From a virus: a stretch of 64,000 nucleotides of DNA. Each line of letters starts with the position of its first letter. Positions within the stretch are counted from its first letter, which is position 1. The position numbers were made by a program, and so were the translations under genes. Shown piece by piece: positions 1 through 64,000 of the stretch. The stretch covers positions 62,001-126,000 of IMG/VR virus record IMGVR_UViG_3300022701_000122; one strand, given 5' to 3'. The notes below the pieces were generated by a model that had not been told where the DNA came from, did no database searches, and saw only the letters and a program-made list of their open reading frames with translations.

Positions 1-132
1 AATAGAACATGGCATCATGTTGCTAATGAATTATTAGATATAATATGTAATGATAATGGCGAATGTATATTATATGATAATAATTCAATTGGTAAACATA
101 ATTATGTATTTGGAGAAGAATTAAAAAACTAA
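1..132 (+). CDS. 3' end of an unknown protein (partial)
   Basis: An open frame runs in from the left edge and ends at TAA. The 43 visible residues end in NYVFGEELKN. It is followed 26 bases later by the next start codon, which has its own strong ribosome binding site (AAAAGGAG). Nothing in this short tail identifies a family. It is called a gene end because frame and stop fit the uniform + strand organisation and the A/T-rich codon use matches the neighbours. Confidence 0.6.
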   Translation, partial: NRTWHHVANELLDIICNDNGECILYDNNSIGKHNYVFGEELKN

Positions 133-158
133 ATAAAAATATATAAAAGGAGAGTATT

Positions 159-836
159 ATGTTTAAGACAAATAAAGAATATTGGGAAAAACGATATGCT
201 GAAATGGAAGAAATAAATGTAGTTGGTAGATACGATTGGGATGAAAAAAGATATAAGCGAGAAACTACAAGATGGGGAAATATAATTCGTAAAGTATTAG
301 AAAAACGATTTAATAAACTTAAACAACTCAAACCAGATAAACCACGTCAGAAGAAAAAAGTTTTAGATTTTGGATGTGGTATAGGAAGATGGGCACCATT
401 TCTTTCAGATTATTTTGATGATTATCATGGTGTAGATATTATGCCAAATAATGATCGTATCATGACAAATCTCCCGTGGTATAATGATGTATTTTTTACA
501 CAAATAAATGATGATGGAACTTTTGAATTACAAGATTCAGAGTATAAATTTGATTTGGTTTGGACATGCGTATCTCTTCAACACATAATGGATGAAGATT
601 TATTAAAATATTATATTAACAGATTTTATGAAGAGTTAAAAGATGATGGATATGTATTAATTACAGAAAATACTCTTGAACATAAACCAACAAAATATAT
701 CACATTTCGCTCAGAACAGCAATACGAAGACCTTTTTGTAAATTCATCAGATGTAAAATTTAGCTTGGTAGCTAAATCTGGACTTAATTCTTCTAAAGAA
801 CCCCATTCAATCATGATGTTTAAGAAGGAGATTTAA
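159..836 (+). CDS. Class I SAM-dependent methyltransferase
   Basis: 225 residues. The glycine-rich SAM-binding motif I is visible as VLDFGCGIGRWAPFL (about residues 68-82), followed by an acidic end of strand 2 (YHGVDIMP), a motif IV region (DLVWTCVSLQHI) and the post-IV segment LKDDGYVLITEN, so the Rossmann methyltransferase fold is clear. The substrate is not; the resemblance is to small-molecule or sugar/lipid methyltransferases more than to DNA methylases, as no DPPY or PC motif is visible. Start chosen at the ATG behind AAAAGGAG. The gene lies 4 bases before the next one and two genes before a sugar kinase, so a role in modifying a surface sugar or small molecule is possible (inference). 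Confidence 0.85.
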   Translation: MFKTNKEYWEKRYAEMEEINVVGRYDWDEKRYKRETTRWGNIIRKVLEKRFNKLKQLKPDKPRQKKKVLDFGCGIGRWAPFLSDYFDDYHGVDIMPNNDRIMTNLPWYNDVFFTQINDDGTFELQDSEYKFDLVWTCVSLQHIMDEDLLKYYINRFYEELKDDGYVLITENTLEHKPTKYITFRSEQQYEDLFVNSSDVKFSLVAKSGLNSSKEPHSIMMFKKEI

Positions 837-840
837 TACA

Positions 841-1161
841 ATGCCAGATAATGAAGAAAGAGCAACTATAACAGATGCATTAGATTTTTTTAACAAAATA
901 AATTCATCTAATAAAGTTACAGTTAAATTTGTTAAAAAAGATAATACTATGAGAATTATGAATTGTACTCTTGATTTTGAGATAATACCAAGAGATAAAC
1001 GACCAAAAAATGTTAATGTTCCAAGAATTCTAAGTGATATAAAGAAATATGGTTTACTTAGAGTTTATGATTTAGATAAACAAGATTGGAGAAGTATTCC
1101 ATTTACACGAGTTGAATATTTAGAAACTCCACAAAAAATTTATAATATTATTCCGAGATAG
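841..1161 (+). CDS. Small SH3-barrel-like protein (DUF2693-like)
   Basis: 106 residues. The pattern KKDNTMRIMNCTLDFE, followed by a stretch ending RVYDLDKQDWRSIPFTRVEYLE, resembles small phage and Bacteroidetes proteins annotated as SH3 beta-barrel or DUF2693 proteins, in which a basic charged strand precedes a 'V-x-D-x-x-x-x-x-W-R-S' strand. These are usually small nucleic-acid-associated or unknown proteins, so function is not assigned. The ribosome binding site AAGGAG lies in the end of the upstream methyltransferase gene, indicating translational coupling. The family link is from memory of the motif and needs a profile search. Confidence 0.6.
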   Translation: MPDNEERATITDALDFFNKINSSNKVTVKFVKKDNTMRIMNCTLDFEIIPRDKRPKNVNVPRILSDIKKYGLLRVYDLDKQDWRSIPFTRVEYLETPQKIYNIIPR

Positions 1162-1175
1162 AAAGACATATTAAT

Positions 1176-2093
1176 ATGAAAAAAATAAGTGATTTAAATA
1201 TATTGGTAGTTGGCGATATAATGTTAGATCATTATATCATTGGTAGTGTCGACAGAATATCTCCAGAAGCACCGATTCCAATTTTAAACACTAAATCTGA
1301 AGAATTGTTTCTTGGAGGATGTGGAAATGTTATAAGAAACTTATGTGAAATTGGAGCAAATGTAGAATGTATAACTGCTATTGGTGAAGATGATAATGGT
1401 GAAGTTGTTAAAACTTTACTTAATAACTTATATGTTGAATCTATTGTATTAAAATATGATAATTATATCACTACTACTAAGCAAAGATTTGTTTCAGATA
1501 ATTTTATTCAACTTTTGCGAGTAGACAATGAAGTTATAATAGATGAAGTAGATGAAACTAAATATTCAATAATAGAAAAATTAGATTTTAATAGATATGA
1601 TATCATAATTGTTAGTGATTATAATAAAGGGCTTATAAGTAAACCACTAATGGATCTTATTAAATTAAAATCAATTAAAGGTATAAAAAAGAATATAAAA
1701 ATATTAGTAGATCCAAAACCAATTCATTCCCATATGTATAATGGTGTTTTTCTAATTACCCCAAATGATGCAGAACTTCATGAATTTAGAACAATACATG
1801 GTACACCAAAAGTGAAGTATATTCTCAATACAAAAGGTGATAAAGGCATGGAGTTATTAGATAGTAGGGAATTTGTTTTAGATAAAATTCCATCAGAAAA
1901 AGTTCCAGTTTATAATGTATGTGGAGCAGGGGATACTGTTATATCAGTTATGGCAATATGTTTATCCCAAGATATAGATATAAAAAAATCATGTAGAATA
2001 GCAAATGAATGTGCACAATATGTCGTCAAACAACCAAAAACATCATCAGTTTCACGCGATGTTTTCACTCGCGCACACGACCATTTCATCTAA
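1176..2093 (+). CDS. PfkB-family sugar kinase, HldE/RfaE N-domain-like
   Basis: 305 residues, the size of the kinase half of HldE (D-glycero-beta-D-manno-heptose-7-phosphate kinase). The N-terminus ILVVGDIMLDHYIIGSV and the segment RISPEAPIPIL match the RfaE/HldE signature; the first PfkB glycine motif is seen in LFLGGCGNVIRNL, and the ATP/anion-hole motif with the catalytic Asp is NVCGAGDTVISVMA near the C-terminus. The cytidylyltransferase half of HldE is absent. Known HldE makes ADP-heptose precursors for LPS. In a phage this might alter host surface sugars or supply a sugar for a modification, which is inference. It is the last gene before a long non-coding stretch. Confidence 0.85.
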   Translation: MKKISDLNILVVGDIMLDHYIIGSVDRISPEAPIPILNTKSEELFLGGCGNVIRNLCEIGANVECITAIGEDDNGEVVKTLLNNLYVESIVLKYDNYITTTKQRFVSDNFIQLLRVDNEVIIDEVDETKYSIIEKLDFNRYDIIIVSDYNKGLISKPLMDLIKLKSIKGIKKNIKILVDPKPIHSHMYNGVFLITPNDAELHEFRTIHGTPKVKYILNTKGDKGMELLDSREFVLDKIPSEKVPVYNVCGAGDTVISVMAICLSQDIDIKKSCRIANECAQYVVKQPKTSSVSRDVFTRAHDHFI

Positions 2094-3527
2094 ATAGATT
2101 ATCTACTTTTAATCTAGCCACTAGCGATCATATCTAAATAGAATCACATCAGAATCTTAATCGTCGGGGCTATTCCGCTTAACAGAAGATTCTAATAAGA
2201 AAAAATTATGAATATATGGAGAGAGCGGATTTGTTTACTAAGTGATCAAGGACGGAACGGACTAAGATCACTTAGTAAACACTATATAAAAAGATTCTTG
2301 ATTAAGCCGTAGAAGATTCACACGACCGGTACTGATTCCATATGTTAAGTTATTATTTTACATATTAATATACGAAGTATATTCTATATAATTATTATAA
2401 CATATAATAGGTCTTGAAGCGTTTTAGAAACTGCGGTCTGTTTTGCAGTTTCTAAAACCGTTCGAGGGCCGGTTCTCGACCGATAGGGAGTCATCAATAA
2501 TCAAATTGATCTAAGAAGATTATATGTTCTATAAATTGAGCCATGAATGATTAAAACTGGTGATTATTTATTTATGATTATCTAAATTGATACACATTGA
2601 TGCAACATTAACTTATTAGATTAATTATTAAAATAAAATCAAGTTGATTCATATTGATAGTGAATTGATACAACATCTACATCCAACTCTTAATTTCTTA
2701 ATAACTTTCTATTAAGATCAATTTATCTCTTAAATAAGGTTAAATAACAAATTTTATAGTTCTTTAAGATTCTAATCATTTCTCCCTACCACTTCTCTAT
2801 TTATAAAAATCCGAAACACAATGATTCATTATTTCTGTTTTTTGGTAGGTTTTTAACTTTGCAGTTAACCTCTACTTACCCTAATTTGACTAATTTATTT
2901 ATCAATTCAAATGTTTAATATATCAAATATATAAATTTAATATATATCTATTGATAAATCATTTATTCAACTTTAAATTTAATTATTCATATTTTATTAA
3001 TCATTTAAATTTCTTTTATTAATAAGATATAAATTAATTAATTTAGATTTCTTTATCTTTATTTATTTTTCATTTATCAATTATTTTTTGGAATTTTGAA
3101 TCATTCATATATAATTCATGAATATATCAATATATGTCCGTTTCATTACGCCTGGGCTTCATGAAACGAGTAATAATATTTGACCTCAAATAGTTTTTCC
3201 ATTTGAATCTTAAAAGAATCTAATTAGATAAATATAGATTCTTTTTTCTTAGTATCTAAGAAAGAATTAATATTAGATTTTTAAAATCTAATATGAAAGA
3301 TTCTAAAATGTTTTAAATTAATCTATATAGATTCATTCTATAATCTAAGTAGATTAATAATGAACTGTATATGTTGTTAACATGGAATTAGTAGATTGTA
3401 CATGTGACATAATCATATTCTAAGAATATGTCCGAGCAATTTTTGGGTCAAGTCGGTACTTTTAAGAAGATATTTTGAAAATTGGAATAGCTGCTGCTAT
3501 GTGGACAAACGGTAGTCATAATGACCT
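2094..3527 (+). ncRNA. Long non-coding region rich in strong inverted repeats; candidate large structured RNA
   Basis: No credible gene is found on either strand. Perfect or near-perfect hairpins are frequent: 2233-2247 pairs with 2266-2280 (15 bp, 18-nt loop); 2421-2434 with 2445-2458 (14 bp); 2367-2373 with 2377-2383 around GAA; TCGAG 2462-2466 with 2475-2479; 2844-2880 (bulged stem); 3139-3146 with 3161-3168 (8 bp); 3245-3252 with 3256-3263; 3270-3281 with 3283-3294; 3414-3420 with 3424-3430. A long-range pairing GAATCT/TAATC (2153-2162) with GATTA...AGATTC (from 2300) would enclose the first hairpin. The part 2100-2500 is less AT-rich than the rest. The strand is assumed from neighbours. 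Alternatives are a replication origin (2880-3120 is almost pure A/T) or several small RNAs. Confidence 0.5.
3503..3519 (+). promoter_or_regulatory. GGACAAA motif (first of three near 3.5 kb)
   Basis: GGACAAAC followed by GGTAGTCAT. This is the weakest of the three matches here to the window-wide motif, because the downstream AAAT block is missing. It lies at the right end of the structured non-coding region. Confidence 0.3.
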
Positions 3528-3551
3528 ATGTATTGTTTATGGGTTGGAGGA

Positions 3552-3568
3552 GGACAAAATTTAAACAT
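3552..3568 (+). promoter_or_regulatory. GGACAAA motif (second of three near 3.5 kb)
   Basis: GGACAAAATTTAAACAT matches the window-wide pattern GGACAAA-N4-AA. It lies about 196 nt before the gene starting at 3748. It could be a promoter, but a purine-rich GGAGGAGG run overlaps it. Confidence 0.4.
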
Positions 3569-3649
3569 GTTAACTGGTTTAGAAATAAAATCTAAAAAGT
3601 TTAATAATTTATTAAATTTTTTAAAGTGTGGTACTGAAAAACTTATAGC

Positions 3650-3666
3650 GGACAAATTTATGATTA
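3650..3666 (+). promoter_or_regulatory. Candidate phage promoter upstream of 3748
   Basis: The sequence ATAGCGGACAAATTTATG carries the extended form ATAGC-GGACAAA also seen at 30608 and, as GTAGC, at 7728. It lies 98 nt before the start of the next large gene. The 75-codon frame that spans it (3528-3755) is not believed to be coding. Confidence 0.5.
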
Positions 3667-3747
3667 AAAGATTTCATTCTTTTATTAAATCTTATATGAT
3701 TTTATTTTATTTATTATTACATATTATTAAAAAGGGGATTAATACGT

Positions 3748-5847
3748 ATGAATAGAAATGGAGAAACATATTGGCTAAGTAAACCTTCATACACCTACTT
3801 AGATCCAAATCAATCTATATCATTAAATATAAGTTTTGCTTCATCTCTTAATGTTTCAGAGAAAGATGAGAATCAATATTTTAATTACTCAACAACTAAA
3901 CTAAGATTTACTCTTATTGATAATAGAACTGCTGGCAATCCAAGAATAAATATTGATCTCGAATATAATCATTTAACTTCATTATTATGTGATTTACATG
4001 AATTGAGCAGTAACAATTATAAAAATGCTTTTATGCAATCTTCTCAATTAAACATTTCAAGAGTATATTCTAAGAATAAAAAAGATCTGACATTCAGATT
4101 TATATTAATGGAGAATAAACCAGTTCTTGAATTAATAATTACTGATCCGATAGCAAATATGAATCAATGTAGAATATTGATGAATGGTAAATCTTTTAAA
4201 AATATGGTTAGATTTTTGAAAAATACTCGTGATGATTTTAGTAATATAGATACTAATATATCAAATATATTATTTAATCAATATCATAGTAAATCATTAT
4301 TGGGATCTATAAATGGAAGATTATTTAATATTGAAACATTGTTATCACGATTTTCTTCAGTTATGTCATCTAAAATAGATTCTATAAAGTCACAACCAGT
4401 TACTACTAATATGAAAATGTCTGATGAAAAAACAGATGAAATAATTAAGTCAACTGATGCGAATCATGTGTTTGAAGGTCCATTTAATGATGATGTTGAA
4501 TCAAATGATGATGATTATAATGGTGTAGATTATACACAAAAATTTACAGATATAAGTCAAGCATCTAATATGTTTAATAATGTTAATCTGGATGGAGAAA
4601 ATGAATTAGAAAAAATAGAACGTAAACACAATAATGATATGGAAAATAGAAGTAGCATACCATTTATATATAAAATATTTGATGGTGAATTGATGAATTT
4701 TAATTCATGGGTTATGTCATTTACATCAACTATTGAATCTTCAGACACTATAACATTCTCACCATTAGATGTAATATTCGATATATCAAATAATGCTCAG
4801 ATATTTAAAACATTCGATGATAAAAATTCTTATTATTTTTCTCAATATATAATGACATATCTCATTAAAACAAAAATAAAAGAATTTATAGAGCATAATG
4901 GTCAAATTGATATTCGTATTCCAATAATAAGATTTGATAATATTGTATATTCAAAAGAATCATATCTATACAATTTATGTATAGAGTTAACATCTACATT
5001 TTTGTTATATTCATTATTTATAAGAAGACTTGATGCATTAAATAATGTTCCAAATAAAAATAATTATAAGATAATTAATACTGCTATAAAGATTCTATTT
5101 AGTCCATTTATTTTTTCTCTCGATTATGAAAATGAATCAAAATTAATATTGGAGAATGTATTTGACCAATTTAAGAATTTTAATAAAAATGGGATAGTTA
5201 AATTATTTGAAGATAAGTATTCATCCATGACTGGGGGAAACTTAAATATAACTGAAGATTTATATTATGGTTATTCTAAATCATTTATAACTAACGTGAT
5301 TAATATGATTAAAACTGGTTATTCTATAAATAAAAATGATTTAATAAGATTGGCTTCAGATTATGATATACCATATTCAGATTTTTCAAAAATTAAAGAT
5401 ATTGAAAGTGTAAAGAGCAATATAGTTAATAATCTTATTAATAAGTATGATGAAGTTTCTAATATTGATGAAGATGACGATGTTCCATTTGATGCTCGAA
5501 ATGATTTAAATCAAACAATTAATACTTCAGATAAAGATGATAAATTAACATTATTTTTAGAATGTATTGAAAATATAAATGATGGTGATTTATATAATCA
5601 ATTTAAAACATTTAATACATTTAATGAAGTAGTTAATGATTTTATGAATCATGATATTCCTCCAGAAGTATTTAAGATAAGAAGAGCGATTGAAATGAAT
5701 AATAATTTATCAACCAAACTTGAAGTTTTTAAATTTGCTAAATTAATAAAAGAAGATTCTAACATTACAGAAGTATCTGACGGCAATGATAATTATAATG
5801 ATTTTGATGGTGTAGATCCTACTTCAGTCATAGATAATATAATGTAA
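3748..5847 (+). CDS. Unknown 699-residue protein
   Basis: The start follows the strong ribosome binding site AAAAGGGG. The N-terminal 160 or so residues are beta-rich (for example KLRFTLIDNRTAG and LTFRFILMENKPVLELIITD). The middle (about 200-300) is acidic and low-complexity (NDDVESNDDDYNGVD), probably a flexible linker, and the rest is mostly helical with an acidic patch near residue 575 (DEDDDVPFDARND). No catalytic motif was recognised. It is followed directly by a smaller gene with a similarly basic, beta-rich N-terminus, so the two may act together. Linker plus two folded parts would suit a DNA-associated or virion scaffold protein, but this is only a guess. Confidence 0.75.
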   Translation: MNRNGETYWLSKPSYTYLDPNQSISLNISFASSLNVSEKDENQYFNYSTTKLRFTLIDNRTAGNPRINIDLEYNHLTSLLCDLHELSSNNYKNAFMQSSQLNISRVYSKNKKDLTFRFILMENKPVLELIITDPIANMNQCRILMNGKSFKNMVRFLKNTRDDFSNIDTNISNILFNQYHSKSLLGSINGRLFNIETLLSRFSSVMSSKIDSIKSQPVTTNMKMSDEKTDEIIKSTDANHVFEGPFNDDVESNDDDYNGVDYTQKFTDISQASNMFNNVNLDGENELEKIERKHNNDMENRSSIPFIYKIFDGELMNFNSWVMSFTSTIESSDTITFSPLDVIFDISNNAQIFKTFDDKNSYYFSQYIMTYLIKTKIKEFIEHNGQIDIRIPIIRFDNIVYSKESYLYNLCIELTSTFLLYSLFIRRLDALNNVPNKNNYKIINTAIKILFSPFIFSLDYENESKLILENVFDQFKNFNKNGIVKLFEDKYSSMTGGNLNITEDLYYGYSKSFITNVINMIKTGYSINKNDLIRLASDYDIPYSDFSKIKDIESVKSNIVNNLINKYDEVSNIDEDDDVPFDARNDLNQTINTSDKDDKLTLFLECIENINDGDLYNQFKTFNTFNEVVNDFMNHDIPPEVFKIRRAIEMNNNLSTKLEVFKFAKLIKEDSNITEVSDGNDNYNDFDGVDPTSVIDNIM

Positions 5848-5861
5848 TGGAGAATAAAATT

Positions 5862-6473
5862 ATGAACAACAATACTAAAATAAGTTTATCTTTTCCAAAG
5901 AAGTTTAATAGATGTAATACATATATGACGTATGTTAGTAATAAAAAAATATTATTTAATATATTATTTAATAATAAAAAAACATCTTTACAATTTAAGA
6001 CGTATAAAGAACCAAATGACATATCGATAACGTTATTTAGAAATTTAGAATTATCTAAATTCTGTAAAATGTTCTTAACATTGAATACAATAAAAGAAGA
6101 AAAAGTGGACTATATTAATAAGTTTTTAGGTATTAATAGATCATATGAACGCAAATTAAATAAGTTTTTAGTTGAAAGAACATATATTGAGAACTGTAAA
6201 ATGAAATCTTCCAATTATTTGCTTGTTATTGGATTTAAACTCATTGGATATGAATGTGATTTTAATTTCTTTTTTGTTCAAAGAAAGTGTTATAATTCTG
6301 TTACAAAAACCAATATTATACGTACTTCAGGTATTCAAATAAGTAATTCTGTTGGTGATAATATATTAGATAAACTTTATAACAATTATACTGAAGAATA
6401 TGAAGAATTATCAAATATAACTTTTTTGAAAAATAATATAATTGCTAAAGTAAAAGAACATGTAGAATTCTAA
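5862..6473 (+). CDS. Unknown 203-residue basic protein
   Basis: The start at 5862 is preferred over the in-frame ATG at 5847 because GGAG lies at 5849-5852. The protein is lysine/asparagine-rich with several predicted beta strands (KISLSFPKKF, SSNYLLVIGFKLIGYECDFNFFFV). No family was recognised. Its coding start overlaps the ribosome-binding region next to the preceding gene's stop, which suggests co-translation with the 699-residue protein. Confidence 0.7.
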   Translation: MNNNTKISLSFPKKFNRCNTYMTYVSNKKILFNILFNNKKTSLQFKTYKEPNDISITLFRNLELSKFCKMFLTLNTIKEEKVDYINKFLGINRSYERKLNKFLVERTYIENCKMKSSNYLLVIGFKLIGYECDFNFFFVQRKCYNSVTKTNIIRTSGIQISNSVGDNILDKLYNNYTEEYEELSNITFLKNNIIAKVKEHVEF

Positions 6474-6499
6474 TACAATAAATAATAGGAGTTAATGTT

Positions 6500-7705
6500 A
6501 TGAAATCCATGACTGCTTATCATCATCAATATATTAATAATAGCATATCAGCTTTATTACAAGGAATTGGTGATTTTTTTAAAACAGAATTATTTCCAAG
6601 ATCAAGTAAATTAATCATATCTTCTTATGAGAAATCAGTAGAACGATATACTCAGTTATTACAAGATCCAGATGAAAAACATAGAATATCGTATCCATTT
6701 ATTACACTTGAACCTGGATATGATTTCAAACCGGATGATCAAGCTGGAAGATTCTTTTATCAATATCCACAATTTAGACATAAACAAGCATTAAATGAGT
6801 ATAAACCACGAATATATGATGATGGTAATATTATTATAGCACCTGCTTTGAATAGATATGTTGGATCATTATCTATGATTGTTTGGTGTAGCTCTATATA
6901 TGAAATGTTTGATTATAGAATATTGGCATATCAATTCTTTGGTGGTACTGGAAGACCAATTGAGCCAAAAAATATAAATGGTCAATTAATTCTTCCAGAT
7001 AGTTTTGATTATTATACTTATGAAAACCCATATACATCGGAATCATATGATTTAAGCTGGACAGGAACGAATGTTCAGCAAGATTTATTAATAAGAAATA
7101 TAAACAAGAATAAAAATGTTTTTCCATATGTATTGCGACCAAGAATTATACTTGAAGATGTTAATGATGGTAGTGAGCGGTATGAAGGTAGTGATGGGTT
7201 GGCAGAATGGAGATTAAATATAGAAATGACATTTGAATGTAATCTACCAACCCATTTAATTTTTTATTCAGAAGCTTTGCCAGAAATTGATAGAATTGTA
7301 TTTTCAATTGAAGTAGATCAAATATACTTGAGAAGAGATATAGACGAAGTAACAACTGTTCCAAAAAACATTATGGCTACTATTGGGGATAATTTGACAG
7401 AAACAGTTCAGAATGTGGATATGGTTTTAAATAAAACACTTACATATAGTATAACTGCTCAAGATATAACTGATATTCAATCCGATACTCAATTAACTAT
7501 CGACTTGGGCGAAGATCTTGGTGATGATCCAGTATATTTTAAAGTATATGGTAGGCATGGTATTTTAGTAATGGATTATTATTGGACTGTTTCTAAAACG
7601 GGTGCAAATACAGATCTTATTATTCATTCTATAAATATTGGAGATGATGCATTTGTTGAAGGAGATACATTATCAATAGTTCATTATAAAGAAGATGGAA
7701 CTTAA
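6500..7705 (+). CDS. Putative virion structural protein
   Basis: 401 residues behind TAGGAG. The middle has aromatic-rich segments typical of phage structural proteins (YVGSLSMIVWCSSIYEMFDY, then FFGGTGRPIEP and LPDSFDYYTYENPYTSES), and the last 110 residues are beta-rich with a repeated 'D-x-T-x-x-x-x-L-x-I' character, like a small immunoglobulin-type or fibre-type domain. There is no enzyme motif. The assignment rests on composition and general resemblance to structural proteins of T4-like jumbo phages, so it is tentative. The gene is the last before a promoter motif and the replication genes. Confidence 0.45.
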   Translation: MKSMTAYHHQYINNSISALLQGIGDFFKTELFPRSSKLIISSYEKSVERYTQLLQDPDEKHRISYPFITLEPGYDFKPDDQAGRFFYQYPQFRHKQALNEYKPRIYDDGNIIIAPALNRYVGSLSMIVWCSSIYEMFDYRILAYQFFGGTGRPIEPKNINGQLILPDSFDYYTYENPYTSESYDLSWTGTNVQQDLLIRNINKNKNVFPYVLRPRIILEDVNDGSERYEGSDGLAEWRLNIEMTFECNLPTHLIFYSEALPEIDRIVFSIEVDQIYLRRDIDEVTTVPKNIMATIGDNLTETVQNVDMVLNKTLTYSITAQDITDIQSDTQLTIDLGEDLGDDPVYFKVYGRHGILVMDYYWTVSKTGANTDLIIHSINIGDDAFVEGDTLSIVHYKEDGT

Positions 7706-7727
7706 AAATAAGTCCACATAGTGTAGC

Positions 7728-7744
7728 GGACAAATTCAAAATTC
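7728..7744 (+). promoter_or_regulatory. Candidate phage promoter upstream of clamp loader
   Basis: GTAGCGGACAAATTCAAAAT lies between the stop at 7705 and the start at 7763. The first G of GGACAAA is 35 nt before the ATG, the same spacing as at 33096, 38889 and 56884. Confidence 0.6.
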
Positions 7745-7762
7745 TATAGGAGAGAAATTATA

Positions 7763-8752
7763 ATGGCGGGAGAATTAGAGCGTACTTATTTATGGGTAGA
7801 GAAATATAGACCAAGAGAAATAGAAGATATGGTATTACCGGATGATTATGTTAAAACTTTTAATAGATATATAGAAGAAGAGCAAATACCACATCTTTTA
7901 TTTTATGGGCCACCAGGATCTGGAAAAACAACACTTGCTCTTATCTTATTATCAAAAGTAATAAAAGATAGAGCAGATGTATTAAAATTAAATGGTAGTT
8001 CGTCAACTGGTGTAGATATCATGAGAACAACTGTTGATGAATTTTTTAGAACTCCTACATTGGGTGGTTCGAAAGTTAAAGTTGTTTTTATAGATGAGGC
8101 AGATTATTTATCATTAAATGCACAGGCGGCATTAAGAGGAATATTTGAAAAATATCAAAGTCATGGGAGATTTTTATTTACTTGTAATTATAAATATAAA
8201 TTAATCGATCCATTACAATCTCGTTTTGGAACATCTTATGTTTTTTCTCGAATGTCGAAAGAATATATATTTGAAAATTGCGTTAATATATTAAAATCTG
8301 AAAATGTTACATATAATGATAATACGATTAAACGAATTATATCAATAAATTATCCAGATATAAGAAAGATAATATACAGCATTCAAAATCTTGTCGATGA
8401 AAATAATGTTTTAAATTCAAATATAAATGCAATAGCATCAAATGAGAAAAAATTTAGATCTTTTATAAGTGAATTATTTACTGGTCTTGAATCTAAGAAT
8501 GGACAAATAATTGGTAATTCTATAACAAAAATGAGAAAATTGGTTAGTGAGCAAGAACTTGATTATAATATGTTGTACGAAGAATTATTTGAAGATGATT
8601 CTGAAAATATACCAGTATGGGCGAAGATAATTATTAATAAATATGCAAATGATCATAATCAAGCTATGATTCCACCTATGCATTTTATGGCTATGGTATA
8701 TGAAATTGTTAAAGTAAAATCTGAATTTGATAAGCTTAATTTTAGAATCTAA
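7763..8752 (+). CDS. Sliding-clamp loader ATPase (RFC small subunit / T4 gp44-like)
   Basis: 329 residues, the size of T4 gp44. The N-terminus LWVEKYRPREIEDMVLP is the classical RFC box; Walker A is GPPGSGKTT (about residues 49-57), Walker B with DEAD-like acid is VVFIDEAD, sensor 1 is FLFTCNYKYK, and QSRFGT stands where RFC proteins carry the SRC arginine-finger motif. It would load a sliding clamp on primed DNA using ATP. No clamp gene is seen in the window. The gene is followed by two very small genes and the primase, forming a replication operon behind a GGACAAA promoter motif. Confidence 0.93.
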   Translation: MAGELERTYLWVEKYRPREIEDMVLPDDYVKTFNRYIEEEQIPHLLFYGPPGSGKTTLALILLSKVIKDRADVLKLNGSSSTGVDIMRTTVDEFFRTPTLGGSKVKVVFIDEADYLSLNAQAALRGIFEKYQSHGRFLFTCNYKYKLIDPLQSRFGTSYVFSRMSKEYIFENCVNILKSENVTYNDNTIKRIISINYPDIRKIIYSIQNLVDENNVLNSNINAIASNEKKFRSFISELFTGLESKNGQIIGNSITKMRKLVSEQELDYNMLYEELFEDDSENIPVWAKIIINKYANDHNQAMIPPMHFMAMVYEIVKVKSEFDKLNFRI

Positions 8753-8765
8753 TTGGGAGATTAAA

Positions 8766-8975
8766 ATGTCGATACCCGTTAATCATAAACGAAAGTATAA
8801 AGTTGTAAGAACAGATGATAATTTTGAAAATACTTTATCTATACTTGGGGAAGATGGTTGGAAAGTAGTATGTATGAATAATTTTATATGTGTATTAAGT
8901 AAATTTAGTGAAATGTATCTCGATGATCTTATGGCAGAATCAGAACAGGAAAAACCATTTAAAAAAATTAAATAG
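8766..8975 (+). CDS. Small DUF4177-like protein
   Basis: 69 residues. The ATG at 8766 is chosen because TTGGGAG lies just upstream; the longer in-frame start at 8727 falls inside the clamp loader gene. The core YKVVRTDDNFENTLSILGEDGWKVVCMNNFICVLSK has the strand-helix-'GxxGWxVV'-strand pattern of DUF4177 proteins (unknown function). In T4 the clamp-loader ATPase gene is followed by gp62, but this protein is far too short to be gp62 and no similarity is visible. Confidence 0.65.
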   Translation: MSIPVNHKRKYKVVRTDDNFENTLSILGEDGWKVVCMNNFICVLSKFSEMYLDDLMAESEQEKPFKKIK

Positions 8976-8986
8976 GATTAATCGTC

Positions 8987-9163
8987 ATGGATATTAAAAT
9001 AGTGACATCTATTTATATAAGAGATGATGAATATGAAAATTTAGATTTGGATAAATATGTACTTATAGAAAAGCATGTAATAAATCAAAATAATTTTTAT
9101 GAAATTATGTTGAAATGTGATTGGGATGAAATGCAAGAAGAACATAATAGGAAAGCGAGTTAA
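8987..9163 (+). CDS. Small acidic protein, 58 residues
   Basis: A short frame fills the gap between its neighbours: ATG at 8987 behind AGGATTAATCGTC, ending at TAA. The translation begins MDIKIVTSIYIRDDEYENL and ends EMQEEHNRKAS. It is short but in the same operon, strand and codon style, and leaves no unexplained gap. No function is recognised. Confidence 0.55.
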   Translation: MDIKIVTSIYIRDDEYENLDLDKYVLIEKHVINQNNFYEIMLKCDWDEMQEEHNRKAS

Positions 9164-9172
9164 TTTATTATT

Positions 9173-10219
9173 ATGATTGATTTTCAAAGATTGGAGAATA
9201 CATTAAAAACAAAAACGGGATTATCTTATTATAACAGTAACAGAACAGAATTAATATGTAGATGTCCTTGGTGCGAACTTCAATCAATTAAAAACCATGG
9301 ACATCTATATATACAAGTTCCAATGAATAAAGATCAATTGCCGATGTTTATATGTTTTAAATGCGGTGATGATTCTCGATATGGTAGGGGTACATTATTG
9401 AAATTATTGAGATTTATTGGTGAAGATGTACGACAATATGTATCTAAAGATATATTAGACAGATTTAAATGCAGATTACTTAGATATGATTATCACACCA
9501 AATCTTTTAAAATACATAATTATAATGTTAAAAAAATAGATAATAGTGATCGATATATTTTAAAGAAAAGTTACTTAAAATATAGATTGGGGTTTGATTA
9601 TATTATAGAAAATATACCTGGTCTTATATTTGATATAAGAGATTTTGTTACAAGTAACAAAATTGATTTAGGAGATAAATATAGATTTCTTGATTGGTTT
9701 GAAGATTCATTTATTGGATTTATATCAACGAGGGGCAGTACATTACTATTAAGAAATATAGATGCTACGTCCAAGTTTAGATATTTTAAATTTGATCTTA
9801 ATCCATCTGATTATTTCAGAGATTTTTATGCTATAAAAACAAATAATCTAAAAAAGAATGTAAATACGATTGTTTTATGTGAAGGAATATTTGATTTATT
9901 GGTATCTATAAAGGATTATGGCATGAAAGAAGTTTTAGATAAATCTTGTATATGGGCATCTATACTTGGTAAACATTTTGAAAGTGTTATTCCATCTATA
10001 CTATCATATACAAAACTTTCGGTTGCTAACTTTATAATATTATCCGATAAAACAAAAACTAATAAAAATTACAAATGGTTTAGAAATAATGTATCAGTTA
10101 ATAGTTTAGAAGTCTATTGGAATAAGAATAGAAAAGATTTTGGTGAAAAACCAATTTTTCCTGTTAAAACTGTTATAGATAATCCATTTAAGAATAATGT
10201 TGCATGGAACAGGAGATAG
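9173..10219 (+). CDS. DNA primase, DnaG/T4 gp61-like (zinc finger plus Toprim)
   Basis: 348 residues. An N-terminal zinc-binding module is visible with cysteine pairs at residues 31/34 (CPWC) and 61/64 (CFKC), about the spacing in DnaG-type primases. The Toprim domain begins at about residue 230 with NTIVLCEGIFDLLVSI, where the Glu of 'CEG' is the metal-binding acid. Further on, IILSDKTKTN occupies the place of the second acidic Toprim motif but with a single Asp, so the usual DxD is not evident. There is no helicase domain, so a separate replicative helicase is expected elsewhere. Its place behind the clamp loader supports a replication role. Confidence 0.85.
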   Translation: MIDFQRLENTLKTKTGLSYYNSNRTELICRCPWCELQSIKNHGHLYIQVPMNKDQLPMFICFKCGDDSRYGRGTLLKLLRFIGEDVRQYVSKDILDRFKCRLLRYDYHTKSFKIHNYNVKKIDNSDRYILKKSYLKYRLGFDYIIENIPGLIFDIRDFVTSNKIDLGDKYRFLDWFEDSFIGFISTRGSTLLLRNIDATSKFRYFKFDLNPSDYFRDFYAIKTNNLKKNVNTIVLCEGIFDLLVSIKDYGMKEVLDKSCIWASILGKHFESVIPSILSYTKLSVANFIILSDKTKTNKNYKWFRNNVSVNSLEVYWNKNRKDFGEKPIFPVKTVIDNPFKNNVAWNRR

Positions 10220-10221
10220 TT

Positions 10222-10629
10222 ATGAGTGGTGGTATTGGAAATACTAATAAGTTTTTATCTATTTATGCAAGTACGAAACTTAATAAATCTATTTGTGTAG
10301 AAAGACACGATGATGACCCATTAAAAATATTGGCTAAAGCAAAAAGAGAAAATGCGCTAAATAGATTTAATGATGATATATACTATTGTATATATAATAC
10401 AGTTATTGATGGTAAAGATGCAGTTATTATAATTTTTACTCTTATGTTACCTGGACCAGTAACTGGTAGTAGTAAATCATCTGAAATAGTTATGAATATC
10501 GTTAAATTCTTAGAAAGTAAATTTATGACATTAGATCATAATAAATATTTAAGAAATATTGATAATAAAAATAAAGGGTCTGCAATATTGGTTGTTAAAA
10601 AGAAGTTGGATGAAAATGACAAATTATAA
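10222..10629 (+). CDS. Unknown 135-residue protein
   Basis: The start at 10222 is chosen over 10204 because AGGAGA sits at 10211-10216. The frame starts just after the primase stop. The sequence has a central hydrophobic strand pair (DAVIIIFTLMLPGP) and a C-terminal lysine-rich tail (AILVVKKKLDENDKL). No known motif was found. It is likely translationally coupled to the primase, as the stop and ribosome binding site overlap. Confidence 0.65.
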   Translation: MSGGIGNTNKFLSIYASTKLNKSICVERHDDDPLKILAKAKRENALNRFNDDIYYCIYNTVIDGKDAVIIIFTLMLPGPVTGSSKSSEIVMNIVKFLESKFMTLDHNKYLRNIDNKNKGSAILVVKKKLDENDKL

Positions 10630-10646
10630 ATTTGAAGGATATTAAA

Positions 10647-10805
10647 ATGGGTAATGAACAATTTGATAGTCATGTTACGTTGCAAAAATTGATAAAAGAT
10701 ATAAGGGAAATACATGAAGAATTGTTAAAAATAAATGATCAAGTTAAAAAATTATATAAAGAAATTGAGATATCAGCCAATAGGAGGACAGTTGATGAAA
10801 TTTAG
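10647..10805 (+). CDS. Small coiled-coil-like protein, 52 residues
   Basis: Short frame from ATG 10647 (behind GAAGGATATTAAA) to a TAG at 10803-10805, overlapping the start of the thymidylate synthase gene by 11 bases. The translation has a heptad-like helix (LQKLIKDIREIHEELLKIN...VKKLYKEI). It contains the ribosome binding site AGGAGG of the following gene. Function is unknown. Confidence 0.55.
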   Translation: MGNEQFDSHVTLQKLIKDIREIHEELLKINDQVKKLYKEIEISANRRTVDEI

Positions 10806-13800
10806 ACCAGTTTTTATTAATGCGCGAGATTTGGATGATGCTTGGCATCAATTATTATATCAATTATATAAAGAAGGGAGGAGATATTCAATTACATCTG
10901 GTTCACATGCTGGATCAGAGAGAGTTACTTTTGATTTTGCATCTGGTTTTATTAGGTATCCACAAAGTAGACCATTATCACCAAGAATGCCTGAAGGGGT
11001 ATCTTTACCGCCACCAACTACTGATGATGAAATAGATCAATATTTTGCTAATTATATAATGGATTCTAATCTTGAACCAAATGAAGAATATAGATATGCA
11101 ACATGGATAGTTGGAGATAATACAAATTATATTTATGGGGATGAGAATTTATGCAGCTATAATCAAACTGAATGGGTTATAAATCATTTTAAAACACATG
11201 GTATCGGAAATGAACATTGCTATATTACAATAGGTAATCCTGATTCAAATCGTGCATATGATAGACCATATCTTAAATGTAAAACATGTGGAAAGTTGCA
11301 TACGAAAAAAGCATCCAATAACGTATGTACAAATAATAAATGTAAAGCATATGGTACAGAATCTTTATTCATAAGTGAAGCGGATAGAGGAACTTCTCCA
11401 TGTTTACGTGGATTAGATTTTAGAATTATAGATGGGTATTTGACAACTAATGTAATATATCGATGTTTAGATGGAGATACACCAATAATCATAAAACATA
11501 ATTCAGTTTTAAAAAGAACTATTATAAAAGAAATATATCAATATATAAAATGTGGTGATTCAGTGGAAGTTATATCATTTGATAAAGATTATAATCAGAT
11601 ATGGTCTAATGTTACTGATTCACAAGTTTCATATAGATCAGATATCAGAGAAATTGAGATATATGGTGGTTATAAAATAAATGCATCAGAAAATCACAGA
11701 TTTCCAATATTAAAAAATGATAATATTGAATTAAAATATGTATATGATTTGGTTGATGGTGATGTGTTATTAGAGCCATATAGTATTGATTTTCAGTATA
11801 ATTCAGTAGATGTAATTGATTTATTTGAGATCTTTAAAGATAGTAATAAAGTTAAAGTTTGTAATTTAGAATTATCTGATTTTCATAGATTTAAAGAAGA
11901 TAACATTTCATATACTGATAGTAATAGAGATATAAAAATGATATCTATAAAACAAGCATATAATAGCCATTTATATAATGAATCTAATTTAACTATTCAT
12001 TGTTTTAAAATACAAACAAATAGAATGTTTAAAATTTCAAATGATTTTTCGTATTTTATGGGTTTATGGTGCGCAGATGGCTGGTATGGTAATAATTCAA
12101 GTAGTCTTAGAATAGCTATAAATTCCAAAAAGACTGATACTTTTAATAGGGTAATAAATTTTCTTAAGAATGAATTTGATTATACACCATCTATTGAACA
12201 TCGTGATGGATGTGAAGTTTTAAATATATCAATAGGTTTTCTTGTAAGAATGTATAAAAATTTAGGATTTAAACATGGAGCTAAATCGAAAAAAGTTCCA
12301 AATATTGTATTTTCACTTTCTAATGAACTTATAAATTCTTTTTTAGATGGGTGGATTTCTGGTGATACTTGTTGTTCAGCAAGTAATGATCTTATAATTG
12401 ATATGTCATATTTAAGTAAAATGGTGAATAAAAATGTTTCAATTTATAGAGAACCAGAACGACTTGTATATTTCAGAAAAGATAATAGATACATAAAAAG
12501 TAGTGGGTGTTTTAGTATATATAATATGAGTAAGAATCGTCCAAAATTAAGAAAAGGTGACTATATACTAAGAACTATAAAAAGTGTTAGTAATATACTT
12601 AATTTCGGAAATGTTTATGATATATCTGTTGATTCTGATTCTCATTTATTTTGTTGTGGATATATACCAATTATGACCCATAATTCTTGGGATGTATATT
12701 GTTTGAGTGATGATTCTGAAATATTAACAGATAATGGATGGCGCAATATAGATACTATATCTAAAGATGATAAAGCGGCTACATTAAATATAGATAAATG
12801 GGAAATGGAATTTTGTAATATTGATGAAATAATTAAATCTAATTATAGTGGTGATATGTATGAAATAGAAACTGCAAATATATCTCAATTAATAACTCCA
12901 AACCATAGAATGTTACATAAATATGTTACACATTCTGGAAATAAACGAATTATTAAAGATTATCAATATACTAAGGCAGATGAATTAATACCAAAAGATG
13001 GATCACTTATACCAGTTTCAGCACCATATAAAGAAGGAACATGGGAATTGGGTTATGTAAAGGCATCTCTAATTGGTTGGATTTTAACTGATTCACATTA
13101 TTTAGAAAAATGTGATGGTGTGTATATTTATCAAAGTGCTAAGAAGTACCATGTTGATATAAGAGAATTATTAACTGAATCTGGTATGAACTTTACTGAA
13201 AAATTTGAATCAAAGACAATGTATAAAATTGCAGATAAAGAGTATCCAGATGGTTTACTTGTTGAAATGTATAACTTTTATATTTCTGCTAAATCTACTA
13301 AATGGATAAAAGAAATAATTCCAAATAGAAGACCAACAGAAGAATTATTAAATCTTACTTATGATGATAGAATGTCAATATTTATTGCAATGATAAAAGG
13401 TGATGGTAGTTTTAAACATACAGCATATTGCTTTTATTCACAAGATAAAGAAAAAAGAGATTGGTTTCAACGATTAGCATTATCTTTGGGATTTCAAGCG
13501 AAAATAAATGATGAATCTGGATGTGTTAATGTATCTAATAGGAAAGAAGCATCATTTAATAGAACTTATTTTGTTGATGGTAAATTGCCTATTCGTAAAT
13601 ATGATGGTAGGATATGGTGTATACGAAATAGAAATACAAATTTTTTTATGAGAAGAAATGATAAAATATCTGTTACTGGAAATTCTGGATTTCCATGTAA
13701 CATGGGCGGTTTTACATTGTTGAATGAATATATTGCCGGGGAACTTGATATTAACTCTGGACCACTTTCATTTTCATGTAAATCTCTCCATGCATATTCA

Positions 13801-13839
13801 CATCATGTGGATATAATTGCTCAAAGATTAAATAAGTAA
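10795..13839 (+). CDS. thyA: Thymidylate synthase precursor with two inteins
   Basis: The start at 10795 is chosen because TAGGAGGACAGTTG precedes it; the longer in-frame ATG at 10735 lies inside the previous small gene. The 1,014-residue product would splice to about 279 residues, the normal ThyA size. Extein signatures are MKFRPVFINARDLDDAW, the substrate/catalytic Cys region SPCLRGLDFRI, the phosphate-binding YR+SWD motif, and GFPCNMGGFTLLNEYI, followed by LHAYSHHVDI. The Asn in GFPCN is where ThyA has Asn and T4 dCMP hydroxymethylase has Asp, so dUMP is the likely substrate. An added zinc-ribbon-like insert (Cys 162/165/178/183) is unusual. The reaction makes dTMP from dUMP with methylene-tetrahydrofolate. 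Both inteins interrupt the active site. Confidence 0.85.
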   Translation: MKFRPVFINARDLDDAWHQLLYQLYKEGRRYSITSGSHAGSERVTFDFASGFIRYPQSRPLSPRMPEGVSLPPPTTDDEIDQYFANYIMDSNLEPNEEYRYATWIVGDNTNYIYGDENLCSYNQTEWVINHFKTHGIGNEHCYITIGNPDSNRAYDRPYLKCKTCGKLHTKKASNNVCTNNKCKAYGTESLFISEADRGTSPCLRGLDFRIIDGYLTTNVIYRCLDGDTPIIIKHNSVLKRTIIKEIYQYIKCGDSVEVISFDKDYNQIWSNVTDSQVSYRSDIREIEIYGGYKINASENHRFPILKNDNIELKYVYDLVDGDVLLEPYSIDFQYNSVDVIDLFEIFKDSNKVKVCNLELSDFHRFKEDNISYTDSNRDIKMISIKQAYNSHLYNESNLTIHCFKIQTNRMFKISNDFSYFMGLWCADGWYGNNSSSLRIAINSKKTDTFNRVINFLKNEFDYTPSIEHRDGCEVLNISIGFLVRMYKNLGFKHGAKSKKVPNIVFSLSNELINSFLDGWISGDTCCSASNDLIIDMSYLSKMVNKNVSIYREPERLVYFRKDNRYIKSSGCFSIYNMSKNRPKLRKGDYILRTIKSVSNILNFGNVYDISVDSDSHLFCCGYIPIMTHNSWDVYCLSDDSEILTDNGWRNIDTISKDDKAATLNIDKWEMEFCNIDEIIKSNYSGDMYEIETANISQLITPNHRMLHKYVTHSGNKRIIKDYQYTKADELIPKDGSLIPVSAPYKEGTWELGYVKASLIGWILTDSHYLEKCDGVYIYQSAKKYHVDIRELLTESGMNFTEKFESKTMYKIADKEYPDGLLVEMYNFYISAKSTKWIKEIIPNRRPTEELLNLTYDDRMSIFIAMIKGDGSFKHTAYCFYSQDKEKRDWFQRLALSLGFQAKINDESGCVNVSNRKEASFNRTYFVDGKLPIRKYDGRIWCIRNRNTNFFMRRNDKISVTGNSGFPCNMGGFTLLNEYIAGELDINSGPLSFSCKSLHAYSHHVDIIAQRLNK
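11464..12684 (+). other. Intein 1 in thymidylate synthase (407 aa, LAGLIDADG type)
   Basis: The intein begins at Cys of CLDGDTPIII (block A) and ends PIMTHN, followed by Ser of the C-extein (SWDVY). Block B is seen at INASENHRFPIL and block F at VYDISVDSDSHLFCCGYIPI. The DOD homing-endonuclease repeats are visible as YFMGLWCADGWYG and INSFLDGWISGDT, so it is a full-length, probably mobile, intein. Removing it joins NVIYR to SWDVY. Confidence 0.88.
12700..13683 (+). other. Intein 2 in thymidylate synthase (328 aa, LAGLIDADG type)
   Basis: The intein begins at Cys of CLSDDSEILTDNGW and ends KISVTGN, followed by Ser of SGFPCN. Block B is LITPNHRML. Two LAGLIDADG-like repeats are visible (ASLIGWILTDSHY and SIFIAMIKGDGSF). 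The penultimate residue is Gly instead of the usual His. Only the five residues SWDVY (15 nt) separate this intein from the preceding one. Confidence 0.82.
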
Positions 13840-13855
13840 GTTAGTTGAAATTTAA

Positions 13856-13872
13856 GGACAAACTCTAAACAT
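13856..13872 (+). promoter_or_regulatory. Candidate phage promoter for the fibre operon
   Basis: GGACAAACTCTAAACAT begins 41 nt before the ATG at 13897 and matches the window-wide motif in both blocks. It would drive the small gene at 13897 and the giant fibre gene. Confidence 0.6.
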
Positions 13873-13896
13873 TTTTATTATGAGGGGGGTATTATA

Positions 13897-14250
13897 ATGA
13901 TCGTAGAATTTAATGAACAACAGATTAAACTTCTTCTTGAATTTTTAAGCAGAGTCGATATCAAAGGTTTTGAATCTCAAAATCATGCTATACTTGTTCA
14001 AACAATAAACAGACCAAAACAAAGTCAAGATATGACTAATGTTGATTCTGCTGCAATGTTGACTGAACTCAAGAAACGTAATTTTGATTTTTCTTCTGTC
14101 AATGGTATTCTTGACAGCGTTGGAAATGATAAATTGATTAATGCATTGAGAGATAGAGGAATCAGTGTAAATGATTTTAGTAAATCTGAATTACTTGAAG
14201 CTTTAAAGCGTAAAGATATTAATACAAATGTAATTGATCAATTGCAATAA
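13897..14250 (+). CDS. Unknown 117-residue protein upstream of the fibre gene
   Basis: Very strong ribosome binding site (GAGGGGGG). The translation is largely helical, with an N-terminal segment FNEQQIKLLLEFLSRVDI and repeated short helices in the second half (LTELKKRNFDFSS, LINALRDRGIS, LLEALKRKDI). No family is recognised. It sits between a promoter motif and the giant fibre gene in the same transcription unit, so it may be a virion component or fibre assembly factor (inference). Confidence 0.65.
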   Translation: MIVEFNEQQIKLLLEFLSRVDIKGFESQNHAILVQTINRPKQSQDMTNVDSAAMLTELKKRNFDFSSVNGILDSVGNDKLINALRDRGISVNDFSKSELLEALKRKDINTNVIDQLQ

Positions 14251-14281
14251 TATTAAGCTATTATAAAAAAGGGTAGATATA

Positions 14282-17200
14282 ATGCCTGTATTTAGGAAAA
14301 TATATTTAAAAACAAAAGTTTCCGGTGAAGTAGTTGAAACTGATCTTAAAAAACGAGAATCTGCGTTTGATGACGAAACAAAGTCTTGGTATGTAAAAGA
14401 TTATCAAGGCGTCATGCATAAATTTTCCAGTATAGATGATGGTGTTATATCTGCCCATAGAACTTGGTCTTCTGACAAAATATTATCAGAATTAAATGAA
14501 TACAGTCTTCCGAATAGATGGTTGGAAGGAACAACTGTCCCGCCATCTACATTGGGGTCTGAAGGTAATCATTATATAAATACAATAACAAAAGATGTTT
14601 ATAAGAAAAAAACTATTCCAATAGGTGGAGTTGATAGTTTCACCACATTAATGATTCATAGTGATTCGGTTGATGGGAATCAAGAATTTGAAGATTCAAG
14701 TCAAAGTGATCATGATATTACATTTTTTGGAAGTGTTGAACATAGTAATGATCAAAAAGTATTTGGTGATACAAGTATAAAATTTAATGGTGATCAAGCT
14801 ATATCAGGATTAAAAATTGAACATTCTGATGATTTCTCATTTGATGAATATGAGTTCTCAATAGATTTCAGAATAAGATTCGAACAATTAAATAATACTC
14901 AAGTATTATTTTCCAGAAAGAAAGAGAATGTATCTGATTTTTGGAAATTAGAATATGATAATGTAAATCATCATTTAGAATTTACACATGATACAGTTGA
15001 TACTGGAAGTATTGGTATTGTTGGAAGTATAATATTTGAAGTTGATACTTGGTATCATATTGCAATTGTTGGTGAGATTGATGAAATTAGTGGTGATAGA
15101 GTATTTAGATTAATTGTTGATGGTGTTCTTATTTCATCTTCAATATATGACACTTTTGATTATTTTTATGGTCCATTATATATTGGATCTTATGATGAAA
15201 ATACAAGTGATTCATTCGTTGGATGGATGGATGAAATAAGAATATCATCTGGAATTGCAAGAGATTTTATAGATGATGTTCCAACTGAAGTTTATACTGT
15301 ACCAGATGGATCTACTACATTAGATTCATGGTGGTTACTTGGTAATATTAGAGATAATAATCGATTTACGAGTCTTGTCGATTTACCAAATGATTATACC
15401 AATCAATCGGGTAAAATTCTCATAGTAAATGAAACAGAAGATGGATTAAGATTTGAAAGTTTTAACCCGAATGGCGTATACGAATTTGTTGATCTTACGG
15501 ATACTCCTTCCACATACGCTGGTCAAGCAAATAGACTCGTAGCTGTTGCTGGTGATGAATCTGGTCTTGAATTTGTTGATCGATCTTCTTCTGGTATAAA
15601 ATTTATTGAATTATCTGATGTTCCAACCAGTTATGCTCAATCAAGATATAAAGTACCAAGAGTAAACTATAATCAAAATGGTCTTGAATTTGTTGATGAT
15701 ATTCGTAATCTTATAGATTTATCTGATGTTAATGCTTCTAATTATACTGGTGATCGCCATAAAATATTAAGAGTTAATTCAAGTGAGTCTGGTGTTGAAT
15801 TTGCTGAACCTACTGTAATGCAACAGTTGTTAATTATAGACAGCAGGGCAGACCTTCCAGCTACAGCAGATGTTGGTACACTTGTCGTTGCCAGTGGTCC
15901 AACTGGTGATGGTAACATGTATGTATTTATTGGATGGTATACGAGAGATGGTTATCAAACACCAACGTATGAAAATAAATGGTTAGTAAAATCTGGAAAT
16001 AGATATGAAGCAACATCTGTATTTCCAAGTACATCAACATATATTATTCCTATTGGAACAAGATTATTTAGTGAAGACGATGGTACATGGTTTATATATA
16101 CTGGTTCTGAATGGATTGATACGAAAGAAGATTTAGCTCCAGCTACTGCCACAAATCTTGGTGGAATAAAAGTAGGTGATAGATTAACTGTTGAACAAGA
16201 TGGAACATTAAATGCTGATTTACAATCATCATATAATTTTGATTATAATTATAAATATAAATTAGATAATATACAAGCTAATGCAAATAATTATGTTCAT
16301 CCATCTACTCACCCTGCTGTAATCATCGAAGAAGATACAACACATAGATTTGTAACCGATGCTCAAATATTAGCATGGAATGCTGCTTCGGGTGAATTTG
16401 TTCCAGCTACAGAGACAACACTTGGTGTTATTAAAGTAGGAGATCGATTATCAGTTGAAGTTGATGGAACATTAAATGCTGATTTACAATCTGATGAGAA
16501 TTTTACAACTGCTCTGAAAAATAAATTAGAAGGAATGGCTCCTTCTGGTTTATCTCCAGCTACAATTGCTGATCTTGGTGGAATTATTGTTGGTGAAAGA
16601 TTATCAGTTGAAGTTGATGGAACATTAAGTGCAAATGTTCAATCAGATAATAATTTCACAGATGCATTAAAAAATAAATTGGATGGTGTTGATGATAGTG
16701 CCAATTATTATGTACACCCATCAACCCATTCAGCATCCATGATAACAACATCGACATCAAGAAGATTTGTTACAGATGCACAGATAGCGTTATGGACTGC
16801 TGGTGGAAGTGTTGAATGGGATAATATAACGAGTAAACCATCTGTTTTTCCGCCAGATACACATTATCATGATTTTGTTGATTTAACTGATTCTCCAGCA
16901 AATTATACTGGTCAAGCTGGAAAAATATTACAAGTTAATTCTGGAGAAGATGGATTAGAATTTATAGATAATCCAGGTTCAGTTGATGATGGTGATTGGT
17001 CAAGTGCAGATAGTCCTCCCGGTAATTGGTCAGATACACATAATCATGGTGTTACGTTTGATGCAGTTGTATCAACAACTTCTGTGAATTCTACATTTAG
17101 ATATGTAATTCCATCATCTGAGTTATCGACTTCTGGAACATCGATACGACTGAAGTTTCAAAGTATTGAAGGTTATACTTTATATGTATATAAATGCTAT

Positions 17201-20200
17201 GTTGGTCATGCATCTCAAACAGTTGGAGCAGATACATTTGATTTCGATGGAAATCAAGTTCAAATGTCTGTTAATGAAGAGACATCATTTTATATTACAA
17301 ACGGTGAAACTGTAACTACAGATATTGAAACATTTACATTAGATCCAACTCGAAATTTAATAGTTGCAATGTATGTTGCAGATTTTGGGCATTTATCAAA
17401 ATCTTCATTAACTGGAAATTGTTCATATTATTTTAAGAATGGTGATTATTCTTATCAGACAGATGTTGCAAGTGGAGGATGGGTACAATCTTCAAATATA
17501 TATGCATTTATAAGTGAGATAGAAGTTAAAACCAGTGATACTGGATCAGATGGTGATTATTATCTCGATACTGGAACTGGTGATATATATAAAAAAATAA
17601 CTGGTGTTTGGACTAAACAAGGAAATATACGGGGTCCAAGGGGATTAAAGGGAGATGATGGTGATGCTGGTTCGACAACATTTATTGGATTAACTGATGT
17701 TCCAAGTAGTTATTCGACTTATGCGAATAAGCGAGTAACTGTTAATGCAACTGCCGATGGCTTAGTATTTTCAGATAAATATGAACATCCATCAACCCAT
17801 CCAGCTACAATAATCACTCAAGATACAACTCATCGATTTATAACAGATGCAGAAAGAATAGCATGGAATGCTGCGGCATCAGGAAGCATACCACCAGCAA
17901 CAACTTCCACAATTGGAGGTATTATAGTTGGAGATAGATTAACGGTTGCTATAGATGGTACTTTAGATGCAGATGTTCAAACAGATAATAATTTTACAGA
18001 TGCATTAAAATCTAAATTAGATGGTATAGCTTCTGGTGCAAATAATTATACTCACCCTGTCACTCATCCACCATCAATCATTGCAGAAGATTCAAATAAT
18101 AGATTTGTAACGGATGCACAGATTGCACAATGGAATTCTGGATCTGCTACAAATTTTACTGATTTGTCTGATACTCCTGCTAATTATAGTGGTCATAGTC
18201 AAAAATTGGTTAGAGTAAATGCTGGAGAGACAGCATTAGAATTCGTTGATTCTACCGCTGGTGGTGGGAGTGGAGTTGATGAATTTATCGAATTAACCGA
18301 TACGCCTGGATCATTTACAGCAAATAAATATCTTAAAGTTAATGCTGGTGCTACGGCATTAGAGTTTGTAGATGAACCAAGTGGAGTTGATACATTTTTA
18401 GGTCTAACTGATTCTCCGGGTTCATTTTCTGGTCATGGTTTAAAAGTGGTTAGAGTGAATAGTGGTGCAAATGCTTTAGAATTTAATACACCAACATTTC
18501 TTGATTTGAATGATACACCAGGATCATTTATTGCCAACAGATACGTTAAAGTTAATTCTGCTGGTAATGCGTTAGAATTTACAGATTCTACCGCTGGTGG
18601 TTCTGATGTTGATGAGTTTTTAGAACTGATTGATGCACCATCAAGCTATTCTGGTCAATCTTTAAAGTTAATAAGAGTTAATGCTGGAGAAACTGGAGTT
18701 GAATTTACAGATCCATATACTCACCCTGCCACTCATCCACCGTCTATAATTGCTGAAGATACAAATGATAGATTTGTATCAGATTCACAAATATCAACAT
18801 GGGATGGTAAACCAGATAATTTTCTTGAACTTCCTGATACTCCAAGTTCATTTTCTGGTCAATCTGGTAAGAATATACGAGTAAAGTCAACAGAAGATGG
18901 TTTAGAATTCTATGATTCAACTGCTGGTAGTGGATCTGGAGCAGATACATTCATAGAATTAACAGATACACCTGTTTCATTCTCTGGAAATGAAGGATAT
19001 GTTGTTAGGGTGAATGAATCTGGTACAGCATTGGAATTCTTTGATTCAACCACTGATTTTACTGGATATGATGAATTCATAGAATTAGCAGATACACCGA
19101 GTTCTTTTATTGGACAAGGTAGTAAAATATTATATGTTGCTGATAATGAATTATCTGTCGATTTTAAAGATCCAACATTTATTGATTTAACAGATACTCC
19201 TGCTTCTTATCCTGAAGCTGCTGGAACATGGGCGAGAAGAATAGATATTACTATAAATAGTTTACTTGTTGATGAAGATTTAACAGATTTTCCAATCATG
19301 TTGGATCTTACAAATCATACAGAAATATTCAGTATAATATCTGATTCAGATAAATTGAAGATGTCTGCAAGAGTATATGATTCAACTTCTGATTCTGAGA
19401 CAGAATGTTATGTTGAAATTGATCATTATGATAGCACATCTAATACTGGAATATTATGGGTAAAAGTTCCAAATGTATCATCAACAGAAGATACTGTTTT
19501 GAGATTATATTATGATGATACACAATTGGATAATACTACATATGTTGGTGTTACCGAATCAGTTGCTGCTCAAAATGTATGGGATAGTAATTATATAGGT
19601 GTATGGCATTTAAATGCTGAAGATCCATCAGTAACGGATAGTGTTAAAGATTCAACTCAAAATAACAATGATGGCAATACACCAACTTCAAATAAACCAA
19701 CTCTTGTTGATACAGATCGACTTGGAAAAGGTTATGAATTTTATAGTCATTATGGTTCAGATGCACCAAGAATAGCATGTGATTGTGTTGGTATAACTAA
19801 TACAAAGTATACTGTTGAAATAACAGCTAAACCCGTTGTTACTGCTGTGAATGATGGTCTTTGGTGTATAAGTGATGGTAATAGTGAGTCTGCAAGAAAT
19901 GATCTTAGAATTTATGATGGGGATATGGATAATAGGGTAACTACAGTTACAATTATGGGATACCCTATGCCAGATGCTGGTCAATGGCATACATTTGGTA
20001 CAACATGGGATTTTGATGGTAATTCATTTGTATCTTATTTAGATGGCGCTATTGTTGATACATCTTCAAGTACACGATCAGCGGCAGGAGGACTTGATAC
20101 TTTTTCAATTGGTGCATGGAATTATTATGGTTCATGGAACACTGAAGCAACTGTTATTTCAGATGTGAGATTATCAAATGGTGTACGATCATATGCTTGG

Positions 20201-23200
20201 ATGAAAGCATCTGCTTATAATAGTAATGATGGATTAGTATCATTTGCTGAGAATGTTACTCTATTTAATCCTCAAGTTGTTCTTGCAAATAATAGTGGTG
20301 TTACATTTGAAGAAATAGATAATTTCCTAAATTTATATCAACTTATAGATACTCCAAATAGTTATACTGGTCAATCTGGAAAAGTATTATCGGTTAAATC
20401 GACAGAAGATGGAATTGAATTTACAACTCCAACTGTAACTGATGAATTCTTAGATTTGACGGATACACCGAGTACATACAGTGGATCAGAAGGTTATAAT
20501 GTAAGAGTTAATCAATCTGGAACTGCTCTTGAATTTTACGATTCTACGTCCGATGGTGGATCTGGTGTTGATGAATTCATAGAATTGATAGATACTCCGT
20601 CTACATTTTCCGGTCAATCTGGAAAATCAATAAGAGTCAATCAAACTGAAAATGGATTAGAATTCTATGATTCAACAACCGATTTTACTGGATATGATGA
20701 ATTTGTTGAATTAATAGATACTCCATCAAGTTATTCAGGACAAGCTGGTAAGAATATACGTGTTAATCAAACAGAAACTGCTTTAGAGTTTTATGATTCA
20801 ACTGCTGATTTCAGCAGTTATGATGAATTTGTTGAATTAACAGATACGCCATCATCATTTTCTGGTCATGGTTTAAAGGTAGTACGTGTAAATATTGATG
20901 AAGATGCTCTTGAATTTTATGATTCTACAGCAAGTGATGTTGATGAATTCATAGAACTTATTGATACACCATCTTCATATAGTGGTAATGAATTAAAATC
21001 TATAAGAGTTAATCAATTTGGAACAGCATTAGAATTCTACGATTCAACTGCGAGTGGAGGATCTGGTGTTGATGAATTTATTGAATTAATTGATACTCCG
21101 TCAAGTTATTCTGGATATGAACGATATAATGTACGAGTTAATAATGACGGTACTGGATTAGAATTTTATGATTCAACAACAGATTTTACTGGATACGATG
21201 AATTCTTAGAGTTAACAGATACACCAAGTACATATTTTGGTCAGAGTGGTAAATATCTTATTGTTAATCCAGGTGAAACTGCTATTACATTTACAGATTC
21301 TGCTGGTGGTGATGGGGGAGCAAGTGATTTCTTAGATCTAACAGATACTCCTTCTGAATACCCATTATCTGGTAATTGGTCAAATCGTTATACGATGACC
21401 ATTGATTCATCTAATATAGATGCAGATCTTATCGATTTTCCAATTCGTATAGATCTAAGTAATATGACAGATGTTTTTTCTGAATTATCCGATGCAGATA
21501 AATTAAAAATGTCAGTAAGACATTATGATAGTACGAGTAGTGAGACTGAGTGCTATACTGAAATAGAATCTTACAACTCTTCTGCTCAAACTGGCGTATT
21601 ATGGTCAAAGATTCCATCTATATCTTCATCTCAAGATACAACCATATATTTATACTTTGATAAGACACGATCAGACAATAGTACATATATCGGTGTACTT
21701 GGGTCAACACCAGCACAAACAGTATGGTCAAATGATTTCGGTGCAGTTTACCATATGAATCAAGATCCATCACAGGCCGGTGGTGATGAAATAAAAGATT
21801 CTACTGTGAATGCTAATCATGGTTCTTGTATTGGTGGTGATGTTTTGACTTCTGTTTCTACTACATATTGTGATACAGGTGTTCAATTTGTTGGTGGGGG
21901 TAATACTTCATCAATAGGTGCAATCCAGATTTCTAGTCCATTGAATGTTAATAAAAATGTTGGTACTCATCAAGCAACAATGAAGACTGGATCTTCATGG
22001 GATACGATAATTTGTAACTATTATTCATCTACAAGTAGTGAATATGATAGATTTTATCAAGGTGTTAATTCATCTGGTGACCAGTTTTTTGTTACAGATA
22101 GACTTAATAATGTAGATGGTAATTCATTATTAACATCTAACCATTGGTATAATGTAGCTTGTACATTTGATTTTGATAATGATAATTATGAATTTTTTTA
22201 TAGTGGTGTATCTAATGGAGCGTTTACTCCTAATTATAATGCACCATCTACATTATTAGGTTATATGATAGGATCTATGTTGGTTGGTGTTGGTGGTTGG
22301 TTTAGAGTTGGTGATGCTACTTTTGCAGAACTTAAAATCTCTAATGTTGTGAGATCAGATGCATGGATAAAAGCAACTTATTTAAGTGATTATGATCAGT
22401 TAATAACTTATGGTACATCTGAATCAATAAATACAAATATTATAATTGTATCTGGTGATGGTCTTGTATTTGAAACAAAAGATGATTTTATGGATTTTGT
22501 TGATTTACGAGATACTCCAAATGATTATACAGGTCAGGCAGGAAAGAATATACGAGTAAATTCTGGTGAAACTGGATTAGAGTTTTATGATGCTACTTCT
22601 GGTGGTGAAAGTGGAGTTGATGAATTCATAGAGTTGATAGATACTCCGAGTTCATTTATAGGTCAAACAGGAAAACATTTGGTTGTAAATGGATCAGAAA
22701 CTGCTCTTGAATTTGCAACTGTAACAGATACGGGTGTCACTACATTTTTAGAATTAACTGATACTCCCTCTGGATACCCATCATCTGGATATGGTCGGCG
22801 TGTTACTATAACTCTTTCATATACATATATCGATGACGATCTTACCGATTTTCCAGTAATGATCAATTTATCAACTTATACAGATATATTTTCTGAATTA
22901 TCTGACGATGATAAATTAAAAATGTCAGTTTGCCAATATGATTCTACAAATGGAGAAGTTGAATGTTACACAGAAATACAATCTTACAATAGTAGTGCAC
23001 AAACAGGAATATTATGGGTAAAAGTTCCTCACGTTTCATCGACAGAAAATACAATTATTAGAATATATTATGATTCAACAGCCAGTAATAATACATCATA
23101 CGTTGGTACTACAACTTCTTCGGCTGCTCAAAATGTTTGGGATGATGATTATATTATCGTTTATCACTTTGAAGAAAATCCAATATCAGGTAGCGATATT

Positions 23201-26200
23201 ATAAAGGATTCAACTCAATATTTGAATCATGGTAGTCCCAATGTATCTTTAACACATACAGAAATGAGTGGTACGCCTGATCTTGATTATGCTGTTCAAA
23301 ATGCATCATCTGGTGATCGTAAAATTGAAATGGGTACTAGTAATTTTGATAAAGGGTTGTTCACACTTGAGACTATAACAAGAATTGATGATGCTTCTTC
23401 TAAATATCCCGGTTTATTATTGTTACATACAGACGATGATAATAAATTACATTTTTATGAACAAGGCCCAAATAATAAATTAAGATTCACAACTGCTGTT
23501 GGTGGTTCGGGTGAAACTATATTTGAATACGACAGAGTTGATGATGATGCATGGCATTTTTATGGATTAAAGGCGGATTTTGATAATGATGAATATTCTT
23601 TATGGGAAGATAATACTGAGGTAGCAACATCGTCATCAACACATACTGAACTTACGGCTTTAGGTACTCCTTATATTGGTCCATCTTATTTTTCTAGTAA
23701 TTGGTATTCTGGTAATTATATTATTGGTGAATATAGAGTTTCAAAGATTGCAAGAAGTGATGCTTGGATAAAAGCTTCGTATTATAGTACATATGATAGT
23801 TTATTAACATTTGGTGGAGAAGAAATTGTTTCAACAAGTATTGCAACAGTATCTGGTAATTCTATAATATTTACAGATAAAGTTAATTTTATAGATTTTA
23901 TAGAACTTGGAGATACACCATCTGTATATACTGGTCAATCAGGAAAGAATATAAGAGTAAAATCGTCAGAAGATGGATTAGAATTCTATGATTCAACAAC
24001 AGATTTTGCTGGATACGATGAATTTATTGAATTAACAGATACACCATCGAGTTATTCAGGACAAGCTGGTAAAGTAGCAACTGTTAATGAATCAGAAACA
24101 GCATTGGAATTTTTAACATCATCTTCTGGAGGAATTCAATGGTATGATGATGTTGGTGATATTCCTTATGATTTAACATCATATTATTTAAATGAGACAA
24201 CTGGTGATATTACAAAATATGAAAGTACTGCTGGATGGTTGGGTACTTGGGCTAAACGTATCGAAATAACTGTTGATAATACCAATATTGATAGTGATTT
24301 AACACATTTTCCGATACCAATCGTATTGGGATCATCTGTTGGTGGATCTTCTCAAGATATAACAGATATATTCGATGAAGTTGGTTCAAGTTGGCAAAAG
24401 ATTGCGGTAACTAAATCTGATGGAACTACTCAATTATATGTTGAAAAAGAAGTATGGGATTCTGGTACTGAAAATGCATTATTATGGGTATCCAAATCTG
24501 ACTTAACACTTAGTTCATCGACCACGACTACATTATATTTATATTTTGATTCATCACAAGGAAATAATACCACCTATGTTGCTGATCCTGGAAACAGAAC
24601 AGAAGTATGGGATTCAAATTTTGTTGCTCGTTATGGTATGACTGAAGATCCATCAATTGGAAATATTTTAGATTCTACAATTAATAGTTATGATTGTGTC
24701 CCAAATGGTTCTATGACAAGCGGAGATCTTGTAGATGGACCATTAGGTAAATCCATTAATTTTGATGGTTCTAATGATTATGCAAAATCTTCTGCTCAAA
24801 ATTTATCTTCTTTAGAGAGTTCATTTACAGTTGAGGCATATATAAAATGGGTATCTTTAAATGCGGCGTGGGATAGAATATGTCAAATAGGTGGAGATTC
24901 TAATGGTGCTATTTTAATGGCAAGAAGCAATACTACATCATATCTTACTAATAGTGTGTGGGGTGATGATGTAGCTACTACGTTAGGGACTGACGTAGGA
25001 AATTACCATTATGTTTTTCAAACATTTAATGGCACAACAGCATATATGCATAGGGATCTTACCGAAGATCCAGCAACTAATGGTGTTACTGTATCTTCAA
25101 AATCAAGTGCCAGTATAATTATCGCGGGAGGAAATTCTGGAACATATAATGGAAATGTTGAAATAGATGAATTCAGAGTTTCTAACATTGAGAGATCTGA
25201 TGTATGGTTAAAAGCAAATTACTATGCTCTTACTGATGATTTATTATCATATGGTTCAGTTGAAAATAATATAGTATCTGTAGGAACAGTTAAACCATCT
25301 TGGTTGGATTTAATAGATACACCATCTGTATATACAGATCAAGCCGGTAAAAGTGTAAGAGTTAATCAGTCTGAAAATGGTTTAGAATTCTATGATTCTA
25401 CTTCTGGTGGTGAAAGTGGAGTTGATGAATTCATAGAGTTGATAGATACTCCGAGTTCATTTATAGGTCAAGCAGGAAAATACGCTGTAGTTAATCAAGC
25501 AGAGACAGCATTAGAGTTTGTAGATTCAACTGCTGGTGGTGATGGATCTAGTGTTGATGAATTCATTGAATTAATTGATACCCCGAGTTCATTTATAGGT
25601 CAAGGTGAAAAAGTAGTTTCTGTAAATGTTGGTGAAACAGCATTAGAATTTACAACAATTAATTCTGGTGTATCTGCATTTACAGAATTAACCGATACAC
25701 CATCAAGTTTACCAGATTCATTTTCGTGGGCAAAGAGAGTTGAATTAACTATAAGTCCAACTTATATAGATTCTGATTTAACAAATTTTCCAGTTACAAT
25801 TAATTTATCAGATTATACTGATATATTTAGTGAATTAAGTGATACTGATAAATTAAAAATATCTGTAACATATACTGATTCAACATCAAGTGAGACTGAA
25901 TGTTATGTTGAAGTTTCTGAATTTGATGAAACTAATCAGCGAGGTTTCCTATATGTAAAAGTTCCAACCGTATCATCTTCTGAAAATACGACTTTATATT
26001 TATATTATGATTCAAATCAATCAAATAATACTACATATGTTGGTATAACTGGATCTGATGCTGCTAAAAATGTATGGGATGATGATTATGTAATAGTTTA
26101 TCATATGGAGGAGGAACCAAATGCTGGATCAGATATTATAAAAGATTCTACTCAATATTCAAACCACGGTAGTCCTTCTCATAATCAGATACAAGTTGAT

Positions 26201-28309
26201 ACTGCTGATGGTACGCCTGATGTCGGAAATTCTGTTAAAATAGATAGATCTGTTTCAAGTGCAAGTAGAATTACGATGGGTAATTCTAATTTTAATAAAG
26301 ATACATTTACTCTCGAAGCAACATGTAGATTGGATAATTATCCAAGTAGATATCCCAGTCTTTTGACAATGACCAATAATAATAATAATAACAGGATGCA
26401 ACTTGGTCTCAATGATTCTAATCATATTAGACTGAATAATGTATTAAGTGGTTCAAATAATGCTATACTCGATGCTGCAAGAACCGATGATGATACATGG
26501 CATCATTATGCGTATAAAGTAGATTTTAATAATGATGAATACGAATTGTTTGAAGATAGTGTATCTGTTGATAGTAATACTTCATCATATTCACCGCAAT
26601 CATCAGTAACTACTCTTACTATGGGTGCTATTTATTATAGTGGTTATCAAAATGGTCATGCCACAGTTGGTGAATATCGTGTATCAAAAATAGTAAGATC
26701 AGATGCTTGGTTAAAAGCTACTTATCATACAATATACAATAATATAATAACATTTGGATCAGAAGAATTATCAGAAATACAATTGGTTACTGCATCATCA
26801 TCAGGTCTGACATTTACAAGTTCGTCTTCATATATATCATCAGAAAAAATAGTAACAACTCCAGATGATGAATTAACAGACAATGCTGGAAAAATAGCAA
26901 TTGTTAATCCTGGAGAAACAGCATTCAGTCTTACTAATGATTATGTAAAAGCAACAGATTTAGATATGAATGGATTTGAAAACAGAACTGATAGCACGTT
27001 AACATGGACTGATTCAACTCCAGACAGAACTCTTTCAATTCAACCAACTGGAACAAGTTTTAACTATTGGGTTAATGGTGTTAAATATACATCAACTGGT
27101 GATACTAAACAGATAACTAATACAGAAGGAATATGGATATTTTATTATGATTCAAATGGATTACAGGCAATAAATAGCCCAACCTCTGCACAAGTAGATA
27201 CTGCAATTAGAAATTATGCAATTGCATGTGTTGTATATTGGAATGCAACTGATGAAGAAGCGATATTTGTTGGTGAAGAAAGACATGGTATACATATGTC
27301 TCCAGATACTCATGCGTATTTACATTTTACAGAAGGAGCGAGATATTTATATGGATTAGGTCTTGTTGATATAGATGCTGATCAAGATGGTTCTCTTGAT
27401 TCACATGCTCAATTTGGAGTAGATGCTGGTGCTATATCTGATGAAGATATTTATCATAATATAAGTGCTATTGATTCAACTGCCGGTATTCCGATATATT
27501 ACATGCTTGGATCTGAAGCACGATGGGTTAGGTATAATAAGACAGGATTTGCTGTGAGAACATATGATGGTACAAATTCTACAAGATTAGCTTATAATCA
27601 ATATACGGGGGGATCATGGCAATTGACTGAAGTTGGACATACTGATTATGTACTTTATCATATATTTGCAACTACAGGAAAAGATAATCCAATTATATCA
27701 ATAATGGGTCAAAATAATTACAATAATATACATGATGCCCGAGATGGTGCTTTAAGTGAAATTAGAAATATTGAATTGGTTGAATTATTATTTCCAGAAA
27801 TAAAAGTGTTAGCAACAGTTATATTTTATACAGCCGATTCTTTAGGAAATTCTGTAAATGCAGATATAGTAACTAATGAAGATGGTGATGATTATGTGGA
27901 TTGGAGGAATGAAAGGGTAGGTAGGGTTGAAGTAACCACAAGTGATCACGGTTCATTAAGTGGTTTAATAGACGATGATCATACACAATACACATTATTG
28001 GATGGTAGAGATGGTGATATATTAAAAATAGATGAGGTTAGAGCATATGATGGTGCTGGATTAAAATTAAACGATGATTCTGGAACAAGTGGTATATTTA
28101 TAGAAGATGGTGGTGAAGTTGGATTTGGTACAAATTCCCCAACTGCTGCTATTGATGTCGATTCAGATAAGATTAGAGTAAGAACATCTAAAACTCCAGC
28201 AACATCTGGTGCTGCTGGTAATGCTGGTGATATATGTTGGGATACTAATTATGTATATATATGTGTTGCAACAAACACATGGAAACGTGCCGCAATATCT
28301 ACGTGGTAA
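14282..28309 (+). CDS. Giant modular tail fibre / adhesin (4,675 aa)
   Basis: One uninterrupted frame of 14 kb behind AAAAGGG. Order of parts: an N-terminal attachment region; a LamG/concanavalin-like lectin domain (about residues 120-330, ending DEIRISSGIARDF); then roughly thirty copies of a short repeat, typically 'FIELTDTPSSYSGQ-GK-VRVN-ETALEFYDST'; collagen-like GPRGLKGDDGDAG near residue 1120; 'HPSTHPA..I...RFVTDAQI' repeats; and five longer modules of DUF2341-like plus lectin-like type, starting near residues 1646, 2363, 2836, 3320 and 3814. The C-terminus (LSGLIDDDHTQYTLLDGRDG and GFGTNSPTAAIDV) resembles known phage tail-fibre ends. It probably binds host surface polysaccharide. It is far longer than T4 gp37, and the protein is probably trimeric and exposed on the particle. 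Confidence 0.88.
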   Translation: MPVFRKIYLKTKVSGEVVETDLKKRESAFDDETKSWYVKDYQGVMHKFSSIDDGVISAHRTWSSDKILSELNEYSLPNRWLEGTTVPPSTLGSEGNHYINTITKDVYKKKTIPIGGVDSFTTLMIHSDSVDGNQEFEDSSQSDHDITFFGSVEHSNDQKVFGDTSIKFNGDQAISGLKIEHSDDFSFDEYEFSIDFRIRFEQLNNTQVLFSRKKENVSDFWKLEYDNVNHHLEFTHDTVDTGSIGIVGSIIFEVDTWYHIAIVGEIDEISGDRVFRLIVDGVLISSSIYDTFDYFYGPLYIGSYDENTSDSFVGWMDEIRISSGIARDFIDDVPTEVYTVPDGSTTLDSWWLLGNIRDNNRFTSLVDLPNDYTNQSGKILIVNETEDGLRFESFNPNGVYEFVDLTDTPSTYAGQANRLVAVAGDESGLEFVDRSSSGIKFIELSDVPTSYAQSRYKVPRVNYNQNGLEFVDDIRNLIDLSDVNASNYTGDRHKILRVNSSESGVEFAEPTVMQQLLIIDSRADLPATADVGTLVVASGPTGDGNMYVFIGWYTRDGYQTPTYENKWLVKSGNRYEATSVFPSTSTYIIPIGTRLFSEDDGTWFIYTGSEWIDTKEDLAPATATNLGGIKVGDRLTVEQDGTLNADLQSSYNFDYNYKYKLDNIQANANNYVHPSTHPAVIIEEDTTHRFVTDAQILAWNAASGEFVPATETTLGVIKVGDRLSVEVDGTLNADLQSDENFTTALKNKLEGMAPSGLSPATIADLGGIIVGERLSVEVDGTLSANVQSDNNFTDALKNKLDGVDDSANYYVHPSTHSASMITTSTSRRFVTDAQIALWTAGGSVEWDNITSKPSVFPPDTHYHDFVDLTDSPANYTGQAGKILQVNSGEDGLEFIDNPGSVDDGDWSSADSPPGNWSDTHNHGVTFDAVVSTTSVNSTFRYVIPSSELSTSGTSIRLKFQSIEGYTLYVYKCYVGHASQTVGADTFDFDGNQVQMSVNEETSFYITNGETVTTDIETFTLDPTRNLIVAMYVADFGHLSKSSLTGNCSYYFKNGDYSYQTDVASGGWVQSSNIYAFISEIEVKTSDTGSDGDYYLDTGTGDIYKKITGVWTKQGNIRGPRGLKGDDGDAGSTTFIGLTDVPSSYSTYANKRVTVNATADGLVFSDKYEHPSTHPATIITQDTTHRFITDAERIAWNAAASGSIPPATTSTIGGIIVGDRLTVAIDGTLDADVQTDNNFTDALKSKLDGIASGANNYTHPVTHPPSIIAEDSNNRFVTDAQIAQWNSGSATNFTDLSDTPANYSGHSQKLVRVNAGETALEFVDSTAGGGSGVDEFIELTDTPGSFTANKYLKVNAGATALEFVDEPSGVDTFLGLTDSPGSFSGHGLKVVRVNSGANALEFNTPTFLDLNDTPGSFIANRYVKVNSAGNALEFTDSTAGGSDVDEFLELIDAPSSYSGQSLKLIRVNAGETGVEFTDPYTHPATHPPSIIAEDTNDRFVSDSQISTWDGKPDNFLELPDTPSSFSGQSGKNIRVKSTEDGLEFYDSTAGSGSGADTFIELTDTPVSFSGNEGYVVRVNESGTALEFFDSTTDFTGYDEFIELADTPSSFIGQGSKILYVADNELSVDFKDPTFIDLTDTPASYPEAAGTWARRIDITINSLLVDEDLTDFPIMLDLTNHTEIFSIISDSDKLKMSARVYDSTSDSETECYVEIDHYDSTSNTGILWVKVPNVSSTEDTVLRLYYDDTQLDNTTYVGVTESVAAQNVWDSNYIGVWHLNAEDPSVTDSVKDSTQNNNDGNTPTSNKPTLVDTDRLGKGYEFYSHYGSDAPRIACDCVGITNTKYTVEITAKPVVTAVNDGLWCISDGNSESARNDLRIYDGDMDNRVTTVTIMGYPMPDAGQWHTFGTTWDFDGNSFVSYLDGAIVDTSSSTRSAAGGLDTFSIGAWNYYGSWNTEATVISDVRLSNGVRSYAWMKASAYNSNDGLVSFAENVTLFNPQVVLANNSGVTFEEIDNFLNLYQLIDTPNSYTGQSGKVLSVKSTEDGIEFTTPTVTDEFLDLTDTPSTYSGSEGYNVRVNQSGTALEFYDSTSDGGSGVDEFIELIDTPSTFSGQSGKSIRVNQTENGLEFYDSTTDFTGYDEFVELIDTPSSYSGQAGKNIRVNQTETALEFYDSTADFSSYDEFVELTDTPSSFSGHGLKVVRVNIDEDALEFYDSTASDVDEFIELIDTPSSYSGNELKSIRVNQFGTALEFYDSTASGGSGVDEFIELIDTPSSYSGYERYNVRVNNDGTGLEFYDSTTDFTGYDEFLELTDTPSTYFGQSGKYLIVNPGETAITFTDSAGGDGGASDFLDLTDTPSEYPLSGNWSNRYTMTIDSSNIDADLIDFPIRIDLSNMTDVFSELSDADKLKMSVRHYDSTSSETECYTEIESYNSSAQTGVLWSKIPSISSSQDTTIYLYFDKTRSDNSTYIGVLGSTPAQTVWSNDFGAVYHMNQDPSQAGGDEIKDSTVNANHGSCIGGDVLTSVSTTYCDTGVQFVGGGNTSSIGAIQISSPLNVNKNVGTHQATMKTGSSWDTIICNYYSSTSSEYDRFYQGVNSSGDQFFVTDRLNNVDGNSLLTSNHWYNVACTFDFDNDNYEFFYSGVSNGAFTPNYNAPSTLLGYMIGSMLVGVGGWFRVGDATFAELKISNVVRSDAWIKATYLSDYDQLITYGTSESINTNIIIVSGDGLVFETKDDFMDFVDLRDTPNDYTGQAGKNIRVNSGETGLEFYDATSGGESGVDEFIELIDTPSSFIGQTGKHLVVNGSETALEFATVTDTGVTTFLELTDTPSGYPSSGYGRRVTITLSYTYIDDDLTDFPVMINLSTYTDIFSELSDDDKLKMSVCQYDSTNGEVECYTEIQSYNSSAQTGILWVKVPHVSSTENTIIRIYYDSTASNNTSYVGTTTSSAAQNVWDDDYIIVYHFEENPISGSDIIKDSTQYLNHGSPNVSLTHTEMSGTPDLDYAVQNASSGDRKIEMGTSNFDKGLFTLETITRIDDASSKYPGLLLLHTDDDNKLHFYEQGPNNKLRFTTAVGGSGETIFEYDRVDDDAWHFYGLKADFDNDEYSLWEDNTEVATSSSTHTELTALGTPYIGPSYFSSNWYSGNYIIGEYRVSKIARSDAWIKASYYSTYDSLLTFGGEEIVSTSIATVSGNSIIFTDKVNFIDFIELGDTPSVYTGQSGKNIRVKSSEDGLEFYDSTTDFAGYDEFIELTDTPSSYSGQAGKVATVNESETALEFLTSSSGGIQWYDDVGDIPYDLTSYYLNETTGDITKYESTAGWLGTWAKRIEITVDNTNIDSDLTHFPIPIVLGSSVGGSSQDITDIFDEVGSSWQKIAVTKSDGTTQLYVEKEVWDSGTENALLWVSKSDLTLSSSTTTTLYLYFDSSQGNNTTYVADPGNRTEVWDSNFVARYGMTEDPSIGNILDSTINSYDCVPNGSMTSGDLVDGPLGKSINFDGSNDYAKSSAQNLSSLESSFTVEAYIKWVSLNAAWDRICQIGGDSNGAILMARSNTTSYLTNSVWGDDVATTLGTDVGNYHYVFQTFNGTTAYMHRDLTEDPATNGVTVSSKSSASIIIAGGNSGTYNGNVEIDEFRVSNIERSDVWLKANYYALTDDLLSYGSVENNIVSVGTVKPSWLDLIDTPSVYTDQAGKSVRVNQSENGLEFYDSTSGGESGVDEFIELIDTPSSFIGQAGKYAVVNQAETALEFVDSTAGGDGSSVDEFIELIDTPSSFIGQGEKVVSVNVGETALEFTTINSGVSAFTELTDTPSSLPDSFSWAKRVELTISPTYIDSDLTNFPVTINLSDYTDIFSELSDTDKLKISVTYTDSTSSETECYVEVSEFDETNQRGFLYVKVPTVSSSENTTLYLYYDSNQSNNTTYVGITGSDAAKNVWDDDYVIVYHMEEEPNAGSDIIKDSTQYSNHGSPSHNQIQVDTADGTPDVGNSVKIDRSVSSASRITMGNSNFNKDTFTLEATCRLDNYPSRYPSLLTMTNNNNNNRMQLGLNDSNHIRLNNVLSGSNNAILDAARTDDDTWHHYAYKVDFNNDEYELFEDSVSVDSNTSSYSPQSSVTTLTMGAIYYSGYQNGHATVGEYRVSKIVRSDAWLKATYHTIYNNIITFGSEELSEIQLVTASSSGLTFTSSSSYISSEKIVTTPDDELTDNAGKIAIVNPGETAFSLTNDYVKATDLDMNGFENRTDSTLTWTDSTPDRTLSIQPTGTSFNYWVNGVKYTSTGDTKQITNTEGIWIFYYDSNGLQAINSPTSAQVDTAIRNYAIACVVYWNATDEEAIFVGEERHGIHMSPDTHAYLHFTEGARYLYGLGLVDIDADQDGSLDSHAQFGVDAGAISDEDIYHNISAIDSTAGIPIYYMLGSEARWVRYNKTGFAVRTYDGTNSTRLAYNQYTGGSWQLTEVGHTDYVLYHIFATTGKDNPIISIMGQNNYNNIHDARDGALSEIRNIELVELLFPEIKVLATVIFYTADSLGNSVNADIVTNEDGDDYVDWRNERVGRVEVTTSDHGSLSGLIDDDHTQYTLLDGRDGDILKIDEVRAYDGAGLKLNDDSGTSGIFIEDGGEVGFGTNSPTAAIDVDSDKIRVRTSKTPATSGAAGNAGDICWDTNYVYICVATNTWKRAAISTW
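22593..22666 (+). repeat. Exact 74-bp repeat, copy 1 (fibre gene)
   Basis: The segment from CTACTTCTGG to ATAGGTCAA is identical to 25398-25471, although the flanking sequence diverges. It encodes TSGGESGVDEFIEL and the following repeat start. Identity including synonymous sites points to recent duplication or gene conversion. Confidence 0.8.
25398..25471 (+). repeat. Exact 74-bp repeat, copy 2 (fibre gene)
   Basis: Identical to 22593-22666; the copies lie 2.8 kb apart and bracket one DUF2341/lectin module. They could recombine to delete or duplicate the segment in frame. Confidence 0.8.
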
Positions 28310-28333
28310 AAATAAAAATTAAAGAGGTAAATT

Positions 28334-28453
28334 ATGGCTTATACATTGAAAGCTGGCGTTACAAAAGAAGATGGTTATGGAAATACTTATGATTCTTGTT
28401 ATAAGGAGCTACCAAGAAAACCCCGTATGCTTGCATCGGGGATGAATTGGTAA
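28334..28453 (+). pseudogene. 5' fragment of a gene split by the IS200/IS605 element
   Basis: ATG behind AAAGAGG. The first 23 codons (MAYTLKAGVTKEDGYG...SCY, to 28402) belong to a phage gene directly after the fibre gene; then the reading frame runs into the transposon left end and stops at TAA 28451-28453. The remainder continues at 30285 in the same frame. Function of the intact protein is unknown; its position suggests a small fibre- or virion-associated protein. Confidence 0.75.
28421..28441 (+). repeat. IS left-end hairpin with bulged T
   Basis: CCCCG pairs with CGGGG and ATGC with GCAT, leaving one unpaired T on the left arm and a TT loop. This is the expected form of the TnpA-binding subterminal hairpin, 18 bases inside the inferred left boundary. 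Confidence 0.75.
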
Positions 28454-28522
28454 AATAAATTCAAAAATCACTTGAAATTCTAAATATGATAGTATATTGT
28501 ATATGTAGATAGGAGATAAATA

Positions 28523-28684
28523 ATGAACACTCAAATAAACATAGCTTTACCCAAAGAATGGAAAGAAGAGTTAGAGAGGCTTGCCAGAGTATTTTCTGTT
28601 GAAGAAGAGAAAACTCTAACATACCTTGATTTAATTAGACGTGCGATTAAAGAAAAATATGGATTAGAAGAAACAGAAAAATGA
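28523..28684 (+). CDS. Small RHH-like protein encoded in the IS element
   Basis: 53 residues behind AGGAGATAAATA; its TGA overlaps the tnpA start (ATGA), implying coupled translation. The sequence MNTQINIALPKEWKEELERL, followed by a helix and LTYLDLIRRAIKEKYGLEE, fits a short strand plus two-helix ribbon-helix-helix (CopG/Arc-like) regulator. Such a protein could bind the promoter or end hairpins and restrain transposition (inference). The gene is not part of the minimal IS605 layout. Confidence 0.65.
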   Translation: MNTQINIALPKEWKEELERLARVFSVEEEKTLTYLDLIRRAIKEKYGLEETEK

Positions 28685-29085
28685 GTGAGTATAAGTCAAC
28701 ATCACATTGCAAATACCTGTGCCAGTATCACATTATTTTCTGTCCAAAATTCCGATACTCTGTTTTAAAGGGAAATATCGAAACCAGTTTGAAAGAAATA
28801 TTGATAGATGTGGCAAATAGGTATGAATACGAAATAATACAGATGGAAGTGATGCCAGACCATATTCACATATTTGTTGGTACTAAACCAACTGTTGCTC
28901 CAATGGACATAGTTAGGATTTTTAAAAGTATCACAGCTATTGAATTGTTTAAGAAATACCCAAAGTTAAAATCTTTTTATGGTAGACGTGGTTCTCTTTG
29001 GTCAGTAGGTAAATTCATATCTACTATTGGCAATGTTTCTGCTGAAACAATTAAGAAATATATTGCAGACCAAAAAGGGAAATAA
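28681..29085 (+). CDS. tnpA: IS200/IS605 transposase TnpA (HUH Y1)
   Basis: 134 residues, full length for the family. The start region has the typical CKYLCQYHIIFCPKFRYSVL; the HUH metal-binding motif is DHIHIFV (near residue 60), and the single catalytic Tyr lies in ETIKKYIADQ at the C-terminus. It would cut and rejoin single-stranded ends at the terminal hairpins through a 5'-phosphotyrosine link, moving as single-stranded circles, ideally during lagging-strand synthesis. It is apparently intact. Confidence 0.95.
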   Translation: MSEYKSTSHCKYLCQYHIIFCPKFRYSVLKGNIETSLKEILIDVANRYEYEIIQMEVMPDHIHIFVGTKPTVAPMDIVRIFKSITAIELFKKYPKLKSFYGRRGSLWSVGKFISTIGNVSAETIKKYIADQKGK

Positions 29086-29088
29086 AAT

Positions 29089-30249
29089 ATGTTAATACAC
29101 CGAGGGTACAAGTATAGGATTTTACCAACCAAAGAGCAAGAGAAATCCTTGCTTCAATGTGGTGGCAATTCCAGATTTTTGTGGAATTATGCCCTTAAAA
29201 CAAATCAAGATTATTATAAAGAAACAGGCAAATTTAAATTCTACCATGAATTAGCTGTTTCATTACCAAAACTCAAAGAGGAATATCCCTTTCTTAAAGA
29301 ATCATTTTCACAATCTTTACAAATGGTTTTACGACAATTTGATAGAACGTTGAAAGATTTTTTTAAGAAAGAGAAAGGATTTCCATCTTTCAAAAAGAAA
29401 ATGTTGTTGAACGATAGTTTTACCTGCCCACAAAAATGGAGATTGGGTAAAGGATTTGTTTTTATTCCTAAAATTGGGGAAGTAAAATGGGTGAAGCACA
29501 GATCCATGAAAGGCAAGCCTAAATCAATTACAATTTCACAAGATGGTAATAAATGGTTTTGTTCTGTTTTATGCGAATACACAGTGCCAGATAGAGCAAA
29601 AAAATGTGATAGTGTTGTTGGTTGCGATGTAGGTTTAAAAGAGTTTGCAACATTGTCTGATGGAACTGTCATAAGCAACTCCAAACATACTAAAAAATAT
29701 GAAAATAAGTTGACGAAAGAACAAAGGAAACTAAGCAAAAAACAAAAGGGGAGTAAAAACAGGTTTAAACAAAGACTTAAAGTTAGAAAGATTTACAACA
29801 AAATAAGAGATACACGTAAAGATTTTCTACACAAAACTTCTAATTCGATAGCCAAGAATTACGATGGGATATTCGTAGAAGATTTAAACATTAAAGGGAT
29901 GATGAAAAATCATTGCTTAGCTAAATCAATCGGTGATGTTTCATGGTCGGAGTTCAATAGACAACTTGAATACAAATGTAAATGGAATTTTAAGTATTAT
30001 GTCAAAATTGACCGATTTGCTCCATCGAGCAAAACATGTTCAAACTGTGACTGTATTCAAGAAATGCCTTTGAGCAAGAGAATCTTTAATTGCCCAAATT
30101 GTGGAATTTCTATAGACAGGGATTTAAACGCATCTCTAAATATTAGAAATATAGGACTTAATACGCTGGGGCACAGCGGAATTTACGCTTGTGGAGATAG
30201 TTTGTTAGAACTATCGTTGAAGCAAGAAAAAGAATGCTTAGTGAACTAA
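29089..30249 (+). CDS. tnpB: TnpB, RNA-guided nuclease (Cas12 ancestor family)
   Basis: 386 residues, typical for TnpB. The N-terminal helix-turn-helix-like start MLIHRGYKYRILPTKEQ; the RuvC acids in GCDVGLKEFATL, FVEDLNIKGMM and SIDRDLNASLNI; and the zinc ribbon CSNC...CPNC between the second and third are all present, so the nuclease looks active. By family knowledge TnpB uses an RNA made from the element's right end (omega/reRNA) and cuts targets next to the transposon-adjacent motif, which helps retain the element. It lies 3 bases after tnpA. Confidence 0.95.
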   Translation: MLIHRGYKYRILPTKEQEKSLLQCGGNSRFLWNYALKTNQDYYKETGKFKFYHELAVSLPKLKEEYPFLKESFSQSLQMVLRQFDRTLKDFFKKEKGFPSFKKKMLLNDSFTCPQKWRLGKGFVFIPKIGEVKWVKHRSMKGKPKSITISQDGNKWFCSVLCEYTVPDRAKKCDSVVGCDVGLKEFATLSDGTVISNSKHTKKYENKLTKEQRKLSKKQKGSKNRFKQRLKVRKIYNKIRDTRKDFLHKTSNSIAKNYDGIFVEDLNIKGMMKNHCLAKSIGDVSWSEFNRQLEYKCKWNFKYYVKIDRFAPSSKTCSNCDCIQEMPLSKRIFNCPNCGISIDRDLNASLNIRNIGLNTLGHSGIYACGDSLLELSLKQEKECLVN

Positions 30250-30300
30250 GTAGAAGCCACGGGGCTTGCCCCGTGGAGTGTCACTGTGCAATAGAGAGAA
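30130..30300 (+). ncRNA. Predicted TnpB guide (omega/re) RNA and adjoining guide
   Basis: In this family the RNA covers the 3' end of tnpB and the right-end hairpin (30257-30276), and its guide is the DNA just past the element. Here that would be bases 30285-30300, TGTGCAATAGAGAGAA, from the interrupted phage gene. The start coordinate is only a guess; the scaffold would include the CCACGGGG hairpin close to the guide. No direct evidence of transcription. Confidence 0.45.
30257..30276 (+). repeat. IS right-end hairpin
   Basis: Perfect 9-bp stem CCACGGGGC / GCCCCGTGG with a TT loop, 8 bases inside the inferred right boundary and just after the tnpB stop. It is strikingly GC-rich for this genome. 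Confidence 0.8.
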
Positions 30301-30575
30301 TTGATATAGATAAACGAAATATAAGACTGAGAATATTTTGTGAAGTTTATAAAGATCAAGCAAGTAAAGCAGCAGGTGCTAATCCAATACCTGGCCTTAG
30401 AATAGTAGTCCCACTTACAAAAGTAGCAGATTATCAGACATATTTTAATCAAGCACAAAATATTTTCACATGTGCTTATAATTATGTAAATCAATATGAG
30501 ATAACTATAGATCCAACTGAACCTGGAGGAGAACCAACAACAGAACTAATTATGAAAGATTGGGATTCAGTATAA
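30285..30575 (+). pseudogene. 3' fragment of the gene split by the IS element
   Basis: The frame starting CAIERIDIDKRNIRLRIF and ending LIMKDWDSV has no start of its own; the only in-frame ATG (30234) lies inside the end of tnpB. Joined to 28334-28402 it gives an intact protein of about 119 residues with beta strands (ERIDIDKRNIRLRIFCEVYKD; YEITIDPTEPGGEP). The product after excision is probably a small virion protein expressed with the fibre. Confidence 0.75.
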
Positions 30576-30607
30576 TTATAGAGTGTGGATTTTTATTTCT
30601 ACATAGC

Positions 30608-30624
30608 GGACAAACAGTAAATCA
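30608..30624 (+). promoter_or_regulatory. Candidate phage promoter upstream of the SNase gene
   Basis: ATAGCGGACAAACAGTAAAT, with GGACAAA at 39 nt before the ATG at 30647. A full match to the recurring motif, including the ATAGC extension. Confidence 0.65.
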
Positions 30625-30646
30625 TTAATTATCACTTAGGAGTTAT

Positions 30647-31150
30647 ATGTCTGATATATCTAACAATGTTTACATTTATAAAGGAAAAGTTATAGAAGTT
30701 GTAGATGGTGATACTGTTAAAGTTGATATCGATCTTGGATTTAATGCTTCTATTAAAGTAACAAGTCGAGTATTAAATTTAGATACTCCAGAATTTACAA
30801 AATCATCTTGTTTAGAGGAACAATATCGTGGTCGTCTTGCGATAAGTGAAGCTAAAGATATTTTATTGGGTAAACATATTATATTGATATCGAAAAAAAG
30901 AAAATCAACTGATTCTTTTGGAAGATATCTTTTTCAGATATTTTATAAACAAAATGGCATATGGAAAGAATATTCAGTTACTATGATAGAAAATGGTCAT
31001 GAGAAGAGTAAGTTTTATGGTGATATTAAATCGAGATATTTTTCAGAGAAAAGATATTTTAATAATTTACGATATTCATATGAGAAAAGCATTTTGGAAA
31101 ACAAAGCAAAAATTTTTAAAGAATTGTATTCGTATGAATATATTAAATAG
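30647..31150 (+). CDS. Staphylococcal-nuclease-like (SNase) protein
   Basis: 167 residues behind TTAGGAG. The SNase/TNase core is visible: GKVIEVVDGDTVKVDIDLGF, RVLNLDTPEFTK (in place of the usual R-x-x-x-I-D-x-P-E), and DSFGRYLFQIFYK containing the second conserved Arg. The OB-fold nuclease would hydrolyse DNA or RNA with Ca2+. There is no signal peptide, so it acts in the cytoplasm or is packaged. It is the first gene after a promoter motif and is followed by a flap nuclease, so nucleic-acid processing or host-DNA degradation is a reasonable role. Confidence 0.88.
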   Translation: MSDISNNVYIYKGKVIEVVDGDTVKVDIDLGFNASIKVTSRVLNLDTPEFTKSSCLEEQYRGRLAISEAKDILLGKHIILISKKRKSTDSFGRYLFQIFYKQNGIWKEYSVTMIENGHEKSKFYGDIKSRYFSEKRYFNNLRYSYEKSILENKAKIFKELYSYEYIK

Positions 31151-31179
31151 GTAAATTTATAATTGAAAGGAGTGCTTAT

Positions 31180-32373
31180 ATGCCGAATCCTGTATCTTTG
31201 ATATCTGCATTTCCACCAGATGAATTAAAAGAATTTATACTATCTCAGAATAAATATAATAGATTAAATGTATTTATTGATTTAAAGAACGTATTACAAT
31301 CTTTATATATTCCATCTATAATTGATGAAATAGTCGCAAACAGTCAAACTATGTCGAATATCGATAGTACTATATTTCAATCTATATTGAATATTATTTC
31401 TTATTGGAAGAATTATGGTAGATATAAAGGAATGAGGACATATGTTTACATTACTACTGATATTGGAAGATCTCAATATCATAGAGATATTTATCAAAAA
31501 TATAAGAATAGTAGATATATAACAAATACTAAATATGGTCCAAATAATGTTAAGCTTATTGAAATAAGAGATAACAATTTCAAATTAGCTGAGAAAGTTA
31601 TAAATAAAATACAAAATGCTCACTTCTTTTGTTTAGATTTTTTAGAGAGTGATTTTGTTCCATATTATTTATTATCTCGAAATTTTGTATATCATGATGA
31701 TAGTACTTTGAATATAATATGCAGTAACGATAAAGATTTGTATCAGACAACTGAGATTCCAAATACAATAATTGTTTATAAGAAATTTAAATATAGAGAT
31801 TTATTAACTAAAAATGATGTTTTGAAATTTTATACTGGAATAAATAAAACTAAAACAAAGAGAAAAGAAATTCGAATAAAAATACTTGATTCCTTAGATA
31901 TGAGATACATTACAACAATGATGGCTATTGTTGGTGATGTAGCAGATGATATTCCTGGTGTTAGTGGTATCGGTTTATCTAAAGTTATAGATTTATTTGA
32001 AGATGAGAGTATGGTATCAACAGTTCTTGGCTCAGTTGATGATATAAATGATAGAATATTTAATAATGGAAAATTATTTATAGATGATATGATCGGGATA
32101 TCAAAATTACCAAATTTTGCATGGAAATCTGCAATGATTAATAATGATTTAGTTACAAGATCATATAAACTTATATCATTTGAACAATTGAGTAGATGGT
32201 TAGATAATGAGAATTCTTTATTTAAAACAAATAGTAAGAATTATATGATCAATATAATAGAAAAAAGTAATATACCATTAATAGAAAATATGAGCGATTT
32301 AGTAAGTCAATTATTCAAATTAGAAGATTTTCAACTTGAAGAAAGAGTTATACATAGTTTGGGAGGAGCTTAA
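31180..32373 (+). CDS. 5'-3' exonuclease / flap endonuclease (T4 RNase H-like)
   Basis: 397 residues behind GAAAGGAG. N-terminal RLNVFIDLKNVL carries the first metal-binding Asp; YHRDIYQKYKNSR matches the 'R-x-x-(I/Y)-x-x-x-Y-K-x-x-R' arch segment; ICSNDKDLYQ is the second acidic cluster; and GDVADDIPGVSGIGLSKVIDLFE is the helix-three-turn-helix with the last acids. It would remove RNA primers and 5' flaps on the lagging strand. The C-terminal third, about 100 residues after the H3TH, is not recognised. It partners functionally with the clamp loader and primase upstream. Confidence 0.9.
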   Translation: MPNPVSLISAFPPDELKEFILSQNKYNRLNVFIDLKNVLQSLYIPSIIDEIVANSQTMSNIDSTIFQSILNIISYWKNYGRYKGMRTYVYITTDIGRSQYHRDIYQKYKNSRYITNTKYGPNNVKLIEIRDNNFKLAEKVINKIQNAHFFCLDFLESDFVPYYLLSRNFVYHDDSTLNIICSNDKDLYQTTEIPNTIIVYKKFKYRDLLTKNDVLKFYTGINKTKTKRKEIRIKILDSLDMRYITTMMAIVGDVADDIPGVSGIGLSKVIDLFEDESMVSTVLGSVDDINDRIFNNGKLFIDDMIGISKLPNFAWKSAMINNDLVTRSYKLISFEQLSRWLDNENSLFKTNSKNYMINIIEKSNIPLIENMSDLVSQLFKLEDFQLEERVIHSLGGA

Positions 32374-32375
32374 TA

Positions 32376-33083
32376 ATGTTAAACTGGAACAATGTGTTAA
32401 AATATATAAAAGGTAGAGTAGCACTACCATCGTCATTTATAGAAAAAAATGATGTTGAAATAAAAGAATGGATAACAATTAAAACTATACCTGAATTCTC
32501 AACATACTTTCCTGATGAAGAATATACATCTGTCTTATACGCTAATTCAAATTATACTGTTCCAGGGAAAACAAATTATTATAGATTTTTTGATGAAGAA
32601 GATTTGGATATAATTGGAATTGTTGAGTGTTTCTTTCCACTTGAAATGGATGATTGGTATCATCCACTTGTAGAACCAATGAACTTCTCAGAAATGAAAT
32701 GGTGGTCATTAGCTGTATTTAAAGCGAAAATGTTTGCAGAAACATCAAGTTTTAATAAGACGTATAAATTTATTGGACCTAATATGGTTCAAATATTACC
32801 AAAAGCAACTTCAAATTTTGTTGTTCAATATGAACGTGAGCAACCACATGATCTTAGAAAAATACCAACTGCTTTAAAAACTATATTCATGGATCTTGCT
32901 TGTTCTGATATTATGATGTGGATTGGAACGATACGTACACAATATCAATCTGTTGAAACGCCATTTGGTCAAATTCCACTTAATGGTGAACAATTAAGAA
33001 GTGATGCTGAACAGTTGAGACAATCAACTATGGATAAAATGGTTGAAAATTCTCTTCCACCTATAACTATAGATATTGGGTAA
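32376..33083 (+). CDS. Putative virion neck/connector-type structural protein
   Basis: 235 residues behind GGGAGGAG, two bases after the flap nuclease. No enzyme motif. Segments such as WSLAVFKAKMFAETSSFNKT, FVVQYEREQP and a long C-terminal helix with 'GEQLRSDAEQLRQSTMDKMVENSLPP' resemble small phage head-tail or baseplate proteins, but the similarity is one of general character only. If structural, it is embedded among nucleases, which is common in jumbo phages where functions are interspersed. Confidence 0.4.
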   Translation: MLNWNNVLKYIKGRVALPSSFIEKNDVEIKEWITIKTIPEFSTYFPDEEYTSVLYANSNYTVPGKTNYYRFFDEEDLDIIGIVECFFPLEMDDWYHPLVEPMNFSEMKWWSLAVFKAKMFAETSSFNKTYKFIGPNMVQILPKATSNFVVQYEREQPHDLRKIPTALKTIFMDLACSDIMMWIGTIRTQYQSVETPFGQIPLNGEQLRSDAEQLRQSTMDKMVENSLPPITIDIG

Positions 33084-33095
33084 TTTCAATAGTTT

Positions 33096-33112
33096 GGACA
33101 AATTATTAGATT
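33096..33112 (+). promoter_or_regulatory. Candidate phage promoter upstream of 33130
   Basis: ATAGTTTGGACAAATTATTAGATT, 34 nt before the ATG. The upstream block and GGACAAA are good; the AAAT block is degenerate. Confidence 0.5.
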
Positions 33113-33129
33113 GAATATGGTGATAACCG

Positions 33130-33744
33130 ATGGTAAAAGGAAAAGAAAAAGGTAATTCATTTGAGAGAGCTATAAGTAAAGAATTATCTCTATTTATTAC
33201 GAATAATGAAAGAGATGATATATTCTATAGATCGCAAAATAGTGGTGGAAGATTTACTATAAGAGATAAGTTAGGCGTATCTACACATAATCAAGATGGT
33301 GATATAACTTCAATGCATCCCGATGGTGATATATTTACTGAAGTTTTTAGTGTAGAATTGAAACACTATAAAAATATAAATATTTGGAGTATTATAACTG
33401 GTGTAAAAAAATCGAAGAGTGTTTTAAATTTTTGGAATCAGACTCAAAATACAGCAGAAAAAGTTAATAAGATACCAATACTTATAGCAAGACAGAACTA
33501 TAAGCCAATATTATTTATTACGAATAATGAATATTTTAAATTAAGTCTTAGTTCTAAATTTGATTTATATCCAATTTTAATATCAAATATATTAACCAAT
33601 GATAATTCTTTATTTATATATTTATATGATTCTATAATTAAATTAAATTCTGATAAATTTAATGAAATGGTTAAACATATTAGAAATGTAAATAGAGAGA
33701 AAAATAAATTGATAACAACTGAATATACTTCAGGTGTGAGGTAA
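33130..33744 (+). CDS. PD-(D/E)XK-type nuclease, possibly Holliday-junction resolvase-like
   Basis: 204 residues. KGNSFERAISKELSLFI is the typical N-terminal Glu helix of Hjc/restriction-like nucleases; YRSQNSGGR resembles the 'R-x-x-x-S-G-G' segment; then GDITSMHPDGDIFTEVFSVELKHYKN provides Asp and E-x-K (ELK) of the catalytic core. Such folds cut branched or damaged DNA or act as endonucleases. The last 70 residues are Asn/Ile-rich and unremarkable. It heads a transcription unit with a DNA-end repair domain and RNR. The exact substrate cannot be told from sequence. Confidence 0.75.
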   Translation: MVKGKEKGNSFERAISKELSLFITNNERDDIFYRSQNSGGRFTIRDKLGVSTHNQDGDITSMHPDGDIFTEVFSVELKHYKNINIWSIITGVKKSKSVLNFWNQTQNTAEKVNKIPILIARQNYKPILFITNNEYFKLSLSSKFDLYPILISNILTNDNSLFIYLYDSIIKLNSDKFNEMVKHIRNVNREKNKLITTEYTSGVR

Positions 33745-33750
33745 TATAAT

Positions 33751-34179
33751 ATGGCATCACGATATACACAATATGTTCTACAAAGACATGAAGCTGTAAA
33801 AGCAAAAACTCATTATGATTTTAGAATGAAATATTTACATAAATCAAAATTGGCATCTTGGGCTATACCAAAAGCGAAGATTCCAAAAAATCCAGGTGAA
33901 AAAGTACTTGCTATCCAAACTGAAGATCATCCAATGTCTTGGTATAATTTTCGGGGAGATATACCGCAGGGGAGTTATGGGTATGGTAAAGTAAGTATTG
34001 AACAGAGAGGATCGCTTGAAGTGATAGGTTGGGGTTCTGATGTTATATCATTTAGAATTCAAAATGGCAAATATATGAATGGTAAATATGCTCTTGTTAA
34101 AACAAAAACTACATATGGGACAGATAAGAAACAGCAAAGTTGGTTATTAGTTAAATCAAAAGATGATCAAGAAGATTAA
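33751..34179 (+). CDS. Stand-alone LigD-type 3'-phosphoesterase domain protein
   Basis: 142 residues behind GTGAGGT. Matches the phosphoesterase (PE) module of bacterial NHEJ ligase LigD: YVLQRHEAVKAKTHYDFRM (with the catalytic His and HYDFR), ASWAIPKA, LAIQTEDHPMSWYNFRGDIP, then IPQGSYGYGKV. The metal-binding His/Asp residues of HYDFR and EDHP are kept. Known PE domains trim 3' ribonucleotides and remove 3' phosphates so that ends can be ligated or extended. Here there is no ligase or polymerase domain attached, and no Ku in the window. Next to a nuclease and RecA/UvsX it probably cleans DNA ends for phage recombination or repair. Confidence 0.88.
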   Translation: MASRYTQYVLQRHEAVKAKTHYDFRMKYLHKSKLASWAIPKAKIPKNPGEKVLAIQTEDHPMSWYNFRGDIPQGSYGYGKVSIEQRGSLEVIGWGSDVISFRIQNGKYMNGKYALVKTKTTYGTDKKQQSWLLVKSKDDQED

Positions 34180-34208
34180 TAATTTTACATATGAAAGGGG
34201 CAAATACT

Positions 34209-37200
34209 ATGATGGATAGTTTGCGTGTCGAAAATAGTGATAGTACTAAGATTGAAGAAGATGTTAAGTTTGAAGAAAAAGATCCCTACGAGGGGATAAC
34301 TTTTAAAAAAGTACAATCAACCATAAAAAATAAAAACGGAAAAGTTATATTTAATGAAGAAGTTGAATTTCCAGATTATTTTGATGAAAATGATATAAAT
34401 ATTGTTGCGAGTAAATATCTTTGTAATTCAGCAAAAGCAAAAGAGACTTCTCTTAAACAAATGGTTGAACGAATTGGCGATACTATAACAGAAATGGGAG
34501 ATAAACAGGGATATTTTGATGTTGGTTTAATTGATAAAGAAGAATTTAGATACTGGCTAAAATATTATCAAATTAGACAGTATTGTGCATTTAATAGTCC
34601 AGTATATTTTAATGTTGGACTTGAAGATCCGGCTCAGGTATCTGCGTGTTTTATATTAGACATTCAAGACGATATGGATTCTATTTCTGGAATAACCCAA
34701 TTAGAAAGTAGAATTTTTAAATGGGGAAGTGGTTCTGGAATTAATATGAGTAATCTAAGATCACGAAAAGAAAAAGTTCGTGGTGGTGGACATGCATGTT
34801 TAACTGATGATACAGTTGTATATATAAATGAAGAAAAACGCACAACTATAAAGAATTTATGGAAAATGAAAGTTGATAATATTGATTTTCCAGATATTTT
34901 ATCTGCTAAAGATGCAAAACGAATTATTCCGAATAGAATAATTGATATTGTTTATAATGGTCATCAAGTGGTTTATAAAATGGATACATCACTTGGATAC
35001 ACAATAAAAGCAACTATGAATCATAGATTCTTGTCTAAACAAGATGGATGGCAACCATTGGAATACTTTAATGAAGGAGATTGTATAGCAGTATCTGATG
35101 GCGACAAATTAAATTATGATACTATTATAGATATAAATAAATTTGGAAAAGAACACGTATATGATCTTCAAATGGAATCTCCTTTTCATAATTTTATAGC
35201 AAATGGTTTATTATCACATAATAGTGGTCCAACTTCATTTATGAAAACTCATGATACAAATGCTGGTGTAATAAGAAGTGGTGGAACATTACGGAGATCA
35301 GCAAAATTAGTGTGTCTTGATGATTGGCATCCAGATATTCTTCATTTTATAAATTGTAAGAAAAGAGAAGAAGAAAAATTAAGAATATTAATGAATTCTG
35401 GATTTGAACCAGAAGAAGGTTATGATCCATCAGACGATGCTTATTATCAAAATACAAATATATCTGTTCGATTATCTGATGAATTTATGGAGGCAGTGGA
35501 AAATGATGATAAATGGAGTACTAAATATGTATTAACAGGTGAAACTTGTGATACTTATAATGCAAAAGACATTCTAAAAGAAATATCAGAAACTGCATGG
35601 GAGACGGCTGATCCTGGAATTCTATTTTCTGGAGCAATGAATAAATGGAATACTACCAAGAAAGTTGGTGAAATAACAACCTCTAACCCGTGTAATCCTG
35701 ATTGGATTCCAGTTTTAACACCAAATGGTTATAAGAAATTTAGAGATATTAACAATAAAGTATTTGTTGGTGGGAAAGAAAATGAATGTTCAGATCTTAT
35801 TTTTACTGGTACTAAAAAAGTATATGAGATTGTTCTTAAAAGTGGATTAAGATTATACGCTACAGATAATCATAAAATAAATACTGAATATGGAGATGTA
35901 GAAGTTAAAGATCTTACTGTTAATAGTAAAGTAAGAGTTGATTATACAAAAATTCCATATGAATTTGATAAAGAAGAGTTTGAAAAAGGTTTATTGTGTG
36001 GGTTTTTATTTGCAGATGGGACTATAGATAAACATTGTAAATATTTTTGTTTTTCATTGGGAATAGAAGAATTTGATTTTGAACATGTATTTCTAGAACT
36101 TATACATAAATATACTGATAGTGATAAAACATTTAAACCACATGGACAAAAACCAGATACATGTAGATTATTAGGAGTTAATAAAAAGAAAATAGTTGAA
36201 AATTTTTTTAATAATATATTTAAAGCTAAAAATAAGAATGAATTTGATCTTTTTGATCATTCTATTTCTTTTCAAAAAGGTTTTATTCAATCAATGATAT
36301 CGTGTGATGGTCACGTTGTTAATAGTGGATATACTAAACATGTTGGCATTACGCAATCTGGTAAAAAAGGATATAATATATTAAGTCAGATTCAGTTATC
36401 TCTTGCATCTATGGGCATTTATTGTTATTTCGGAATACATAATCATGAAATGTCTGGAATACGTGATGGGAAAGAATTTCATTATAAAACTGTATATAAA
36501 CTTGAAATAAATGATGTTTGGGAATTTGATAAAGAATTTGAATTATATAGTACAAATAAACAAAAAAGAGTTAAAGAGATAGTTTCTATACCAAAATCTC
36601 ACCCAACAAGAATAACTAATCTGAAAACTTTTCAACATATAAAAGAAATAAATGACTATTCTGAGGAAGAAGTTTATGATATTCAAGTTCCAGATATTCA
36701 TTATTTTGTAGCCAGTGGTGTTGTCGTTCATAATTGCGGTGAGTATTTATCTCCTATAATAGAAGAAAATGGTGGTGCTGCTTGTAATCTTGCGTCTTGT
36801 AATTTCTTGAAATTTTTTAAATTTAAACAAGTTGGAGAATCATTTGAAGTTAATTTTGATTTTGAAAATTTTGAGAGATTAATAAAAATAATGATAATTG
36901 CTCAAGATATAATAATTAATGCTGGTAGTTATCCAAATAATAAGATTAGGAATAATGCTGTTAAACTTAGACCACTTGGGTTTGGATTTTCTAATCTTGG
37001 TTCCACTTTGATGAATATGTGTTTACCATATGATAGTGATGAGGGAAGATTATTAGCAAGTTTATTAACATCCTTACTGACATCAACTGCATTTTGTATA
37101 AGTAAAGATATGGGTCAGAAACTTGGATCATTTGAATTATTTAAAGAAAATGAAGAATCTTTTCGTGATGTGATGGAAATACATAGTGATAAAAATGATA

Positions 37201-38438
37201 AATTATATATAGATAATGGTTTTGATAATGATAATAATTTTAGACACAATGAATTATATAATAAAATGTTTACTAAGTGTAGTTCTAATTGGGATAAAGT
37301 TTGTGGTATTAATGATTTTAAAGATGAACCATATGAATTTAGAAATTCACAAGTATCGCTGGCTATGCCCACAGGCACGGTATCATTTTTAATGGGATGT
37401 ACTACAACTGGAATAGAGCCAGAATTTTCACATGTTAAATATAAAACATTAAGTGGAAATGAAGGTGCTATGATGACGATAGTAAATAAAGATGTTTCCA
37501 ATGTATTATTCAGACTTGGTTATACAGCAGAAGAAGTCATGAATATTGAACTTGATTTAAAGCATGATGGTTGTTTGGATAATTGTAATAAAATAAAAGA
37601 AGAACATCTTCCAATATTCGACACATCTACATCAAAAAATACAAATGGTAGAAGTATTCATTATATGGGTCATTTAAAAATGCTTGGTGCTGTACAACCA
37701 TTTTTGTCGGGAGCAATTTCAAAAACCGTTTCGTGTCCAAATAATATAACTCCAGAAGAAATTGGGGATATATATGTTGATGCTTGGAAAAGAGGGTTGA
37801 AAGGATTAACTATTTATAGGGATGGTTCAAAAACATATCAACCATTAAAAACATCAGATGAATGTAAATCAATTGATGTTAAATTAGAAAGAAAAAAGTT
37901 ATTAGATGATAGAGAATCATTAACTCATAAATTCTCATTTGGTGGAATAAAAGGTTATATTACATCTGGTAAATATGAAGATGGAAAATTAGGTGAAGTA
38001 TTTATTACATGTAATAAAATGGGAAGTACTATAAATGGATTACTCGATTCAATTGGTATATTGATGAGTATAAGTCTTCAATATGGTGTTCCACTTGAAG
38101 ATTATGTTCGTAAATTTATGAATACACGTTTTGAACCTGCTGGATTCACTCGTAATCCAGATATTAGATCAACTACAAGTATTGTTGATTATATGGTAAG
38201 ACATCTTGGTAATAGATATCTTACTGAAGATCAAAAAGAAGAACTTGGTCTTAATATTAATAGCCCATGTATTGATAATGGTATTAATCCAGTTATGCAA
38301 TCACAAACGATCCTCACCAATTCAGATATTTCACAAAGTGCGACATTTTGTTCTGAATGTGGTAATATAATGAAACGAATTGGATCAACTTGTTATCAAT
38401 GTGGTCATTGTGGGCATAATACTGGCGTATGTGGATAA
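34209..38438 (+). CDS. nrdJ: Class II (B12-dependent) ribonucleotide reductase with two inteins
   Basis: The start at 34209 follows AAAGGGG; the upstream in-frame ATG at 34191 would leave no such site. The 1,409-residue product would splice to about 919 residues. Class II features: QYCAFNSPVYFNVG, SACFILDIQDDMDSI, KWGSGSGINMSNLR, SGPTSFMKTHDTNAG, the radical-cysteine motif NP+CGE, and a C-terminal CxxC zinc ribbon (CSECGN...CYQCGHCG) as in NrdJ. Conserved SQVSLAMPTGTVSFLMGCTT-type segments are also seen. It reduces ribonucleotides using adenosylcobalamin, so no separate NrdB subunit is needed. It would supply dNTPs together with the thymidylate synthase. Both inteins lie in conserved active-site stretches. 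Confidence 0.92.
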   Translation: MMDSLRVENSDSTKIEEDVKFEEKDPYEGITFKKVQSTIKNKNGKVIFNEEVEFPDYFDENDINIVASKYLCNSAKAKETSLKQMVERIGDTITEMGDKQGYFDVGLIDKEEFRYWLKYYQIRQYCAFNSPVYFNVGLEDPAQVSACFILDIQDDMDSISGITQLESRIFKWGSGSGINMSNLRSRKEKVRGGGHACLTDDTVVYINEEKRTTIKNLWKMKVDNIDFPDILSAKDAKRIIPNRIIDIVYNGHQVVYKMDTSLGYTIKATMNHRFLSKQDGWQPLEYFNEGDCIAVSDGDKLNYDTIIDINKFGKEHVYDLQMESPFHNFIANGLLSHNSGPTSFMKTHDTNAGVIRSGGTLRRSAKLVCLDDWHPDILHFINCKKREEEKLRILMNSGFEPEEGYDPSDDAYYQNTNISVRLSDEFMEAVENDDKWSTKYVLTGETCDTYNAKDILKEISETAWETADPGILFSGAMNKWNTTKKVGEITTSNPCNPDWIPVLTPNGYKKFRDINNKVFVGGKENECSDLIFTGTKKVYEIVLKSGLRLYATDNHKINTEYGDVEVKDLTVNSKVRVDYTKIPYEFDKEEFEKGLLCGFLFADGTIDKHCKYFCFSLGIEEFDFEHVFLELIHKYTDSDKTFKPHGQKPDTCRLLGVNKKKIVENFFNNIFKAKNKNEFDLFDHSISFQKGFIQSMISCDGHVVNSGYTKHVGITQSGKKGYNILSQIQLSLASMGIYCYFGIHNHEMSGIRDGKEFHYKTVYKLEINDVWEFDKEFELYSTNKQKRVKEIVSIPKSHPTRITNLKTFQHIKEINDYSEEEVYDIQVPDIHYFVASGVVVHNCGEYLSPIIEENGGAACNLASCNFLKFFKFKQVGESFEVNFDFENFERLIKIMIIAQDIIINAGSYPNNKIRNNAVKLRPLGFGFSNLGSTLMNMCLPYDSDEGRLLASLLTSLLTSTAFCISKDMGQKLGSFELFKENEESFRDVMEIHSDKNDKLYIDNGFDNDNNFRHNELYNKMFTKCSSNWDKVCGINDFKDEPYEFRNSQVSLAMPTGTVSFLMGCTTTGIEPEFSHVKYKTLSGNEGAMMTIVNKDVSNVLFRLGYTAEEVMNIELDLKHDGCLDNCNKIKEEHLPIFDTSTSKNTNGRSIHYMGHLKMLGAVQPFLSGAISKTVSCPNNITPEEIGDIYVDAWKRGLKGLTIYRDGSKTYQPLKTSDECKSIDVKLERKKLLDDRESLTHKFSFGGIKGYITSGKYEDGKLGEVFITCNKMGSTINGLLDSIGILMSISLQYGVPLEDYVRKFMNTRFEPAGFTRNPDIRSTTSIVDYMVRHLGNRYLTEDQKEELGLNINSPCIDNGINPVMQSQTILTNSDISQSATFCSECGNIMKRIGSTCYQCGHCGHNTGVCG
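34797..35222 (+). other. Mini-intein in NrdJ (142 aa, no endonuclease)
   Basis: Starts at Cys of CLTDDTVVYINEE, has block B at IKATMNHRFL, block F at VYDLQMESPFHNFIANGLL, and ends SHN before Ser of SGPTSF. The length leaves no room for a homing endonuclease, so the mini-intein is probably fixed by vertical inheritance. Removal joins RGGGHA to SGPTSF, the sequence expected for NrdJ. Confidence 0.9.
35691..36734 (+). other. Intein at the NrdJ catalytic cysteine (348 aa, LAGLIDADG type)
   Basis: Starts at Cys of CNPDWIPVLTPNGY and ends VVVHN, followed by CGEYL. The +1 nucleophile is therefore the Cys of the NP-CGE motif. Block B is LYATDNHKIN; block F is VYDIQVPDIHYFVASGVVV. The DOD repeats are LLCGFLFADGTI and GFIQSMISCDGH. 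The enzyme cannot work until this intein is removed. Confidence 0.9.
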
Positions 38439-38441
38439 GTT

Positions 38442-38882
38442 ATGTTGACGATTTTTAATTTTCCAAGAAGAAGCGGTAAAACAAGATTATGTAAGCGACT
38501 ACTCTTAAATAATAAAAAATCAATAGCTGTATTTGTTGAAAATGAAATTGCGAAGAGAAATTATATAAAATTTGTAAATGATAATTATAGAGTATTCGCT
38601 TTACATAATATTTATGATGCGAGAATACAATTAAGCGGTTTGAATATAGATACTTTAATTTTTGATGATTCTTTAAATATAATATATAAATATGAATTAT
38701 TAGCTATTAATGAGTTATCAAACATGTATAATATTATTATAATAGGTACAAATATTTATAGAAAAAGTAAATTCCCATTAAGTATGATCTCTTCTACCAG
38801 TGATAGAATTTTCCATAGTGATTTTTTATGTAAAATAATTAAAATTATTTTTGATATTTCAAACTGTGGTATTGTTATTTAA
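38442..38882 (+). CDS. Small P-loop NTPase-like protein
   Basis: 146 residues, starting 3 bases after the RNR stop. FNFPRRSGKTRL has a GKT-type Walker A lacking the first glycine, and LNIDTLIFDDS looks like a Walker B with DD; IIIIGTNIYRKS resembles a sensor strand. The combination suggests a compact RecA/SF-like ATPase domain, shorter than any standard helicase or terminase. It might be a nucleotide-binding accessory of DNA metabolism. The tail is rich in Ile and lacks further motifs. Confidence 0.55.
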   Translation: MLTIFNFPRRSGKTRLCKRLLLNNKKSIAVFVENEIAKRNYIKFVNDNYRVFALHNIYDARIQLSGLNIDTLIFDDSLNIIYKYELLAINELSNMYNIIIIGTNIYRKSKFPLSMISSTSDRIFHSDFLCKIIKIIFDISNCGIVI

Positions 38883-38888
38883 TATAAC

Positions 38889-38905
38889 GGACAAATGGTA
38901 AATGT
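38889..38905 (+). promoter_or_regulatory. Candidate phage promoter upstream of 38923
   Basis: GGACAAATGGTAAATGT, 34 nt before the ATG at 38923 and directly after the preceding stop. A full match to both blocks of the motif. Confidence 0.65.
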
Positions 38906-38922
38906 TCGAAAGGGGTAATAAA

Positions 38923-39093
38923 ATGACAGATAAAAAGAAAATAACGGTAGAAGATGAAATTATAATAAAAGATAGTTTTAATATAAAATCAAAAACACTT
39001 ATCGATGAATATAATATCGAAGAAAATAATCCAATCGGAAATGAAGATAAAGTAAAAAAAGGTAAAGTCAAAAAGACTATTATATTGGAGTAA
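38923..39093 (+). CDS. Small charged protein, 56 residues
   Basis: ATG at 38923 is preferred over the upstream in-frame 38902 because GAAAGGGG lies between them. Mostly Lys/Glu/Asp/Ile (MTDKKKITVEDEIIIKD...GKVKKTIILE), with no recognisable domain. First gene of the transcription unit containing the RecA/UvsX homologue. Confidence 0.55.
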   Translation: MTDKKKITVEDEIIIKDSFNIKSKTLIDEYNIEENNPIGNEDKVKKGKVKKTIILE

Positions 39094-39099
39094 TATAAT

Positions 39100-39510
39100 A
39101 TGATACAAACTAAATCAAAAAGAATTGAATCTCTTATATCTGAATTTAGCAAAAATAGATCTGAATTAGATGATATGCTGAAGGATGTCAAAGAATCACG
39201 ATCTGCTATAGACCAACTTTTGCCGAAAAAAGTTGATTATAAATCTAAATGGGTTATCCAAGAGAGAGTTAAAGCTATAACGGAAATATTGAAAGCTGAA
39301 TTATCAATTCGTAAACATAAAGATGATTCTCTTAGAGTTGAAATTGAATTATTGCGTAAAGTTAGCGATGAAGAACAACAAGAGATTGATTCTAATATGA
39401 TAAGAAAGATTGTTGAAGTTGTTGAAAAGAATGAGTTACTTAAGAAAAAAACAAATAAAGTAACAGATATTAAATATAAAAAGAAAACTGGTGGAGGAAT
39501 TTCAGCATAA
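39100..39510 (+). CDS. Unknown coiled-coil protein, 136 residues
   Basis: Behind TTGGAG. Long charged helices with heptad-like spacing (RIESLISEFSKNRSELDDML; AITEILKAELSIRKHKDD) ending in a basic tail (DIKYKKKTGGGISA). The basic end and position before a RecA-like recombinase would fit a DNA-associated accessory factor, but no family match is recognised. Confidence 0.6.
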   Translation: MIQTKSKRIESLISEFSKNRSELDDMLKDVKESRSAIDQLLPKKVDYKSKWVIQERVKAITEILKAELSIRKHKDDSLRVEIELLRKVSDEEQQEIDSNMIRKIVEVVEKNELLKKKTNKVTDIKYKKKTGGGISA

Positions 39511-39701
39511 TGAAAGAAAATACGTCAACTAAATTAAATATATTATGGGATAATATTGTATCTATATTTATAGCTGTTAAAAATATAAAACATTATTGTG
39601 GTTTTCATAATGATAAGTGTAAAGTAAGAATTGATGAGCAAGAGGGGATGAGTCAAACGATTTGTAAAATCACAAAAAAAGAAATAAAAGAAAAGAAGTA
39701 A
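39510..39701 (+). CDS. Small protein, 63 residues
   Basis: The ATG overlaps the upstream stop (TAATG), a common coupling arrangement. It contains CGFHNDKC plus a later Cys in TICKI, perhaps a metal-binding site, and a very basic end (KKEIKEKK). No family is recognised. A frame on the opposite strand across the same stretch is considered a shadow. Confidence 0.5.
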   Translation: MKENTSTKLNILWDNIVSIFIAVKNIKHYCGFHNDKCKVRIDEQEGMSQTICKITKKEIKEKK

Positions 39702-39719
39702 CTTATTAGGAGAATTATT

Positions 39720-41069
39720 ATGATGACAGTTCAAGATAGTTCAACTGGTGTTACTACAAAAGTTGAAAATAGCTCGAATAATGATGATAAAACAGAGTCT
39801 AAAGTAGAAGATGATTTTGAAATATTATCTAATAAAAGTAATGAAGATGTTAAAAAAGAGCAACCAAAAAAAGAACCAGAACCAAAAGAAGAATCAGTCG
39901 ATGCACCAATTGCTGAAAAAGATGAAGATGAAAAATTTGAATTAGCTGATAGTTTCGATGCATTTTTGTCTAAAGATATGAAAGTTGAAAGAAGAATGTC
40001 ATCGATTAAATACATTCCAACTGGAATTGATGTTCTTGATAAAGTAATGGGTGGTGGTGCATCTGTTGGAGTTGTTCAATTTGTTGGTACTCCTGGATCT
40101 GGTAAAAGCCCAATATTAGCTAAAATTATTTCAAATGGTCAACGTTTATATGGAAAGAAATTCAATTCTGTTTTTATAGATAGTGAAGAAACAATGACAA
40201 AAGAAAGATTGTCTCAACTTGGAGTTAATTATCCACCACTTGAACCATATCAAGATATGACAGTTGAAAAAGTTTTTCAAGTTGTTGAAGGAATGTCATT
40301 GTTTAAACAGAAATATCCAGAACTTATTGATATTCCTTGGGTAATTGGTTGGGATAGTATTGCTAATACATTATCTGAAGTTGCAATGGCTACGAATGAT
40401 GTTAATTCTGTTATTGGTCAAAAGGCAAGAGCATTAGCTCATTTTTTACCCAAATATGTTCCAGTAATGAATAAATATTCTATATGTCTTGTATGTGTAA
40501 ATCAATTACGAGACAAAATTGATATGGGTGTATTTAAACAAAAATCAGATCTTAAATTTTTAAGTAATAAAAAATTACCAGGAGGACAATCCTTATTATT
40601 TAACTCTATACAAATAATGAATCTTTCTCCAGTTGGAAAAACCGTAGATGGAGAATATGGATTCAGTGGTCAACGAGTTGAATTCAGAGCTATAAAGAAT
40701 AAGTTATATGCTCCAAATATACCAATTAAAGTGGTATTTAGTTTTGAAAATGGATATTCTAATTTCTATACAAATTTTGAATTATTGAAATCTGCAAAGC
40801 GTATAAAATCTGGTGCGTGGTGTTCTCTTACATCTTGTCCAGAAGTTGGTAACTTTCGTCAGAAACAAGCATTAGAATTTTATAAAACTAAACCAGATTT
40901 TAGAAAAGCATTTGACGCAGATGTAAAAGATGTGTTACAAACTGAATTCGATGATATTTATAAATCTACAAATGAAGAAGATAGCGATTATATTGATGAT
41001 AGTGCAAATATTCCAACTTATAATTATCCAGATGATAATGATTCTACTCAAGAATTATCAAATTGGTAA
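39720..41069 (+). CDS. RecA/UvsX-type recombinase
   Basis: 449 residues; ATG behind TAGGAG. The first 85 residues are a disordered, acidic/lysine-rich extension (for example KEQPKKEPEPKEESVDAP). The RecA core follows: IPTGIDVLDKVMGGGASVGV, Walker A GTPGSGKSP (near residue 121; Pro where Thr or Ser is usual), SVFIDSEETMTKERL, Walker B-like PWVIGWDSIANTL, and VCVNQLRDKI with the L2 region after it, KLPGGQSLLFNS. It would form strand-exchange filaments for recombination-dependent replication and repair, alongside the nucleases upstream. Confidence 0.88.
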   Translation: MMTVQDSSTGVTTKVENSSNNDDKTESKVEDDFEILSNKSNEDVKKEQPKKEPEPKEESVDAPIAEKDEDEKFELADSFDAFLSKDMKVERRMSSIKYIPTGIDVLDKVMGGGASVGVVQFVGTPGSGKSPILAKIISNGQRLYGKKFNSVFIDSEETMTKERLSQLGVNYPPLEPYQDMTVEKVFQVVEGMSLFKQKYPELIDIPWVIGWDSIANTLSEVAMATNDVNSVIGQKARALAHFLPKYVPVMNKYSICLVCVNQLRDKIDMGVFKQKSDLKFLSNKKLPGGQSLLFNSIQIMNLSPVGKTVDGEYGFSGQRVEFRAIKNKLYAPNIPIKVVFSFENGYSNFYTNFELLKSAKRIKSGAWCSLTSCPEVGNFRQKQALEFYKTKPDFRKAFDADVKDVLQTEFDDIYKSTNEEDSDYIDDSANIPTYNYPDDNDSTQELSNW

Positions 41070-41086
41070 AATGGGAGATTATTATT

Positions 41087-41362
41087 ATGAGCGATGAACG
41101 GGTTGCTACTTTAAGAGTTTTATCGAATAAAAGAAGATCTGATGGTAGTTATGATATAAAATATGAATGCTCAATATGTATGCATAAGTTAAACTTGAAA
41201 CTTGTAAGTATAAATACTTTATCAAGTGATATTATTTTATGTAAATCATGTTTAACTGACTGCATTGGTTTAATAGATAAAAGCTATAATATTGATTCAA
41301 GAGTAATAGCTAAAAAAACAGATAAAATAGATAAATATCTGGTCGAAGAAAAGAGTTGTTGA
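41087..41362 (+). CDS. Small zinc-finger protein, 91 residues
   Basis: ATG at 41087 behind GGGAG is preferred over the TTG at 41063 that overlaps the UvsX end. Two CxxC knuckles are visible (CSIC and CKSC) about 26 residues apart, with a third Cys four residues on (CLTDC), consistent with a treble-clef or zinc-ribbon fold. It may bind nucleic acid; the partner is unknown. Last gene before a strong intrinsic terminator. Confidence 0.65.
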   Translation: MSDERVATLRVLSNKRRSDGSYDIKYECSICMHKLNLKLVSINTLSSDIILCKSCLTDCIGLIDKSYNIDSRVIAKKTDKIDKYLVEEKSC

Positions 41363-41400
41363 GGGGCAATTATTAAAATATATTCGATCAGAATTTATAA

Positions 41401-41440
41401 ATAGCCATGACATCTTTATTGGTGTTATGGCTATTTTTTT
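41401..41440 (+). terminator. Rho-independent terminator after the recombination operon
   Basis: ATAGCCAT (41401-41408) pairs with ATGGCTAT (41427-41434), with further partial pairing inside, followed by seven T (41434-41440). It lies between 41362 and a promoter motif at 41464. Confidence 0.8.
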
Positions 41441-41463
41441 ATGTAAAAGGAATTAATAGTTTA

Positions 41464-41480
41464 GGACAAATTATAAATAT
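41464..41480 (+). promoter_or_regulatory. Candidate phage promoter for the virion block
   Basis: ATAGTTTAGGACAAATTATAAAT, immediately after a terminator and 76 nt before the ATG at 41540. Both blocks match the motif. Confidence 0.65.
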
Positions 41481-41539
41481 ATTATTTATAGTTAGTCTTA
41501 TATCAATTCAAAATAGATAGCTTAAATGGGAGTTTTAAA

Positions 41540-42058
41540 ATGAATGAATCTTTGAAAAGAGAAGTTGTTAAAAAATGGTTTGGTATTGATCGAGTTTTAT
41601 TTGGAGATAAAGATCCAAAAGATGTTTTATCTGCTGAAGATCGTTCTAAATACTTGACCACAAAAGGTAGTCTTCTCGCTAATCTGGCAGAAATGTATCA
41701 TATTATGGATTTTCAAACAGAATCGGTTAATTATAAATCTGAAAGAGAATTTTTTGATGCATGTGTAACTGAAGCAGATGAAGCCATTAAACGTTCTAAA
41801 ACTCTTCTTACGAATGAATCAGTTTTAAAAATGGTTAGAGAAGAAGTTAAAGAAGTTGGTGAATTAGAGCAATTGACTGAAGAGCAAGTTGCAAGATACG
41901 TTGTATTAAAGAGAAAACATGCAACAGCAATTGATTCAATGCTTCATGAAAAATTCATAACTAAAGAAAATCGTAAAAAACTTAGTGATTGGAAGGGTAA
42001 AGTTATTGTAGAAGCATATAAACATTTAAGAAATGCCCTTATAGATTTATCTATGTAA
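41540..42058 (+). CDS. Unknown 172-residue helical protein
   Basis: Behind TGGGAG. Predominantly helical and charged (for example MVREEVKEVGELEQLTEEQVARYVVLKRKHATA). No motif is recognised. Being first in the terminator-promoter-bounded block that leads to baseplate genes, it may be a virion or assembly protein (inference). The two genes after it are also unrecognised. Confidence 0.6.
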   Translation: MNESLKREVVKKWFGIDRVLFGDKDPKDVLSAEDRSKYLTTKGSLLANLAEMYHIMDFQTESVNYKSEREFFDACVTEADEAIKRSKTLLTNESVLKMVREEVKEVGELEQLTEEQVARYVVLKRKHATAIDSMLHEKFITKENRKKLSDWKGKVIVEAYKHLRNALIDLSM

Positions 42059-42089
42059 ATAGTTGAGTTATATAAAGAGGAATTAAAAT

Positions 42090-43289
42090 ATGGATGCATT
42101 ATTTATTGTACCCGCATTAGTAAGTCCAAATGTAGATTCCAGGCTTGTACCCGCTATTTCTAAGTTAATCGAACGAAATATTCTTTTAACTAATTCTGCA
42201 ATATTTAGATCTGCTGTATTGAAGAAATATAGTGGGATGTTTAAGTCAGTTAGAAGTGAAAATGTTGACTTATTAGAGGGGGGTCCAAAAGGATCGACTC
42301 CTGGTAATAAACAAACAGGTGGATCTGATTCATCGTCTTCAAGTTCATCATCTTCAAGTTCATCATCTGGAAGCAAATTTAATCCAAAAGTAGGAAAAGA
42401 ATTATTTAAAATTGATGCATCTTCTGCTACTCCTAATGAAAAAAAACCTGATAAAAAAACTGTAACCGATGTTGATAAAATAGAATTGCCAGCTGATATA
42501 GTATTTTTTAGTAATATAAGTTTAGAACCAACATTTTTACAAATACCAATATCTGTTAGAAAATCAAGGCTTGGTCAAGTTGGTGGTGCTCTTGCTAATA
42601 TTGCTTCAGGAGGAATGGTTGGAGGTACTAAAGGCGATGCTGGTCGTGTTGCGATTGTTGGTATGAAAGTTGTACCATATGTTGCTAAAGATGTTGATAA
42701 TATTCTTAACATGATGGAACATTTTAAAAGTATGAATTTGATTGAGAAATATTGGTATCGTGGTTGGAATTCAATTAAGAATAGAATACCATTGACAAGC
42801 AGATATTTTAACTATAAAGGTGAAAAAACTGGTAAAGCAACAGATATAATTATGTCACCAAATTCACATGATATAACGAGTTCTAATATACTTAGATTGA
42901 TGATGAGTGCAAGGCAAAAACATTCTTGGACAACATTAGTTATTCTAAGTACACTTGATTTTGGTGATAGTGATATGCGTAAATCGTTATTGCAATATAG
43001 AAATTTGGTACGTGCTGGTTGGGGAGATATGGTTATAGTTAATCCTCATAAAGAAAGTATTAATTTTTGTACTGTCAAAATGGGTGCTTGTTATGAAATT
43101 CAAATGGGATATTTAAGACAAATTCTTAATATATCAAATGTAATTGATTATTCAGAAGTATCCAGATTCACAAAACCATTTAGACTTGGTTCAGTTGGTA
43201 GAGCATTGAAAGAAGATGCTAATGATGATGAATCAGCATCTACAAAAATATCTCAACTAATTGATCAATGTAATTTAATCGGGGTATAA
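42090..43289 (+). CDS. Unknown 399-residue protein with poly-serine linker
   Basis: Behind AGAGG. The N-terminal 65 residues are helical; residues about 80-93 are a run of serines (from repeats of TCATCTTCAAGT-like sequence), a flexible linker; the remaining 300 residues form a folded domain with strands VVPYVAKDVDNILNMM, WTTLVILSTLDFGDSDM and GWGDMVIVNPHKESINF. No enzyme motif was found. Likely part of the virion or baseplate assembly by position. The linker repeat could vary in length by slippage. Confidence 0.6.
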   Translation: MDALFIVPALVSPNVDSRLVPAISKLIERNILLTNSAIFRSAVLKKYSGMFKSVRSENVDLLEGGPKGSTPGNKQTGGSDSSSSSSSSSSSSSGSKFNPKVGKELFKIDASSATPNEKKPDKKTVTDVDKIELPADIVFFSNISLEPTFLQIPISVRKSRLGQVGGALANIASGGMVGGTKGDAGRVAIVGMKVVPYVAKDVDNILNMMEHFKSMNLIEKYWYRGWNSIKNRIPLTSRYFNYKGEKTGKATDIIMSPNSHDITSSNILRLMMSARQKHSWTTLVILSTLDFGDSDMRKSLLQYRNLVRAGWGDMVIVNPHKESINFCTVKMGACYEIQMGYLRQILNISNVIDYSEVSRFTKPFRLGSVGRALKEDANDDESASTKISQLIDQCNLIGV

Positions 43290-43290
43290 A

Positions 43291-43947
43291 ATGAGTGGTG
43301 ATAATGAAAATTTAAATGAATTAATGATTCCAGATAATGTTAGACAATTACGTGCAAATATCGAAAATCATGAATTATCTTCTGAAGATTCTCCTTTTAC
43401 GTTATCGTTAAGACGTGAAGAATTCGAAGAAGAAAAAGAAATGAAGCGATTTATTAAAACATGTGAATCAATAATTCGTAAATCACCAGAATATAAAATT
43501 TGGACTAATTATATTAGAGATTCTATAGGAATTGTTAAATGTGCACTAACTAATGAACGTCATGGGCATGTTACATGCGATATCCATCATCACCCTGTAT
43601 CATTATACACTATAGTGAGAGGAATAATAATTGATTATTTAATAAAGGGTGATGATTTTTGTTGTCTTGATGTAGCTATAAAAATACTTGAATTGCATTA
43701 TGAGAATCGAGTTGGTTATATTTCTATCATAAGATCTCTCCATGAAAAATTTCATAATGGTTTTTTAAATTTACCTATGGAATTAGTAATGGGAGATTAT
43801 AAACATTTTATGGATAATTATTATGTTAATTTATCTGATGAAGAAAAAGATATAATTGATTCTCGATTAGCAATAAATCTTGGTAATTGTGGATATGGTA
43901 ATAGTTATAATTGGGGAAACAACAATTATATTGCTGTGAATCAATAG
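43291..43947 (+). CDS. Putative HNH-like or metal-binding protein, 218 residues
   Basis: Starts one base after the previous stop. A cluster typical of metal sites is visible: KCALTNERHGHVTCDIHHHP, then EKFHNGFLNLP about 60 residues later. The Cys and closely spaced His residues resemble the treble-clef/HNH pattern (Cys, 'DIHHHP' and 'FHNG'), so an HNH-like nuclease or zinc-stabilised fold is possible; the catalytic set is not certain. The C-terminus is Gly/Asn/Tyr-rich (GNCGYGNSYNWGNNNY). The gene is followed by a hairpin that may end the transcript. Confidence 0.45.
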   Translation: MSGDNENLNELMIPDNVRQLRANIENHELSSEDSPFTLSLRREEFEEEKEMKRFIKTCESIIRKSPEYKIWTNYIRDSIGIVKCALTNERHGHVTCDIHHHPVSLYTIVRGIIIDYLIKGDDFCCLDVAIKILELHYENRVGYISIIRSLHEKFHNGFLNLPMELVMGDYKHFMDNYYVNLSDEEKDIIDSRLAINLGNCGYGNSYNWGNNNYIAVNQ

Positions 43948-43970
43948 AATAAATAATCGAATTCAAGATT

Positions 43971-44008
43971 TTAAGATTGCTGGATTATTATTCAGCAATC
44001 TTAATTTC
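43971..44008 (+). terminator. Probable intrinsic terminator
   Basis: 12-bp perfect stem TTAAGATTGCTG / CAGCAATCTTAA with a 10-nt loop, followed by a short T run (TTTCG). The T-tract is weak, so read-through into the baseplate genes is likely. Confidence 0.55.
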
Positions 44009-44031
44009 GTATAAAATAGGAAATTGATTAA

Positions 44032-44622
44032 ATGGAAGATATTTTAAGTGAATCTAAACAAAATATGGAACTACCTACTGATATAGATAACTATAGAGGT
44101 AGTTATATTGATTCAGAATATAATGTATATGGAAATAAATCAAGACAAGTTACTTTTCCAGCAGGTGAAGTTTATGTGTATGAAAAGAATTTTTTTATAT
44201 TATTAGCGAATGCTTCAAAAGTAGATTTTAAAGATAAATGGAATTATAGACCAGATTATGTTAGTTTTGAATTTTATAACACTGAGACATTATGGCCTTT
44301 AATACTTTTTGTGAATGGTATAAACTCTATAGAAGATTTTTCTGGATTGATTTATATATTTATACCAAATATGTCATCATTATATAATATAGTTAGAGAT
44401 AAAAAATATATAGAAAGCAAAATTATAGAAGATGAATCTGATCTTATAGAAAGTAAAACGGAAAAATATAAAATTTATCCACTTGATTCTAAAGAATTAG
44501 ATAGAATCAAAGCTGCTGAAATATTAACTGAAGAAACAACAACCGAGTTAACTGTTGAAGATGATTCATTCTTAGTCGATTTATCTGATATTGATTGGAT
44601 TGTCGATGGTGGAGTATTTTAA
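44032..44622 (+). CDS. Baseplate wedge protein, T4 gp53-like
   Basis: 196 residues. WNYRPDYVSFEFYNTETLWP then ILFVNGINSIEDFSGLIYIFIP matches the characteristic 'R-P-D-x-x-(A/S)-x-x-x-Y-x-x-x-x-L-W-x-x-I-L-x-x-N-x-I-x-S-x-x-D-F' pattern of gp53-type baseplate wedge proteins, which have a LysM-like domain and join wedges into the hexagonal baseplate. The C-terminal 60 residues are acidic and lack the pattern. Its place before the gp5-like spike gene supports the assignment. Confidence 0.65.
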   Translation: MEDILSESKQNMELPTDIDNYRGSYIDSEYNVYGNKSRQVTFPAGEVYVYEKNFFILLANASKVDFKDKWNYRPDYVSFEFYNTETLWPLILFVNGINSIEDFSGLIYIFIPNMSSLYNIVRDKKYIESKIIEDESDLIESKTEKYKIYPLDSKELDRIKAAEILTEETTTELTVEDDSFLVDLSDIDWIVDGGVF

Positions 44623-44624
44623 AT

Positions 44625-45509
44625 ATGAAAATCAAAAAAGAATTTGAATTGATATATCATAAGGGAACAGATAGAGTATATAATATAGTTCCTTTATCAA
44701 AAAATACATTAAAAGCATATACTATTGATAAAATAGATGAGAATTATTTAATAGGTTTAATAAATACATATATACGAATGAAACCAAATAAAATGGGTGA
44801 AATTGTAAGAGATAATGCTAAAAAATGTATAGTTGTTAATATGCCTGAATATCCACTGCCTGGATTTTTAACAAAAAATAATTTACCAGTTATAAATCTT
44901 CATACTTTACCAGTTACAGTTATATCTGATTATTCTCCAGTTGATATATTTTCGTTATATCTTTATTCCCTATCGCTGATGATTTTTGTTAAGAATAAAT
45001 CATTTAAAGATGGCTCAGAAATAAATGTTGGAAATATGCTATTTTCAATTTTTATGAAAATGTTTGGTAAAAAGAGTGGTTTAATAGGTGCATTTAGAGA
45101 TTTAATTCCAACATTACAATTTTTAATAATGTTATATGTAACTATATCTATGATGGGTAAACCCCAAAATAAAAATTTAATTGATAAAATTGCTTCCAAA
45201 TATTATAGATCGACTGATAATATAAAACTTGATTATGATTTTTCATCTATTATAGATTTATTGAAATCTATAAATGAAAATAAGATAATAGCAATAAGTG
45301 AATATAAGTTTTCATCTACAGTCATATCTATGGGTAAGATGCAAATGTTACCTATATTTGAAGATATTTCAAGATTTTATGCGACAGTTCTTGCATCTAA
45401 TATTACCGGAAATACACAGTTTAATTATTTTATAGCTAAAACTCATGCACCGTTATTCAAGAAACTCACTGATTATGCAATATCTGAATTAAAAAGGTAT
45501 AATAAATAG
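44625..45509 (+). CDS. Unknown 294-residue protein in the baseplate block
   Basis: The ATG at 44625 is chosen over the in-frame 44595, which overlaps the gp53-like gene; GGTGGAG precedes it. Two hydrophobic stretches (IFSLYLYSLSLMIFV and FLIMLYVTISMM) flank a Gly/Lys-rich loop, but they look like buried helices of a structural protein as easily as membrane segments. No family is recognised. It lies between a wedge-like and a spike gene, so a baseplate role is likely by position. Confidence 0.6.
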   Translation: MKIKKEFELIYHKGTDRVYNIVPLSKNTLKAYTIDKIDENYLIGLINTYIRMKPNKMGEIVRDNAKKCIVVNMPEYPLPGFLTKNNLPVINLHTLPVTVISDYSPVDIFSLYLYSLSLMIFVKNKSFKDGSEINVGNMLFSIFMKMFGKKSGLIGAFRDLIPTLQFLIMLYVTISMMGKPQNKNLIDKIASKYYRSTDNIKLDYDFSSIIDLLKSINENKIIAISEYKFSSTVISMGKMQMLPIFEDISRFYATVLASNITGNTQFNYFIAKTHAPLFKKLTDYAISELKRYNK

Positions 45510-45516
45510 GATTAAT

Positions 45517-46560
45517 ATGGCAAAAAATTTATTTGGATTTATGAGGGGTAGAGTTCAGGAAGTAGATATTCCTGAATTTAAAGAATATGGTGCTGTTAGA
45601 ATTTGGTTTCCAGATTTACATACTGATTTAGATCCAGATTTTAATCCAGATTCTTCTGGTCTTATAACATATCCAGCAAATAATCCAATTGGAGGCAGAA
45701 ACGATACTAAAGATACTTCGTATGGTGGTGGTGTCGTCTATGTTCCACGGGTTGGAGAATGGATGTTATGCTTTTTCGAACAAGGTGATTTAAAAAAACC
45801 ATTTTATTTATGCGCTTTAAATATATTTAATACTAAATTGCCTCCAGAACAAAGAGTTGATTTTAATGGAGGTTCAATCGATGAACCTCATAGTGTATAC
45901 ACTATAATACGATCACATAACGGTAGATCAATTGTTGTTGCCGATTCTGATGATGTTCAGCGTATTGAAATAACTGGTAAAAAACGAACTGGTTCCCCTG
46001 CAACAGAGCCAGCAGCAGAAAATCAAGATTCTAATTATCATATTATAGATGGAAATCAAACTACTATATTATTTGATGAACGAACAGGAAAAGAAAAAGT
46101 ATTAATAAGAACAAGACTTGGTGATTTTCTTCATATAGATGTCGATGAGAGAAGAATGCAAGCGTTTTTTAAAGAAGATATAAGAATTCAAACAGATCAC
46201 GATTTACATTTAAAAGTTAAAAATGATGTACATATGGAAGTTGGTAATGATTTATTTATTAAAGTTAAAAATGATAAACATTTAAATGTAAATAATGATA
46301 TAAAAGATACAGCTTTAAACAATATGCACATTAAAGCTAATTCATCTTTATATGAAGAAGCTGGTTCAGAAATAAATCAGAAAAGTGGTGGTGGATTTAA
46401 CATGCAAGCTGGTGGGACCATGAATGAAAAAGCAGGGGGAAATGTAAATATTGATGGTTCTATGACGAATGAGCAAACTGGTGCTGCCTCTGGTGCTTCT
46501 GGTGCTACACAATCGAAAATAGCCAAACCAATAGAACCAGTTGGTAAGAGGGAAACATAA
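45517..46560 (+). CDS. Baseplate hub/spike protein, gp5/VgrG-like
   Basis: 347 residues. N-terminal OB-fold typical of gp5/VgrG: FMRGRVQEVDIPEFKEYGAVRIWFP, then GGVVYVPRVGEWMLCFFEQGD and KPFYLCAL. The second half is a repeating beta-helix: runs of 'DLHLKVKNDVHMEVGNDLFI' type with eight-residue periodicity, then Gly-rich GSEINQKSGGGFN. This is the trimeric needle that pierces the outer membrane. No lysozyme domain is inserted, unlike T4 gp5; cell-wall lysis may be provided by the amidase at 51752. Confidence 0.88.
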   Translation: MAKNLFGFMRGRVQEVDIPEFKEYGAVRIWFPDLHTDLDPDFNPDSSGLITYPANNPIGGRNDTKDTSYGGGVVYVPRVGEWMLCFFEQGDLKKPFYLCALNIFNTKLPPEQRVDFNGGSIDEPHSVYTIIRSHNGRSIVVADSDDVQRIEITGKKRTGSPATEPAAENQDSNYHIIDGNQTTILFDERTGKEKVLIRTRLGDFLHIDVDERRMQAFFKEDIRIQTDHDLHLKVKNDVHMEVGNDLFIKVKNDKHLNVNNDIKDTALNNMHIKANSSLYEEAGSEINQKSGGGFNMQAGGTMNEKAGGNVNIDGSMTNEQTGAASGASGATQSKIAKPIEPVGKRET

Positions 46561-46562
46561 TA

Positions 46563-47783
46563 ATGAGTGATGATACGAAAGAACTTGTAAGATCTAAATT
46601 ACTTGATGTTTTTGATAAAGAATTAGAAGTTTTTATAAATACATTTACTACAAGTGTTTTAACAAATGTTGCTATAGTAGAATCTACATTAAGACGACAT
46701 ACATTTAACCCTGTATCTTTTGTAGATTTCTATAAAGGTCAATTATTAAATGGTGTTGGTGATGCAGTTCCAGATATAGATATAACTACAATTAATGAAT
46801 TAATAAATACGTGTGAATACTTAAGTGATACTTATGGTACGAATACAAGTTTGATAAGATCATTTGCATCTAATGTTGGAGATTTAGCAAAAGAATATGT
46901 TGAATCTTTTGATAATATGCCTGATGAATTTAATATAGCTATGGATATGGTTGATATGGTTGATGCTTATTCTGAATATACTGTATATGAAGATTTTGCA
47001 AGATTAGATAGTATGTTAACATGTATGTCTACTGATGAGTTAACTAAAGATGAAGATGGAGATATATTAACTACATTTGTTTCTCAAGTTGATAGCAGAA
47101 TATCTACTTTGGAGACGGTTATTGAAACTATGAGAATTGGCGATGATAATGAATTAGATATATCTATGGTTTATGATAATGCTTCAGTTTCAACAAATGA
47201 TCAAGAAATAATGGATAGTGCATATAATGCTGTTGGTATTGTTTTTGGTAAATTTAAATCCATTCATGAAAATGCATTAAATAAATCATTAGATAATGAT
47301 ACATCTATAACTTATATTTATTCTCATTTTAATGAATCTTCTGTTACATCATCTTCTGATCACTATGATTCTATAGATTCAACTTTTGAAAATTCTACCA
47401 CAATAACAGAGTTTTTTGATGCATTAGAACTTCCAGTTGATATAACTAATAAAGTTGGTATGTTAGATGTTGCAATAGAAATAACTGATACAGCAATATA
47501 TGAAGAAGAAGTTCCAACTGATAGATTACCATGTTTTTCAAGATATACTGCAACAGTCAATTTAACAATTGGTAATACAACAAAAAGTGGAACAGGAGAA
47601 TATGTTTATGGTATACCTGTTAGATTATTGGGATGTGGTGTATATGGTGTAACTCAACTCACATCACCAACAAGTGAAGAACTTATAATATATAAAAGTA
47701 GTTTACTTATTGCTATAAAGAATGCAATACGCAATGCTATAGATAATTTCGAATTAAATGAAATAGATATTCAGTTGTACTAA
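46563..47783 (+). CDS. Unknown 406-residue baseplate-region protein
   Basis: Two bases after the spike gene. Acidic, Ser/Thr-rich and mainly helical in the first 280 residues; the last 110 residues form a beta-rich domain (YTATVNLTIGNTTKSGTGEY...GIPVRLLGCGVYGVTQL). No motif is recognised. Position and two-domain shape suggest a baseplate or tail component. A reverse-strand frame across it has no ribosome binding site and is rejected. Confidence 0.6.
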   Translation: MSDDTKELVRSKLLDVFDKELEVFINTFTTSVLTNVAIVESTLRRHTFNPVSFVDFYKGQLLNGVGDAVPDIDITTINELINTCEYLSDTYGTNTSLIRSFASNVGDLAKEYVESFDNMPDEFNIAMDMVDMVDAYSEYTVYEDFARLDSMLTCMSTDELTKDEDGDILTTFVSQVDSRISTLETVIETMRIGDDNELDISMVYDNASVSTNDQEIMDSAYNAVGIVFGKFKSIHENALNKSLDNDTSITYIYSHFNESSVTSSSDHYDSIDSTFENSTTITEFFDALELPVDITNKVGMLDVAIEITDTAIYEEEVPTDRLPCFSRYTATVNLTIGNTTKSGTGEYVYGIPVRLLGCGVYGVTQLTSPTSEELIIYKSSLLIAIKNAIRNAIDNFELNEIDIQLY

Positions 47784-47797
47784 AAGGACTAAAAAAT

Positions 47798-48193
47798 ATG
47801 AAAATGGATGCAGATCTTTATAAAAATAAAGATATAAGATTGGGATATAATAATAGTGGTTATATTCTTGAATGTGATAGAGGATTAGAGTTAAAAATAA
47901 AGGGTGATTTAACATTAACTGTTGATGGTGAACTTAATTTAATAACAGTTAATGAAAATATAAATGTTGATTCAGTTGGTGGTAAAATACAACTGAATAG
48001 TAGAGAATCAAAACAAATTAAAAATACAAAAGAAGCAGAACAATATAAAAAAGAAAACCATACTGAGAAATTGAGTTATGCTGGTTTGGCACAGAGTGGT
48101 ATTGCTTTATTAATTTCTGGTAAACTTGGGAAATATAAAGCAATTGTTAATGTATTATTGAAAATATATAGATGGGTGAAAAAATATGCCTAA
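47798..48193 (+). CDS. Small spike-like (gp5 C-terminal beta-helix) protein
   Basis: 131 residues behind AAAAGGAC. A repeated beta pattern, GLELKIKGDLTLTVDGELNL then VNENINVDSVGGKIQLNS, resembles the beta-helix of the gp5-like spike. The tail is helical and basic (IYRWVKKYA). It may be an extra spike segment or an assembly partner. The stop overlaps the next gene's start by 8 bases. Confidence 0.6.
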   Translation: MKMDADLYKNKDIRLGYNNSGYILECDRGLELKIKGDLTLTVDGELNLITVNENINVDSVGGKIQLNSRESKQIKNTKEAEQYKKENHTEKLSYAGLAQSGIALLISGKLGKYKAIVNVLLKIYRWVKKYA

Positions 48194-51100
48194 GACAATA
48201 AGAAATCAAGATAATTTTATTAATGCTTATACATATATAACTGAACAATTAGATATATATGATTATAAGTTAGAAACTGATATAGATATTCTCGAAATGA
48301 AGTTGAGAGCTTTAGATGGTCCAGTAAATGCTGAAGAATCTGGCGGTATGAAATTCGAATCAAATAAACTATATTTTCCAGATTCAAAAGTTATCATTAC
48401 AACTGATAATGGTCCAAAGATATATAAGTGCAATACTCTTCATGTATCAGGAATAAGAGAATTTAAGAGATTAAGTAAAATACAAAAATGGTCGCCAAAT
48501 ATAACATATAAAGCAGCAAATAGTAAAACTCATACAACTTATAATGGTGGAGCAGATCCCTGGGGAACATACTCTGAATCGTATTATGGTGATGTTGTAA
48601 GTTATCAAGATAAATTATATTTAGTTGTATCAGATTTTACAAGCTGTTATGAATTTGATAATGGATCATTAGATGAAATTGAATCATGGTCATATTGGTC
48701 TAAGTTGACAGATTATGATAATGGAGCATTAGTTGTTTCCAATGGTTATTTATGGGAATGTACTACACCACATGTAAGTGGTGATCTATTTGAAACAAAG
48801 CCATCTTTCTTTAGTAAATATTGGACTGAAGAAGGAGATGCTTTAGTTTGGGAATCTGATTCAAATGTGCCAATTGATCATTTTTCTTCTCTAAAAAATG
48901 AGTTACAATTATTGGATTTATATGTGAGAACAGAAGAAGACAAATTAATTGGAAATGAAATGTCATATAGTGAAGAAATTAATAAACGAGTAGTTCAAAT
49001 GGTTAATTTTTCAATGATGATAAATCTTGATACTGGATATCAAAATCAAGATTTCGATTTTCCAATTATACTTAGACCACCTTTATTAACAACTGATCAA
49101 ACAGAAGAAATATATCAATTATATCTTACTAAAAAAGCAAATAATGAATTAGATGTTCCATCTGATTATTTATTCAAAGTTGCTTCAAATTGTGTAGATG
49201 AGGAAGTCGTAAGTGCTGAGAACTCATTAAGTGGATTTATTTCACCACTTATTCAACTTGATGGAATTAGAGATGCGTCTCAAAAAATGAGAAGTGAACT
49301 TGATTCAAAAATAGCATATAGAGAAAAATTATATGATGAATTACATGATTTAGTATATAGTGTATTAACAACCGATCCAAATGTTACTACAAGAGATCAA
49401 TTATCATTAGCTAAAACATGGCGTCCAAATACAAGATATGAAAAATGGGATATGATAACTTCTGTTAAACCTGGAACCGTTGTTGCTGGATTATATGACA
49501 CATCTACTTTCAGTTTTACTTCAGCTATGGATCATTATGATACGTATGGTTCTCCTGGTCATATATGGATATGTAAATACGCACATACGAGTGGAACCAT
49601 ACATCCGACTATGGATAATACAGATGATCCTCCTCCAGGTCTTGGAAAAAGATCTGTAATGTACAAAGATCCAAATACTGATGAACCAATATGGCCTTTT
49701 CCATATTGGTGTGATGATTGTGAGACAAATTCTGATACTGCTACATGTAGTGAATGTAGCGGATCAAATGTATCTATACTAAATGAGGAAACTATATGGG
49801 TAAGACCATTGTGTACAGATTCTACAGCATTTATAGATTCAAATCTTACATTTAGTCCTAATCAAGATGATCCTCATGATTGGGAATCTGGTTTTATTCC
49901 AATGGTTTATTATCATCATAATTCTTCGAATGAAAGTGTTCTTCCAGATACAACGTTGCAAGATGAAGAGAGTAAATTTGGAGTAGCACAAACACAAGTA
50001 GATTATTCGACATTTGGAATAGTTGATGTAGAAGGTGATACTATACCATTTTTATTACTCAGATATTACAGTATGATATTTAAAATGGATAGATCTGGTT
50101 ATTCTACATCATTAGCAACACCTGTATCCCAAGGTAATCCTTTATATTGGCTTAATGATGCTCTTGATAATTTATCTTTGTCATTCGTTGGAATTGAACC
50201 AAAATTAAATGGTACTTTAGCAGATGAAGTAAAATTATTATCAATAGCATTTATGCCACAACGAAATCATGTTCCACCACAGAATGAGTGTTGCAAAGGT
50301 GGAAGTGGTGAAGGTACAACGATTCCAGAACCATCTGATATTCCAGGAGAACCACTTGAAGACGATACGCAAAGTGTAAAAAGAAGATCACATGATATTA
50401 GTAAATGTAATACATGTGAATTCGAATATGATAGTTGGGTTGATGCATATATATCTGGTTGTCCAAGATGTGGTTCTAATACAGAGCAATCAAGAACTGA
50501 ACTTGGTAGAGCATTAAAACCGATGAATTGTGGTAAAGTTAAACCTTGGTGTACTGGTATGAAAATACATCCATCGTTTGGTCCAAATGGAACGCTATCT
50601 CCAACAAATGCGAAATTTGCGTCACCAGGATCTTCTGATGATCCATATTGTTATGGTGCTGGAGATTCTCCACCAGTTGTATCTGATTGTACACCATGTT
50701 ATGGTTGTAGTATAGCTATACCAGAACCACTTGTTATTCCAACAAATTCAGATACAGTGTTTTCTTATAAAAAAAGAATATGGAAACATTGGGCACAAAT
50801 AGCGACTGGTTGGATTTGTACATATCTAACTGATCCAACAGTAATATGGCCTGGAGATCATCGTGCAGGAGAAAGTGATGATGAATATCAAGATCCAGAT
50901 CCATCTAATCCGGGGTGTGGAGATCCTTCTAATTTTTGGCCATATAATTGGGCAGATGCTCCAGATGCAGTATCTGGTGGATGGAATGATTTTTATGCTG
51001 AACCTGTTAGTAATGCGCCAGGAGATGGATATATATCAAAATATACTGCTATAGATGGTCATGATATAAACACGTATGGTGATTATTATGGTACACCCGA

Positions 51101-51464
51101 AGAATGTTTTAAACCATTTGCATTTTGTAGATTTACCGATTCTGGAGAATGTGGTGAAACTTCTGGTATTAGTACAGTAAGAGATAGAAATAATTTAATA
51201 TCAAGAGGACCAGGACCAGGACCAGGAGTATTATCTGTTGAAAGATTTGCTATATTAAATATAAGATTTAGAACTATAAATAATGAATTGAATAATAAAA
51301 CTCTTGCTATTGGTAATGAACAGATAGTAGAAATATTAGATAATGTTGGTATGCCAAATTTCAAAAATGATTACATCGAAGCATTTCAGAATTTAAAAAG
51401 ACAGAAAATAAATAATATATATACACTTACAGAATATTGCAACGAATGGGTTGTAACACTGTAA
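48186..51464 (+). CDS. Large virion protein with CBM-like segments and zinc ribbons (1,092 aa)
   Basis: N-terminal helical region, then repeated segments with the 'W-x-P-N-x-x-Y-x-x-x-D-x-(V/I)-x-x-x-x-x-L-Y/W-x-C/V' look of carbohydrate-binding modules (KWSPNITYKAANS; TWRPNTRYEKWDMITS; also GALVVSNGYLWECTTPHVSG). Two cysteine clusters look like zinc ribbons: CDDCETNSDTATCSECSG and CNTCEFEYDSWVDAYISGCPRC. A Gly-Pro run (GPGPGPG) precedes the helical C-terminus. It probably belongs to the tail tip or fibre network and contacts polysaccharide (inference). It overlaps the preceding gene and is followed by PAAR, so it is in the baseplate operon. Confidence 0.65.
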   Translation: MPKTIRNQDNFINAYTYITEQLDIYDYKLETDIDILEMKLRALDGPVNAEESGGMKFESNKLYFPDSKVIITTDNGPKIYKCNTLHVSGIREFKRLSKIQKWSPNITYKAANSKTHTTYNGGADPWGTYSESYYGDVVSYQDKLYLVVSDFTSCYEFDNGSLDEIESWSYWSKLTDYDNGALVVSNGYLWECTTPHVSGDLFETKPSFFSKYWTEEGDALVWESDSNVPIDHFSSLKNELQLLDLYVRTEEDKLIGNEMSYSEEINKRVVQMVNFSMMINLDTGYQNQDFDFPIILRPPLLTTDQTEEIYQLYLTKKANNELDVPSDYLFKVASNCVDEEVVSAENSLSGFISPLIQLDGIRDASQKMRSELDSKIAYREKLYDELHDLVYSVLTTDPNVTTRDQLSLAKTWRPNTRYEKWDMITSVKPGTVVAGLYDTSTFSFTSAMDHYDTYGSPGHIWICKYAHTSGTIHPTMDNTDDPPPGLGKRSVMYKDPNTDEPIWPFPYWCDDCETNSDTATCSECSGSNVSILNEETIWVRPLCTDSTAFIDSNLTFSPNQDDPHDWESGFIPMVYYHHNSSNESVLPDTTLQDEESKFGVAQTQVDYSTFGIVDVEGDTIPFLLLRYYSMIFKMDRSGYSTSLATPVSQGNPLYWLNDALDNLSLSFVGIEPKLNGTLADEVKLLSIAFMPQRNHVPPQNECCKGGSGEGTTIPEPSDIPGEPLEDDTQSVKRRSHDISKCNTCEFEYDSWVDAYISGCPRCGSNTEQSRTELGRALKPMNCGKVKPWCTGMKIHPSFGPNGTLSPTNAKFASPGSSDDPYCYGAGDSPPVVSDCTPCYGCSIAIPEPLVIPTNSDTVFSYKKRIWKHWAQIATGWICTYLTDPTVIWPGDHRAGESDDEYQDPDPSNPGCGDPSNFWPYNWADAPDAVSGGWNDFYAEPVSNAPGDGYISKYTAIDGHDINTYGDYYGTPEECFKPFAFCRFTDSGECGETSGISTVRDRNNLISRGPGPGPGVLSVERFAILNIRFRTINNELNNKTLAIGNEQIVEILDNVGMPNFKNDYIEAFQNLKRQKINNIYTLTEYCNEWVVTL

Positions 51465-51491
51465 TGTTAAATATGAGAGGACAAAAAATAA

Positions 51492-51737
51492 ATGCCAGGA
51501 GCCTGTAGAATTGGAGATCTTCATGTCCCACCATTAATTGATATTGGTGGATCAAGTGATGTAATTATAAATAGTCGTGGTGCACATAGAATTGGAGATG
51601 TTCATATCCCTATGGCTATTCAGATAACTGGTTCACCAGATGTTATTGCAAATGGTAAAGGTATAGCAAGAATAGGTGATATATCTTCACCAATTGCAAT
51701 TGAAGTAGTTGGATCAAGTGATACTATACTTGACTGA
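51492..51737 (+). CDS. PAAR-domain spike-tip protein
   Basis: 81 residues, the size of a bare PAAR protein. Three similar turns, GACRIGDLHVPPLIDIGGSS, GAHRIGDVHIPMAIQITGS and GIARIGDISSPIAIEVVGSS, match the repeated PAAR beta-hairpins. It would sharpen the tip of the gp5-like needle. There is no C-terminal toxin extension. The start has AGAGGACAAA as its ribosome binding site. Confidence 0.93.
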   Translation: MPGACRIGDLHVPPLIDIGGSSDVIINSRGAHRIGDVHIPMAIQITGSPDVIANGKGIARIGDISSPIAIEVVGSSDTILD

Positions 51738-51751
51738 GAAAGGTGATTTAA

Positions 51752-52294
51752 ATGGCAATACCATTAATACTAAATAATTACAAATTAGCAAATAAACTAC
51801 CACAAAATATAATATTGCACCATGTTGCCTGTAAAGAAATAAGTGATGAGTATGATTTTGATAATTCTCGTTTACAATCACCAAAATATTCACTTGATAG
51901 TTATAGACAAAGTAAAAGAGAAACTGGATTTAATTTTATAATAGATAGATTTAAAAATGATTTTCAAGTTATCGTAAGTCAGCCTCTTGGAACGTTATGT
52001 GTTTATGATGATATAGATGAAAGTTTTCATAAAGATATTCATATTGGTTTTATGGGAAATTATAATGAAGATATGCCAATGAATAGATTTTATAGAGTTT
52101 TAACTTATAGATTATTATCCCCATTATTACGATCTTTTAGATTACAAGAATTTAATATTTTATTCCATTCTACATTATCAGATGACGACTCTTGTAGTTG
52201 TCCTGGTCAATTCATTGATATGGGTAAAATACTTAATAATCTAAGATCTGTACATAAACGCATACCATTAAATAGATCAAAAACAAGAGGTTAA
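51752..52294 (+). CDS. N-acetylmuramoyl-L-alanine amidase (Amidase_2/PGRP-like)
   Basis: 180 residues behind GAAAGGTG. The zinc ligands are visible: first His in IILHHVACK, second in ILFHSTLSDDDS, and the Cys in SCSCPGQFIDM; HIGFMGNYNEDMP matches the 'I-G-x-x-G-N-(F/Y)' strand. It would cleave the bond between muramic acid and L-Ala in peptidoglycan. Position next to PAAR and the spike suggests a tail-tip lysin acting at entry, rather than a lysis endolysin with holin. No signal peptide. Confidence 0.85.
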   Translation: MAIPLILNNYKLANKLPQNIILHHVACKEISDEYDFDNSRLQSPKYSLDSYRQSKRETGFNFIIDRFKNDFQVIVSQPLGTLCVYDDIDESFHKDIHIGFMGNYNEDMPMNRFYRVLTYRLLSPLLRSFRLQEFNILFHSTLSDDDSCSCPGQFIDMGKILNNLRSVHKRIPLNRSKTRG

Positions 52295-52298
52295 TAAA

Positions 52299-52595
52299 AT
52301 GGATAAAGATAAATTAGAAGAATTGTATAAAGATAACATTCAAACAAATGAATTAATGGAAGATGATGATGAGAAGTTATTTCTGTCTGAATTAACTGCA
52401 AGTACAACAAAAGTAACTAAAAGAACTAAACTAAAGCAACAAGCTGGCGTTCAAGCGTTAAGAATAGCCAAAGAGAAAAATGATCCATTATACAAAAAAT
52501 ATAAAAGATACAATACAATGAGACTTGAAATTAAAAAGAAACTAATGGACAAGTACTCAAGAAAGGGTATGCAATACGTAAGGAAAAATCTTTAA
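52299..52595 (+). CDS. Small basic/acidic protein, 98 residues
   Basis: Starts 4 bases after the amidase stop, behind AGAGG. N-terminal acidic part (MEDDDEKLFLSEL) then a basic helical part (TKVTKRTKLKQQAGVQALRIAKEK). No family is recognised. Last gene before a structured non-coding element. Such two-faced small proteins may be internal virion or assembly factors. Confidence 0.6.
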   Translation: MDKDKLEELYKDNIQTNELMEDDDEKLFLSELTASTTKVTKRTKLKQQAGVQALRIAKEKNDPLYKKYKRYNTMRLEIKKKLMDKYSRKGMQYVRKNL

Positions 52596-52646
52596 TTAAC
52601 TATATATATTAAATAATAACATTGTTGGATTTATATGATAATGTTT

Positions 52647-52783
52647 GGTTAAGAGTGTGGAGAACCTTGGTCAGCCCGTGGTGGTCACGGGTGGGTTAAT
52701 TTCAGTTTTCTGGGTCTATTCTCTGGTGGTGGGGAATGGGTCCTTCTCCGACTGAATATCTTCATGCTCTTAACCATTTTTTT
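52647..52783 (+). ncRNA. Compact structured RNA or elaborate terminator
   Basis: GGTTAAGAGTGTG (52647-52659) pairs with CATGCTCTTAACC (52763-52775), 13 bp with two G-U pairs, and is followed at once by seven T. Inside are CCCGTG/CACGGG (52675-52680 with 52686-52691) and ATTCTC with GGGAAT further on, plus GGAGAA/TTCTCC extending the closing helix. The whole element is clearly more G+C-rich than its surroundings. It fits a ~137-nt multi-branched RNA ended by its own U-tract. A plain terminator would not need the internal hairpins. Family unknown. Confidence 0.65.
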
Positions 52784-52825
52784 AACTAATTGTTTCTTTT
52801 TATATAAAGGATCTTTTTTATTTTT

Positions 52826-53092
52826 ATGAATTTTGAAGATATAAAATTAACATTAGAATTGATAAATGTTGTTATTGATGAATCTTGTTGCGAAGAAGTT
52901 AAAAGAGAATCAATAATATTATTATTAACTGATATATATGAATTTATGAAGATCGTTGTAGATAATGATCATCTTGAAGAATCACCAAATGATTATTATA
53001 ATCATTTGCGTTTATTGATTTTATTCAATAAAACATTAGAATCTGAAGAGAAATTAAAGTTATTAACTTTATTTAGAACTATTTCTATATGA
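52826..53092 (+). CDS. Unknown 88-residue helical protein
   Basis: First gene after the structured RNA; the start follows a weak AAAGGATC and T-rich spacer. Two or three helices, acidic (VVIDESCCEEVKRESIILLL). No family is recognised. Its stop lies inside the ribosome binding region of the next gene. Confidence 0.55.
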   Translation: MNFEDIKLTLELINVVIDESCCEEVKRESIILLLTDIYEFMKIVVDNDHLEESPNDYYNHLRLLILFNKTLESEEKLKLLTLFRTISI

Positions 53093-53103
53093 AAAGGAGA
53101 TTT

Positions 53104-54540
53104 ATGTTAAGATTTGTAAAAAAGAAAAAAGAAAAAAGAAAATGGAAAGTTTTTTTGGGAAATGAACAATTAGTAGAATTATCATTTAAACCAAATACAA
53201 TAACCAATAAATTCAAAGTTGTTGTTGAAACTATAGAAGATATGAGTAATGACATCGATGAATTTGGAGATTGGTATTCTGAATTATTGTCTAAATATAT
53301 TGAAGATGGATATAATGCAGAGATAATACTTGATAATACAATAAAATTGCTACAATATTCAATAGAATATGTAGATGGTAAAAAAGTTGATTTTAGTGAG
53401 TTTGTAAATATATCTAAATCAAATAAGACATCAATTATGTTCTATGAAAATGATTTAAGAGCAATAAGTATTGTATCTACATGTCTGAAATTATTATCTA
53501 TGTATGCATATGATGAACAAATACGAATAAACGAAAATGTTTATAAATCTATATATGAAAAATTAATAACTCCATGTGTGCAATTAGATACAACAACAAA
53601 AATATTTCAATTAGTAAGATCAAGAATTTATAGATCTGCAATAACTGACAGATACATGTGGGAATGGGTGAAAAATGCAATATTTGAAACACCAGAATCA
53701 TTTGTTATGACAATATTTAATTATGTTATGACAAATATATTATCTATTATAACAATTGGTAGAAATCCAATTCCCTACATTGTATCAATTATAGATGATA
53801 GTATTAAATGGTTAATGAAATCTCAGTATAAAGATAAGTTCTTATATGGAGAATCATATGGTGACTCTAATGATCTTTATGGATCATCTTTATCTAAAGA
53901 TGCGTTTTATATTTATTGTTGTAATGATACAATAATAAAGGGTGCAAAAATAGGTATGGATCTATTAGAACATGAGTACAATGTTACACATGATCAATTT
54001 GATGAAATAAGAGATAGACTTGATCAAATAAATGTTTTAACTCCAAATATCAAATTACTTATAATGCCCATTATATCAAAGATATTAGATATACCTTATA
54101 AATATCTTTTAACATGTCCACCAAAACATGCTTTATTATTGGGAGTCTTTATACATTATATATCAAAAGATCAATTTAAAAATAGATTTCCTATAATACT
54201 AAAGTATATGATATCTTGTCCAAATAGAACAGAACAAGCATTCATGTCCACAAGAAGTAGCTATAAAATAAGAAATCTTGAATTTATAATAAACGATGAA
54301 AATAGTAATATATTTGGATTTAAATCAGCAGTTGTTAAATTTGATATAATGAGTAGTATATGTGGAGTTTTGTCAGCTTCTAAAAAGAACTTGATAAATT
54401 TAATAACTGGAAAAAGATTAACTAAAATTACTTATCTTGATTTGGAACATGATATAACTAATTTTTTCACAGGATTATATTCTGGTTCTTTAAATCCATT
54501 ATTTGAAAAATTAAAAGACAAAGCAGATTTGTATTATTAA
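53104..54540 (+). CDS. Unknown 478-residue protein
   Basis: The ATG at 53104 follows AAAAGGAG and is preferred to the in-frame 53089. The N-terminus is very basic (MLRFVKKKKEKRKWKVF), the rest helical with hydrophobic stretches (FVMTIFNYVMTNILSIITIG; MPIISKILDIPYKYLL). No enzyme motif is recognised. The large size and basic N-terminus would be compatible with a virion or DNA-bound protein. An 18-residue basic head followed by a helical body gives no family hint. Confidence 0.65.
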   Translation: MLRFVKKKKEKRKWKVFLGNEQLVELSFKPNTITNKFKVVVETIEDMSNDIDEFGDWYSELLSKYIEDGYNAEIILDNTIKLLQYSIEYVDGKKVDFSEFVNISKSNKTSIMFYENDLRAISIVSTCLKLLSMYAYDEQIRINENVYKSIYEKLITPCVQLDTTTKIFQLVRSRIYRSAITDRYMWEWVKNAIFETPESFVMTIFNYVMTNILSIITIGRNPIPYIVSIIDDSIKWLMKSQYKDKFLYGESYGDSNDLYGSSLSKDAFYIYCCNDTIIKGAKIGMDLLEHEYNVTHDQFDEIRDRLDQINVLTPNIKLLIMPIISKILDIPYKYLLTCPPKHALLLGVFIHYISKDQFKNRFPIILKYMISCPNRTEQAFMSTRSSYKIRNLEFIINDENSNIFGFKSAVVKFDIMSSICGVLSASKKNLINLITGKRLTKITYLDLEHDITNFFTGLYSGSLNPLFEKLKDKADLYY

Positions 54541-54547
54541 GTTTCTA

Positions 54548-54576
54548 CTGTTTTTCAAACAGATTCATTAATTTTA
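54548..54576 (+). terminator. Weak hairpin between genes
   Basis: CTGTTT-TTC-AAACAG (54548-54562), followed by an A/T-rich tail with TTTT at 54571-54574. Possibly a weak terminator or attenuator before the radical SAM gene; no promoter motif was seen after it. Confidence 0.3.
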
Positions 54577-54606
54577 TATATATGGTAAAAATAAGGGATT
54601 TGAAAA

Positions 54607-55617
54607 ATGTCAATTATAAAAGACAATGATATTAAAATAGTTAATTTGATACTAACAAGAAAATGTAATCTGAGTTGTAACTATTGTAGATTATCTGGAA
54701 ATTTAAGTTATGAGAATTCACCATATCCAGATAAAGAATATTTTTATGAAAATGAATTAGATTATAATGAATGGAAAGATATTATAAGATATTTTAATAC
54801 CAGAAATGAAAATACATTTTTCATATTAGTTGGCGGTGAACCTTTATTCTATAAAAATTTATATAAAATAGTTAATTATCTTAATTATATCAATGCACCA
54901 TATACAATAATATCAAATTGTTCAGAACAAGTTATCCCATTAATAGATGATTTACTTAATAAATGTGGAAAGTTGAAAGGGTTCACTGCAAGTGTAGATC
55001 CCATAATAGATAGTTCAGATAAAAGTATTATACATAAAACAAACAATGGGTTTAAAGTATTAAAATGGTTGAAAGATAAAGATTTAGTTGATGATATTGT
55101 TGCCGAAGTTACAGTAGATAATGATAATATTAAATATCTGATAGAAACTGTTAAGATATTAGATAATAATGGTATAACTACAGATATAACAACATTAGAT
55201 ATATGCAAATCTAAAAATTATGATTTTTCAAATATACGTGATTATTCTAGAGCAGTTCAAAAATCACCAGAAACATTTGAAATATTTAAAAGTTTGATAA
55301 ATTCTAATTTTAAAATACATATGAAAGATCAATTATTGCCAGTTATATATTCCAAGTTACCATGTACCATGAGATGTAATATTAAAATAGGTAATATAAA
55401 CAATATAACAATTGATTCAGATGGTGCTGTTAGATTGTGTTATCGGATAAGGGGCGTTGATTCTGTTAAAAATAGTTATAAAGATATAATTAGAGTTAAT
55501 CTTAATGGTAGTGTTGAAGCTGGATTAATTTCTGATTATAAGAAGTTATGTAGAGGGTGTATTTGGACATGTATGATGATGTCTAATTTACCAAGTGAAA
55601 ATATAATTAATCATTAA
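54607..55617 (+). CDS. Radical SAM enzyme with SPASM-like C-terminal cysteines
   Basis: 336 residues. The [4Fe-4S] motif CNLSCNYC (Cys 20/24/27) follows the strand IVNLILTRK, and LVGGEPLFYKNL is the SAM-binding 'GGEP' motif. C-terminal cysteines in LPCTMRCN, VRLCYRI and CRGCIWTCMM resemble SPASM/Twitch auxiliary cluster sites. Family enzymes abstract hydrogen to modify peptides, nucleotides or cofactors; the substrate is not apparent and no precursor peptide is obvious beside it. Phage radical SAM enzymes include tRNA/DNA base modifiers and peptide-modifying enzymes, so a DNA or protein modification is possible. Confidence 0.88.
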   Translation: MSIIKDNDIKIVNLILTRKCNLSCNYCRLSGNLSYENSPYPDKEYFYENELDYNEWKDIIRYFNTRNENTFFILVGGEPLFYKNLYKIVNYLNYINAPYTIISNCSEQVIPLIDDLLNKCGKLKGFTASVDPIIDSSDKSIIHKTNNGFKVLKWLKDKDLVDDIVAEVTVDNDNIKYLIETVKILDNNGITTDITTLDICKSKNYDFSNIRDYSRAVQKSPETFEIFKSLINSNFKIHMKDQLLPVIYSKLPCTMRCNIKIGNINNITIDSDGAVRLCYRIRGVDSVKNSYKDIIRVNLNGSVEAGLISDYKKLCRGCIWTCMMMSNLPSENIINH

Positions 55618-55628
55618 AGGAATTTATT

Positions 55629-56813
55629 ATGACTCGTAAACCAAACTTATTTATATCGAAAAGAAATTATGATGATATTCCAAAATTGGCAAGTAAAACT
55701 CAATGGTTAGATAAAGGAGCAACCATAAAGTGTTCTAAAAAGTATCAGGGAGATATGATTAACTTTTTAGCTGGTTTTGGATTGGAAGTTAAAAGATATG
55801 ATAACGAAACCAATATTTTCGAAGTTTTAAAGAAGAATAGTGAACAACCAAGATATAAACAATATCTTAAAGATAAAAAGCAAAAAGAGCTTGATATCCA
55901 ATTTGAAAAACTTAAAAAATTTAATGTCGCAACACCAACCAGAAAATTAATTATTGGAAGAAAGTATAAATCATTATTAACCCCAAGTTTAATATATGAA
56001 GTTATTGGAGTTTCCGACGATTTTAAATTTTATCATTGTAAACTCAAAAAATCATATGGGTATCATTACTATAATAATCAAAATTATGAGAAATGGGTAA
56101 TATGGTCGTATATAAACCCAATACCTCTTGATTCAGATAATGTTTCGGAAGAAGATTCATGTAAAGTAATAACTTCTAGTTTATTTAACATGTATTCTTT
56201 TTCAAATCGATCAATTAGTGAGTTGTATAAAAGATGTATAGAACACAATATCGATTTTTCTAATGTTAATACTGATGGATTAGATAATGAATATAAATTA
56301 AATGTTATAAGATCTCTTGTATATGGATTTTCTATAGGAAGTATGGTTTTCATTAAAGAAAGATCTGGTGGTGGTGAAGTTAAAAAATATATTTGTATAT
56401 ATGGTGGAGAGAGATTGAAAACTATATTTGATTTTATAGAAGGAAGATTCAAATTATATTTTACAGGCCAACTTCCAGAAGAAGGGAAGTACATACATCA
56501 ATTAAATGATGATTTTAGAAAAAGATTCTTTGATTCAGCTTATATAAATATATGTACTATAGCATTAAACGAATATGATGGTGAACTGGAAAAACTTTTA
56601 AAGATAGTTAAGTCAGTTATCACATTCAATTATGGATTACTTGGATCGTCCAATCAAAATATTCAAAATCTGCGAACGTTTGAACTAAAATTACATGATG
56701 TTGTTAATCATGTAAGAGGAAGGTTTGATGATGTAAGAAGTCCTCTAATTAGAGAATTGGTCAGACACAGATCTTCATTTTATATAAACCAAGATGAAGA
56801 AGAAACTGCGTAA
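55629..56813 (+). CDS. DUF262/ParB-like domain protein
   Basis: 394 residues behind AAAGGAATT. The second half has the DUF262 layout: LNVIRSLVYGFSIGSMVFI then YICIYGGERLKTIFDFIEGRFKL; here YGGERL stands where DUF262 proteins carry D-G-x-Q-R-L, followed by a Phe-rich segment and a 'GLLGSSNQNIQNLRTFELKL' stretch like the N-G-x-x-L-x-x-x-E motif. The N-terminal 150 residues are basic and unrecognised. DUF262 is known from the GmrS/D modified-DNA restriction system, so a nuclease or regulator role is possible, but key acids/Gln are altered. Ends just before a strong terminator. Confidence 0.5.
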   Translation: MTRKPNLFISKRNYDDIPKLASKTQWLDKGATIKCSKKYQGDMINFLAGFGLEVKRYDNETNIFEVLKKNSEQPRYKQYLKDKKQKELDIQFEKLKKFNVATPTRKLIIGRKYKSLLTPSLIYEVIGVSDDFKFYHCKLKKSYGYHYYNNQNYEKWVIWSYINPIPLDSDNVSEEDSCKVITSSLFNMYSFSNRSISELYKRCIEHNIDFSNVNTDGLDNEYKLNVIRSLVYGFSIGSMVFIKERSGGGEVKKYICIYGGERLKTIFDFIEGRFKLYFTGQLPEEGKYIHQLNDDFRKRFFDSAYINICTIALNEYDGELEKLLKIVKSVITFNYGLLGSSNQNIQNLRTFELKLHDVVNHVRGRFDDVRSPLIRELVRHRSSFYINQDEEETA

Positions 56814-56816
56814 ATG

Positions 56817-56862
56817 AATGGGCATGAATTCTTAAGTTAATTCATGCCCATTTATTTTTTTT
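56817..56862 (+). terminator. Strong rho-independent terminator
   Basis: 14-bp stem AATGGGCATGAATT / AATTCATGCCCATT (56817-56830 with 56839-56852), 8-nt loop, then TTATTTTTTTTT. A promoter motif follows at 56884. Confidence 0.92.
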
Positions 56863-56883
56863 TGAAAAATGTGTAAAAATGAA

Positions 56884-56900
56884 GGACAAACTGTAAATTT
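56884..56900 (+). promoter_or_regulatory. Candidate phage promoter for the RNA polymerase block
   Basis: GGACAAACTGTAAATTT, 35 nt before the ATG at 56919 and directly after a terminator. One of the best matches in the window. Confidence 0.7.
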
Positions 56901-56918
56901 GTATATAAAGGAGAATAT

Positions 56919-57320
56919 ATGAAAGAAATAGATATATTAAAAGATATTGTGCGTAGTAAAGGAATTATTACAGAACAAGAATTTATGAGTAAGAAATCGA
57001 ATAGAGTAAGATTACATTCAACCAATCCAAAATCATTTTTAGCTGTTGGTAAAAATGGAACACCAAGATTTCCAATAGTTAATCAATATAACGCTGTATC
57101 TATGTCTACATTAAAAAGAAGTTTAGCAGCAGCAAGAAGACAGAGATCAATAGCTCAAAATAAAAGTAAGTATCAAAAAATAATTGATAAATTAAAAGTT
57201 TATATAAATAGAATTGAAAAAAGAACGAATACTTATCCAGTATCTTATAAGATAGATAATGCATTAAAAAATATATTGAATAAAGGTATGAAAAAAACAC
57301 TCATAAAAATAGGCGAATAG
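56919..57320 (+). CDS. Small basic protein, possible head or internal protein
   Basis: 133 residues behind AAAGGAG. The segment GTPRFPIVNQYNAVSMSTLKRSLAAARRQRS resembles the 'R-(Y/F)-P-I-x-(D/N)-x-x-(H/N)-A-x-x-(A/S)-L-x-R' motif found in many phage prohead-region or substrate proteins. The C-terminal half is lysine-rich and helical. The function is uncertain. It is the first gene of the transcription unit with the RNA polymerase beta' N-terminal part. Confidence 0.5.
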   Translation: MKEIDILKDIVRSKGIITEQEFMSKKSNRVRLHSTNPKSFLAVGKNGTPRFPIVNQYNAVSMSTLKRSLAAARRQRSIAQNKSKYQKIIDKLKVYINRIEKRTNTYPVSYKIDNALKNILNKGMKKTLIKIGE

Positions 57321-57330
57321 GTTAATTGAT

Positions 57331-58257
57331 ATGATAAATGTAATAAATGTAAATAAGTTTATTCGTGAAGGAAAATTGAAGGGTCCGATAACGAGTCCTC
57401 AAATATTCATGGGTAAATCTTATACACCACATCCAGAAGGGTTACATAGCGAAGAAATATTTGGATTAGACGGTTCACCGGAAAGAAGAAATTCGATGTC
57501 GTGGATTGATTTGAACTGTAATGTAATACATCCAGTATTTTATGATATTGTATCTAAACAAATAGAGAAAAAAATTGTTAAACTAATATCTAATGAAGAA
57601 ATGTTTACTATAAATGAAGAGACAGGTGAACTTGTTCAAGACGAAGAAGGGGAATTAACTGGATTTTCAAGTTTTGTTAAAAATATAGATAAAATAAAAT
57701 TTAGAAGAGCAGAAGAAGGATCAAAAGGTAATAGAAATAAGGTAGTTAGTGTTTTAGAAAAAAATATTAAGAATAATACATTTTTTATAAATAAATTGAT
57801 AGTTATTGCACCAGACTATAGACCAATATTTTATTCAGAATCGGATGATCGACCAACAATCGATGAGTTAAATGATATATATAAAAGTATTATAATATTA
57901 TCTAATCAATTAAAAAGTGTATCTGGACCATTATTTGACATACTTAGCTATAAAATGCAGATGTATATGAAAGAATTGTTTGAATGGGTTAAATCGAAAG
58001 TGAGTAAAAAACACGGTATAATAAGAAGAATGATGCTTGGTAAACGAGTAGATTTTTCTGCTCGATCTGTTATATCACCAAATCCAAATCTTAAACTTGG
58101 TGAAGTTGGAATACCACTTAATACGGCGTGTGGTTTATTTGAACCAAATTTGATATATGGTATAGTAAATTCTCCGTATTCCAAAGATATACCAGATGAA
58201 TTTCATGAAGAAGTTAAATCATTTTTGGGTAAAGAATTACTTCCTGATTTAACGTAA
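57331..58257 (+). CDS. RNA polymerase beta' subunit, N-terminal part (split gene)
   Basis: 308 residues. HSEEIFGLDGSPERR matches the start of beta' (S-x-x-I-F-G near the zipper), and KHGIIRRMMLGKRVDFSARSVISPNPNL then LKLGEVGIPLNTA matches the lid/rudder-switch segment (L-G-K-R-V-D-(Y/F)-S-x-R-S-V-I). The zinc-ribbon between them is shortened. The chain stops soon after this motif, and the conserved segments that follow in cellular beta' continue in the gene at 60847, so the subunit is naturally divided. It would be part of a phage-coded multisubunit RNA polymerase. Confidence 0.93.
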   Translation: MINVINVNKFIREGKLKGPITSPQIFMGKSYTPHPEGLHSEEIFGLDGSPERRNSMSWIDLNCNVIHPVFYDIVSKQIEKKIVKLISNEEMFTINEETGELVQDEEGELTGFSSFVKNIDKIKFRRAEEGSKGNRNKVVSVLEKNIKNNTFFINKLIVIAPDYRPIFYSESDDRPTIDELNDIYKSIIILSNQLKSVSGPLFDILSYKMQMYMKELFEWVKSKVSKKHGIIRRMMLGKRVDFSARSVISPNPNLKLGEVGIPLNTACGLFEPNLIYGIVNSPYSKDIPDEFHEEVKSFLGKELLPDLT

Positions 58258-58276
58258 TAATAAAGGCGATTAAAAA

Positions 58277-58957
58277 ATGTATATATCAGAACAGTATTTA
58301 AATGAATTATCTTATTTCGTAACGCCATACGTTAAAAAATTAATAAATAATATCCCAACTGTTACTAAAAAAGATTTCATTGGCAATGTTGAGCCAGGAG
58401 ATATTGTTCTTGGATTTTCGCCAAGAGAACTGAAAACGGTAAGAACATCTAAGATAATTGCATCTGTTCAACGATCACCATATACTACTTCAAAAATTGT
58501 TGCTGATAATAAGACTATTATTGGATATGGAGTTAAGGCAGTCAATACAGTTGATGAAAATTTTCTTAGAACATATCAATTAAGAAATTTATTAATTGAA
58601 CGACATGAATTATGTTTAATTAGAATAAATGATGCTACACTTACACAAAAAAGAAAAGCTATAGATTTTTGTTTAAATAGACTTGGACTTGAATATAATT
58701 CTTCTGATTTATTGAAAACTATATGGAATGTTTTTACACGAAAGAAACTATTTCCATTTTTTAGAAATGAACCATTGGAGAAAAAAGAAGTAGATAATTT
58801 ACAAAGACCACTTTTTTGTTCTTCTATTATTGCATTGGGTTATTGGTATGCCGGATATAAACATAAATTTAATGGTAAGAGTCCATACGAACTTTGGCCT
58901 ATTGATTTTTTAATTGATGATAATACAACTGGTGTTTGTAGAGTGGAGCAATTATAA
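58277..58957 (+). CDS. YiiX/YaeF-like permuted papain-like hydrolase with leader motif
   Basis: 226 residues. The N-terminus MYISEQYLNEL is a motif shared with two neighbours. VEPGDIVLGFSP is the usual opening strand-turn of NlpC/P60-type and YiiX domains; RPLFCSSIIALGYWYAG holds the likely catalytic Cys, and in the middle ELCLIRINDATLTQKRKAIDFC matches the helix preceding it. YELWPIDFLID fits the 'S-P-x-x-L' ending. Such enzymes hydrolyse amide bonds in peptidoglycan or proteins. It sits between the two RNA polymerase beta' halves. Confidence 0.65.
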   Translation: MYISEQYLNELSYFVTPYVKKLINNIPTVTKKDFIGNVEPGDIVLGFSPRELKTVRTSKIIASVQRSPYTTSKIVADNKTIIGYGVKAVNTVDENFLRTYQLRNLLIERHELCLIRINDATLTQKRKAIDFCLNRLGLEYNSSDLLKTIWNVFTRKKLFPFFRNEPLEKKEVDNLQRPLFCSSIIALGYWYAGYKHKFNGKSPYELWPIDFLIDDNTTGVCRVEQL

Positions 58958-58976
58958 AAAATAAAGGATAATCGTA

Positions 58977-59264
58977 ATGATGGATTTTTTTAAAGAACGT
59001 CACATTTATGATAAGTTAGTAGATGATAACGTATTAGTATGGGAAAGTCATGAAGATGATGTAGATTATTTTGTAAAATGGACGAGAGTAAGTGATAATG
59101 AACACAGAATAAGAGAACATGTGCCAGTTAATAGATGTAATACATTTGGTCAATCAAGATTAAGTTTAAATTTTTTAAAAAAAGGAAAATATCAAATAGA
59201 TATAACTGCATATAGTGAAAAAGGTCTTCAGAGTGATAAGTCATCTATTTTATTGTCAATATAA
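58977..59264 (+). CDS. Small Fn3/Ig-like protein, 95 residues
   Basis: Behind AAAGGATAAT; Met is doubled at the start. Beta-rich with VDYFVKWTRVSDNEH and YQIDITAYSEKGLQSDKSSI, the look of a fibronectin type III-like fold (W, then 'Y-x-(V/I)-x-A-x-x-x-x-G-x-x-S'). Function unknown. The next gene also encodes an Fn3-like protein, exported in that case. Confidence 0.55.
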   Translation: MMDFFKERHIYDKLVDDNVLVWESHEDDVDYFVKWTRVSDNEHRIREHVPVNRCNTFGQSRLSLNFLKKGKYQIDITAYSEKGLQSDKSSILLSI

Positions 59265-59323
59265 CAAACATTTTTATTAGTTAATGTCAATAGTATAAAC
59301 ACTGGTAAGAAAGGATTAAAGAA

Positions 59324-59728
59324 ATGAAGAAATTAAATTTTACATTAATTTTATTGCCGATTATTGTTGTTTGTTTTATGGTTTCCCCATTATTTGCTGC
59401 AACTGTAACATTAACATGGAATCAACCAAATGAATCGGAAGAAAATATTACGGAATGGGAAGTGTTTTGGGGATACGAGGGTAGAGGTGGAAACGGTGAA
59501 GAGTTTGTATACCAATTTAATCCAACCACAAATTCAGAATTACTTGTGACTGAGAAAACATGCGTTATAGAAAATGTAGATAATGGAAAACAGACATTTT
59601 ATGCAGTTAGAGCCAAATCTGGAGAAGTAAGAAGTTTTTATTCAGAAGAAGTATCAACTACTATTCCATTATCAAGTCCATCTGGAATTCAGATTAATAT
59701 ATCGATAACGATTACAACAAATCCATAA
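59324..59728 (+). CDS. Secreted Fn3-like protein with Sec signal peptide
   Basis: 134 residues behind GAAAGGATT. The N-terminus MKKLNFTLILLPIIVVCFMV then SPLFAA is a clear signal peptide with an Ala-x-Ala-like cleavage site near residue 25. The mature part is a single fibronectin type III-like domain (VTLTWNQPNESEENITEWEV; FYAVRAKSGEVRSFYSEEVS). Exported to the periplasm or surface, it could act in superinfection exclusion, adhesion or lysis timing; this is inference. Such exported proteins are unusual between RNA polymerase genes. Confidence 0.7.
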   Translation: MKKLNFTLILLPIIVVCFMVSPLFAATVTLTWNQPNESEENITEWEVFWGYEGRGGNGEEFVYQFNPTTNSELLVTEKTCVIENVDNGKQTFYAVRAKSGEVRSFYSEEVSTTIPLSSPSGIQINISITITTNP

Positions 59729-59769
59729 ATAATTAATAGTAATTATATAATAAATAAAATGGGTGATTT

Positions 59770-60273
59770 ATGTTTTTATCAGAAGAATGCATCAATGAAA
59801 AAATAAATTTAAGTGAAGGAAAATTTTGGGAATGGTTAAAGAAAGTATTCTATGATCATAATCCAAGACATCCACGAATGGTAGAATTAAATCAAGATTA
59901 TTATGAATATATTTGGCATTGTAAAAGAGATCATCGAGATACAACGATGAAAGCAAATATTCCAATTGGTAATGATACTGAAATAAAAATGGATTACGAT
60001 GAAGAAAATATTCAAAAGACTGCATGTGTTCTTGAAGCACGTATTGAATATTTAGAAGGAATAATAGCTGTTATAGAGGAGGAAGGTATAGAGGAAGTTT
60101 GTCAATATAATAAATATAAATCGGAATGTCACAATGTATCACGTAATCTTCTTAGAGCATCAAAAATACGATTAAAACATGATAAAAAATATCTGCAAGG
60201 AATAAAATCTGGAAGGGTAAAACCAAGACGAGATTTTAAAGCAGAATTAGATAATGCCAAATATATAATTTAA
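59770..60273 (+). CDS. Unknown 167-residue protein with SEQ-type leader motif
   Basis: Begins MFLSEECINEK, related to the starts of the genes at 58277 and 60291. The body is helical, charged, with scattered His/Cys (WHCKRDHRDTTMK; CQYNKYKSECHNVS) but no regular metal site. C-terminal part is basic (KSGRVKPRRDFKAEL). No family is recognised. Confidence 0.6.
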   Translation: MFLSEECINEKINLSEGKFWEWLKKVFYDHNPRHPRMVELNQDYYEYIWHCKRDHRDTTMKANIPIGNDTEIKMDYDEENIQKTACVLEARIEYLEGIIAVIEEEGIEEVCQYNKYKSECHNVSRNLLRASKIRLKHDKKYLQGIKSGRVKPRRDFKAELDNAKYII

Positions 60274-60290
60274 AATGAGAATAATAAAAA

Positions 60291-60656
60291 ATGTTTATAT
60301 CAGAACAATACTTAACTGAAATGTCTGTTACTGTAAAATATAAACGAAAATTATTTGATGCTATTGTTTGCCCAAATAGTGGCTTATATTTTTTAGCTGA
60401 TTTTAATGATTGGTCTATAGAATGGGCTGAATATGTTGCTCTTGAAGAAGATATAGATAAAATAACTGAAGATCATTGGAAAGTAATTCATTTTATTCGA
60501 AGTTATTACTCTAAATATAATAGACCACCACGTTTAAGAACAATATTTCGTAAAACTGGATTTAAGTTAATGCATATTTATGAACTATTCCCAAATGGTC
60601 CTGGTCGTGGTGCTGGACGAATGGCTGGACTCCCATATAAACAACTTCCGATATAA
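60291..60656 (+). CDS. DsrC/TusE-like protein lacking the conserved cysteines
   Basis: 121 residues. The core FLADFNDWSIEWAEYVALEE then ITEDHWKVIHFIRSYYSKYN, RPPRLRTIF, and YELFPNGPGRGAGRMAGLP follows DsrC/TusE closely. In the family the C-terminus carries a penultimate Cys, and DsrC also has a Cys about ten residues earlier; here these places read GRGAGRMAG and GLPYKQLPI, so both are missing. It begins with an additional MFISEQYLTEM segment. Thus it is probably not a sulfur carrier but a diverged structural or regulatory homologue (inference). A terminator follows. Confidence 0.85.
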   Translation: MFISEQYLTEMSVTVKYKRKLFDAIVCPNSGLYFLADFNDWSIEWAEYVALEEDIDKITEDHWKVIHFIRSYYSKYNRPPRLRTIFRKTGFKLMHIYELFPNGPGRGAGRMAGLPYKQLPI

Positions 60657-60682
60657 TACATAAATAAAAGTTCAGATAATTT

Positions 60683-60725
60683 AATAAAGCGTATCTATTT
60701 TATAATAGATACGCTTTATTTTTTT
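60683..60725 (+). terminator. Strong rho-independent terminator
   Basis: 17-bp perfect stem AATAAAGCGTATCTATT / AATAGATACGCTTTATT (60683-60699 with 60704-60720), TTAT loop, then TTTTT. Promoter motif at 60748. Confidence 0.92.
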
Positions 60726-60747
60726 AATAAAATTAAGGAAATATGAA

Positions 60748-60764
60748 GGACAAACTACAAATGA
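60748..60764 (+). promoter_or_regulatory. Candidate phage promoter upstream of beta' C-terminal gene
   Basis: GGACAAACTACAAATGA, right after a terminator and 99 nt before the ATG at 60847. The intervening 5'-leader is A/T-rich without an obvious hairpin. Confidence 0.65.
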
Positions 60765-60846
60765 ATATATTAATATAATCTAAATAAAATAAGATAATAA
60801 TATATATAGTTACAACAACGCTATTTAAACAATGAGAGGTCTAAAT

Positions 60847-63615
60847 ATGGCGGTTGAGAAAATAACAACGGAAGAAGCAAGAAACATATTGTTAATGATG
60901 AGTCAAGGGTATAAAGTTCCAAAAATTGTAAAAGATGTAATATTTAAAGTTGCTAAGACGGAGATAGAAGATAAAGGGAGAGTCGTAATTATAAAACGCG
61001 ACCCAAATGTGGGATCACGTCGTATGCAGGGTATGTATGCTAAAATAGTTGATGGTAGTACTATGGAAATACATCCTGCTATCGTCGGTGGGTTTGGCGC
61101 AGATTTTGATGGTGACACCGTTAGGTGCAGACTTCGATGCACTTGTAAATTTGAGAAAAACGAAACAGGACATACTGTGAATCACGAATGTCATATAGGA
61201 GAAATTTTATCTGTTACTAATGCATTTGAGTTTTACAGTAAAGAAGAAAAAAGAAATGGTATATTGGTATCGAAATATAAGCCTAAAAAAGGTTATACTG
61301 TAAAAATAAAAGCCATTGATATTGAAACTGGCAATGTTGAGATGAAAAATGTTTCTGAATATTCTATCCACGAATTTATAAAATTATACAAGATAGAAGA
61401 TACAAAAGATAGATTTGAAACGATTCATGCTTCTTCAGATCATTCATTAATCGTTTATGACGATAATGATAAACAGATTAAGAAAATTTCTCCTATAGAC
61501 TTGTTGGAAAATCTTAATAATAGATATTTAATCAAAGAAAATAATAATACTAAATCAAATCATTTAAATGATATATCTATACAAAAACTGCAAGAAATGG
61601 GATTAGAATTAATACCAGTTTCAGAAGTTAATATAGAGTATGATCCAGATGAAACAACTGGATATGATTTAACAGTAGATGATTTCTATACATTTGCAAC
61701 TCATGATGGTTTATTTATTCAAGATACAATGGCTGTTTATCATCCAATTTCAAATGAAGCCCAAAAAGAAGTCAAAGATAAAATGATTTCTACATATGGT
61801 ATAGAAGGATTAAATAAACCAAATTTTGAGTTATCAAAAGAAATGTTGACTGGTATTTTCACTCTTACATATGATGAGAATAAAAAATCTCAAATCAAAA
61901 CTATAAAAAAAGCAGATGAAGCGAATACGTTACCCATTGATCAACGTGTTAAATTCAATGATATAGAAACAACTGCTGGTAGAGTTGTATTTAATAGTAA
62001 TTTACCAAAATATATTCCATTTGTTAATGAACCAATTGATAAAAAGAAATTAAATGGAATACTTGCAGGTATATTAGAAAAAAGTATTCAAGACAATGCC
62101 ACTACAATTGATAAATTAATGAGAATTGGATTTTTTTATGCTACTGTATACCCAAAAACTATGTCTATCGATATGATGAAATTAAATCCAAAACTTATTA
62201 AACTTAAACAAAAATTAGCCAATGAAGAAGATATTGCCAGACAAATGGATATTCAGAATGAAATGGAATCTGAAATGTTGAAATATCTTGAAAAAAATCA
62301 TAGCGATATTTTTTATATGGTTAAAAGTGGTGGAGCTAAAGGGAGTAATCAGATACGTCAATTAATGGTTGCGAAGGGATTAACATCAGACCCAATGGGA
62401 AATGTTATACCAGCAATTTCTACCAGTATTTCTGATGGTTATTCTCCAGAAGAATATTTTAAAGTGTCTGCTGCTGGAAGGAAGGGTATAATTGATAGAG
62501 CATTAAACACCGCTAACGGTGGATATGCTTATAGAAAATTTATCTTCTTAATGGCGAATGTTGAAGCAGATATAAATATTGGTGATTGTGATACTCCAAG
62601 AACATTAGATATCAAACTAACTAATGAATTGATGAAAAGAATGCCTGGAAGATATGTATATAATAATAGTAATAAGATAATTCCCATTAATGAAAAAATG
62701 ATTGGAAATGTTATAAAATTAAGATCTCCAATATTCTGTAGATCACAAAAGATTTGTAGAATTTGTTATGGTGATTTATTGAAACAATTGAAGAGTAAAA
62801 ATGTAGGTATTCTGGCTAGTATGACCTGCACCAGCCTTTCAGAGCGCATAATGAAAGCATTTCATCTTGGTGGTGCTGTTATATTAAATAGAGTTGATAT
62901 TATAAATGAAATTATGGATAATTTAAATGATGATATGTTGCAAAAAGTTAAATCATTAGTTCATCAGAAGGAAGATGACTTATTCAATGATTCTGAATTT
63001 GCAACTATAAGAATAGATAAAAATATATATAATTCAACTATACCATCAAATAGAATAGTCGAAGAACATGGTTTTATAAAATTAGTAGTTGGTCATTTTA
63101 CATTATCTTTAGATGGGTTTGAAATAAATGTTGAAATAGAACAACCAGTTAAAATATATATTCCAGAAGAACGAGAAGATAATGATAATATAATATCTTG
63201 TATGTACGCAAAAGGAGATAAATTATTTAGAATTGAATCAATAAGAGAAGATTTTTCAAAATTGGCTCAGAATCTTGATGGGTTGGTTGCTGGAAAGTCT
63301 CCGTGGTCAAGTATTCCCGGTATATATAAGAAATTTTATAAACAGTTAAGTGTTGTTGGATCATGGGATTCAGTTCATTTAGAAACTATTATTTCAAATG
63401 TATTGAGAGCAAAGCGTAATCCACAAAAACCAGCAAGATTGGTTGAACCATTTGATCCAGATTTTTATTCAATTAAGAGATTGCCAGGAATGATGTCATG
63501 GCCCCTTGGCGTAGCCCTCGAAAATTTTTCTGTGGGGTTGCAAAGTGGGCTATGTGAGGATCGTGCTCCATCATCTCAAATTGAAAAAGTATTATTTGGA
63601 GAACCATTGTATTAA
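60847..63615 (+). CDS. RNA polymerase beta' subunit, C-terminal part, with an intein
   Basis: 922 residues from the ATG behind GAGAGGT (60847); 719 after splicing. The extein contains RDPNVGSRRMQGMYAKIV then IHPAIVGGFGADFDGD, the Mg2+-binding loop of the catalytic site, continuing TMAVYHPISNEAQKEV. Later motifs include SVSAAGRKGIIDRALNT-like text (KVSAAGRKGIIDRALNTANG), the trigger-loop region, and a C-terminal CRICYGD zinc-binding cysteine set. It forms the active site with the part encoded at 57331. Whether the two chains assemble with a beta subunit cannot be seen here, because beta is not in the window. Confidence 0.93.
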   Translation: MAVEKITTEEARNILLMMSQGYKVPKIVKDVIFKVAKTEIEDKGRVVIIKRDPNVGSRRMQGMYAKIVDGSTMEIHPAIVGGFGADFDGDTVRCRLRCTCKFEKNETGHTVNHECHIGEILSVTNAFEFYSKEEKRNGILVSKYKPKKGYTVKIKAIDIETGNVEMKNVSEYSIHEFIKLYKIEDTKDRFETIHASSDHSLIVYDDNDKQIKKISPIDLLENLNNRYLIKENNNTKSNHLNDISIQKLQEMGLELIPVSEVNIEYDPDETTGYDLTVDDFYTFATHDGLFIQDTMAVYHPISNEAQKEVKDKMISTYGIEGLNKPNFELSKEMLTGIFTLTYDENKKSQIKTIKKADEANTLPIDQRVKFNDIETTAGRVVFNSNLPKYIPFVNEPIDKKKLNGILAGILEKSIQDNATTIDKLMRIGFFYATVYPKTMSIDMMKLNPKLIKLKQKLANEEDIARQMDIQNEMESEMLKYLEKNHSDIFYMVKSGGAKGSNQIRQLMVAKGLTSDPMGNVIPAISTSISDGYSPEEYFKVSAAGRKGIIDRALNTANGGYAYRKFIFLMANVEADINIGDCDTPRTLDIKLTNELMKRMPGRYVYNNSNKIIPINEKMIGNVIKLRSPIFCRSQKICRICYGDLLKQLKSKNVGILASMTCTSLSERIMKAFHLGGAVILNRVDIINEIMDNLNDDMLQKVKSLVHQKEDDLFNDSEFATIRIDKNIYNSTIPSNRIVEEHGFIKLVVGHFTLSLDGFEINVEIEQPVKIYIPEEREDNDNIISCMYAKGDKLFRIESIREDFSKLAQNLDGLVAGKSPWSSIPGIYKKFYKQLSVVGSWDSVHLETIISNVLRAKRNPQKPARLVEPFDPDFYSIKRLPGMMSWPLGVALENFSVGLQSGLCEDRAPSSQIEKVLFGEPLY
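61117..61725 (+). other. Intein in the RNAP catalytic loop (203 aa, non-standard ends)
   Basis: Inserted exactly between GADFDGD and TMAVYH. The intein would begin TVRCRLRCTCKF and end TFATHDGLFIQD, followed by Thr. Block B is probably HASSDHSLIVYD (S-x-x-H instead of T-x-x-H); block F/G is GYDLTVDDFYTFATHDGLF. The usual first Cys/Ser and last His-Asn are absent: first residue Thr, last residues Gln-Asp. A cysteine/histidine group close to the start (RCRLRCTC...HECH) may bind metal. No LAGLIDADG repeats are seen, so it is a mini-intein type. Confidence 0.75.
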
Positions 63616-63696
63616 AAATTACCATATATATTAAATAATAAAGAGATGTTCTCATCATTATTTTTTCATTGTTTAATATATAAGGAGAGTTATATT

Positions 63697-64000
63697 ATGA
63701 CTGTAAAATGTGAAATTTGTGGAAGAGAATTTGAAAAAGTATTGGGTTTATCGAGACATATTGCTCATGCTATTAAAAATGATAATGTACGACATAATGG
63801 GATAACTGTAAGAGAATATTATGATAAATATATAAAAATTGATGAGAATGAAGGGATATGTCCAACTTGTGGATCAGAAACAGATTTTAAATCTATGGGG
63901 CGAGGTTATTCTAAATATTGTCCAAATAGAAAATGTTTAAGAATGAGTAAAGAAACTATAAATAAAAGAAAACAAACTAATTTAGAAAAATATGGTGTTG
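63697..64000 (+). CDS. Zinc-finger homing-endonuclease-like protein (5' part)
   Basis: Starts behind AAGGAGAG and runs off the window; 101 codons are visible. The N-terminus MTVKCEICGREFEKVLGLSR then HIAHAIKN is a C2H2-like finger; further Cys pairs are CPTCGSE and YCPNRKC; the last residues, NKRKQTNLEKYGV, match the 'T-x-x-x-K-Y-G-V' repeats of phage Vsr/PD-(D/E)XK-type homing endonucleases. It lies immediately after the intein-bearing beta' gene. The catalytic domain, if present, is beyond the window. Confidence 0.65.
   Translation, partial: MTVKCEICGREFEKVLGLSRHIAHAIKNDNVRHNGITVREYYDKYIKIDENEGICPTCGSETDFKSMGRGYSKYCPNRKCLRMSKETINKRKQTNLEKYGV

Follow-up and report, generated by a model that had tools for sequence, protein, structure and literature searches.

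The window, the whole 64,000-nt stretch of DNA that was analysed, corresponds to positions 62001-126000 of a 182,757-nt virus contig (G000). A second assembly of 201,166 nt (G001) is of the same phage, sharing with the first an 84.3 kb overlap with two mismatches and a further 33.6 kb that are exact, and the two combined give a genome of approximately 265.8 kb, if circular, from an uncharacterised jumbo phage. The G+C-rich first 123 nt of the contig (G000:1-123, L010:1-123) were missing from the second assembly and are probably an assembly artefact. No open reading frame (ORF) of at least 60 aa was present between positions 2093 and 3528 of the window, and 2094-3527 was the largest inter-ORF gap both in G000 and in the remaining 83.2 kb of the genome, which bears out the 1.4 kb non-coding region described in an earlier sequence-only reading. 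The runner-up in G000 was a gap of 1087 nt containing two tRNAs. Both flanking genes are located on the + strand and encode a PfkB-family kinase on one side and a 699-aa protein on the other. The 75-aa ORF at 3528 is probably not a gene, or has its true start at 3567, and since a strong promoter-like site at 3552 lies within it the non-coding stretch probably extends to about 3566 or 3747. The features of the locus were as follows.

1176-2093, + strand: PfkB-family kinase gene, the 5' neighbour, at the place of a Rep-like gene in five relatives
2094-3566, no strand: whole non-coding region, the slot directly 5' of the gene with the predicted Whirly/PUR fold; no ORF, longest gap
2097-2318, no strand: predicted structured domain 1, a long closing stem enclosing three hairpins, drawn for the + strand
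2152-3334, either orientation: ten dispersed copies of AGATTC/GAATCT, at 2152, 2187, 2292, 2314, 2767, 3205, 3216, 3236, 3298 and 3329
2232-2281, no strand: perfect 16-bp hairpin with an 18-nt loop, AAGGACGGAACGGACTAA
2410-2470, no strand: long hairpin with a perfect 14-bp stem (2421-2458) and an interrupted extension outward
2471-2492, no strand: small hairpin adjoining the long hairpin
2561-3130, no strand: A/T-rich half, GC skew -0.31 and -0.38, opposite to the flanking + strand genes
2889-3131, no strand: candidate DNA unwinding element, comprising the lowest-GC windows of the contig
3139-3168, no strand: 8-bp hairpin, loop TACGCCTGGGCTTC
3200-3358, no strand: predicted structured domain 2, an A/T-rich branched structure enclosing three hairpins, followed by a further hairpin at 3317-3358
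3528-3755, + strand: 75-aa ORF without a family match, overlapping the promoter-like site
3552-3566, + strand: promoter-like motif GGACAAAATTTAAAC (17.9 bits), before the 699-aa gene
3650-3665, + strand: second promoter-like motif (13.4 bits)
3748-5847, + strand: conserved 699-aa protein with homologues by profile, its N-terminal 191 aa with a predicted Whirly/PUR-alpha fold
7763-8752, + strand: T4 gp44-like clamp loader, part of the adjoining replication module
9173-10219, + strand: DNA primase-like gene of the same replication module

Five perfect hairpins (arms of at least 9 nt, loops of 3-24 nt) were identified in the region compared to 0.56 +/- 0.70 in 300 dinucleotide shuffles (maximum 4), confirming that it is packed with strong hairpins as had been claimed, and of 125 windows of equal size along the contig just 2 contained as many. 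Arms of at least 12 nt occurred twice compared to 0.01 in the shuffles, none of which (0/300) held two such arms. The 467 nt at 2094-2560 folded with z scores of -6.7 as + strand RNA, -5.5 as - strand RNA and -4.9 as DNA, and the fold excess was concentrated in 2201-2550 and 3101-3350, including z scores of -3.6 (+) and -5.1 (-) for 3201-3350. The two best perfect stems measured 16 bp (2232-2281) and 14 bp (2421-2458), which corrects the 15 bp and 14 bp given in the sequence-only reading. A long-range helix suggested between 2169-2190 and 3470-3491 amounted to 8 perfect pairs in 22 nt at 73% and was unremarkable as one of 51 listed inverted pairs.

Origins in general feature an A/T-rich unwinding element, and the region contains the lowest-GC 200-nt window of the whole contig (2889-3088, 9.5%) and its lowest-GC 240-nt window (2892-3131, 10.8%). 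The second half had been described as almost pure A/T, which holds for the part at 2891-3130 (11% GC). The AGATTC/GAATCT hexamer was observed ten times compared to 1.5 expected (corrected P about 0.009), an excess that is not independent of the hairpins since several copies sit in hairpin arms. Tandem iterons, as found in iteron-type origins, were absent from 2094-3527.

A model of the full-length 699-aa protein was poor, and the N-terminal 191 aa (mean pLDDT 82) were used instead. Foldseek matched this domain to WHY1 (1.5e-4) and Pur-alpha (1.7e-4) with TM scores of about 0.4-0.5, and the best 20 PDB matches were all Whirly or PUR-alpha proteins, which are single-strand nucleic-acid binders. 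As the TM scores were only moderate, the model indicates a fold class rather than a function. Elsewhere in the window were a giant 4675-aa ORF (14282-28309), a PHROG 506 family transposase that is probably TnpB-like (29089-30249, E 1e-130) and a 927-aa RNA polymerase beta/beta'-like protein (60832-63615), for which PHROG gave the beta subunit and the best phage records beta'. A relative, G003, had a second stretch related to this polymerase protein, and the RNA polymerase gene of the relative (L009:9304-12327) seems to contain an intein-like insertion compared to the gene in the window. Two HNH/homing endonuclease-like genes of one PHROG family were observed at L011:2816-4693 (-) and L014:14562-16736 (+).

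Single-protein searches returned the same phage or distant pieces only, and alignments were needed to find relatives. An RNA polymerase beta' homologue was aligned with that of a distant relative, followed by the gp23-like major capsid protein, which led to many uncultured jumbo phages. The nearest relatives were 64-71% identical in the capsid protein and none was close at this locus, with clamp loader identities of at most about 44%. The sole capsid relatives among the genome_contigs (L212, L213 and L214) were located in metagenome-assembled genomes labelled as Thermoplasmatales, Woesearchaeota and Heimdallarchaeota archaea, a placement that may reflect either binning error or archaeal hosts.

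Homologues of the 699-aa protein formed one family in ten jumbo phages (G008, G016, G018, G019, G024, G028, G030, G033, G034 and L221), where homologues of the 208-aa and 401-aa proteins were mostly directly 3' of the Whirly-type gene. The cumulative GC-skew minimum was located 439-1505 nt 5' of the start of the Whirly-type gene in eight of these, on 120-277-kb contigs for G008, G016, G018 and G019 and on 18-36 kb segments for G028, G030, G033 and G034; L221 was the ninth, with a local skew minimum 1.5 kb 5' of the gene. The minima of the eight lie near a switch in gene direction and skew in this family largely follows gene direction, so that the skew by itself could reflect transcription. The GC-skew check suggested in the earlier reading gave minima at the slot in the relatives, but placed the minimum of this phage at G000:56102, which is 8.0 kb 5' of the region at a gene-strand switch.

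A protein family with members of 305/314 aa in G034 and G019, here termed Rep-like, was encoded just 5' of the Whirly-type gene in five relatives (G034, G018, G016, G019 and L221) and divergently in G030. Tandem arrays, each the strongest in the sequence examined, followed this gene and preceded the Whirly-type gene in G019 (20 nt x 4.7) and G034 (22 nt x 4.0). L221 was found after the layout had been inferred and by a profile built without it, and has an array of 22 nt x 2.8 between the Rep-like gene (E 5e-30) and the Whirly-type gene. The three arrays have different repeat sequences. The Rep-like family had no convincing match in Pfam, PHROG, NCBIfam or the PDB, and since it matches no known family its putative role comes from its genomic setting together with a weak winged-helix match (E 0.057). 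By analogy, a Rep-like gene, an array and a Whirly-type gene together are the layout of an iteron-type replicon. The satellite PLE has an experimentally demonstrated RepA/iteron origin with a non-coding region of RepA-bound repeats (PMC7145576), to which the array adjoining the Rep-like gene and the skew minimum in the relatives would be comparable, although the Rep-like protein fell into none of the known Rep families. Like theta-plasmid iteron origins and the RepA_N satellite PLE (PMC7145576), the region in this phage is non-coding and carries repeats, but it lacks a Rep gene and tandem iterons; a profile search of the phage's own approximately 266 kb returned no homologue of the Rep-like gene, the putative counterpart of the initiator gene of an iteron-type origin.

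Other relatives varied at the slot. G028 has a 1470-nt gap of 17-19% GC without a Rep-like gene or an excess of strong hairpins, G033 has two strong hairpins, and G024, in which the module is arranged like that of this phage, has coding-looking sequence. The lowest-GC tract of the segment was at the slot in G028 and G034 also. Gaps of 767 nt in G008 and 613 nt in G016 look partly coding and were excluded from the non-coding evidence. Repeated GGTTCTTAGGGATATCGAGCGCTAATATAT units with hairpins were observed directly 5' of the Whirly-type gene at L128:18868-19224 (G008:118868-119224). The slots were alike in position and composition, with sequence conserved between no two lineages. An inversion is likely since the relatives are divergent at the slot and the flanks in this phage are co-directional, and inversion of a G008-like block (slot, 699-, 208- and 401-aa genes) would yield the gene order of this phage with the region as the slot.

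The sequence-only reading had favoured a large ornate RNA of the GOLLD or ROOL type, of which the fold was borne out. The region shares with these RNAs that it is a long, phage-borne, hairpin-rich non-coding sequence (PMC12286853), but this region, known from DNA sequence alone, had no covariance-model match or homologues. It had no match in Rfam at the gathering threshold and, up to E 10, three unrelated chance-level matches only, in agreement with the earlier remark that it could not be matched to GOLLD or ROOL (nor, in our search, to OLE); on the remainder of the genome and the slots of relatives Rfam identified only tRNAs, located elsewhere. GOLLD and ROOL are often near tRNA islands, whereas the region has no adjoining tRNA array and the 64-kb window no tRNA, the nearest in G000 being approximately 53 kb away. 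The collection of homologues from related phages proposed earlier was run by DNA and by covariance models and gave none. Blastn against INPHARED phages found no match, and comparison with 31 related contigs found only short, mostly A/T-rich matches taken as chance. Single-sequence covariance models of the two domains (R1 and R2) found only the locus itself and opposite-strand palindromes in 1.3 Mb, mostly of relatives, a search low in power since each model was built from one sequence. An exact scan of IMG/VR for the loop sequences returned the same phage only, and no divergent homologue for covariation was found, the second assembly being identical here. A 9-mer, CGGAACGGA, common to a hairpin loop of the region and one of G018 is probably a chance match, as it occurs once only and, with respect to the Whirly-type gene, points the other way in G018.

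A phage-specific promoter-like motif, GGACAAAYNNTAAA, was identified 5' of many genes, and its GGACAAA core occurred 16 times compared to 0.41 expected. Motif sites in the window were at 3552, 7728, 13856, 30608, 38889, 41464, 51479, 56884 and 60748, with others elsewhere in G000. The phage resembles AR9/PBS1 and phiKZ in its jumbo size, multisubunit RNA polymerase genes and phage-specific promoter motif, which as GACA-N5-TA is similar to the AR9 late promoter AACA-N6-TA (PMC7598289), although AR9/PBS1 are distant, the capsid protein being 22-24% identical to those of AR9/PBS1 and other matches. The only good sites at the locus, at 3552 and 3650, point out of the region towards the 699-aa gene, and a weight-matrix scan found no phage-class promoter directed into the region. 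Minus-strand GGACATA cores at 3139 and 3433 fell below the weight-matrix threshold and were dropped. Sigma-70-like sites in the region were no more frequent than expected by chance, and terminator-like sites were absent. From these sequence scans nothing shows that the region is transcribed.

These results make it unlikely, though this is the foremost of the alternatives, that transcription through the region produces a large structured RNA that belongs to a new non-coding family and has at least two multi-branched domains. The + strand folds better than the - strand (-6.7 compared to -5.5), the two multi-branch domains are closed and strong hairpins are commoner than in the slots of relatives. 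However, either strand folds in excess of chance and so does the DNA, which is what palindromic DNA would give, and searches for families, homologues, promoters and terminators were negative.

Somewhat more doubtful is an untranscribed spacer or regulatory island, in which an old divergent promoter region with protein-binding palindromes was left after rearrangement without an origin or RNA function. Divergent operons here in relatives compared to same-direction flanks in this phage would suit it, as would the promoter-like motifs at 3552 and 3650. A useless spacer of 1.4 kb is nevertheless unexpected since the next gap, of 1087 nt, bears tRNAs, and the hairpins are perfect without decay and accompanied by the most A/T-rich tract of the contig. 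It is improbable that the region encodes a giant structured RNA of a new, lineage-specific kind that acts at the origin, for example as a primer or protein scaffold, in replacement of the Rep/iteron system of the relatives. A decayed gene, such as a lost Rep-like gene of the kind occupying this place in five relatives, is very improbable, given stops in all frames of every part of the region and best E values of 0.28 and 0.19 for its six-frame translation against the Rep-like and 699-aa profiles.

We consider, with a probability of about 0.6, that the region is a derived replication origin region of this approximately 266-kb jumbo phage. This reading is favoured because the region occupies the slot where relatives carry a putative plasmid-like origin, and comparison of the sequences makes an origin more likely than a giant RNA for 2094-3527, both being predictions as yet. 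A replication origin had been named as an alternative in the sequence-only reading and is the better supported explanation, because the region corresponds in position to an iteron-bearing skew minimum of relatives and includes the lowest-GC tract of the contig. The confinement of promoter-like sites to the downstream edge of the region also counts for it, as do its rank as the longest gap, the ten AGATTC copies, the predicted Whirly/PUR fold of the adjoining gene product and the 1470-nt gap at the slot of G028. The lack of a Rep-like homologue and tandem iterons, the distance of 8.0 kb to the skew minimum of this phage, the unconserved slot sequence, the coding-looking slot of G024, the absence of any known family for the Rep-like protein and the coincidence of the relatives' skew minima with divergent transcription count against it.

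In relatives the slot, in several beside a clamp-loader/primase module, has the skew minimum and, in several, what would be a plasmid-like replicon, and in this phage it is the 1.43-kb stretch, where hairpins and dispersed repeats lie on either side of an extreme A/T tract. Binding of a protein to these hairpins or repeats may open the tract at 2889-3131, and the Whirly/PUR protein could then keep hold of the exposed single strands. Assembly of the primase, clamp loader and T4-type polymerase of the phage would follow at the opened tract. T4 origins such as oriE and oriF use promoters and R-loops. The phage is like T4 in having genes for a gp44-like clamp loader, a DnaB-like helicase and a T4/cyanophage-like DNA polymerase as well as an A/T-rich non-coding element, but unlike oriE and oriF no promoter into the region was found.

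To our knowledge, little mapping of replication origins has been done for jumbo phages that encode a multisubunit RNA polymerase of their own. If the origin reading is correct, an uncultured family would have retained a plasmid-like replicon of a Rep-like gene, iterons and a Whirly/PUR-fold gene at one slot despite complete sequence turnover, and one lineage would have replaced it by a hairpin and A/T-rich element. Origins could then be predicted in many uncultured jumbo phages, and a candidate for a new family of initiators would be at hand.

Follow-up and report, generated by a model that had tools for sequence, protein, structure and literature searches.

The DNA between two genes at the end of the baseplate operon of a large phage contains a GC-rich segment that ends in a T-tract. 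The question raised by this locus is whether the segment merely ends the transcript of the operon, belongs to the leader of the genes that follow, or is the gene of an RNA of its own. The window analysed here (64,000 nucleotides) is part of the IMG/VR virus record IMGVR_UViG_3300022701_000122 (182,757 bases; coordinates in this record carry the prefix G000). A second record, IMGVR_UViG_3300022696_000071, represents the same phage, with two substitutions over 84 kb and none over 33.6 kb; it overlaps the first one in part and adds 83 kb, the RNA locus being outside its coverage. From the two records combined, the phage genome is probably about 266 kb long. The phage has a multisubunit-type RNA polymerase, the RpoC-like protein of which (at 57331) has its nearest phage matches, ~31-34% identical, in Listeria LPJP1, Staphylococcus and AR9/PBS1 jumbo phages. 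The structured segment lies 50 nt past the stop codon of a 98-aa gene, for which PHROG gave a weak virion-structural match, and gp5-like hub and PAAR genes are found upstream. On its other side is an 88-aa gene (52826 to 53092, + strand), the first gene 3' of the structure and a possible cis target. To our knowledge, few phage non-coding RNAs are known for which promoter, fold and terminator have all been predicted, and those with a known function are rarer still.

The initial annotation, made from the sequence alone, had described a multibranched RNA of 137 nt at 52647-52783, and folding upheld both these coordinates and the anatomy. On the + strand, 52646-52776 is predicted to form a three-way junction closed by a long helix, P1, with seven T directly 3' of it. 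The minimum free energy of 52647-52790 (+ strand) is -59.2 kcal/mol, compared to a mean of -37.8 for 200 dinucleotide shuffles (z -5.45), none of which folds as well (0/200). The RNA body has a GC content of 0.50 versus 0.29 for the genome, in agreement with the GC-richer composition noted earlier. The closing helix had been reported as 13 bp with two G-U pairs; the first 13 pairs counted from 52647 do hold two G·U, but P1 is longer, with 17 contiguous pairs between its 5' strand (52646-52662) and its 3' strand (52760-52776) and a third G·U at 52660·52762. Its mean pair probability is 0.95 across four flanking contexts. By a simple stacking score P1 is tied sixth among the long-range helices listed for the ~266 kb of phage, and by the same score no helix in simulated sequence (3 x 266 kb) equals it, the best one reaching -23.5 compared to -28.5 for P1.

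Within the junction, arm 2 (52663 to 52697) consists of an AACCU/GGGUU helix, a 6-nt internal bulge and a 7-bp hairpin with the apical loop GUGGU (52681-52685), and arm 3 (52701 to 52756) of a 7-bp helix, an internal loop and a long G·U-rich hairpin with the apical loop GUGG (52726-52729). In both apical loops GUGG lies inside the sequence UGGUGGU. The minus strand reaches a much poorer energy (-34.8 kcal/mol, z -3.7), the + strand being better by 24 kcal/mol, an asymmetry owed partly to its G- and T-rich composition, and the structure was therefore assigned to a + strand transcript.

The position between two genes at the end of the baseplate operon had been recognized correctly, whereas a promoter motif of the segment's own had been missed. 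This motif, TATATATATTAAATAATAA (52601 to 52619, + strand), is of the early, virion-RNA-polymerase type and is repeated in the genome: the ~266 kb of phage contain 24 copies of its 14-base core, compared to 0.9 expected, and 11 copies of the core with a trailing TAAC, compared to 0 expected. Jumbo phages that encode RNA polymerases of their own have AT-rich early promoters, in which a conserved motif of at least 10 nt, centred near -10, lies upstream of the transcription units (PMC7598289), and early promoters of a comparable kind have been described in the AR9 jumbo phage (PMC5312081). The motif found here fits this description, and its column conservation ends at positions 17-18, that is at 52618-52619, where the +1 is expected. 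Since early promoters are centred near -10, a start of the RNA at ~52618, where the conservation ends, is inferred from the motif.

The transcript predicted from this start, 52618-52783, has 166 nt and a folding energy of -65.6 kcal/mol (z -6.24), and is paired from its first base as far as the U-tract. Bases 1-28 form a hairpin (52618 to 52645; 10 bp, 8-nt loop) that begins at the predicted +1 and abuts, without any linker, P1, which begins at base 29. The seven T after the helix, already noted within the annotated segment, form a U7 tract (52777 to 52783), which is a predicted intrinsic terminator and the predicted 3' end. Intrinsic terminators are short G+C-rich hairpins with a U-tract at once after them. 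The U7 tract does follow P1 immediately, but the two strands of the stem are ~130 nt apart, which is unusual for such a terminator and counts against a self-terminating RNA; the scan for simple terminators, which allows loops of at most 8 nt, did not return this element.

The reading that we somewhat favour is a discrete early transcription unit making a self-terminating non-coding RNA. The injected virion RNA polymerase of the phage would start at ~52618 and stop at the U7 tract, yielding a 166-nt RNA with its 5' end sealed in a hairpin that abuts the 17-bp closing helix around the three-way junction. Such a product would be compact, probably nuclease-resistant and already there in the first minutes after infection. 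If the injected polymerase does make it, the RNA would rank with the earliest molecules produced in the infected cell, and would be a direct candidate for an RNA of host takeover. One alternative, an elaborate terminator or stable 3' end left by read-through of the upstream structural-gene operon and serving only to end transcription, would account for the location 50 nt after the 98-aa gene and for the terminal U7; it is nevertheless improbable, as the promoter motif intervenes between that gene and the structure, a three-way junction and a 5' hairpin at +1 are superfluous for a terminator, and the structure far exceeds that of shuffled sequences. The initial annotation had argued for selection on RNA structure beyond termination; that the segment is more than a terminator, one part of this interpretation, is supported by the strand asymmetry, the multibranched fold, the strong early-type promoter motif and another element laid out alike (see below).

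The main rival to an early non-coding RNA is a leader acting in cis, in which the structure would form the 5' UTR of the operon with the 88-aa and 483-aa genes, and P1 with U7, as a conditional terminator or as an mRNA stabiliser, would determine how much transcription from the early promoter continues into that operon. In the only syntenic relative found, G001 (one 275-kb record), the gene order around the RNA is kept, the proteins at the syntenic genes are 42-57% identical, RpoC is 57% identical and an 86-aa ORF takes the position of the 88-aa gene; the searches gave no closer relative that covers the locus. At the syntenic position G001 has the same promoter motif directly before the same genes, followed by a plain 15-bp hairpin without the multibranched RNA. 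The promoter may thus primarily serve the downstream operon, which counts against the non-coding RNA and for a leader. Several other early promoters of the phage with a hairpin between promoter and gene, for instance at 140467 and 149583, also speak for a leader. The G001 leader, however, has no structure in common with the RNA, no competing antiterminator fold is evident (P1 keeps its probability of 0.95 in all contexts), and riboswitch and T-box families gave no match. Considering also the second element described below, which has no protein gene directly behind it, we regard a leader acting in cis as possible, although doubtful. As G001 has the promoter without the multibranched RNA, the latter would have been either gained in this lineage or lost in that of G001.

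The same layout was found elsewhere in the genome. At G000:10061-10215, behind an early promoter at G000:10044, a 5' hairpin at +1 is followed by a multibranched RNA, which an 18-bp helix closes, and by a T-run (z -9.79). This twin is followed by an array of tRNA-like units, and no sequence similarity to the RNA at 52618-52783 was noted, the likeness being one of layout. A further copy of the motif, at G000:161199, opens a cluster (G000:161201-163660) in which a tRNA-Leu framed by an outer helix is followed by more than 1.5 kb of non-coding sequence, folded into domains that long helices (up to 28 bp) close, and then by tRNA-Met and tRNA-Ser. Since the motif precedes the RNAs at these two places, it does open stable-RNA genes in this phage. 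Elsewhere, where a gene clearly follows, the motif mostly lies ~35-90 nt from the start codon; at the RNA locus the next start codon is 208 nt from the predicted +1. That the RNA, its twin and domains of the 161.2-163.7 kb array belong to one set of multibranched, end-sealed non-coding RNAs, made from early promoters and acting in the first minutes of infection as decoys or scaffolds directed at RNA-binding or defence proteins of the host, and hence to a new class of jumbo-phage takeover RNAs, is a speculative proposal that we consider rather unlikely. A layout repeated within one genome provides a defined set for testing.

An early non-coding RNA might act in trans by base pairing or by binding proteins. 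For the former, the UGGUGGU loops could pair with ACCACCA sites in the leaders of early genes, notably those at 16664 and 12267; two such sites lie directly 5' of the 16664 Shine-Dalgarno site, and the naive duplex with the 12267 leader reaches about -26 to -27 kcal/mol. Once opening costs were included, however, the best energies with phage leaders were no better than those of shuffled RNAs, and among 53,182 windows the duplex energy was beaten by 15 for the 12267 site and by hundreds for the 16664 site. Moreover, the 12267 'leader' is actually the 3' end of a tRNA-like unit, and one of the two sites before 16664 is altered by a substitution in IMGVR_UViG_3300022696_000071. Pairing with phage leaders as an antisense RNA, which was not supported when opening costs and shuffled controls were applied to these targets, is accordingly highly improbable. 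As no significant antisense target emerged among the phage leaders, protein binding was taken as the most likely route and serves as our working guess: as a decoy or scaffold, the RNA would bind a protein by its junction or by the apical loops of its two arms, both of which contain GUGG.

A coding role was also considered and rejected. The ORF scan of the + strand gave frames of 25, 36 and 21 aa, none with an evident Shine-Dalgarno site, and in a 59-codon open frame across the RNA, read by eye, the first usual start codon comes only close to the end of the frame. The earlier statement that the RNA is not recognizable as 6S, tmRNA, SRP or RNase P RNA was borne out, as none of the 4227 families of Rfam 15 (these four, pRNA, riboswitches and T-box included) matched at the gathering score or even at E 10, and tRNA and tmRNA searches of the RNA found none. 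Searches of phage records by blastn gave only chance matches (E 9). In viral contigs, the loop-pair pattern was found in 91 stretches, most of them apparently Gly-rich coding sequences, with no similarity longer than 21 nt among the 80 listed. Of the eight stretches with the closing-helix pattern, none was similar. Scans with the flanking genes recovered G001 as the sole relative, and bacterial genomes yielded no homologue of the RNA. Judged from these comparisons, the predicted RNA is new by sequence and of a known kind, the phage-encoded structured non-coding RNAs.

Among known RNAs, the closest precedent in layout appears to be the phiKZ p40 leader RNA, an abundant, folded non-coding RNA of ~180 nt that was found by Grad-seq and derives from the p40 5' UTR, possibly via premature termination (PMC8545117). 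Both phages are jumbo phages with their own multisubunit RNA polymerases, in both a structured RNA, of about the same length, separates a transcript start from the gene that follows, and the order of promoter motif, fold and U7 is that of a 5'UTR-derived phage RNA of this type. The likeness is one of layout, and whereas the phiKZ RNA has two stem-loops and was detected by Northern blot (PMC8545117), the RNA described here is a closed three-way junction and is predicted only.

The phi29-type pRNA shares the three-way junction, the long end-joining helix and the two arms; it differs in that Rfam gave no match even at E 10, and packaging of the phi29 type is not expected in this phage group. The loops of pRNA pair with each other, which is impossible here because both loops are of the same sense. 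T4 RNAs C and D are stable structured phage RNAs of a tRNA cluster, of unknown function, that are processed from the tRNA transcript; they are of similar size, whereas the RNA described here is a single unit with a promoter motif of its own and lies apart from the tRNA clusters. With Y RNA and YrlA (RF02553) it shares closure by pairing of both ends, but it lacks a tRNA-like module and the stem motif ACTnnnAAATCATTACAG. Membership in that family was rejected, as no tRNA and no Rfam match were found and the scan for the ACTnnnAAATCATTACAG motif gave no match near 52600-52800.

That stem motif is common to the at least six units of an array at G000:10272-12240, several of which enclose tRNA-Lys-, tRNA-Phe- or other tRNA-like modules. 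In the unit at 10650-10792 the tRNA-like module is apparently circularly permuted, and the unit weakly matches YrlA (E 0.0035; 26.6 bits compared to a gathering score of 69). From its sequence, the region looks like a phage Y-RNA-like array. It is adjoined by the gene of a 541-aa protein (G000:12267-13892 and L155:5905-7470), in which the N-terminal part is predicted to be helical and the C-terminal part has a MIDAS-like DxSxS (vWA-like) motif, which we take to be as in Ro60. By eye and by this motif only, the protein may be Ro60-like; it had no match in Pfam (TROVE included), NCBIfam, PHROG or PDB, and profile searches gave no support for the likeness. A single-sequence AlphaFold model (pLDDT 35) was set aside. 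A homologue, 31-32% identical, is encoded by the 462-kb uncultured phage LR756500.1 with three similar RNA units nearby, and in both phages an ARPP-1 family gene follows the gene of this protein.

Three other regions drew attention. The window contains ~1.47 kb without a predicted gene (2094-3566), where 2097-2318 and 2333-2493 fold strongly; Rfam gave no match there. A high-GC island at G000:151696-153730 (0.42-0.51 compared to 0.29) combines strong folds with ORFs of 182 and 302 aa and an early promoter at 152483. Finally, the leader at G000:16631-16650, ACACCACCAACCACACCACCA, lies immediately 5' of a Shine-Dalgarno site, and the substitution at its position 16647 is one of only two between the two phage records over 84 kb.

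Follow-up and report, generated by a model that had tools for sequence, protein, structure and literature searches.

The internal proteins IPI, IPII and IPIII of phage T4 are three small, unrelated proteins that have approximately 10 N-terminal residues in common, reading MKTYQEFIAE in IPII and IPIII. Residues 4 and 7 of this leader direct targeting and residues 8 and 10 direct processing, and cleavage of the capsid protein gp23 and the L/I-x-E rule for the cut site have been described as well (PMC9026906). DarB of phage P1, a large protein that reaches the cell, is likewise packaged by means of an N-terminal signal; however, this signal lies within 30 residues and the Dar proteins have no common consensus (PMC9024508). 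In the giant phages phiKZ and SPN3US, many head proteins, including ejection proteins, are cut after Glu by the prohead protease, but at an S/A-x-E motif that lies in propeptides and at several sites (PMC9026906). Finally, InPase, GNAT and peptidase domains of the polyvalent proteins (Iyer 2017) have been proposed to be packaged and injected, although as parts of multidomain polypeptides without a described common leader (PMC5512222). Here, we analyzed a giant phage in which one short consensus stands at the start of many separate proteins, and we consider it probable, judging from the sequences, that this shared N-terminus is a T4-like capsid-targeting sequence with a consensus of its own.

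The window, a stretch of 64,000 nt, corresponds to bases 62001 to 126000 of a 182,757-bp phage record (G000). The IMG/VR record 3300022696_000071 (G008) is 100% identical to this phage wherever stretches were compared and is collinear with it over approximately 84 kb; since G008 extends the record, the phage genome probably measures about 300 kb. Proteins encoded at record positions 1 to 22000 and 145001 to 182757 were covered by DNA patterns only. A DNA comparison with annotated phages gave no match, and a search of viral contigs for relatives of the DsrC-like protein and the β′ piece described below returned none.

Within the window, an RNA polymerase β′ gene is split into an N-terminal piece (57331 to 58257, plus strand) and a C-terminal piece (60832 to 63615, plus strand), the latter with an intein-like insert at approximately residues 158 to 292. 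As a sequence-only reading of this DNA had noticed, three neighboring plus-strand genes between the two pieces start alike, with MYISEQYLNEL, MFLSEECINEK and MFISEQYLTEM; the first 10 residues of each constitute the leader (58277 to 58306, 59770 to 59799 and 60291 to 60320, respectively). The interval holds five genes in total, and those at 58977 to 59264 and 59324 to 59728 have no leader; the second of these encodes a 134-amino-acid, secreted-looking protein with an N-terminal signal-like stretch. The proteins behind the leaders had been described as papain-like, unknown and DsrC-like. The last identity is firm, with residues 34 to 115 of the 121-amino-acid protein (60291 to 60656) matching PF04358 at an E value of 7e-24, and the middle protein (167 amino acids, 59770 to 60273) indeed has no family match. 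The first is weak, in that the 226-amino-acid protein (58277 to 58957) matches Peptidase_C92, a permuted papain-like amidase family, at an E value of 0.001, which is below the curated cut-off; its predicted structure has a mean pLDDT of 32. The DsrC-like protein ends in GLPYKQLPI and lacks the Cys that is typical of the DsrC C terminus.

The leader follows the consensus M(x0-2)-[YF]-[IVL]-S-E-x-[YF]-[IL], an N-terminal peptide of approximately 10 residues, and its occurrence turned out to be wider than first seen, with about 15 proteins of this phage starting in this way. Strict matches outside the window are located at record positions 7818, 48254, 130646, 134947, 135076 and 135606, the last being a second leader preceded by a variant first one, and looser forms occur at 133842 and 134372; the extra part of G008 adds further leader proteins at 93834, 134327 and 135117. 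That the starts resemble one another by chance could have been argued as long as there were three of them, because short motifs do recur. This explanation, which we regard as practically nil in probability, is refuted by four controls. Seven N-termini among 110 non-overlapping genes match the strict 9-residue pattern, against a mean of 0.0015 in shuffled N-termini; the only match among 35,936 internal positions falls on a protein with two leaders, of which it is the second; the reversed pattern has no match; and two leader patterns run against a viral collection of 2.9 million contigs retrieved 4 and 7 stretches, all of which belong to this phage or its relatives. Leaders of the same genome cannot be counted as independent, since a 45-nt leader stretch stands twice, at 98% identity, at positions 8947 and 9606 of locus L006, the copy at 9606 being joined in frame to another leader and that at 8947 now forming a 23-codon open reading frame (ORF). 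At G008:C1:133856 (L048:1498), a long open frame is preceded by a leader that an in-frame TAG breaks, MFISE*FLNES. Recoding of this TAG was considered and rejected; TAG otherwise serves as an ordinary stop in this phage, terminating 11 of 93 genes, and a scan of selected stretches revealed no tRNA.

Relatives were found through RNA polymerase β, in which G001 and G003, two other phage species, are 48% and 47% identical to this phage, respectively; G002 is identical to G003 in the compared parts. Each of the two species has 8 to 10 leader starts. With a relaxed start-anchored pattern, G000, G001 and G003 yield approximately 10 matches apiece, compared with 0 to 1 for the reversed controls and for three phages that are more distant. 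In an alignment of 34 leaders, Ser4 is present in 34, Glu5 in 33, an aromatic residue 7 in 32 and Ile, Leu or Val at position 8 in 33, counts that serve as a description of the family and not as a test, because the leaders were gathered with the pattern itself. The leader also stays on homologues that have diverged behind it, as in the protein at record position 48254 and its counterpart at G003:53000 (shuffle z of 20 outside the leader) or in the middle gene at 59770 and its ortholog-like partner at G001:39592, which starts MYISEEYVIKA (shuffle z of 12 outside the leader).

Since the leader is short, AT-rich and located at the start codon, and since near-identical copies stand in tandem, one could suppose that the genes form a single paralogous family or that the shared stretch acts as DNA, as a translation-start element or in another regulatory role. 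The codons tell against this, however. Synonymous codons differ among leaders (TCA/TCT/TCG, TAT/TAC, CAA/CAG, GAA/GAG), amino acid exchanges keep the chemistry, and the upstream DNA is neither shared nor alignable; we therefore conclude that selection acts on the leader peptide. In addition, the consensus is kept across species that are about 47% identical in RNA polymerase β, and the domains behind it are unrelated, as the sequence-only reading had held for the first three proteins. They comprise the C92-like amidase and DsrC-like domains, a GNAT-like domain (E value of 0.002, below cut-off), an SNF2-type helicase, an M48 protease (E value of 7.5e-15), an InPase (E value of 2.5e-47) and an EF-Tu domain 2-like match that is below cut-off, in addition to several membrane proteins and small basic proteins. 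Collectively, these data render the paralogue or DNA-element explanation very unlikely.

The leader lies outside the recognized domains of its carriers and is gained or lost as a module. The SNF2-type helicase at record position 130646 starts MYTYLSEEYIEEFT-M, and its ortholog in G001, which is 54% identical, starts MIFLDV with no leader ahead of the start; by eye, the initial Met of the G001 protein aligns with the Met just past the leader of the helicase at 130646. At G001:C1:234587 (L036:1486-1530, minus strand), a 14-codon ORF consists of the leader alone, MYVSENYLEENLKG, and the gene right after it starts MNITENYIKK, perhaps a variant leader.

A T4-like signal had been proposed from the first three leaders, and the head genes of this phage are of the T4 type. 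The genome encodes a gp23-type major capsid protein (MCP Gp23, E value of 2e-30) and, as the proposal entailed, a prohead protease, which is encoded on the minus strand at record positions 33178 to 33891, belongs to the gp21 family (S77; PF03420, E value of 3e-10; phrog_207, E value of 6e-30) and by its match to this Pfam family differs from the phiKZ and SPN3US systems. The gp23 capsid protein is present in all three phage species and the S77 protease in two of the three, with no match in G001, which may be a fragment. Around residue 70, the capsid proteins of the three species invariantly read LMENS, which contains an L-x-E site at which gp23 would be expected to be cut. No scaffold protein gp22 was identified, which counts against the capsid-targeting reading. 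In G003, the portal gene (gp20, PF07230) is followed by genes for an acidic protein of pI 4.4, two leader-bearing basic proteins of pI 11.7 and 11.2, and the protease, while the order in T4 is 20-67-68-21 with gp67 of pI 4.1 and gp68 of pI 10.1. These two leader proteins of G003 hence occupy the position of T4 gene 68, a prohead-core position; the correspondence lies in position and charge and does not extend to sequence. Together with the collection-wide specificity of the pattern, this position is the strongest evidence for capsid targeting. The portal-position protein of this phage (G000:C1:34462-39207; L026:12462-17207, minus strand) has 1,581 residues, two intein-splicing matches and an HNH endonuclease domain, and the portal ortholog of G003 has an intein, too.

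The likeness to the T4 leader is partial. Aromatic residue 7, Ile or Leu at residue 8 and Glu10 coincide with MKTYQEFIAE, but the leader here reads Y-I/V-S-E where T4 has K-T-Y-Q, and the T4 targeting residue Tyr4 (IPIII has Tyr4 and Phe7) is Ser in every leader aligned. Ser4-Glu5 is nearly invariant here, whereas Glu10, which the majority of leaders in this phage and about half of those in G001 possess, occurs in 0 of 8 leaders of G003. An [IL]-x-E motif ending at residues 8 to 14 is present in 8 of 10 leader proteins and in 9 of 90 others. The proposed cut after Glu thus fits this phage and G001 at residue 10 but not G003, where the lack of Glu10 implies that the cut falls after the residue-5 [IVL]-S-E or further in, or that the leader is not removed. 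That the leader would work like the T4 signal has good support from these comparisons; the likeness concerns the way of working, and homology is not claimed because residue 4 differs. The cargo is also more numerous and varied than the three T4 proteins and includes membrane proteins and the helicase of 654 amino acids.

In the mechanism that we envisage, the prohead core would bind the leader during head assembly, and any protein carrying it would be built into the prohead. The gp21-family protease would then cut behind the leader Glu, after residue 10 in this phage and G001, a cut after residue 5, with its invariant [IVL]-S-E, being possible as well. Cleavage would free the cargo within the DNA-filled head, from which it could enter the cell alongside the DNA and act at once.

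The genomic surroundings would also fit a different destination. Phages of the phiKZ and SPN3US type have two polymerase sets. The β′ gene occurs at two loci in these phages, as it does where a virion polymerase exists alongside a non-virion one; one locus is largely uninterrupted, and the other is split, with leader genes beside or inside it in all three species, which hints that the split set may be a virion polymerase. Many leader genes cluster by the split β′ gene and the β gene, and several cargoes are membrane proteins, so that the leader might instead sort proteins to a replication compartment, the inner membrane or the neighboring polymerase complex. We find this improbable. Leader genes are also found far from polymerase genes, and two of those in G003 lie within the head-assembly cluster; the absence of the tubulin PhuZ (no PF00091 match in G000, G008, G001 and G003, records that may be fragments) is a weak argument against a nucleus of the phiKZ type. 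Moreover, leader proteins could be both packaged and associated with the polymerase if that polymerase is borne by the virion.

Under the capsid-targeting reading, a single mobile leader cassette might serve as a general loading tag in this clade of giant phages: host-takeover enzymes would join the injected set by gaining a 10-residue leader, and the leaders of a genome would predict its injected proteome, possibly with the virion-borne polymerase encoded beside them. We see the case for this wider proposal as evenly balanced. If it is right, one short pattern would suffice to list, from sequence alone, which proteins uncultured giant phages inject, unannotated proteins would acquire candidate functions in host takeover and counter-defense, and a second natural capsid-targeting code would be available besides that of T4 for comparing recognition by the prohead core.

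Among the cargoes, the InPase stands out in that the annotations of its phage homologues read 'internal head protein' or 'DarB-like antirestriction'. Basic charge was considered as a general mark of the leader proteins of this phage and was rejected (P of 0.23 versus its other proteins); small, very basic leader proteins do occur in the relatives. The leader membrane protein at L043:1387-2271 is reminiscent of CPBP intramembrane proteases in having an EExxR motif with His motifs farther on, and its Pfam search gave no match. Spaced cysteine pairs of approximately C-x(7-12)-C recur in the C-terminal parts of several leader proteins (window positions 59770 to 60273, L007:1501-2181, L057, L064 and L069), hinting at a common small domain.

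What the first reader, a model, noticed from the sequence alone, without database searches (positions are those of the whole stretch)
61117..61725. RNA polymerase intein in the DFDGD loop with unusual splice residues
The insertion is exact, after the Mg2+-binding DFDGD of beta', and the continuation TMAVYHPISNEAQ restores the family sequence. But the intein starts with Thr and ends Gln-Asp before Thr, not Cys/Ser...His-Asn. That implies either a variant splicing chemistry or different borders. The nearby Cys/His group may coordinate metal.
Basis: partly seen in the sequence, partly recalled or inferred. Interest (0 to 1): 0.75.

Follow-up and report, generated by a model that had tools for sequence, protein, structure and literature searches.

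The report
Phage RNA-polymerase intein at catalytic aspartates
A self-splicing protein insert sits right after the catalytic aspartates of a phage RNA polymerase and belongs to a scattered phage family in which the usual histidine-asparagine ending is replaced by one ending in aspartate, which points to an unusual splicing chemistry.

Summary
A 203-residue in-frame insert (61117-61725) follows the DFDGD of a phage RNA-polymerase beta' gene, starts with Thr and ends Gln-Asp before Thr. It is a real intein: Pfam Intein_splicing E=1e-6 (below the curated cut-off), and an AlphaFold model that matches solved inteins end to end. Scans of IMG/VR gave ten relatives at the same site in other phages, seven of them split. 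The borders hold: position 1 is Cys, Ser or Thr in 10 of 10 members where it can be read (Thr only here), +1 is Thr, Ser or Cys in 11 of 11, and the last intein residue is Asp in 11 of 11. The three residues that usually drive asparagine cyclisation (block F His, penultimate His, terminal Asn) are absent in 11 of 11, while six of six other inteins in this phage begin with Cys and end in Asn. So the odd residues are a family trait of this site, not decay. Intein and extein relationships disagree, as expected of a mobile intein. A conserved metal site is not supported. Best reading: a class-1-like splicing intein with Asp-terminated, oxoester-leaning chemistry. Splicing itself is untested.

The parts
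57331..58257 (+). RNA polymerase beta' N-terminal fragment (separate gene)
   Evidence: Pfam RNA_pol_Rpb1_2 E=7e-10 and Rpb1_1; PHROG 2986 RNA polymerase
60832..63615 (+). RNA polymerase beta' C-terminal fragment, interrupted by the intein
   Evidence: Pfam Rpb1_2, _3, _4, _5 around the insert; open frame of 927 aa
61102..61116 (+). DFDGD, Mg2+-binding catalytic loop; its last Asp is the -1 residue
   Evidence: direct reading; -1 Asp in 10 of 10 members with a readable N-junction
61117..61725 (+). intein, 203 aa, contiguous, no endonuclease domain
61117..61119 (+). Thr1, presumed N-terminal nucleophile
   Evidence: aligns with Ser1 (6) or Cys1 (3) of nine relatives; model residue 16, where solved inteins start at model residue 15 or 16
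61369..61371 (+). His85, in the place of the NX-motif histidine of Ser1 inteins (assignment inferred)
   Evidence: His in 10 of 10 members with this stretch; motif described in PMC10189870
61432..61443 (+). block B: Ser106 (in the place of Thr) and His109
   Evidence: Ser 11 of 11 and His 11 of 11
61666..61668 (+). block F Asp184 (F:4)
   Evidence: Asp 11 of 11
61687..61689 (+). Tyr191 in the place of the block F histidine (F:13)
   Evidence: His 0 of 11
61720..61725 (+). Gln202-Asp203, in the place of penultimate His and terminal Asn
   Evidence: penultimate Q 8, Y 1, F 1, W 1; terminal Asp 11 of 11
61726..61728 (+). Thr+1, first residue of the C-extein
   Evidence: T 7, S 2, C 2 of 11

Best explanation
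The insert is a splicing intein that cuts itself out of the phage beta' subunit and restores the catalytic loop DFDGD-TMAV. Proposed steps, all inferred from sequence: (1) Thr1, helped by block B His109, block F Asp184 and probably His85, attacks the carbonyl of the -1 Asp to form an oxoester; (2) Thr+1 takes over the N-extein in a branched oxoester; (3) the terminal Asp203, without the usual block F His, penultimate His and Asn, cleaves the C-terminal bond, either by its own carboxylate through a cyclic anhydride or by assisted hydrolysis; (4) an O-N shift makes the normal peptide bond. The enzyme should be inactive until this is done, because the insert sits at the metal site. The window copy is a contiguous form without endonuclease, from a family of inteins at this one site that are mostly split, often with an endonuclease-like gene between the halves.
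For: Exact in-frame insertion at an invariant catalytic motif with intact exteins. Intein_splicing E=1e-6. AlphaFold model (pLDDT 68.5, pTM 0.69): the first 46 Foldseek matches are inteins or other Hint domains, best 9hth, the cysteine-less Aes123 PolB1 intein, E=3e-6; RadA intein Z 11.2, 154 aligned, 3.2 A, model 15-218 on chain 1-172, so Thr1 (16) is within one residue of its start and Asp203 (218) on its end. Ten relatives at the same site; counting the window: -1 Asp 10/10; position 1 S 6, C 3, T 1; block B His 11/11; F:4 Asp 11/11; terminal Asp 11/11; +1 T/S/C 11/11. pN/pS 0.43-0.69 in ten comparisons against 0.99-1.39 in 200 codon shuffles of one partner. Extein closest to G008 (49%, against 38% for G009) but intein closest to G009 (50%, against 32% for G008). 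Split relatives need trans-splicing to make one beta' chain. Only one beta' is found in the window's own record. Terminal Asp is accepted as splicing-competent (PMC4031507, passages).
Against: No splicing data. Thr1 is unique in the family (1 of 10) and could be an error or an inactivating change; one base would make it Ser. The Pfam score is under the curated cut-off and the profile match starts at position 22, so block A is atypical. NCBIfam gave no match for the window insert. The model has weak stretches at both ends (residues 1-16 and 218-231 under 50), so active-site geometry cannot be judged. The presumed NX histidine is preceded by Lys or Arg in only 2 of 10 members, while the paper calls this invariable in its set.
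Confidence: 0.72

Rival explanations
1. The family splices, but Thr1 is not a nucleophile: Thr+1 attacks the N-terminal splice junction directly, as Cys+1 does in class 2 inteins.
For: Thr is a poor nucleophile; in class 2, block B His and F:4 Asp serve a direct attack (PMC4031507, passages), and both are present here.
Against: Position 1 is Ser, Cys or Thr in 10 of 10 members, which is not expected if it were free to drift. All class 2 inteins known to that review are KlbA orthologues with Ala1 and Ser at G:6.
Confidence: 0.1
2. The window copy is a decayed or non-splicing intein-derived domain: Ser1 mutated to Thr, and the phage uses the host polymerase or an RNAP not held in the record.
For: Thr1 is unique here; the C-terminal helpers are missing; the record may be incomplete.
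Against: The C-terminal residues are shared by the whole family and so are not decay. All other catalytic positions are kept, the frame is open, pN/pS is 0.43-0.69, and the exteins are intact. Only one beta' is found in the record.
Confidence: 0.13
3. The borders are shifted by one: DFDG | DT...FIQ | DTMAV, so the intein starts with Asp and ends with Gln.
For: The Asp at both junctions makes the spliced product the same either way; Gln-terminated inteins exist (PMC4031507).
Against: It would put Asp at position 1 and at +1, for which no chemistry is known to me, and Tyr, Phe or Trp at the end in three relatives.
Confidence: 0.03
4. Imprecise insertion: the second, out-of-frame copy of GADFD at 61121-61139 marks a duplication, and the ancestral first residue is Cys10.
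For: 19 bases with 4 mismatches, all at third codon positions; the stretch from position 1 to the conserved His-Ile is 8 residues longer than in G009 or G012.
Against: Similar short near-repeats occur elsewhere (327 of 6,519,075 windows). Positions 4, 6 and 7 from Thr1 match G008 (S-S-Y-C-F-L-R), and the model makes one longer hairpin (strands 23-28 and 35-40), which fits Thr1 as start.
Confidence: 0.02

Closest known systems
Cysteine-less Ser1 inteins of PolB (Aes123 PolB1 / CL intein, PolB16 OarG)
   Same: Inserted directly after an Asp at -1 (PMC13014065 section 7; PolB16 flank SGDTD, PMC10189870 section 6); hydroxyl residue at position 1; a His in the place of the NX motif; Aes123 PolB1 is the best Foldseek match
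   Different: Those end in Asn and sit in DNA polymerase B; ours ends in Asp, lacks the block F and penultimate His, has Thr1, and sits in RNA polymerase
Inteins with C-terminal Asp or Gln (Amitai, Dassa and Pietrokovski 2004; seen here only as cited in PMC4031507 and PMC1635734)
   Same: terminal Asp in place of Asn
   Different: Here block F His and penultimate His are missing too and position 1 can be Thr; whether any of the 2004 set shares this was not checked
Split inteins of fractured phage genes (Dassa et al. 2009; recalled, paper not held)
   Same: seven of ten relatives are split; endonuclease-like ORFs lie between the halves in four (G007 by eye; G009, G010, G012 with Pfam DUF7487)
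   Different: The window copy is contiguous; the host gene and site (beta' DFDGD) were not found in print in the searches made here
RNA polymerase inteins of eukaryotes (RPA2, RPB2, RPC2; PMC1635734, passages)
   Same: inteins in a conserved region of a multisubunit RNA polymerase
   Different: those are in the second-largest subunit, not at the catalytic aspartates of the largest

Membership tests
Intein (Hint splicing domain) | in-frame insert that interrupts a conserved host protein with intact exteins | tested here: met
Intein (Hint splicing domain) | Hint fold / intein profile | tested here: met
   PF14890 E=1e-6, under the curated cut-off; model aligns end to end with RadA, TvoVMA, Aes123 and other inteins
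Intein (Hint splicing domain) | autocatalytic excision and extein ligation | not testable with these tools
   needs expression and mass spectrometry
[quoted passage not shown]
   T1/T+1 in the window; 10 of 10 and 11 of 11 in the family; definition from PMC5222942 and PMC4031507
Class 1 intein | block B Thr..His and block F Asp | tested here: met
   His 11/11, F:4 Asp 11/11; Thr replaced by Ser 11/11
Class 1 intein | penultimate His and terminal Asn (usual, not defining: Asp, Gln and Glu are accepted in PMC4031507) | tested here: not met
   0 of 11 have either
Class 2 intein (KlbA type) | no nucleophile at position 1 (Ala1), Ser at G:6 | tested here: not met
   T/S/C at 1; Q/Y/F/W at G:6
Class 3 intein | Cys at F:4 | tested here: not met
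   Asp at F:4 in 11 of 11
Cysteine-less Ser1 inteins (NX motif) | His in the NX motif, preceded by Lys or Arg | tested here: inconclusive
   His 10/10 by position, Lys/Arg before it 2/10; equivalence with His68 of PolB16 inferred, not shown on a structure
Bacterial intein-like (BIL) domain | no conserved nucleophile at +1 (recalled) | tested here: not met
   T, S or C at +1 in 11 of 11
Split intein | two separately encoded halves | tested here: not met
   window copy is one open frame; met in 7 of 10 relatives

The most novel reading that the evidence does not exclude
This is a natural intein that splices through two threonine esters and breaks its C-terminal bond with an aspartate, with none of the block F His, penultimate His and terminal Asn that other inteins lean on. 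The -1 residue, which cannot vary because it is a catalytic Asp of RNA polymerase, would have selected for the slower hydroxyl nucleophile and may itself take part in catalysis. The family, split or whole, would act as an on-switch placed in the metal site of phage RNA polymerases.
Probability: 0.42. Interest if true: 0.8.

Novelty: new variant of a known kind. Interest (0 to 1): 0.6.

Why it matters
It defines an intein family at the active site of multisubunit RNA polymerase in large phages, with an invariant terminal Asp and loss of all three C-terminal helpers, so it offers a direct test of how the C-terminal cleavage step works without them. Thr1 would add a nucleophile that a recent review does not list among position-1 residues (PMC11766414). 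Its split members with Ser1 and Ser or Thr at +1 would be new candidate cysteine-independent ligation tools. It also shows that broken-looking phage beta' genes can be split inteins. That may bear on the interrupted DxDxD motifs reported without explanation in zeta crAss-like phages (PMC7886860, passages), but those were not examined here.

Tried and rejected
Close-relative scans of viral contigs with the insert or with the C-extein gave nothing; tblastn of the insert against named phages gave one weak match, E=0.5, taken as chance; phmmer against the PDB found nothing up to E=10; a genome-contig scan found no relative. The ADFDGDC scan gave 18 loci, of which two are inteins; the QDTMAV scan gave 11, of which one is an intein.

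Bias in the family counts: G001 was found by its QDTMAV end, and the A1 and A4 scans used patterns that hold the terminal Asp as one of two options. G002, G003, G009, G010, G011 and G012 were found (or found again) through the N-terminal half or ADFDGDC, without reference to the C-terminus; all six end in Asp. The three first found by A4 are G006, G007 and G008; G008 ends in LYD and so matched through the other pattern.

Cys10 as the original first residue, and a conserved metal site, were considered and rejected (see rivals). The intein tree has weak support (48 and under for the window's placement), so only pairwise scores are used for the discordance. The pN/pS comparison includes about 20 flanking extein codons, and pS is saturated for G002 and G003. 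A second AlphaFold job, on a relative without alignment, gave pLDDT 31.8 and was discarded. In G012 the extein just after the splice site is deleted or frameshifted, so it counts for the intein only.

Literature: ten full-text searches of an open-licence library were answered; none listed an intein at the beta' DFDGD site of a phage. Subscription papers are mostly missing from it, so this is no proof of absence.

Full report
What is there. The window is bases 62001-126000 of a 182,757-base virus record. Its RNA polymerase beta' gene is in two pieces: an N-terminal gene at 57331-58257 and a C-terminal gene at 60832-63615. Inside the second, right after the metal-binding DFDGD, lies a 203-residue in-frame insert, 61117-61725, after which TMAVYHPISNEAQ resumes the beta' sequence. 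Intein-free phage beta' proteins read straight through this site. The record shows one beta' only.

It is an intein. Pfam Intein_splicing matches it at E=1e-6, under the curated cut-off and without the first 21 profile positions, so its start is atypical. An AlphaFold model built on the window sequence and 14 pieces of relatives (pLDDT 68.5, pTM 0.69) is matched by Foldseek first to inteins and other Hint domains, best to the cysteine-less Aes123 PolB1 split intein (E=3e-6), and by VIA-align to the RadA intein over model residues 15-218 (Z 11.2, 154 aligned, 3.2 A); Thr1 is model residue 16 and Asp203 is 218. The ends of the insert therefore coincide with the ends of solved inteins, within one residue at the N-terminus.

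Relatives. Pattern and profile scans of IMG/VR gave ten other phage records with an intein at the same site: G001, G002, G003 and G006 to G012. Three are contiguous with an endonuclease domain (G002 and G003 with Pfam LAGLIDADG_3; G008 by eye). Seven are split: the N-half ends in a stop, and the C-half starts at its own Met. Between the halves lie endonuclease-like genes in G009, G010 and G012 (Pfam DUF7487, with a sub-threshold HNH_3 in G012) and, by eye, in G007; in G006 the halves lie about 78 kb apart. G008 is the nearest relative of the window's phage by beta' and by gene order, and has the same break between the two beta' genes.

The unusual residues are a family trait. On the alignment, counting the window: the residue before the intein is Asp in 10 of 10 with a readable N-junction; position 1 is Ser in 6, Cys in 3 and Thr in 1 (the window); block B His 11 of 11, with Ser in place of its Thr in 11 of 11; block F Asp 11 of 11; the block F His is replaced by Tyr, Phe, Trp or Lys in 11 of 11; the penultimate residue is Gln in 8, Tyr, Phe and Trp in one each; the last residue is Asp in 11 of 11; +1 is Thr in 7, Ser in 2, Cys in 2. 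By contrast all six other inteins read in this phage (two each in ribonucleotide reductase, thymidylate synthase and a portal-like ORF) begin with Cys and end in Asn, five of six with His before it, and the second-site beta' inteins of G002 and G008 end in His-Asn. So the phage's inteins in general are ordinary, and this site's are not. How members were found could favour the terminal Asp; six were found without reference to it and all six have it (see Tried and rejected).

Mobility and selection. Over the first 430 C-extein residues the window is nearest to G008 (49% identity, 412 bits; G009 38%, 276 bits), but its intein is nearest to G009 (50%, 194 bits; G008 32%, 105 bits). The extein tree joins window and G008 at 100% support; the intein tree is poorly resolved. 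This discordance is what a horizontally moving intein gives. Differences from relatives favour synonymous sites (pN/pS 0.43-0.69 in ten comparisons; 0.99-1.39 in 200 codon shuffles of one partner), so the frame is under constraint.

How it most likely works (inferred). A class-1 route with oxoesters: Thr1 and then Thr+1 carry the N-extein, and Asp203 takes the part of Asn. Literature read here allows Thr1 in the class definition (PMC5222942, passages) and terminal Asp (PMC4031507, passages), while a recent review lists only Cys and Ser at position 1 (PMC11766414, passages). The best structural match, the CL/Aes123 PolB1 intein, also follows an Asp; its side chain hydrogen-bonds the block B His in the crystal structure, though replacing that Asp changed rates in no simple way (PMC13014065, section 7). 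A histidine whose loss stops or nearly stops splicing in three Ser1 inteins (motif NX, PMC10189870, section 9) has a counterpart by position in 10 of 10 members here. I suggest that the invariant catalytic Asp before the intein favours the hydroxyl nucleophile, because a thioester on Asp is prone to premature cleavage (known from intein practice, recalled, not looked up). Which residue replaces the missing histidines in step 3 is open.

What is not shown. No splicing was or could be observed. Thr1 rests on one record, and one base separates it from Ser. The model is too weak at the ends to judge geometry.

Verdict. A real intein in a known fold, in a family at the RNA-polymerase catalytic site with a coherent, non-canonical set of splice residues that I did not find described in ten searches of an open-licence library. 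New variant of a known kind.

Noticed in passing
window 61093-61111 and 61121-61139: Near-repeat of 19 bases (4 mismatches, all at third codon positions of the first copy's frame); the second copy encodes GADFD in the +1 frame inside the intein. Chance or relic of a duplication; such repeats are not rare in the window.
   Followed up: partly
window 58277-60656: About 2.5 kb with several small ORFs separates the two beta' genes; the same break point exists in L202 (G008) with a single 198-aa ORF in between.
   Followed up: partly
window 11455-12687, 12691-13686, 34791-35225, 35679-36737; L010 (minus strand) 1671-3122 and 3294-4664 of the reverse complement: Six further inteins in the same phage, two per gene in thymidylate synthase, ribonucleotide reductase and a portal-like ORF; Cys1 and terminal Asn in all six.
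   Followed up: yes
L202 8252-9448, L068 7182-8300, L074 ORF from 7522: Second inteins in beta' near the trigger-helix motif (FHLGG/FHTGG, name recalled), with His-Asn ends.
   Followed up: partly
L209 / L198 (G006): Halves of a split beta' intein about 78 kb apart and on opposite strands of one contig.
   Followed up: no
L072 1493-1700: C-extein just after QD|T is deleted or frameshifted in G012: pseudogene, other splicing, or assembly fault.
   Followed up: no
L067 750-3455 (G001); G009:C1:33182; G012:C1:46434: A second beta' gene in phages that carry the intein in the other copy; the one in L067 (G001) reads through the site intein-free.
   Followed up: no
window 29089-30249: ORF that looks like an IS605-type OrfB/TnpB by eye.
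   Followed up: no
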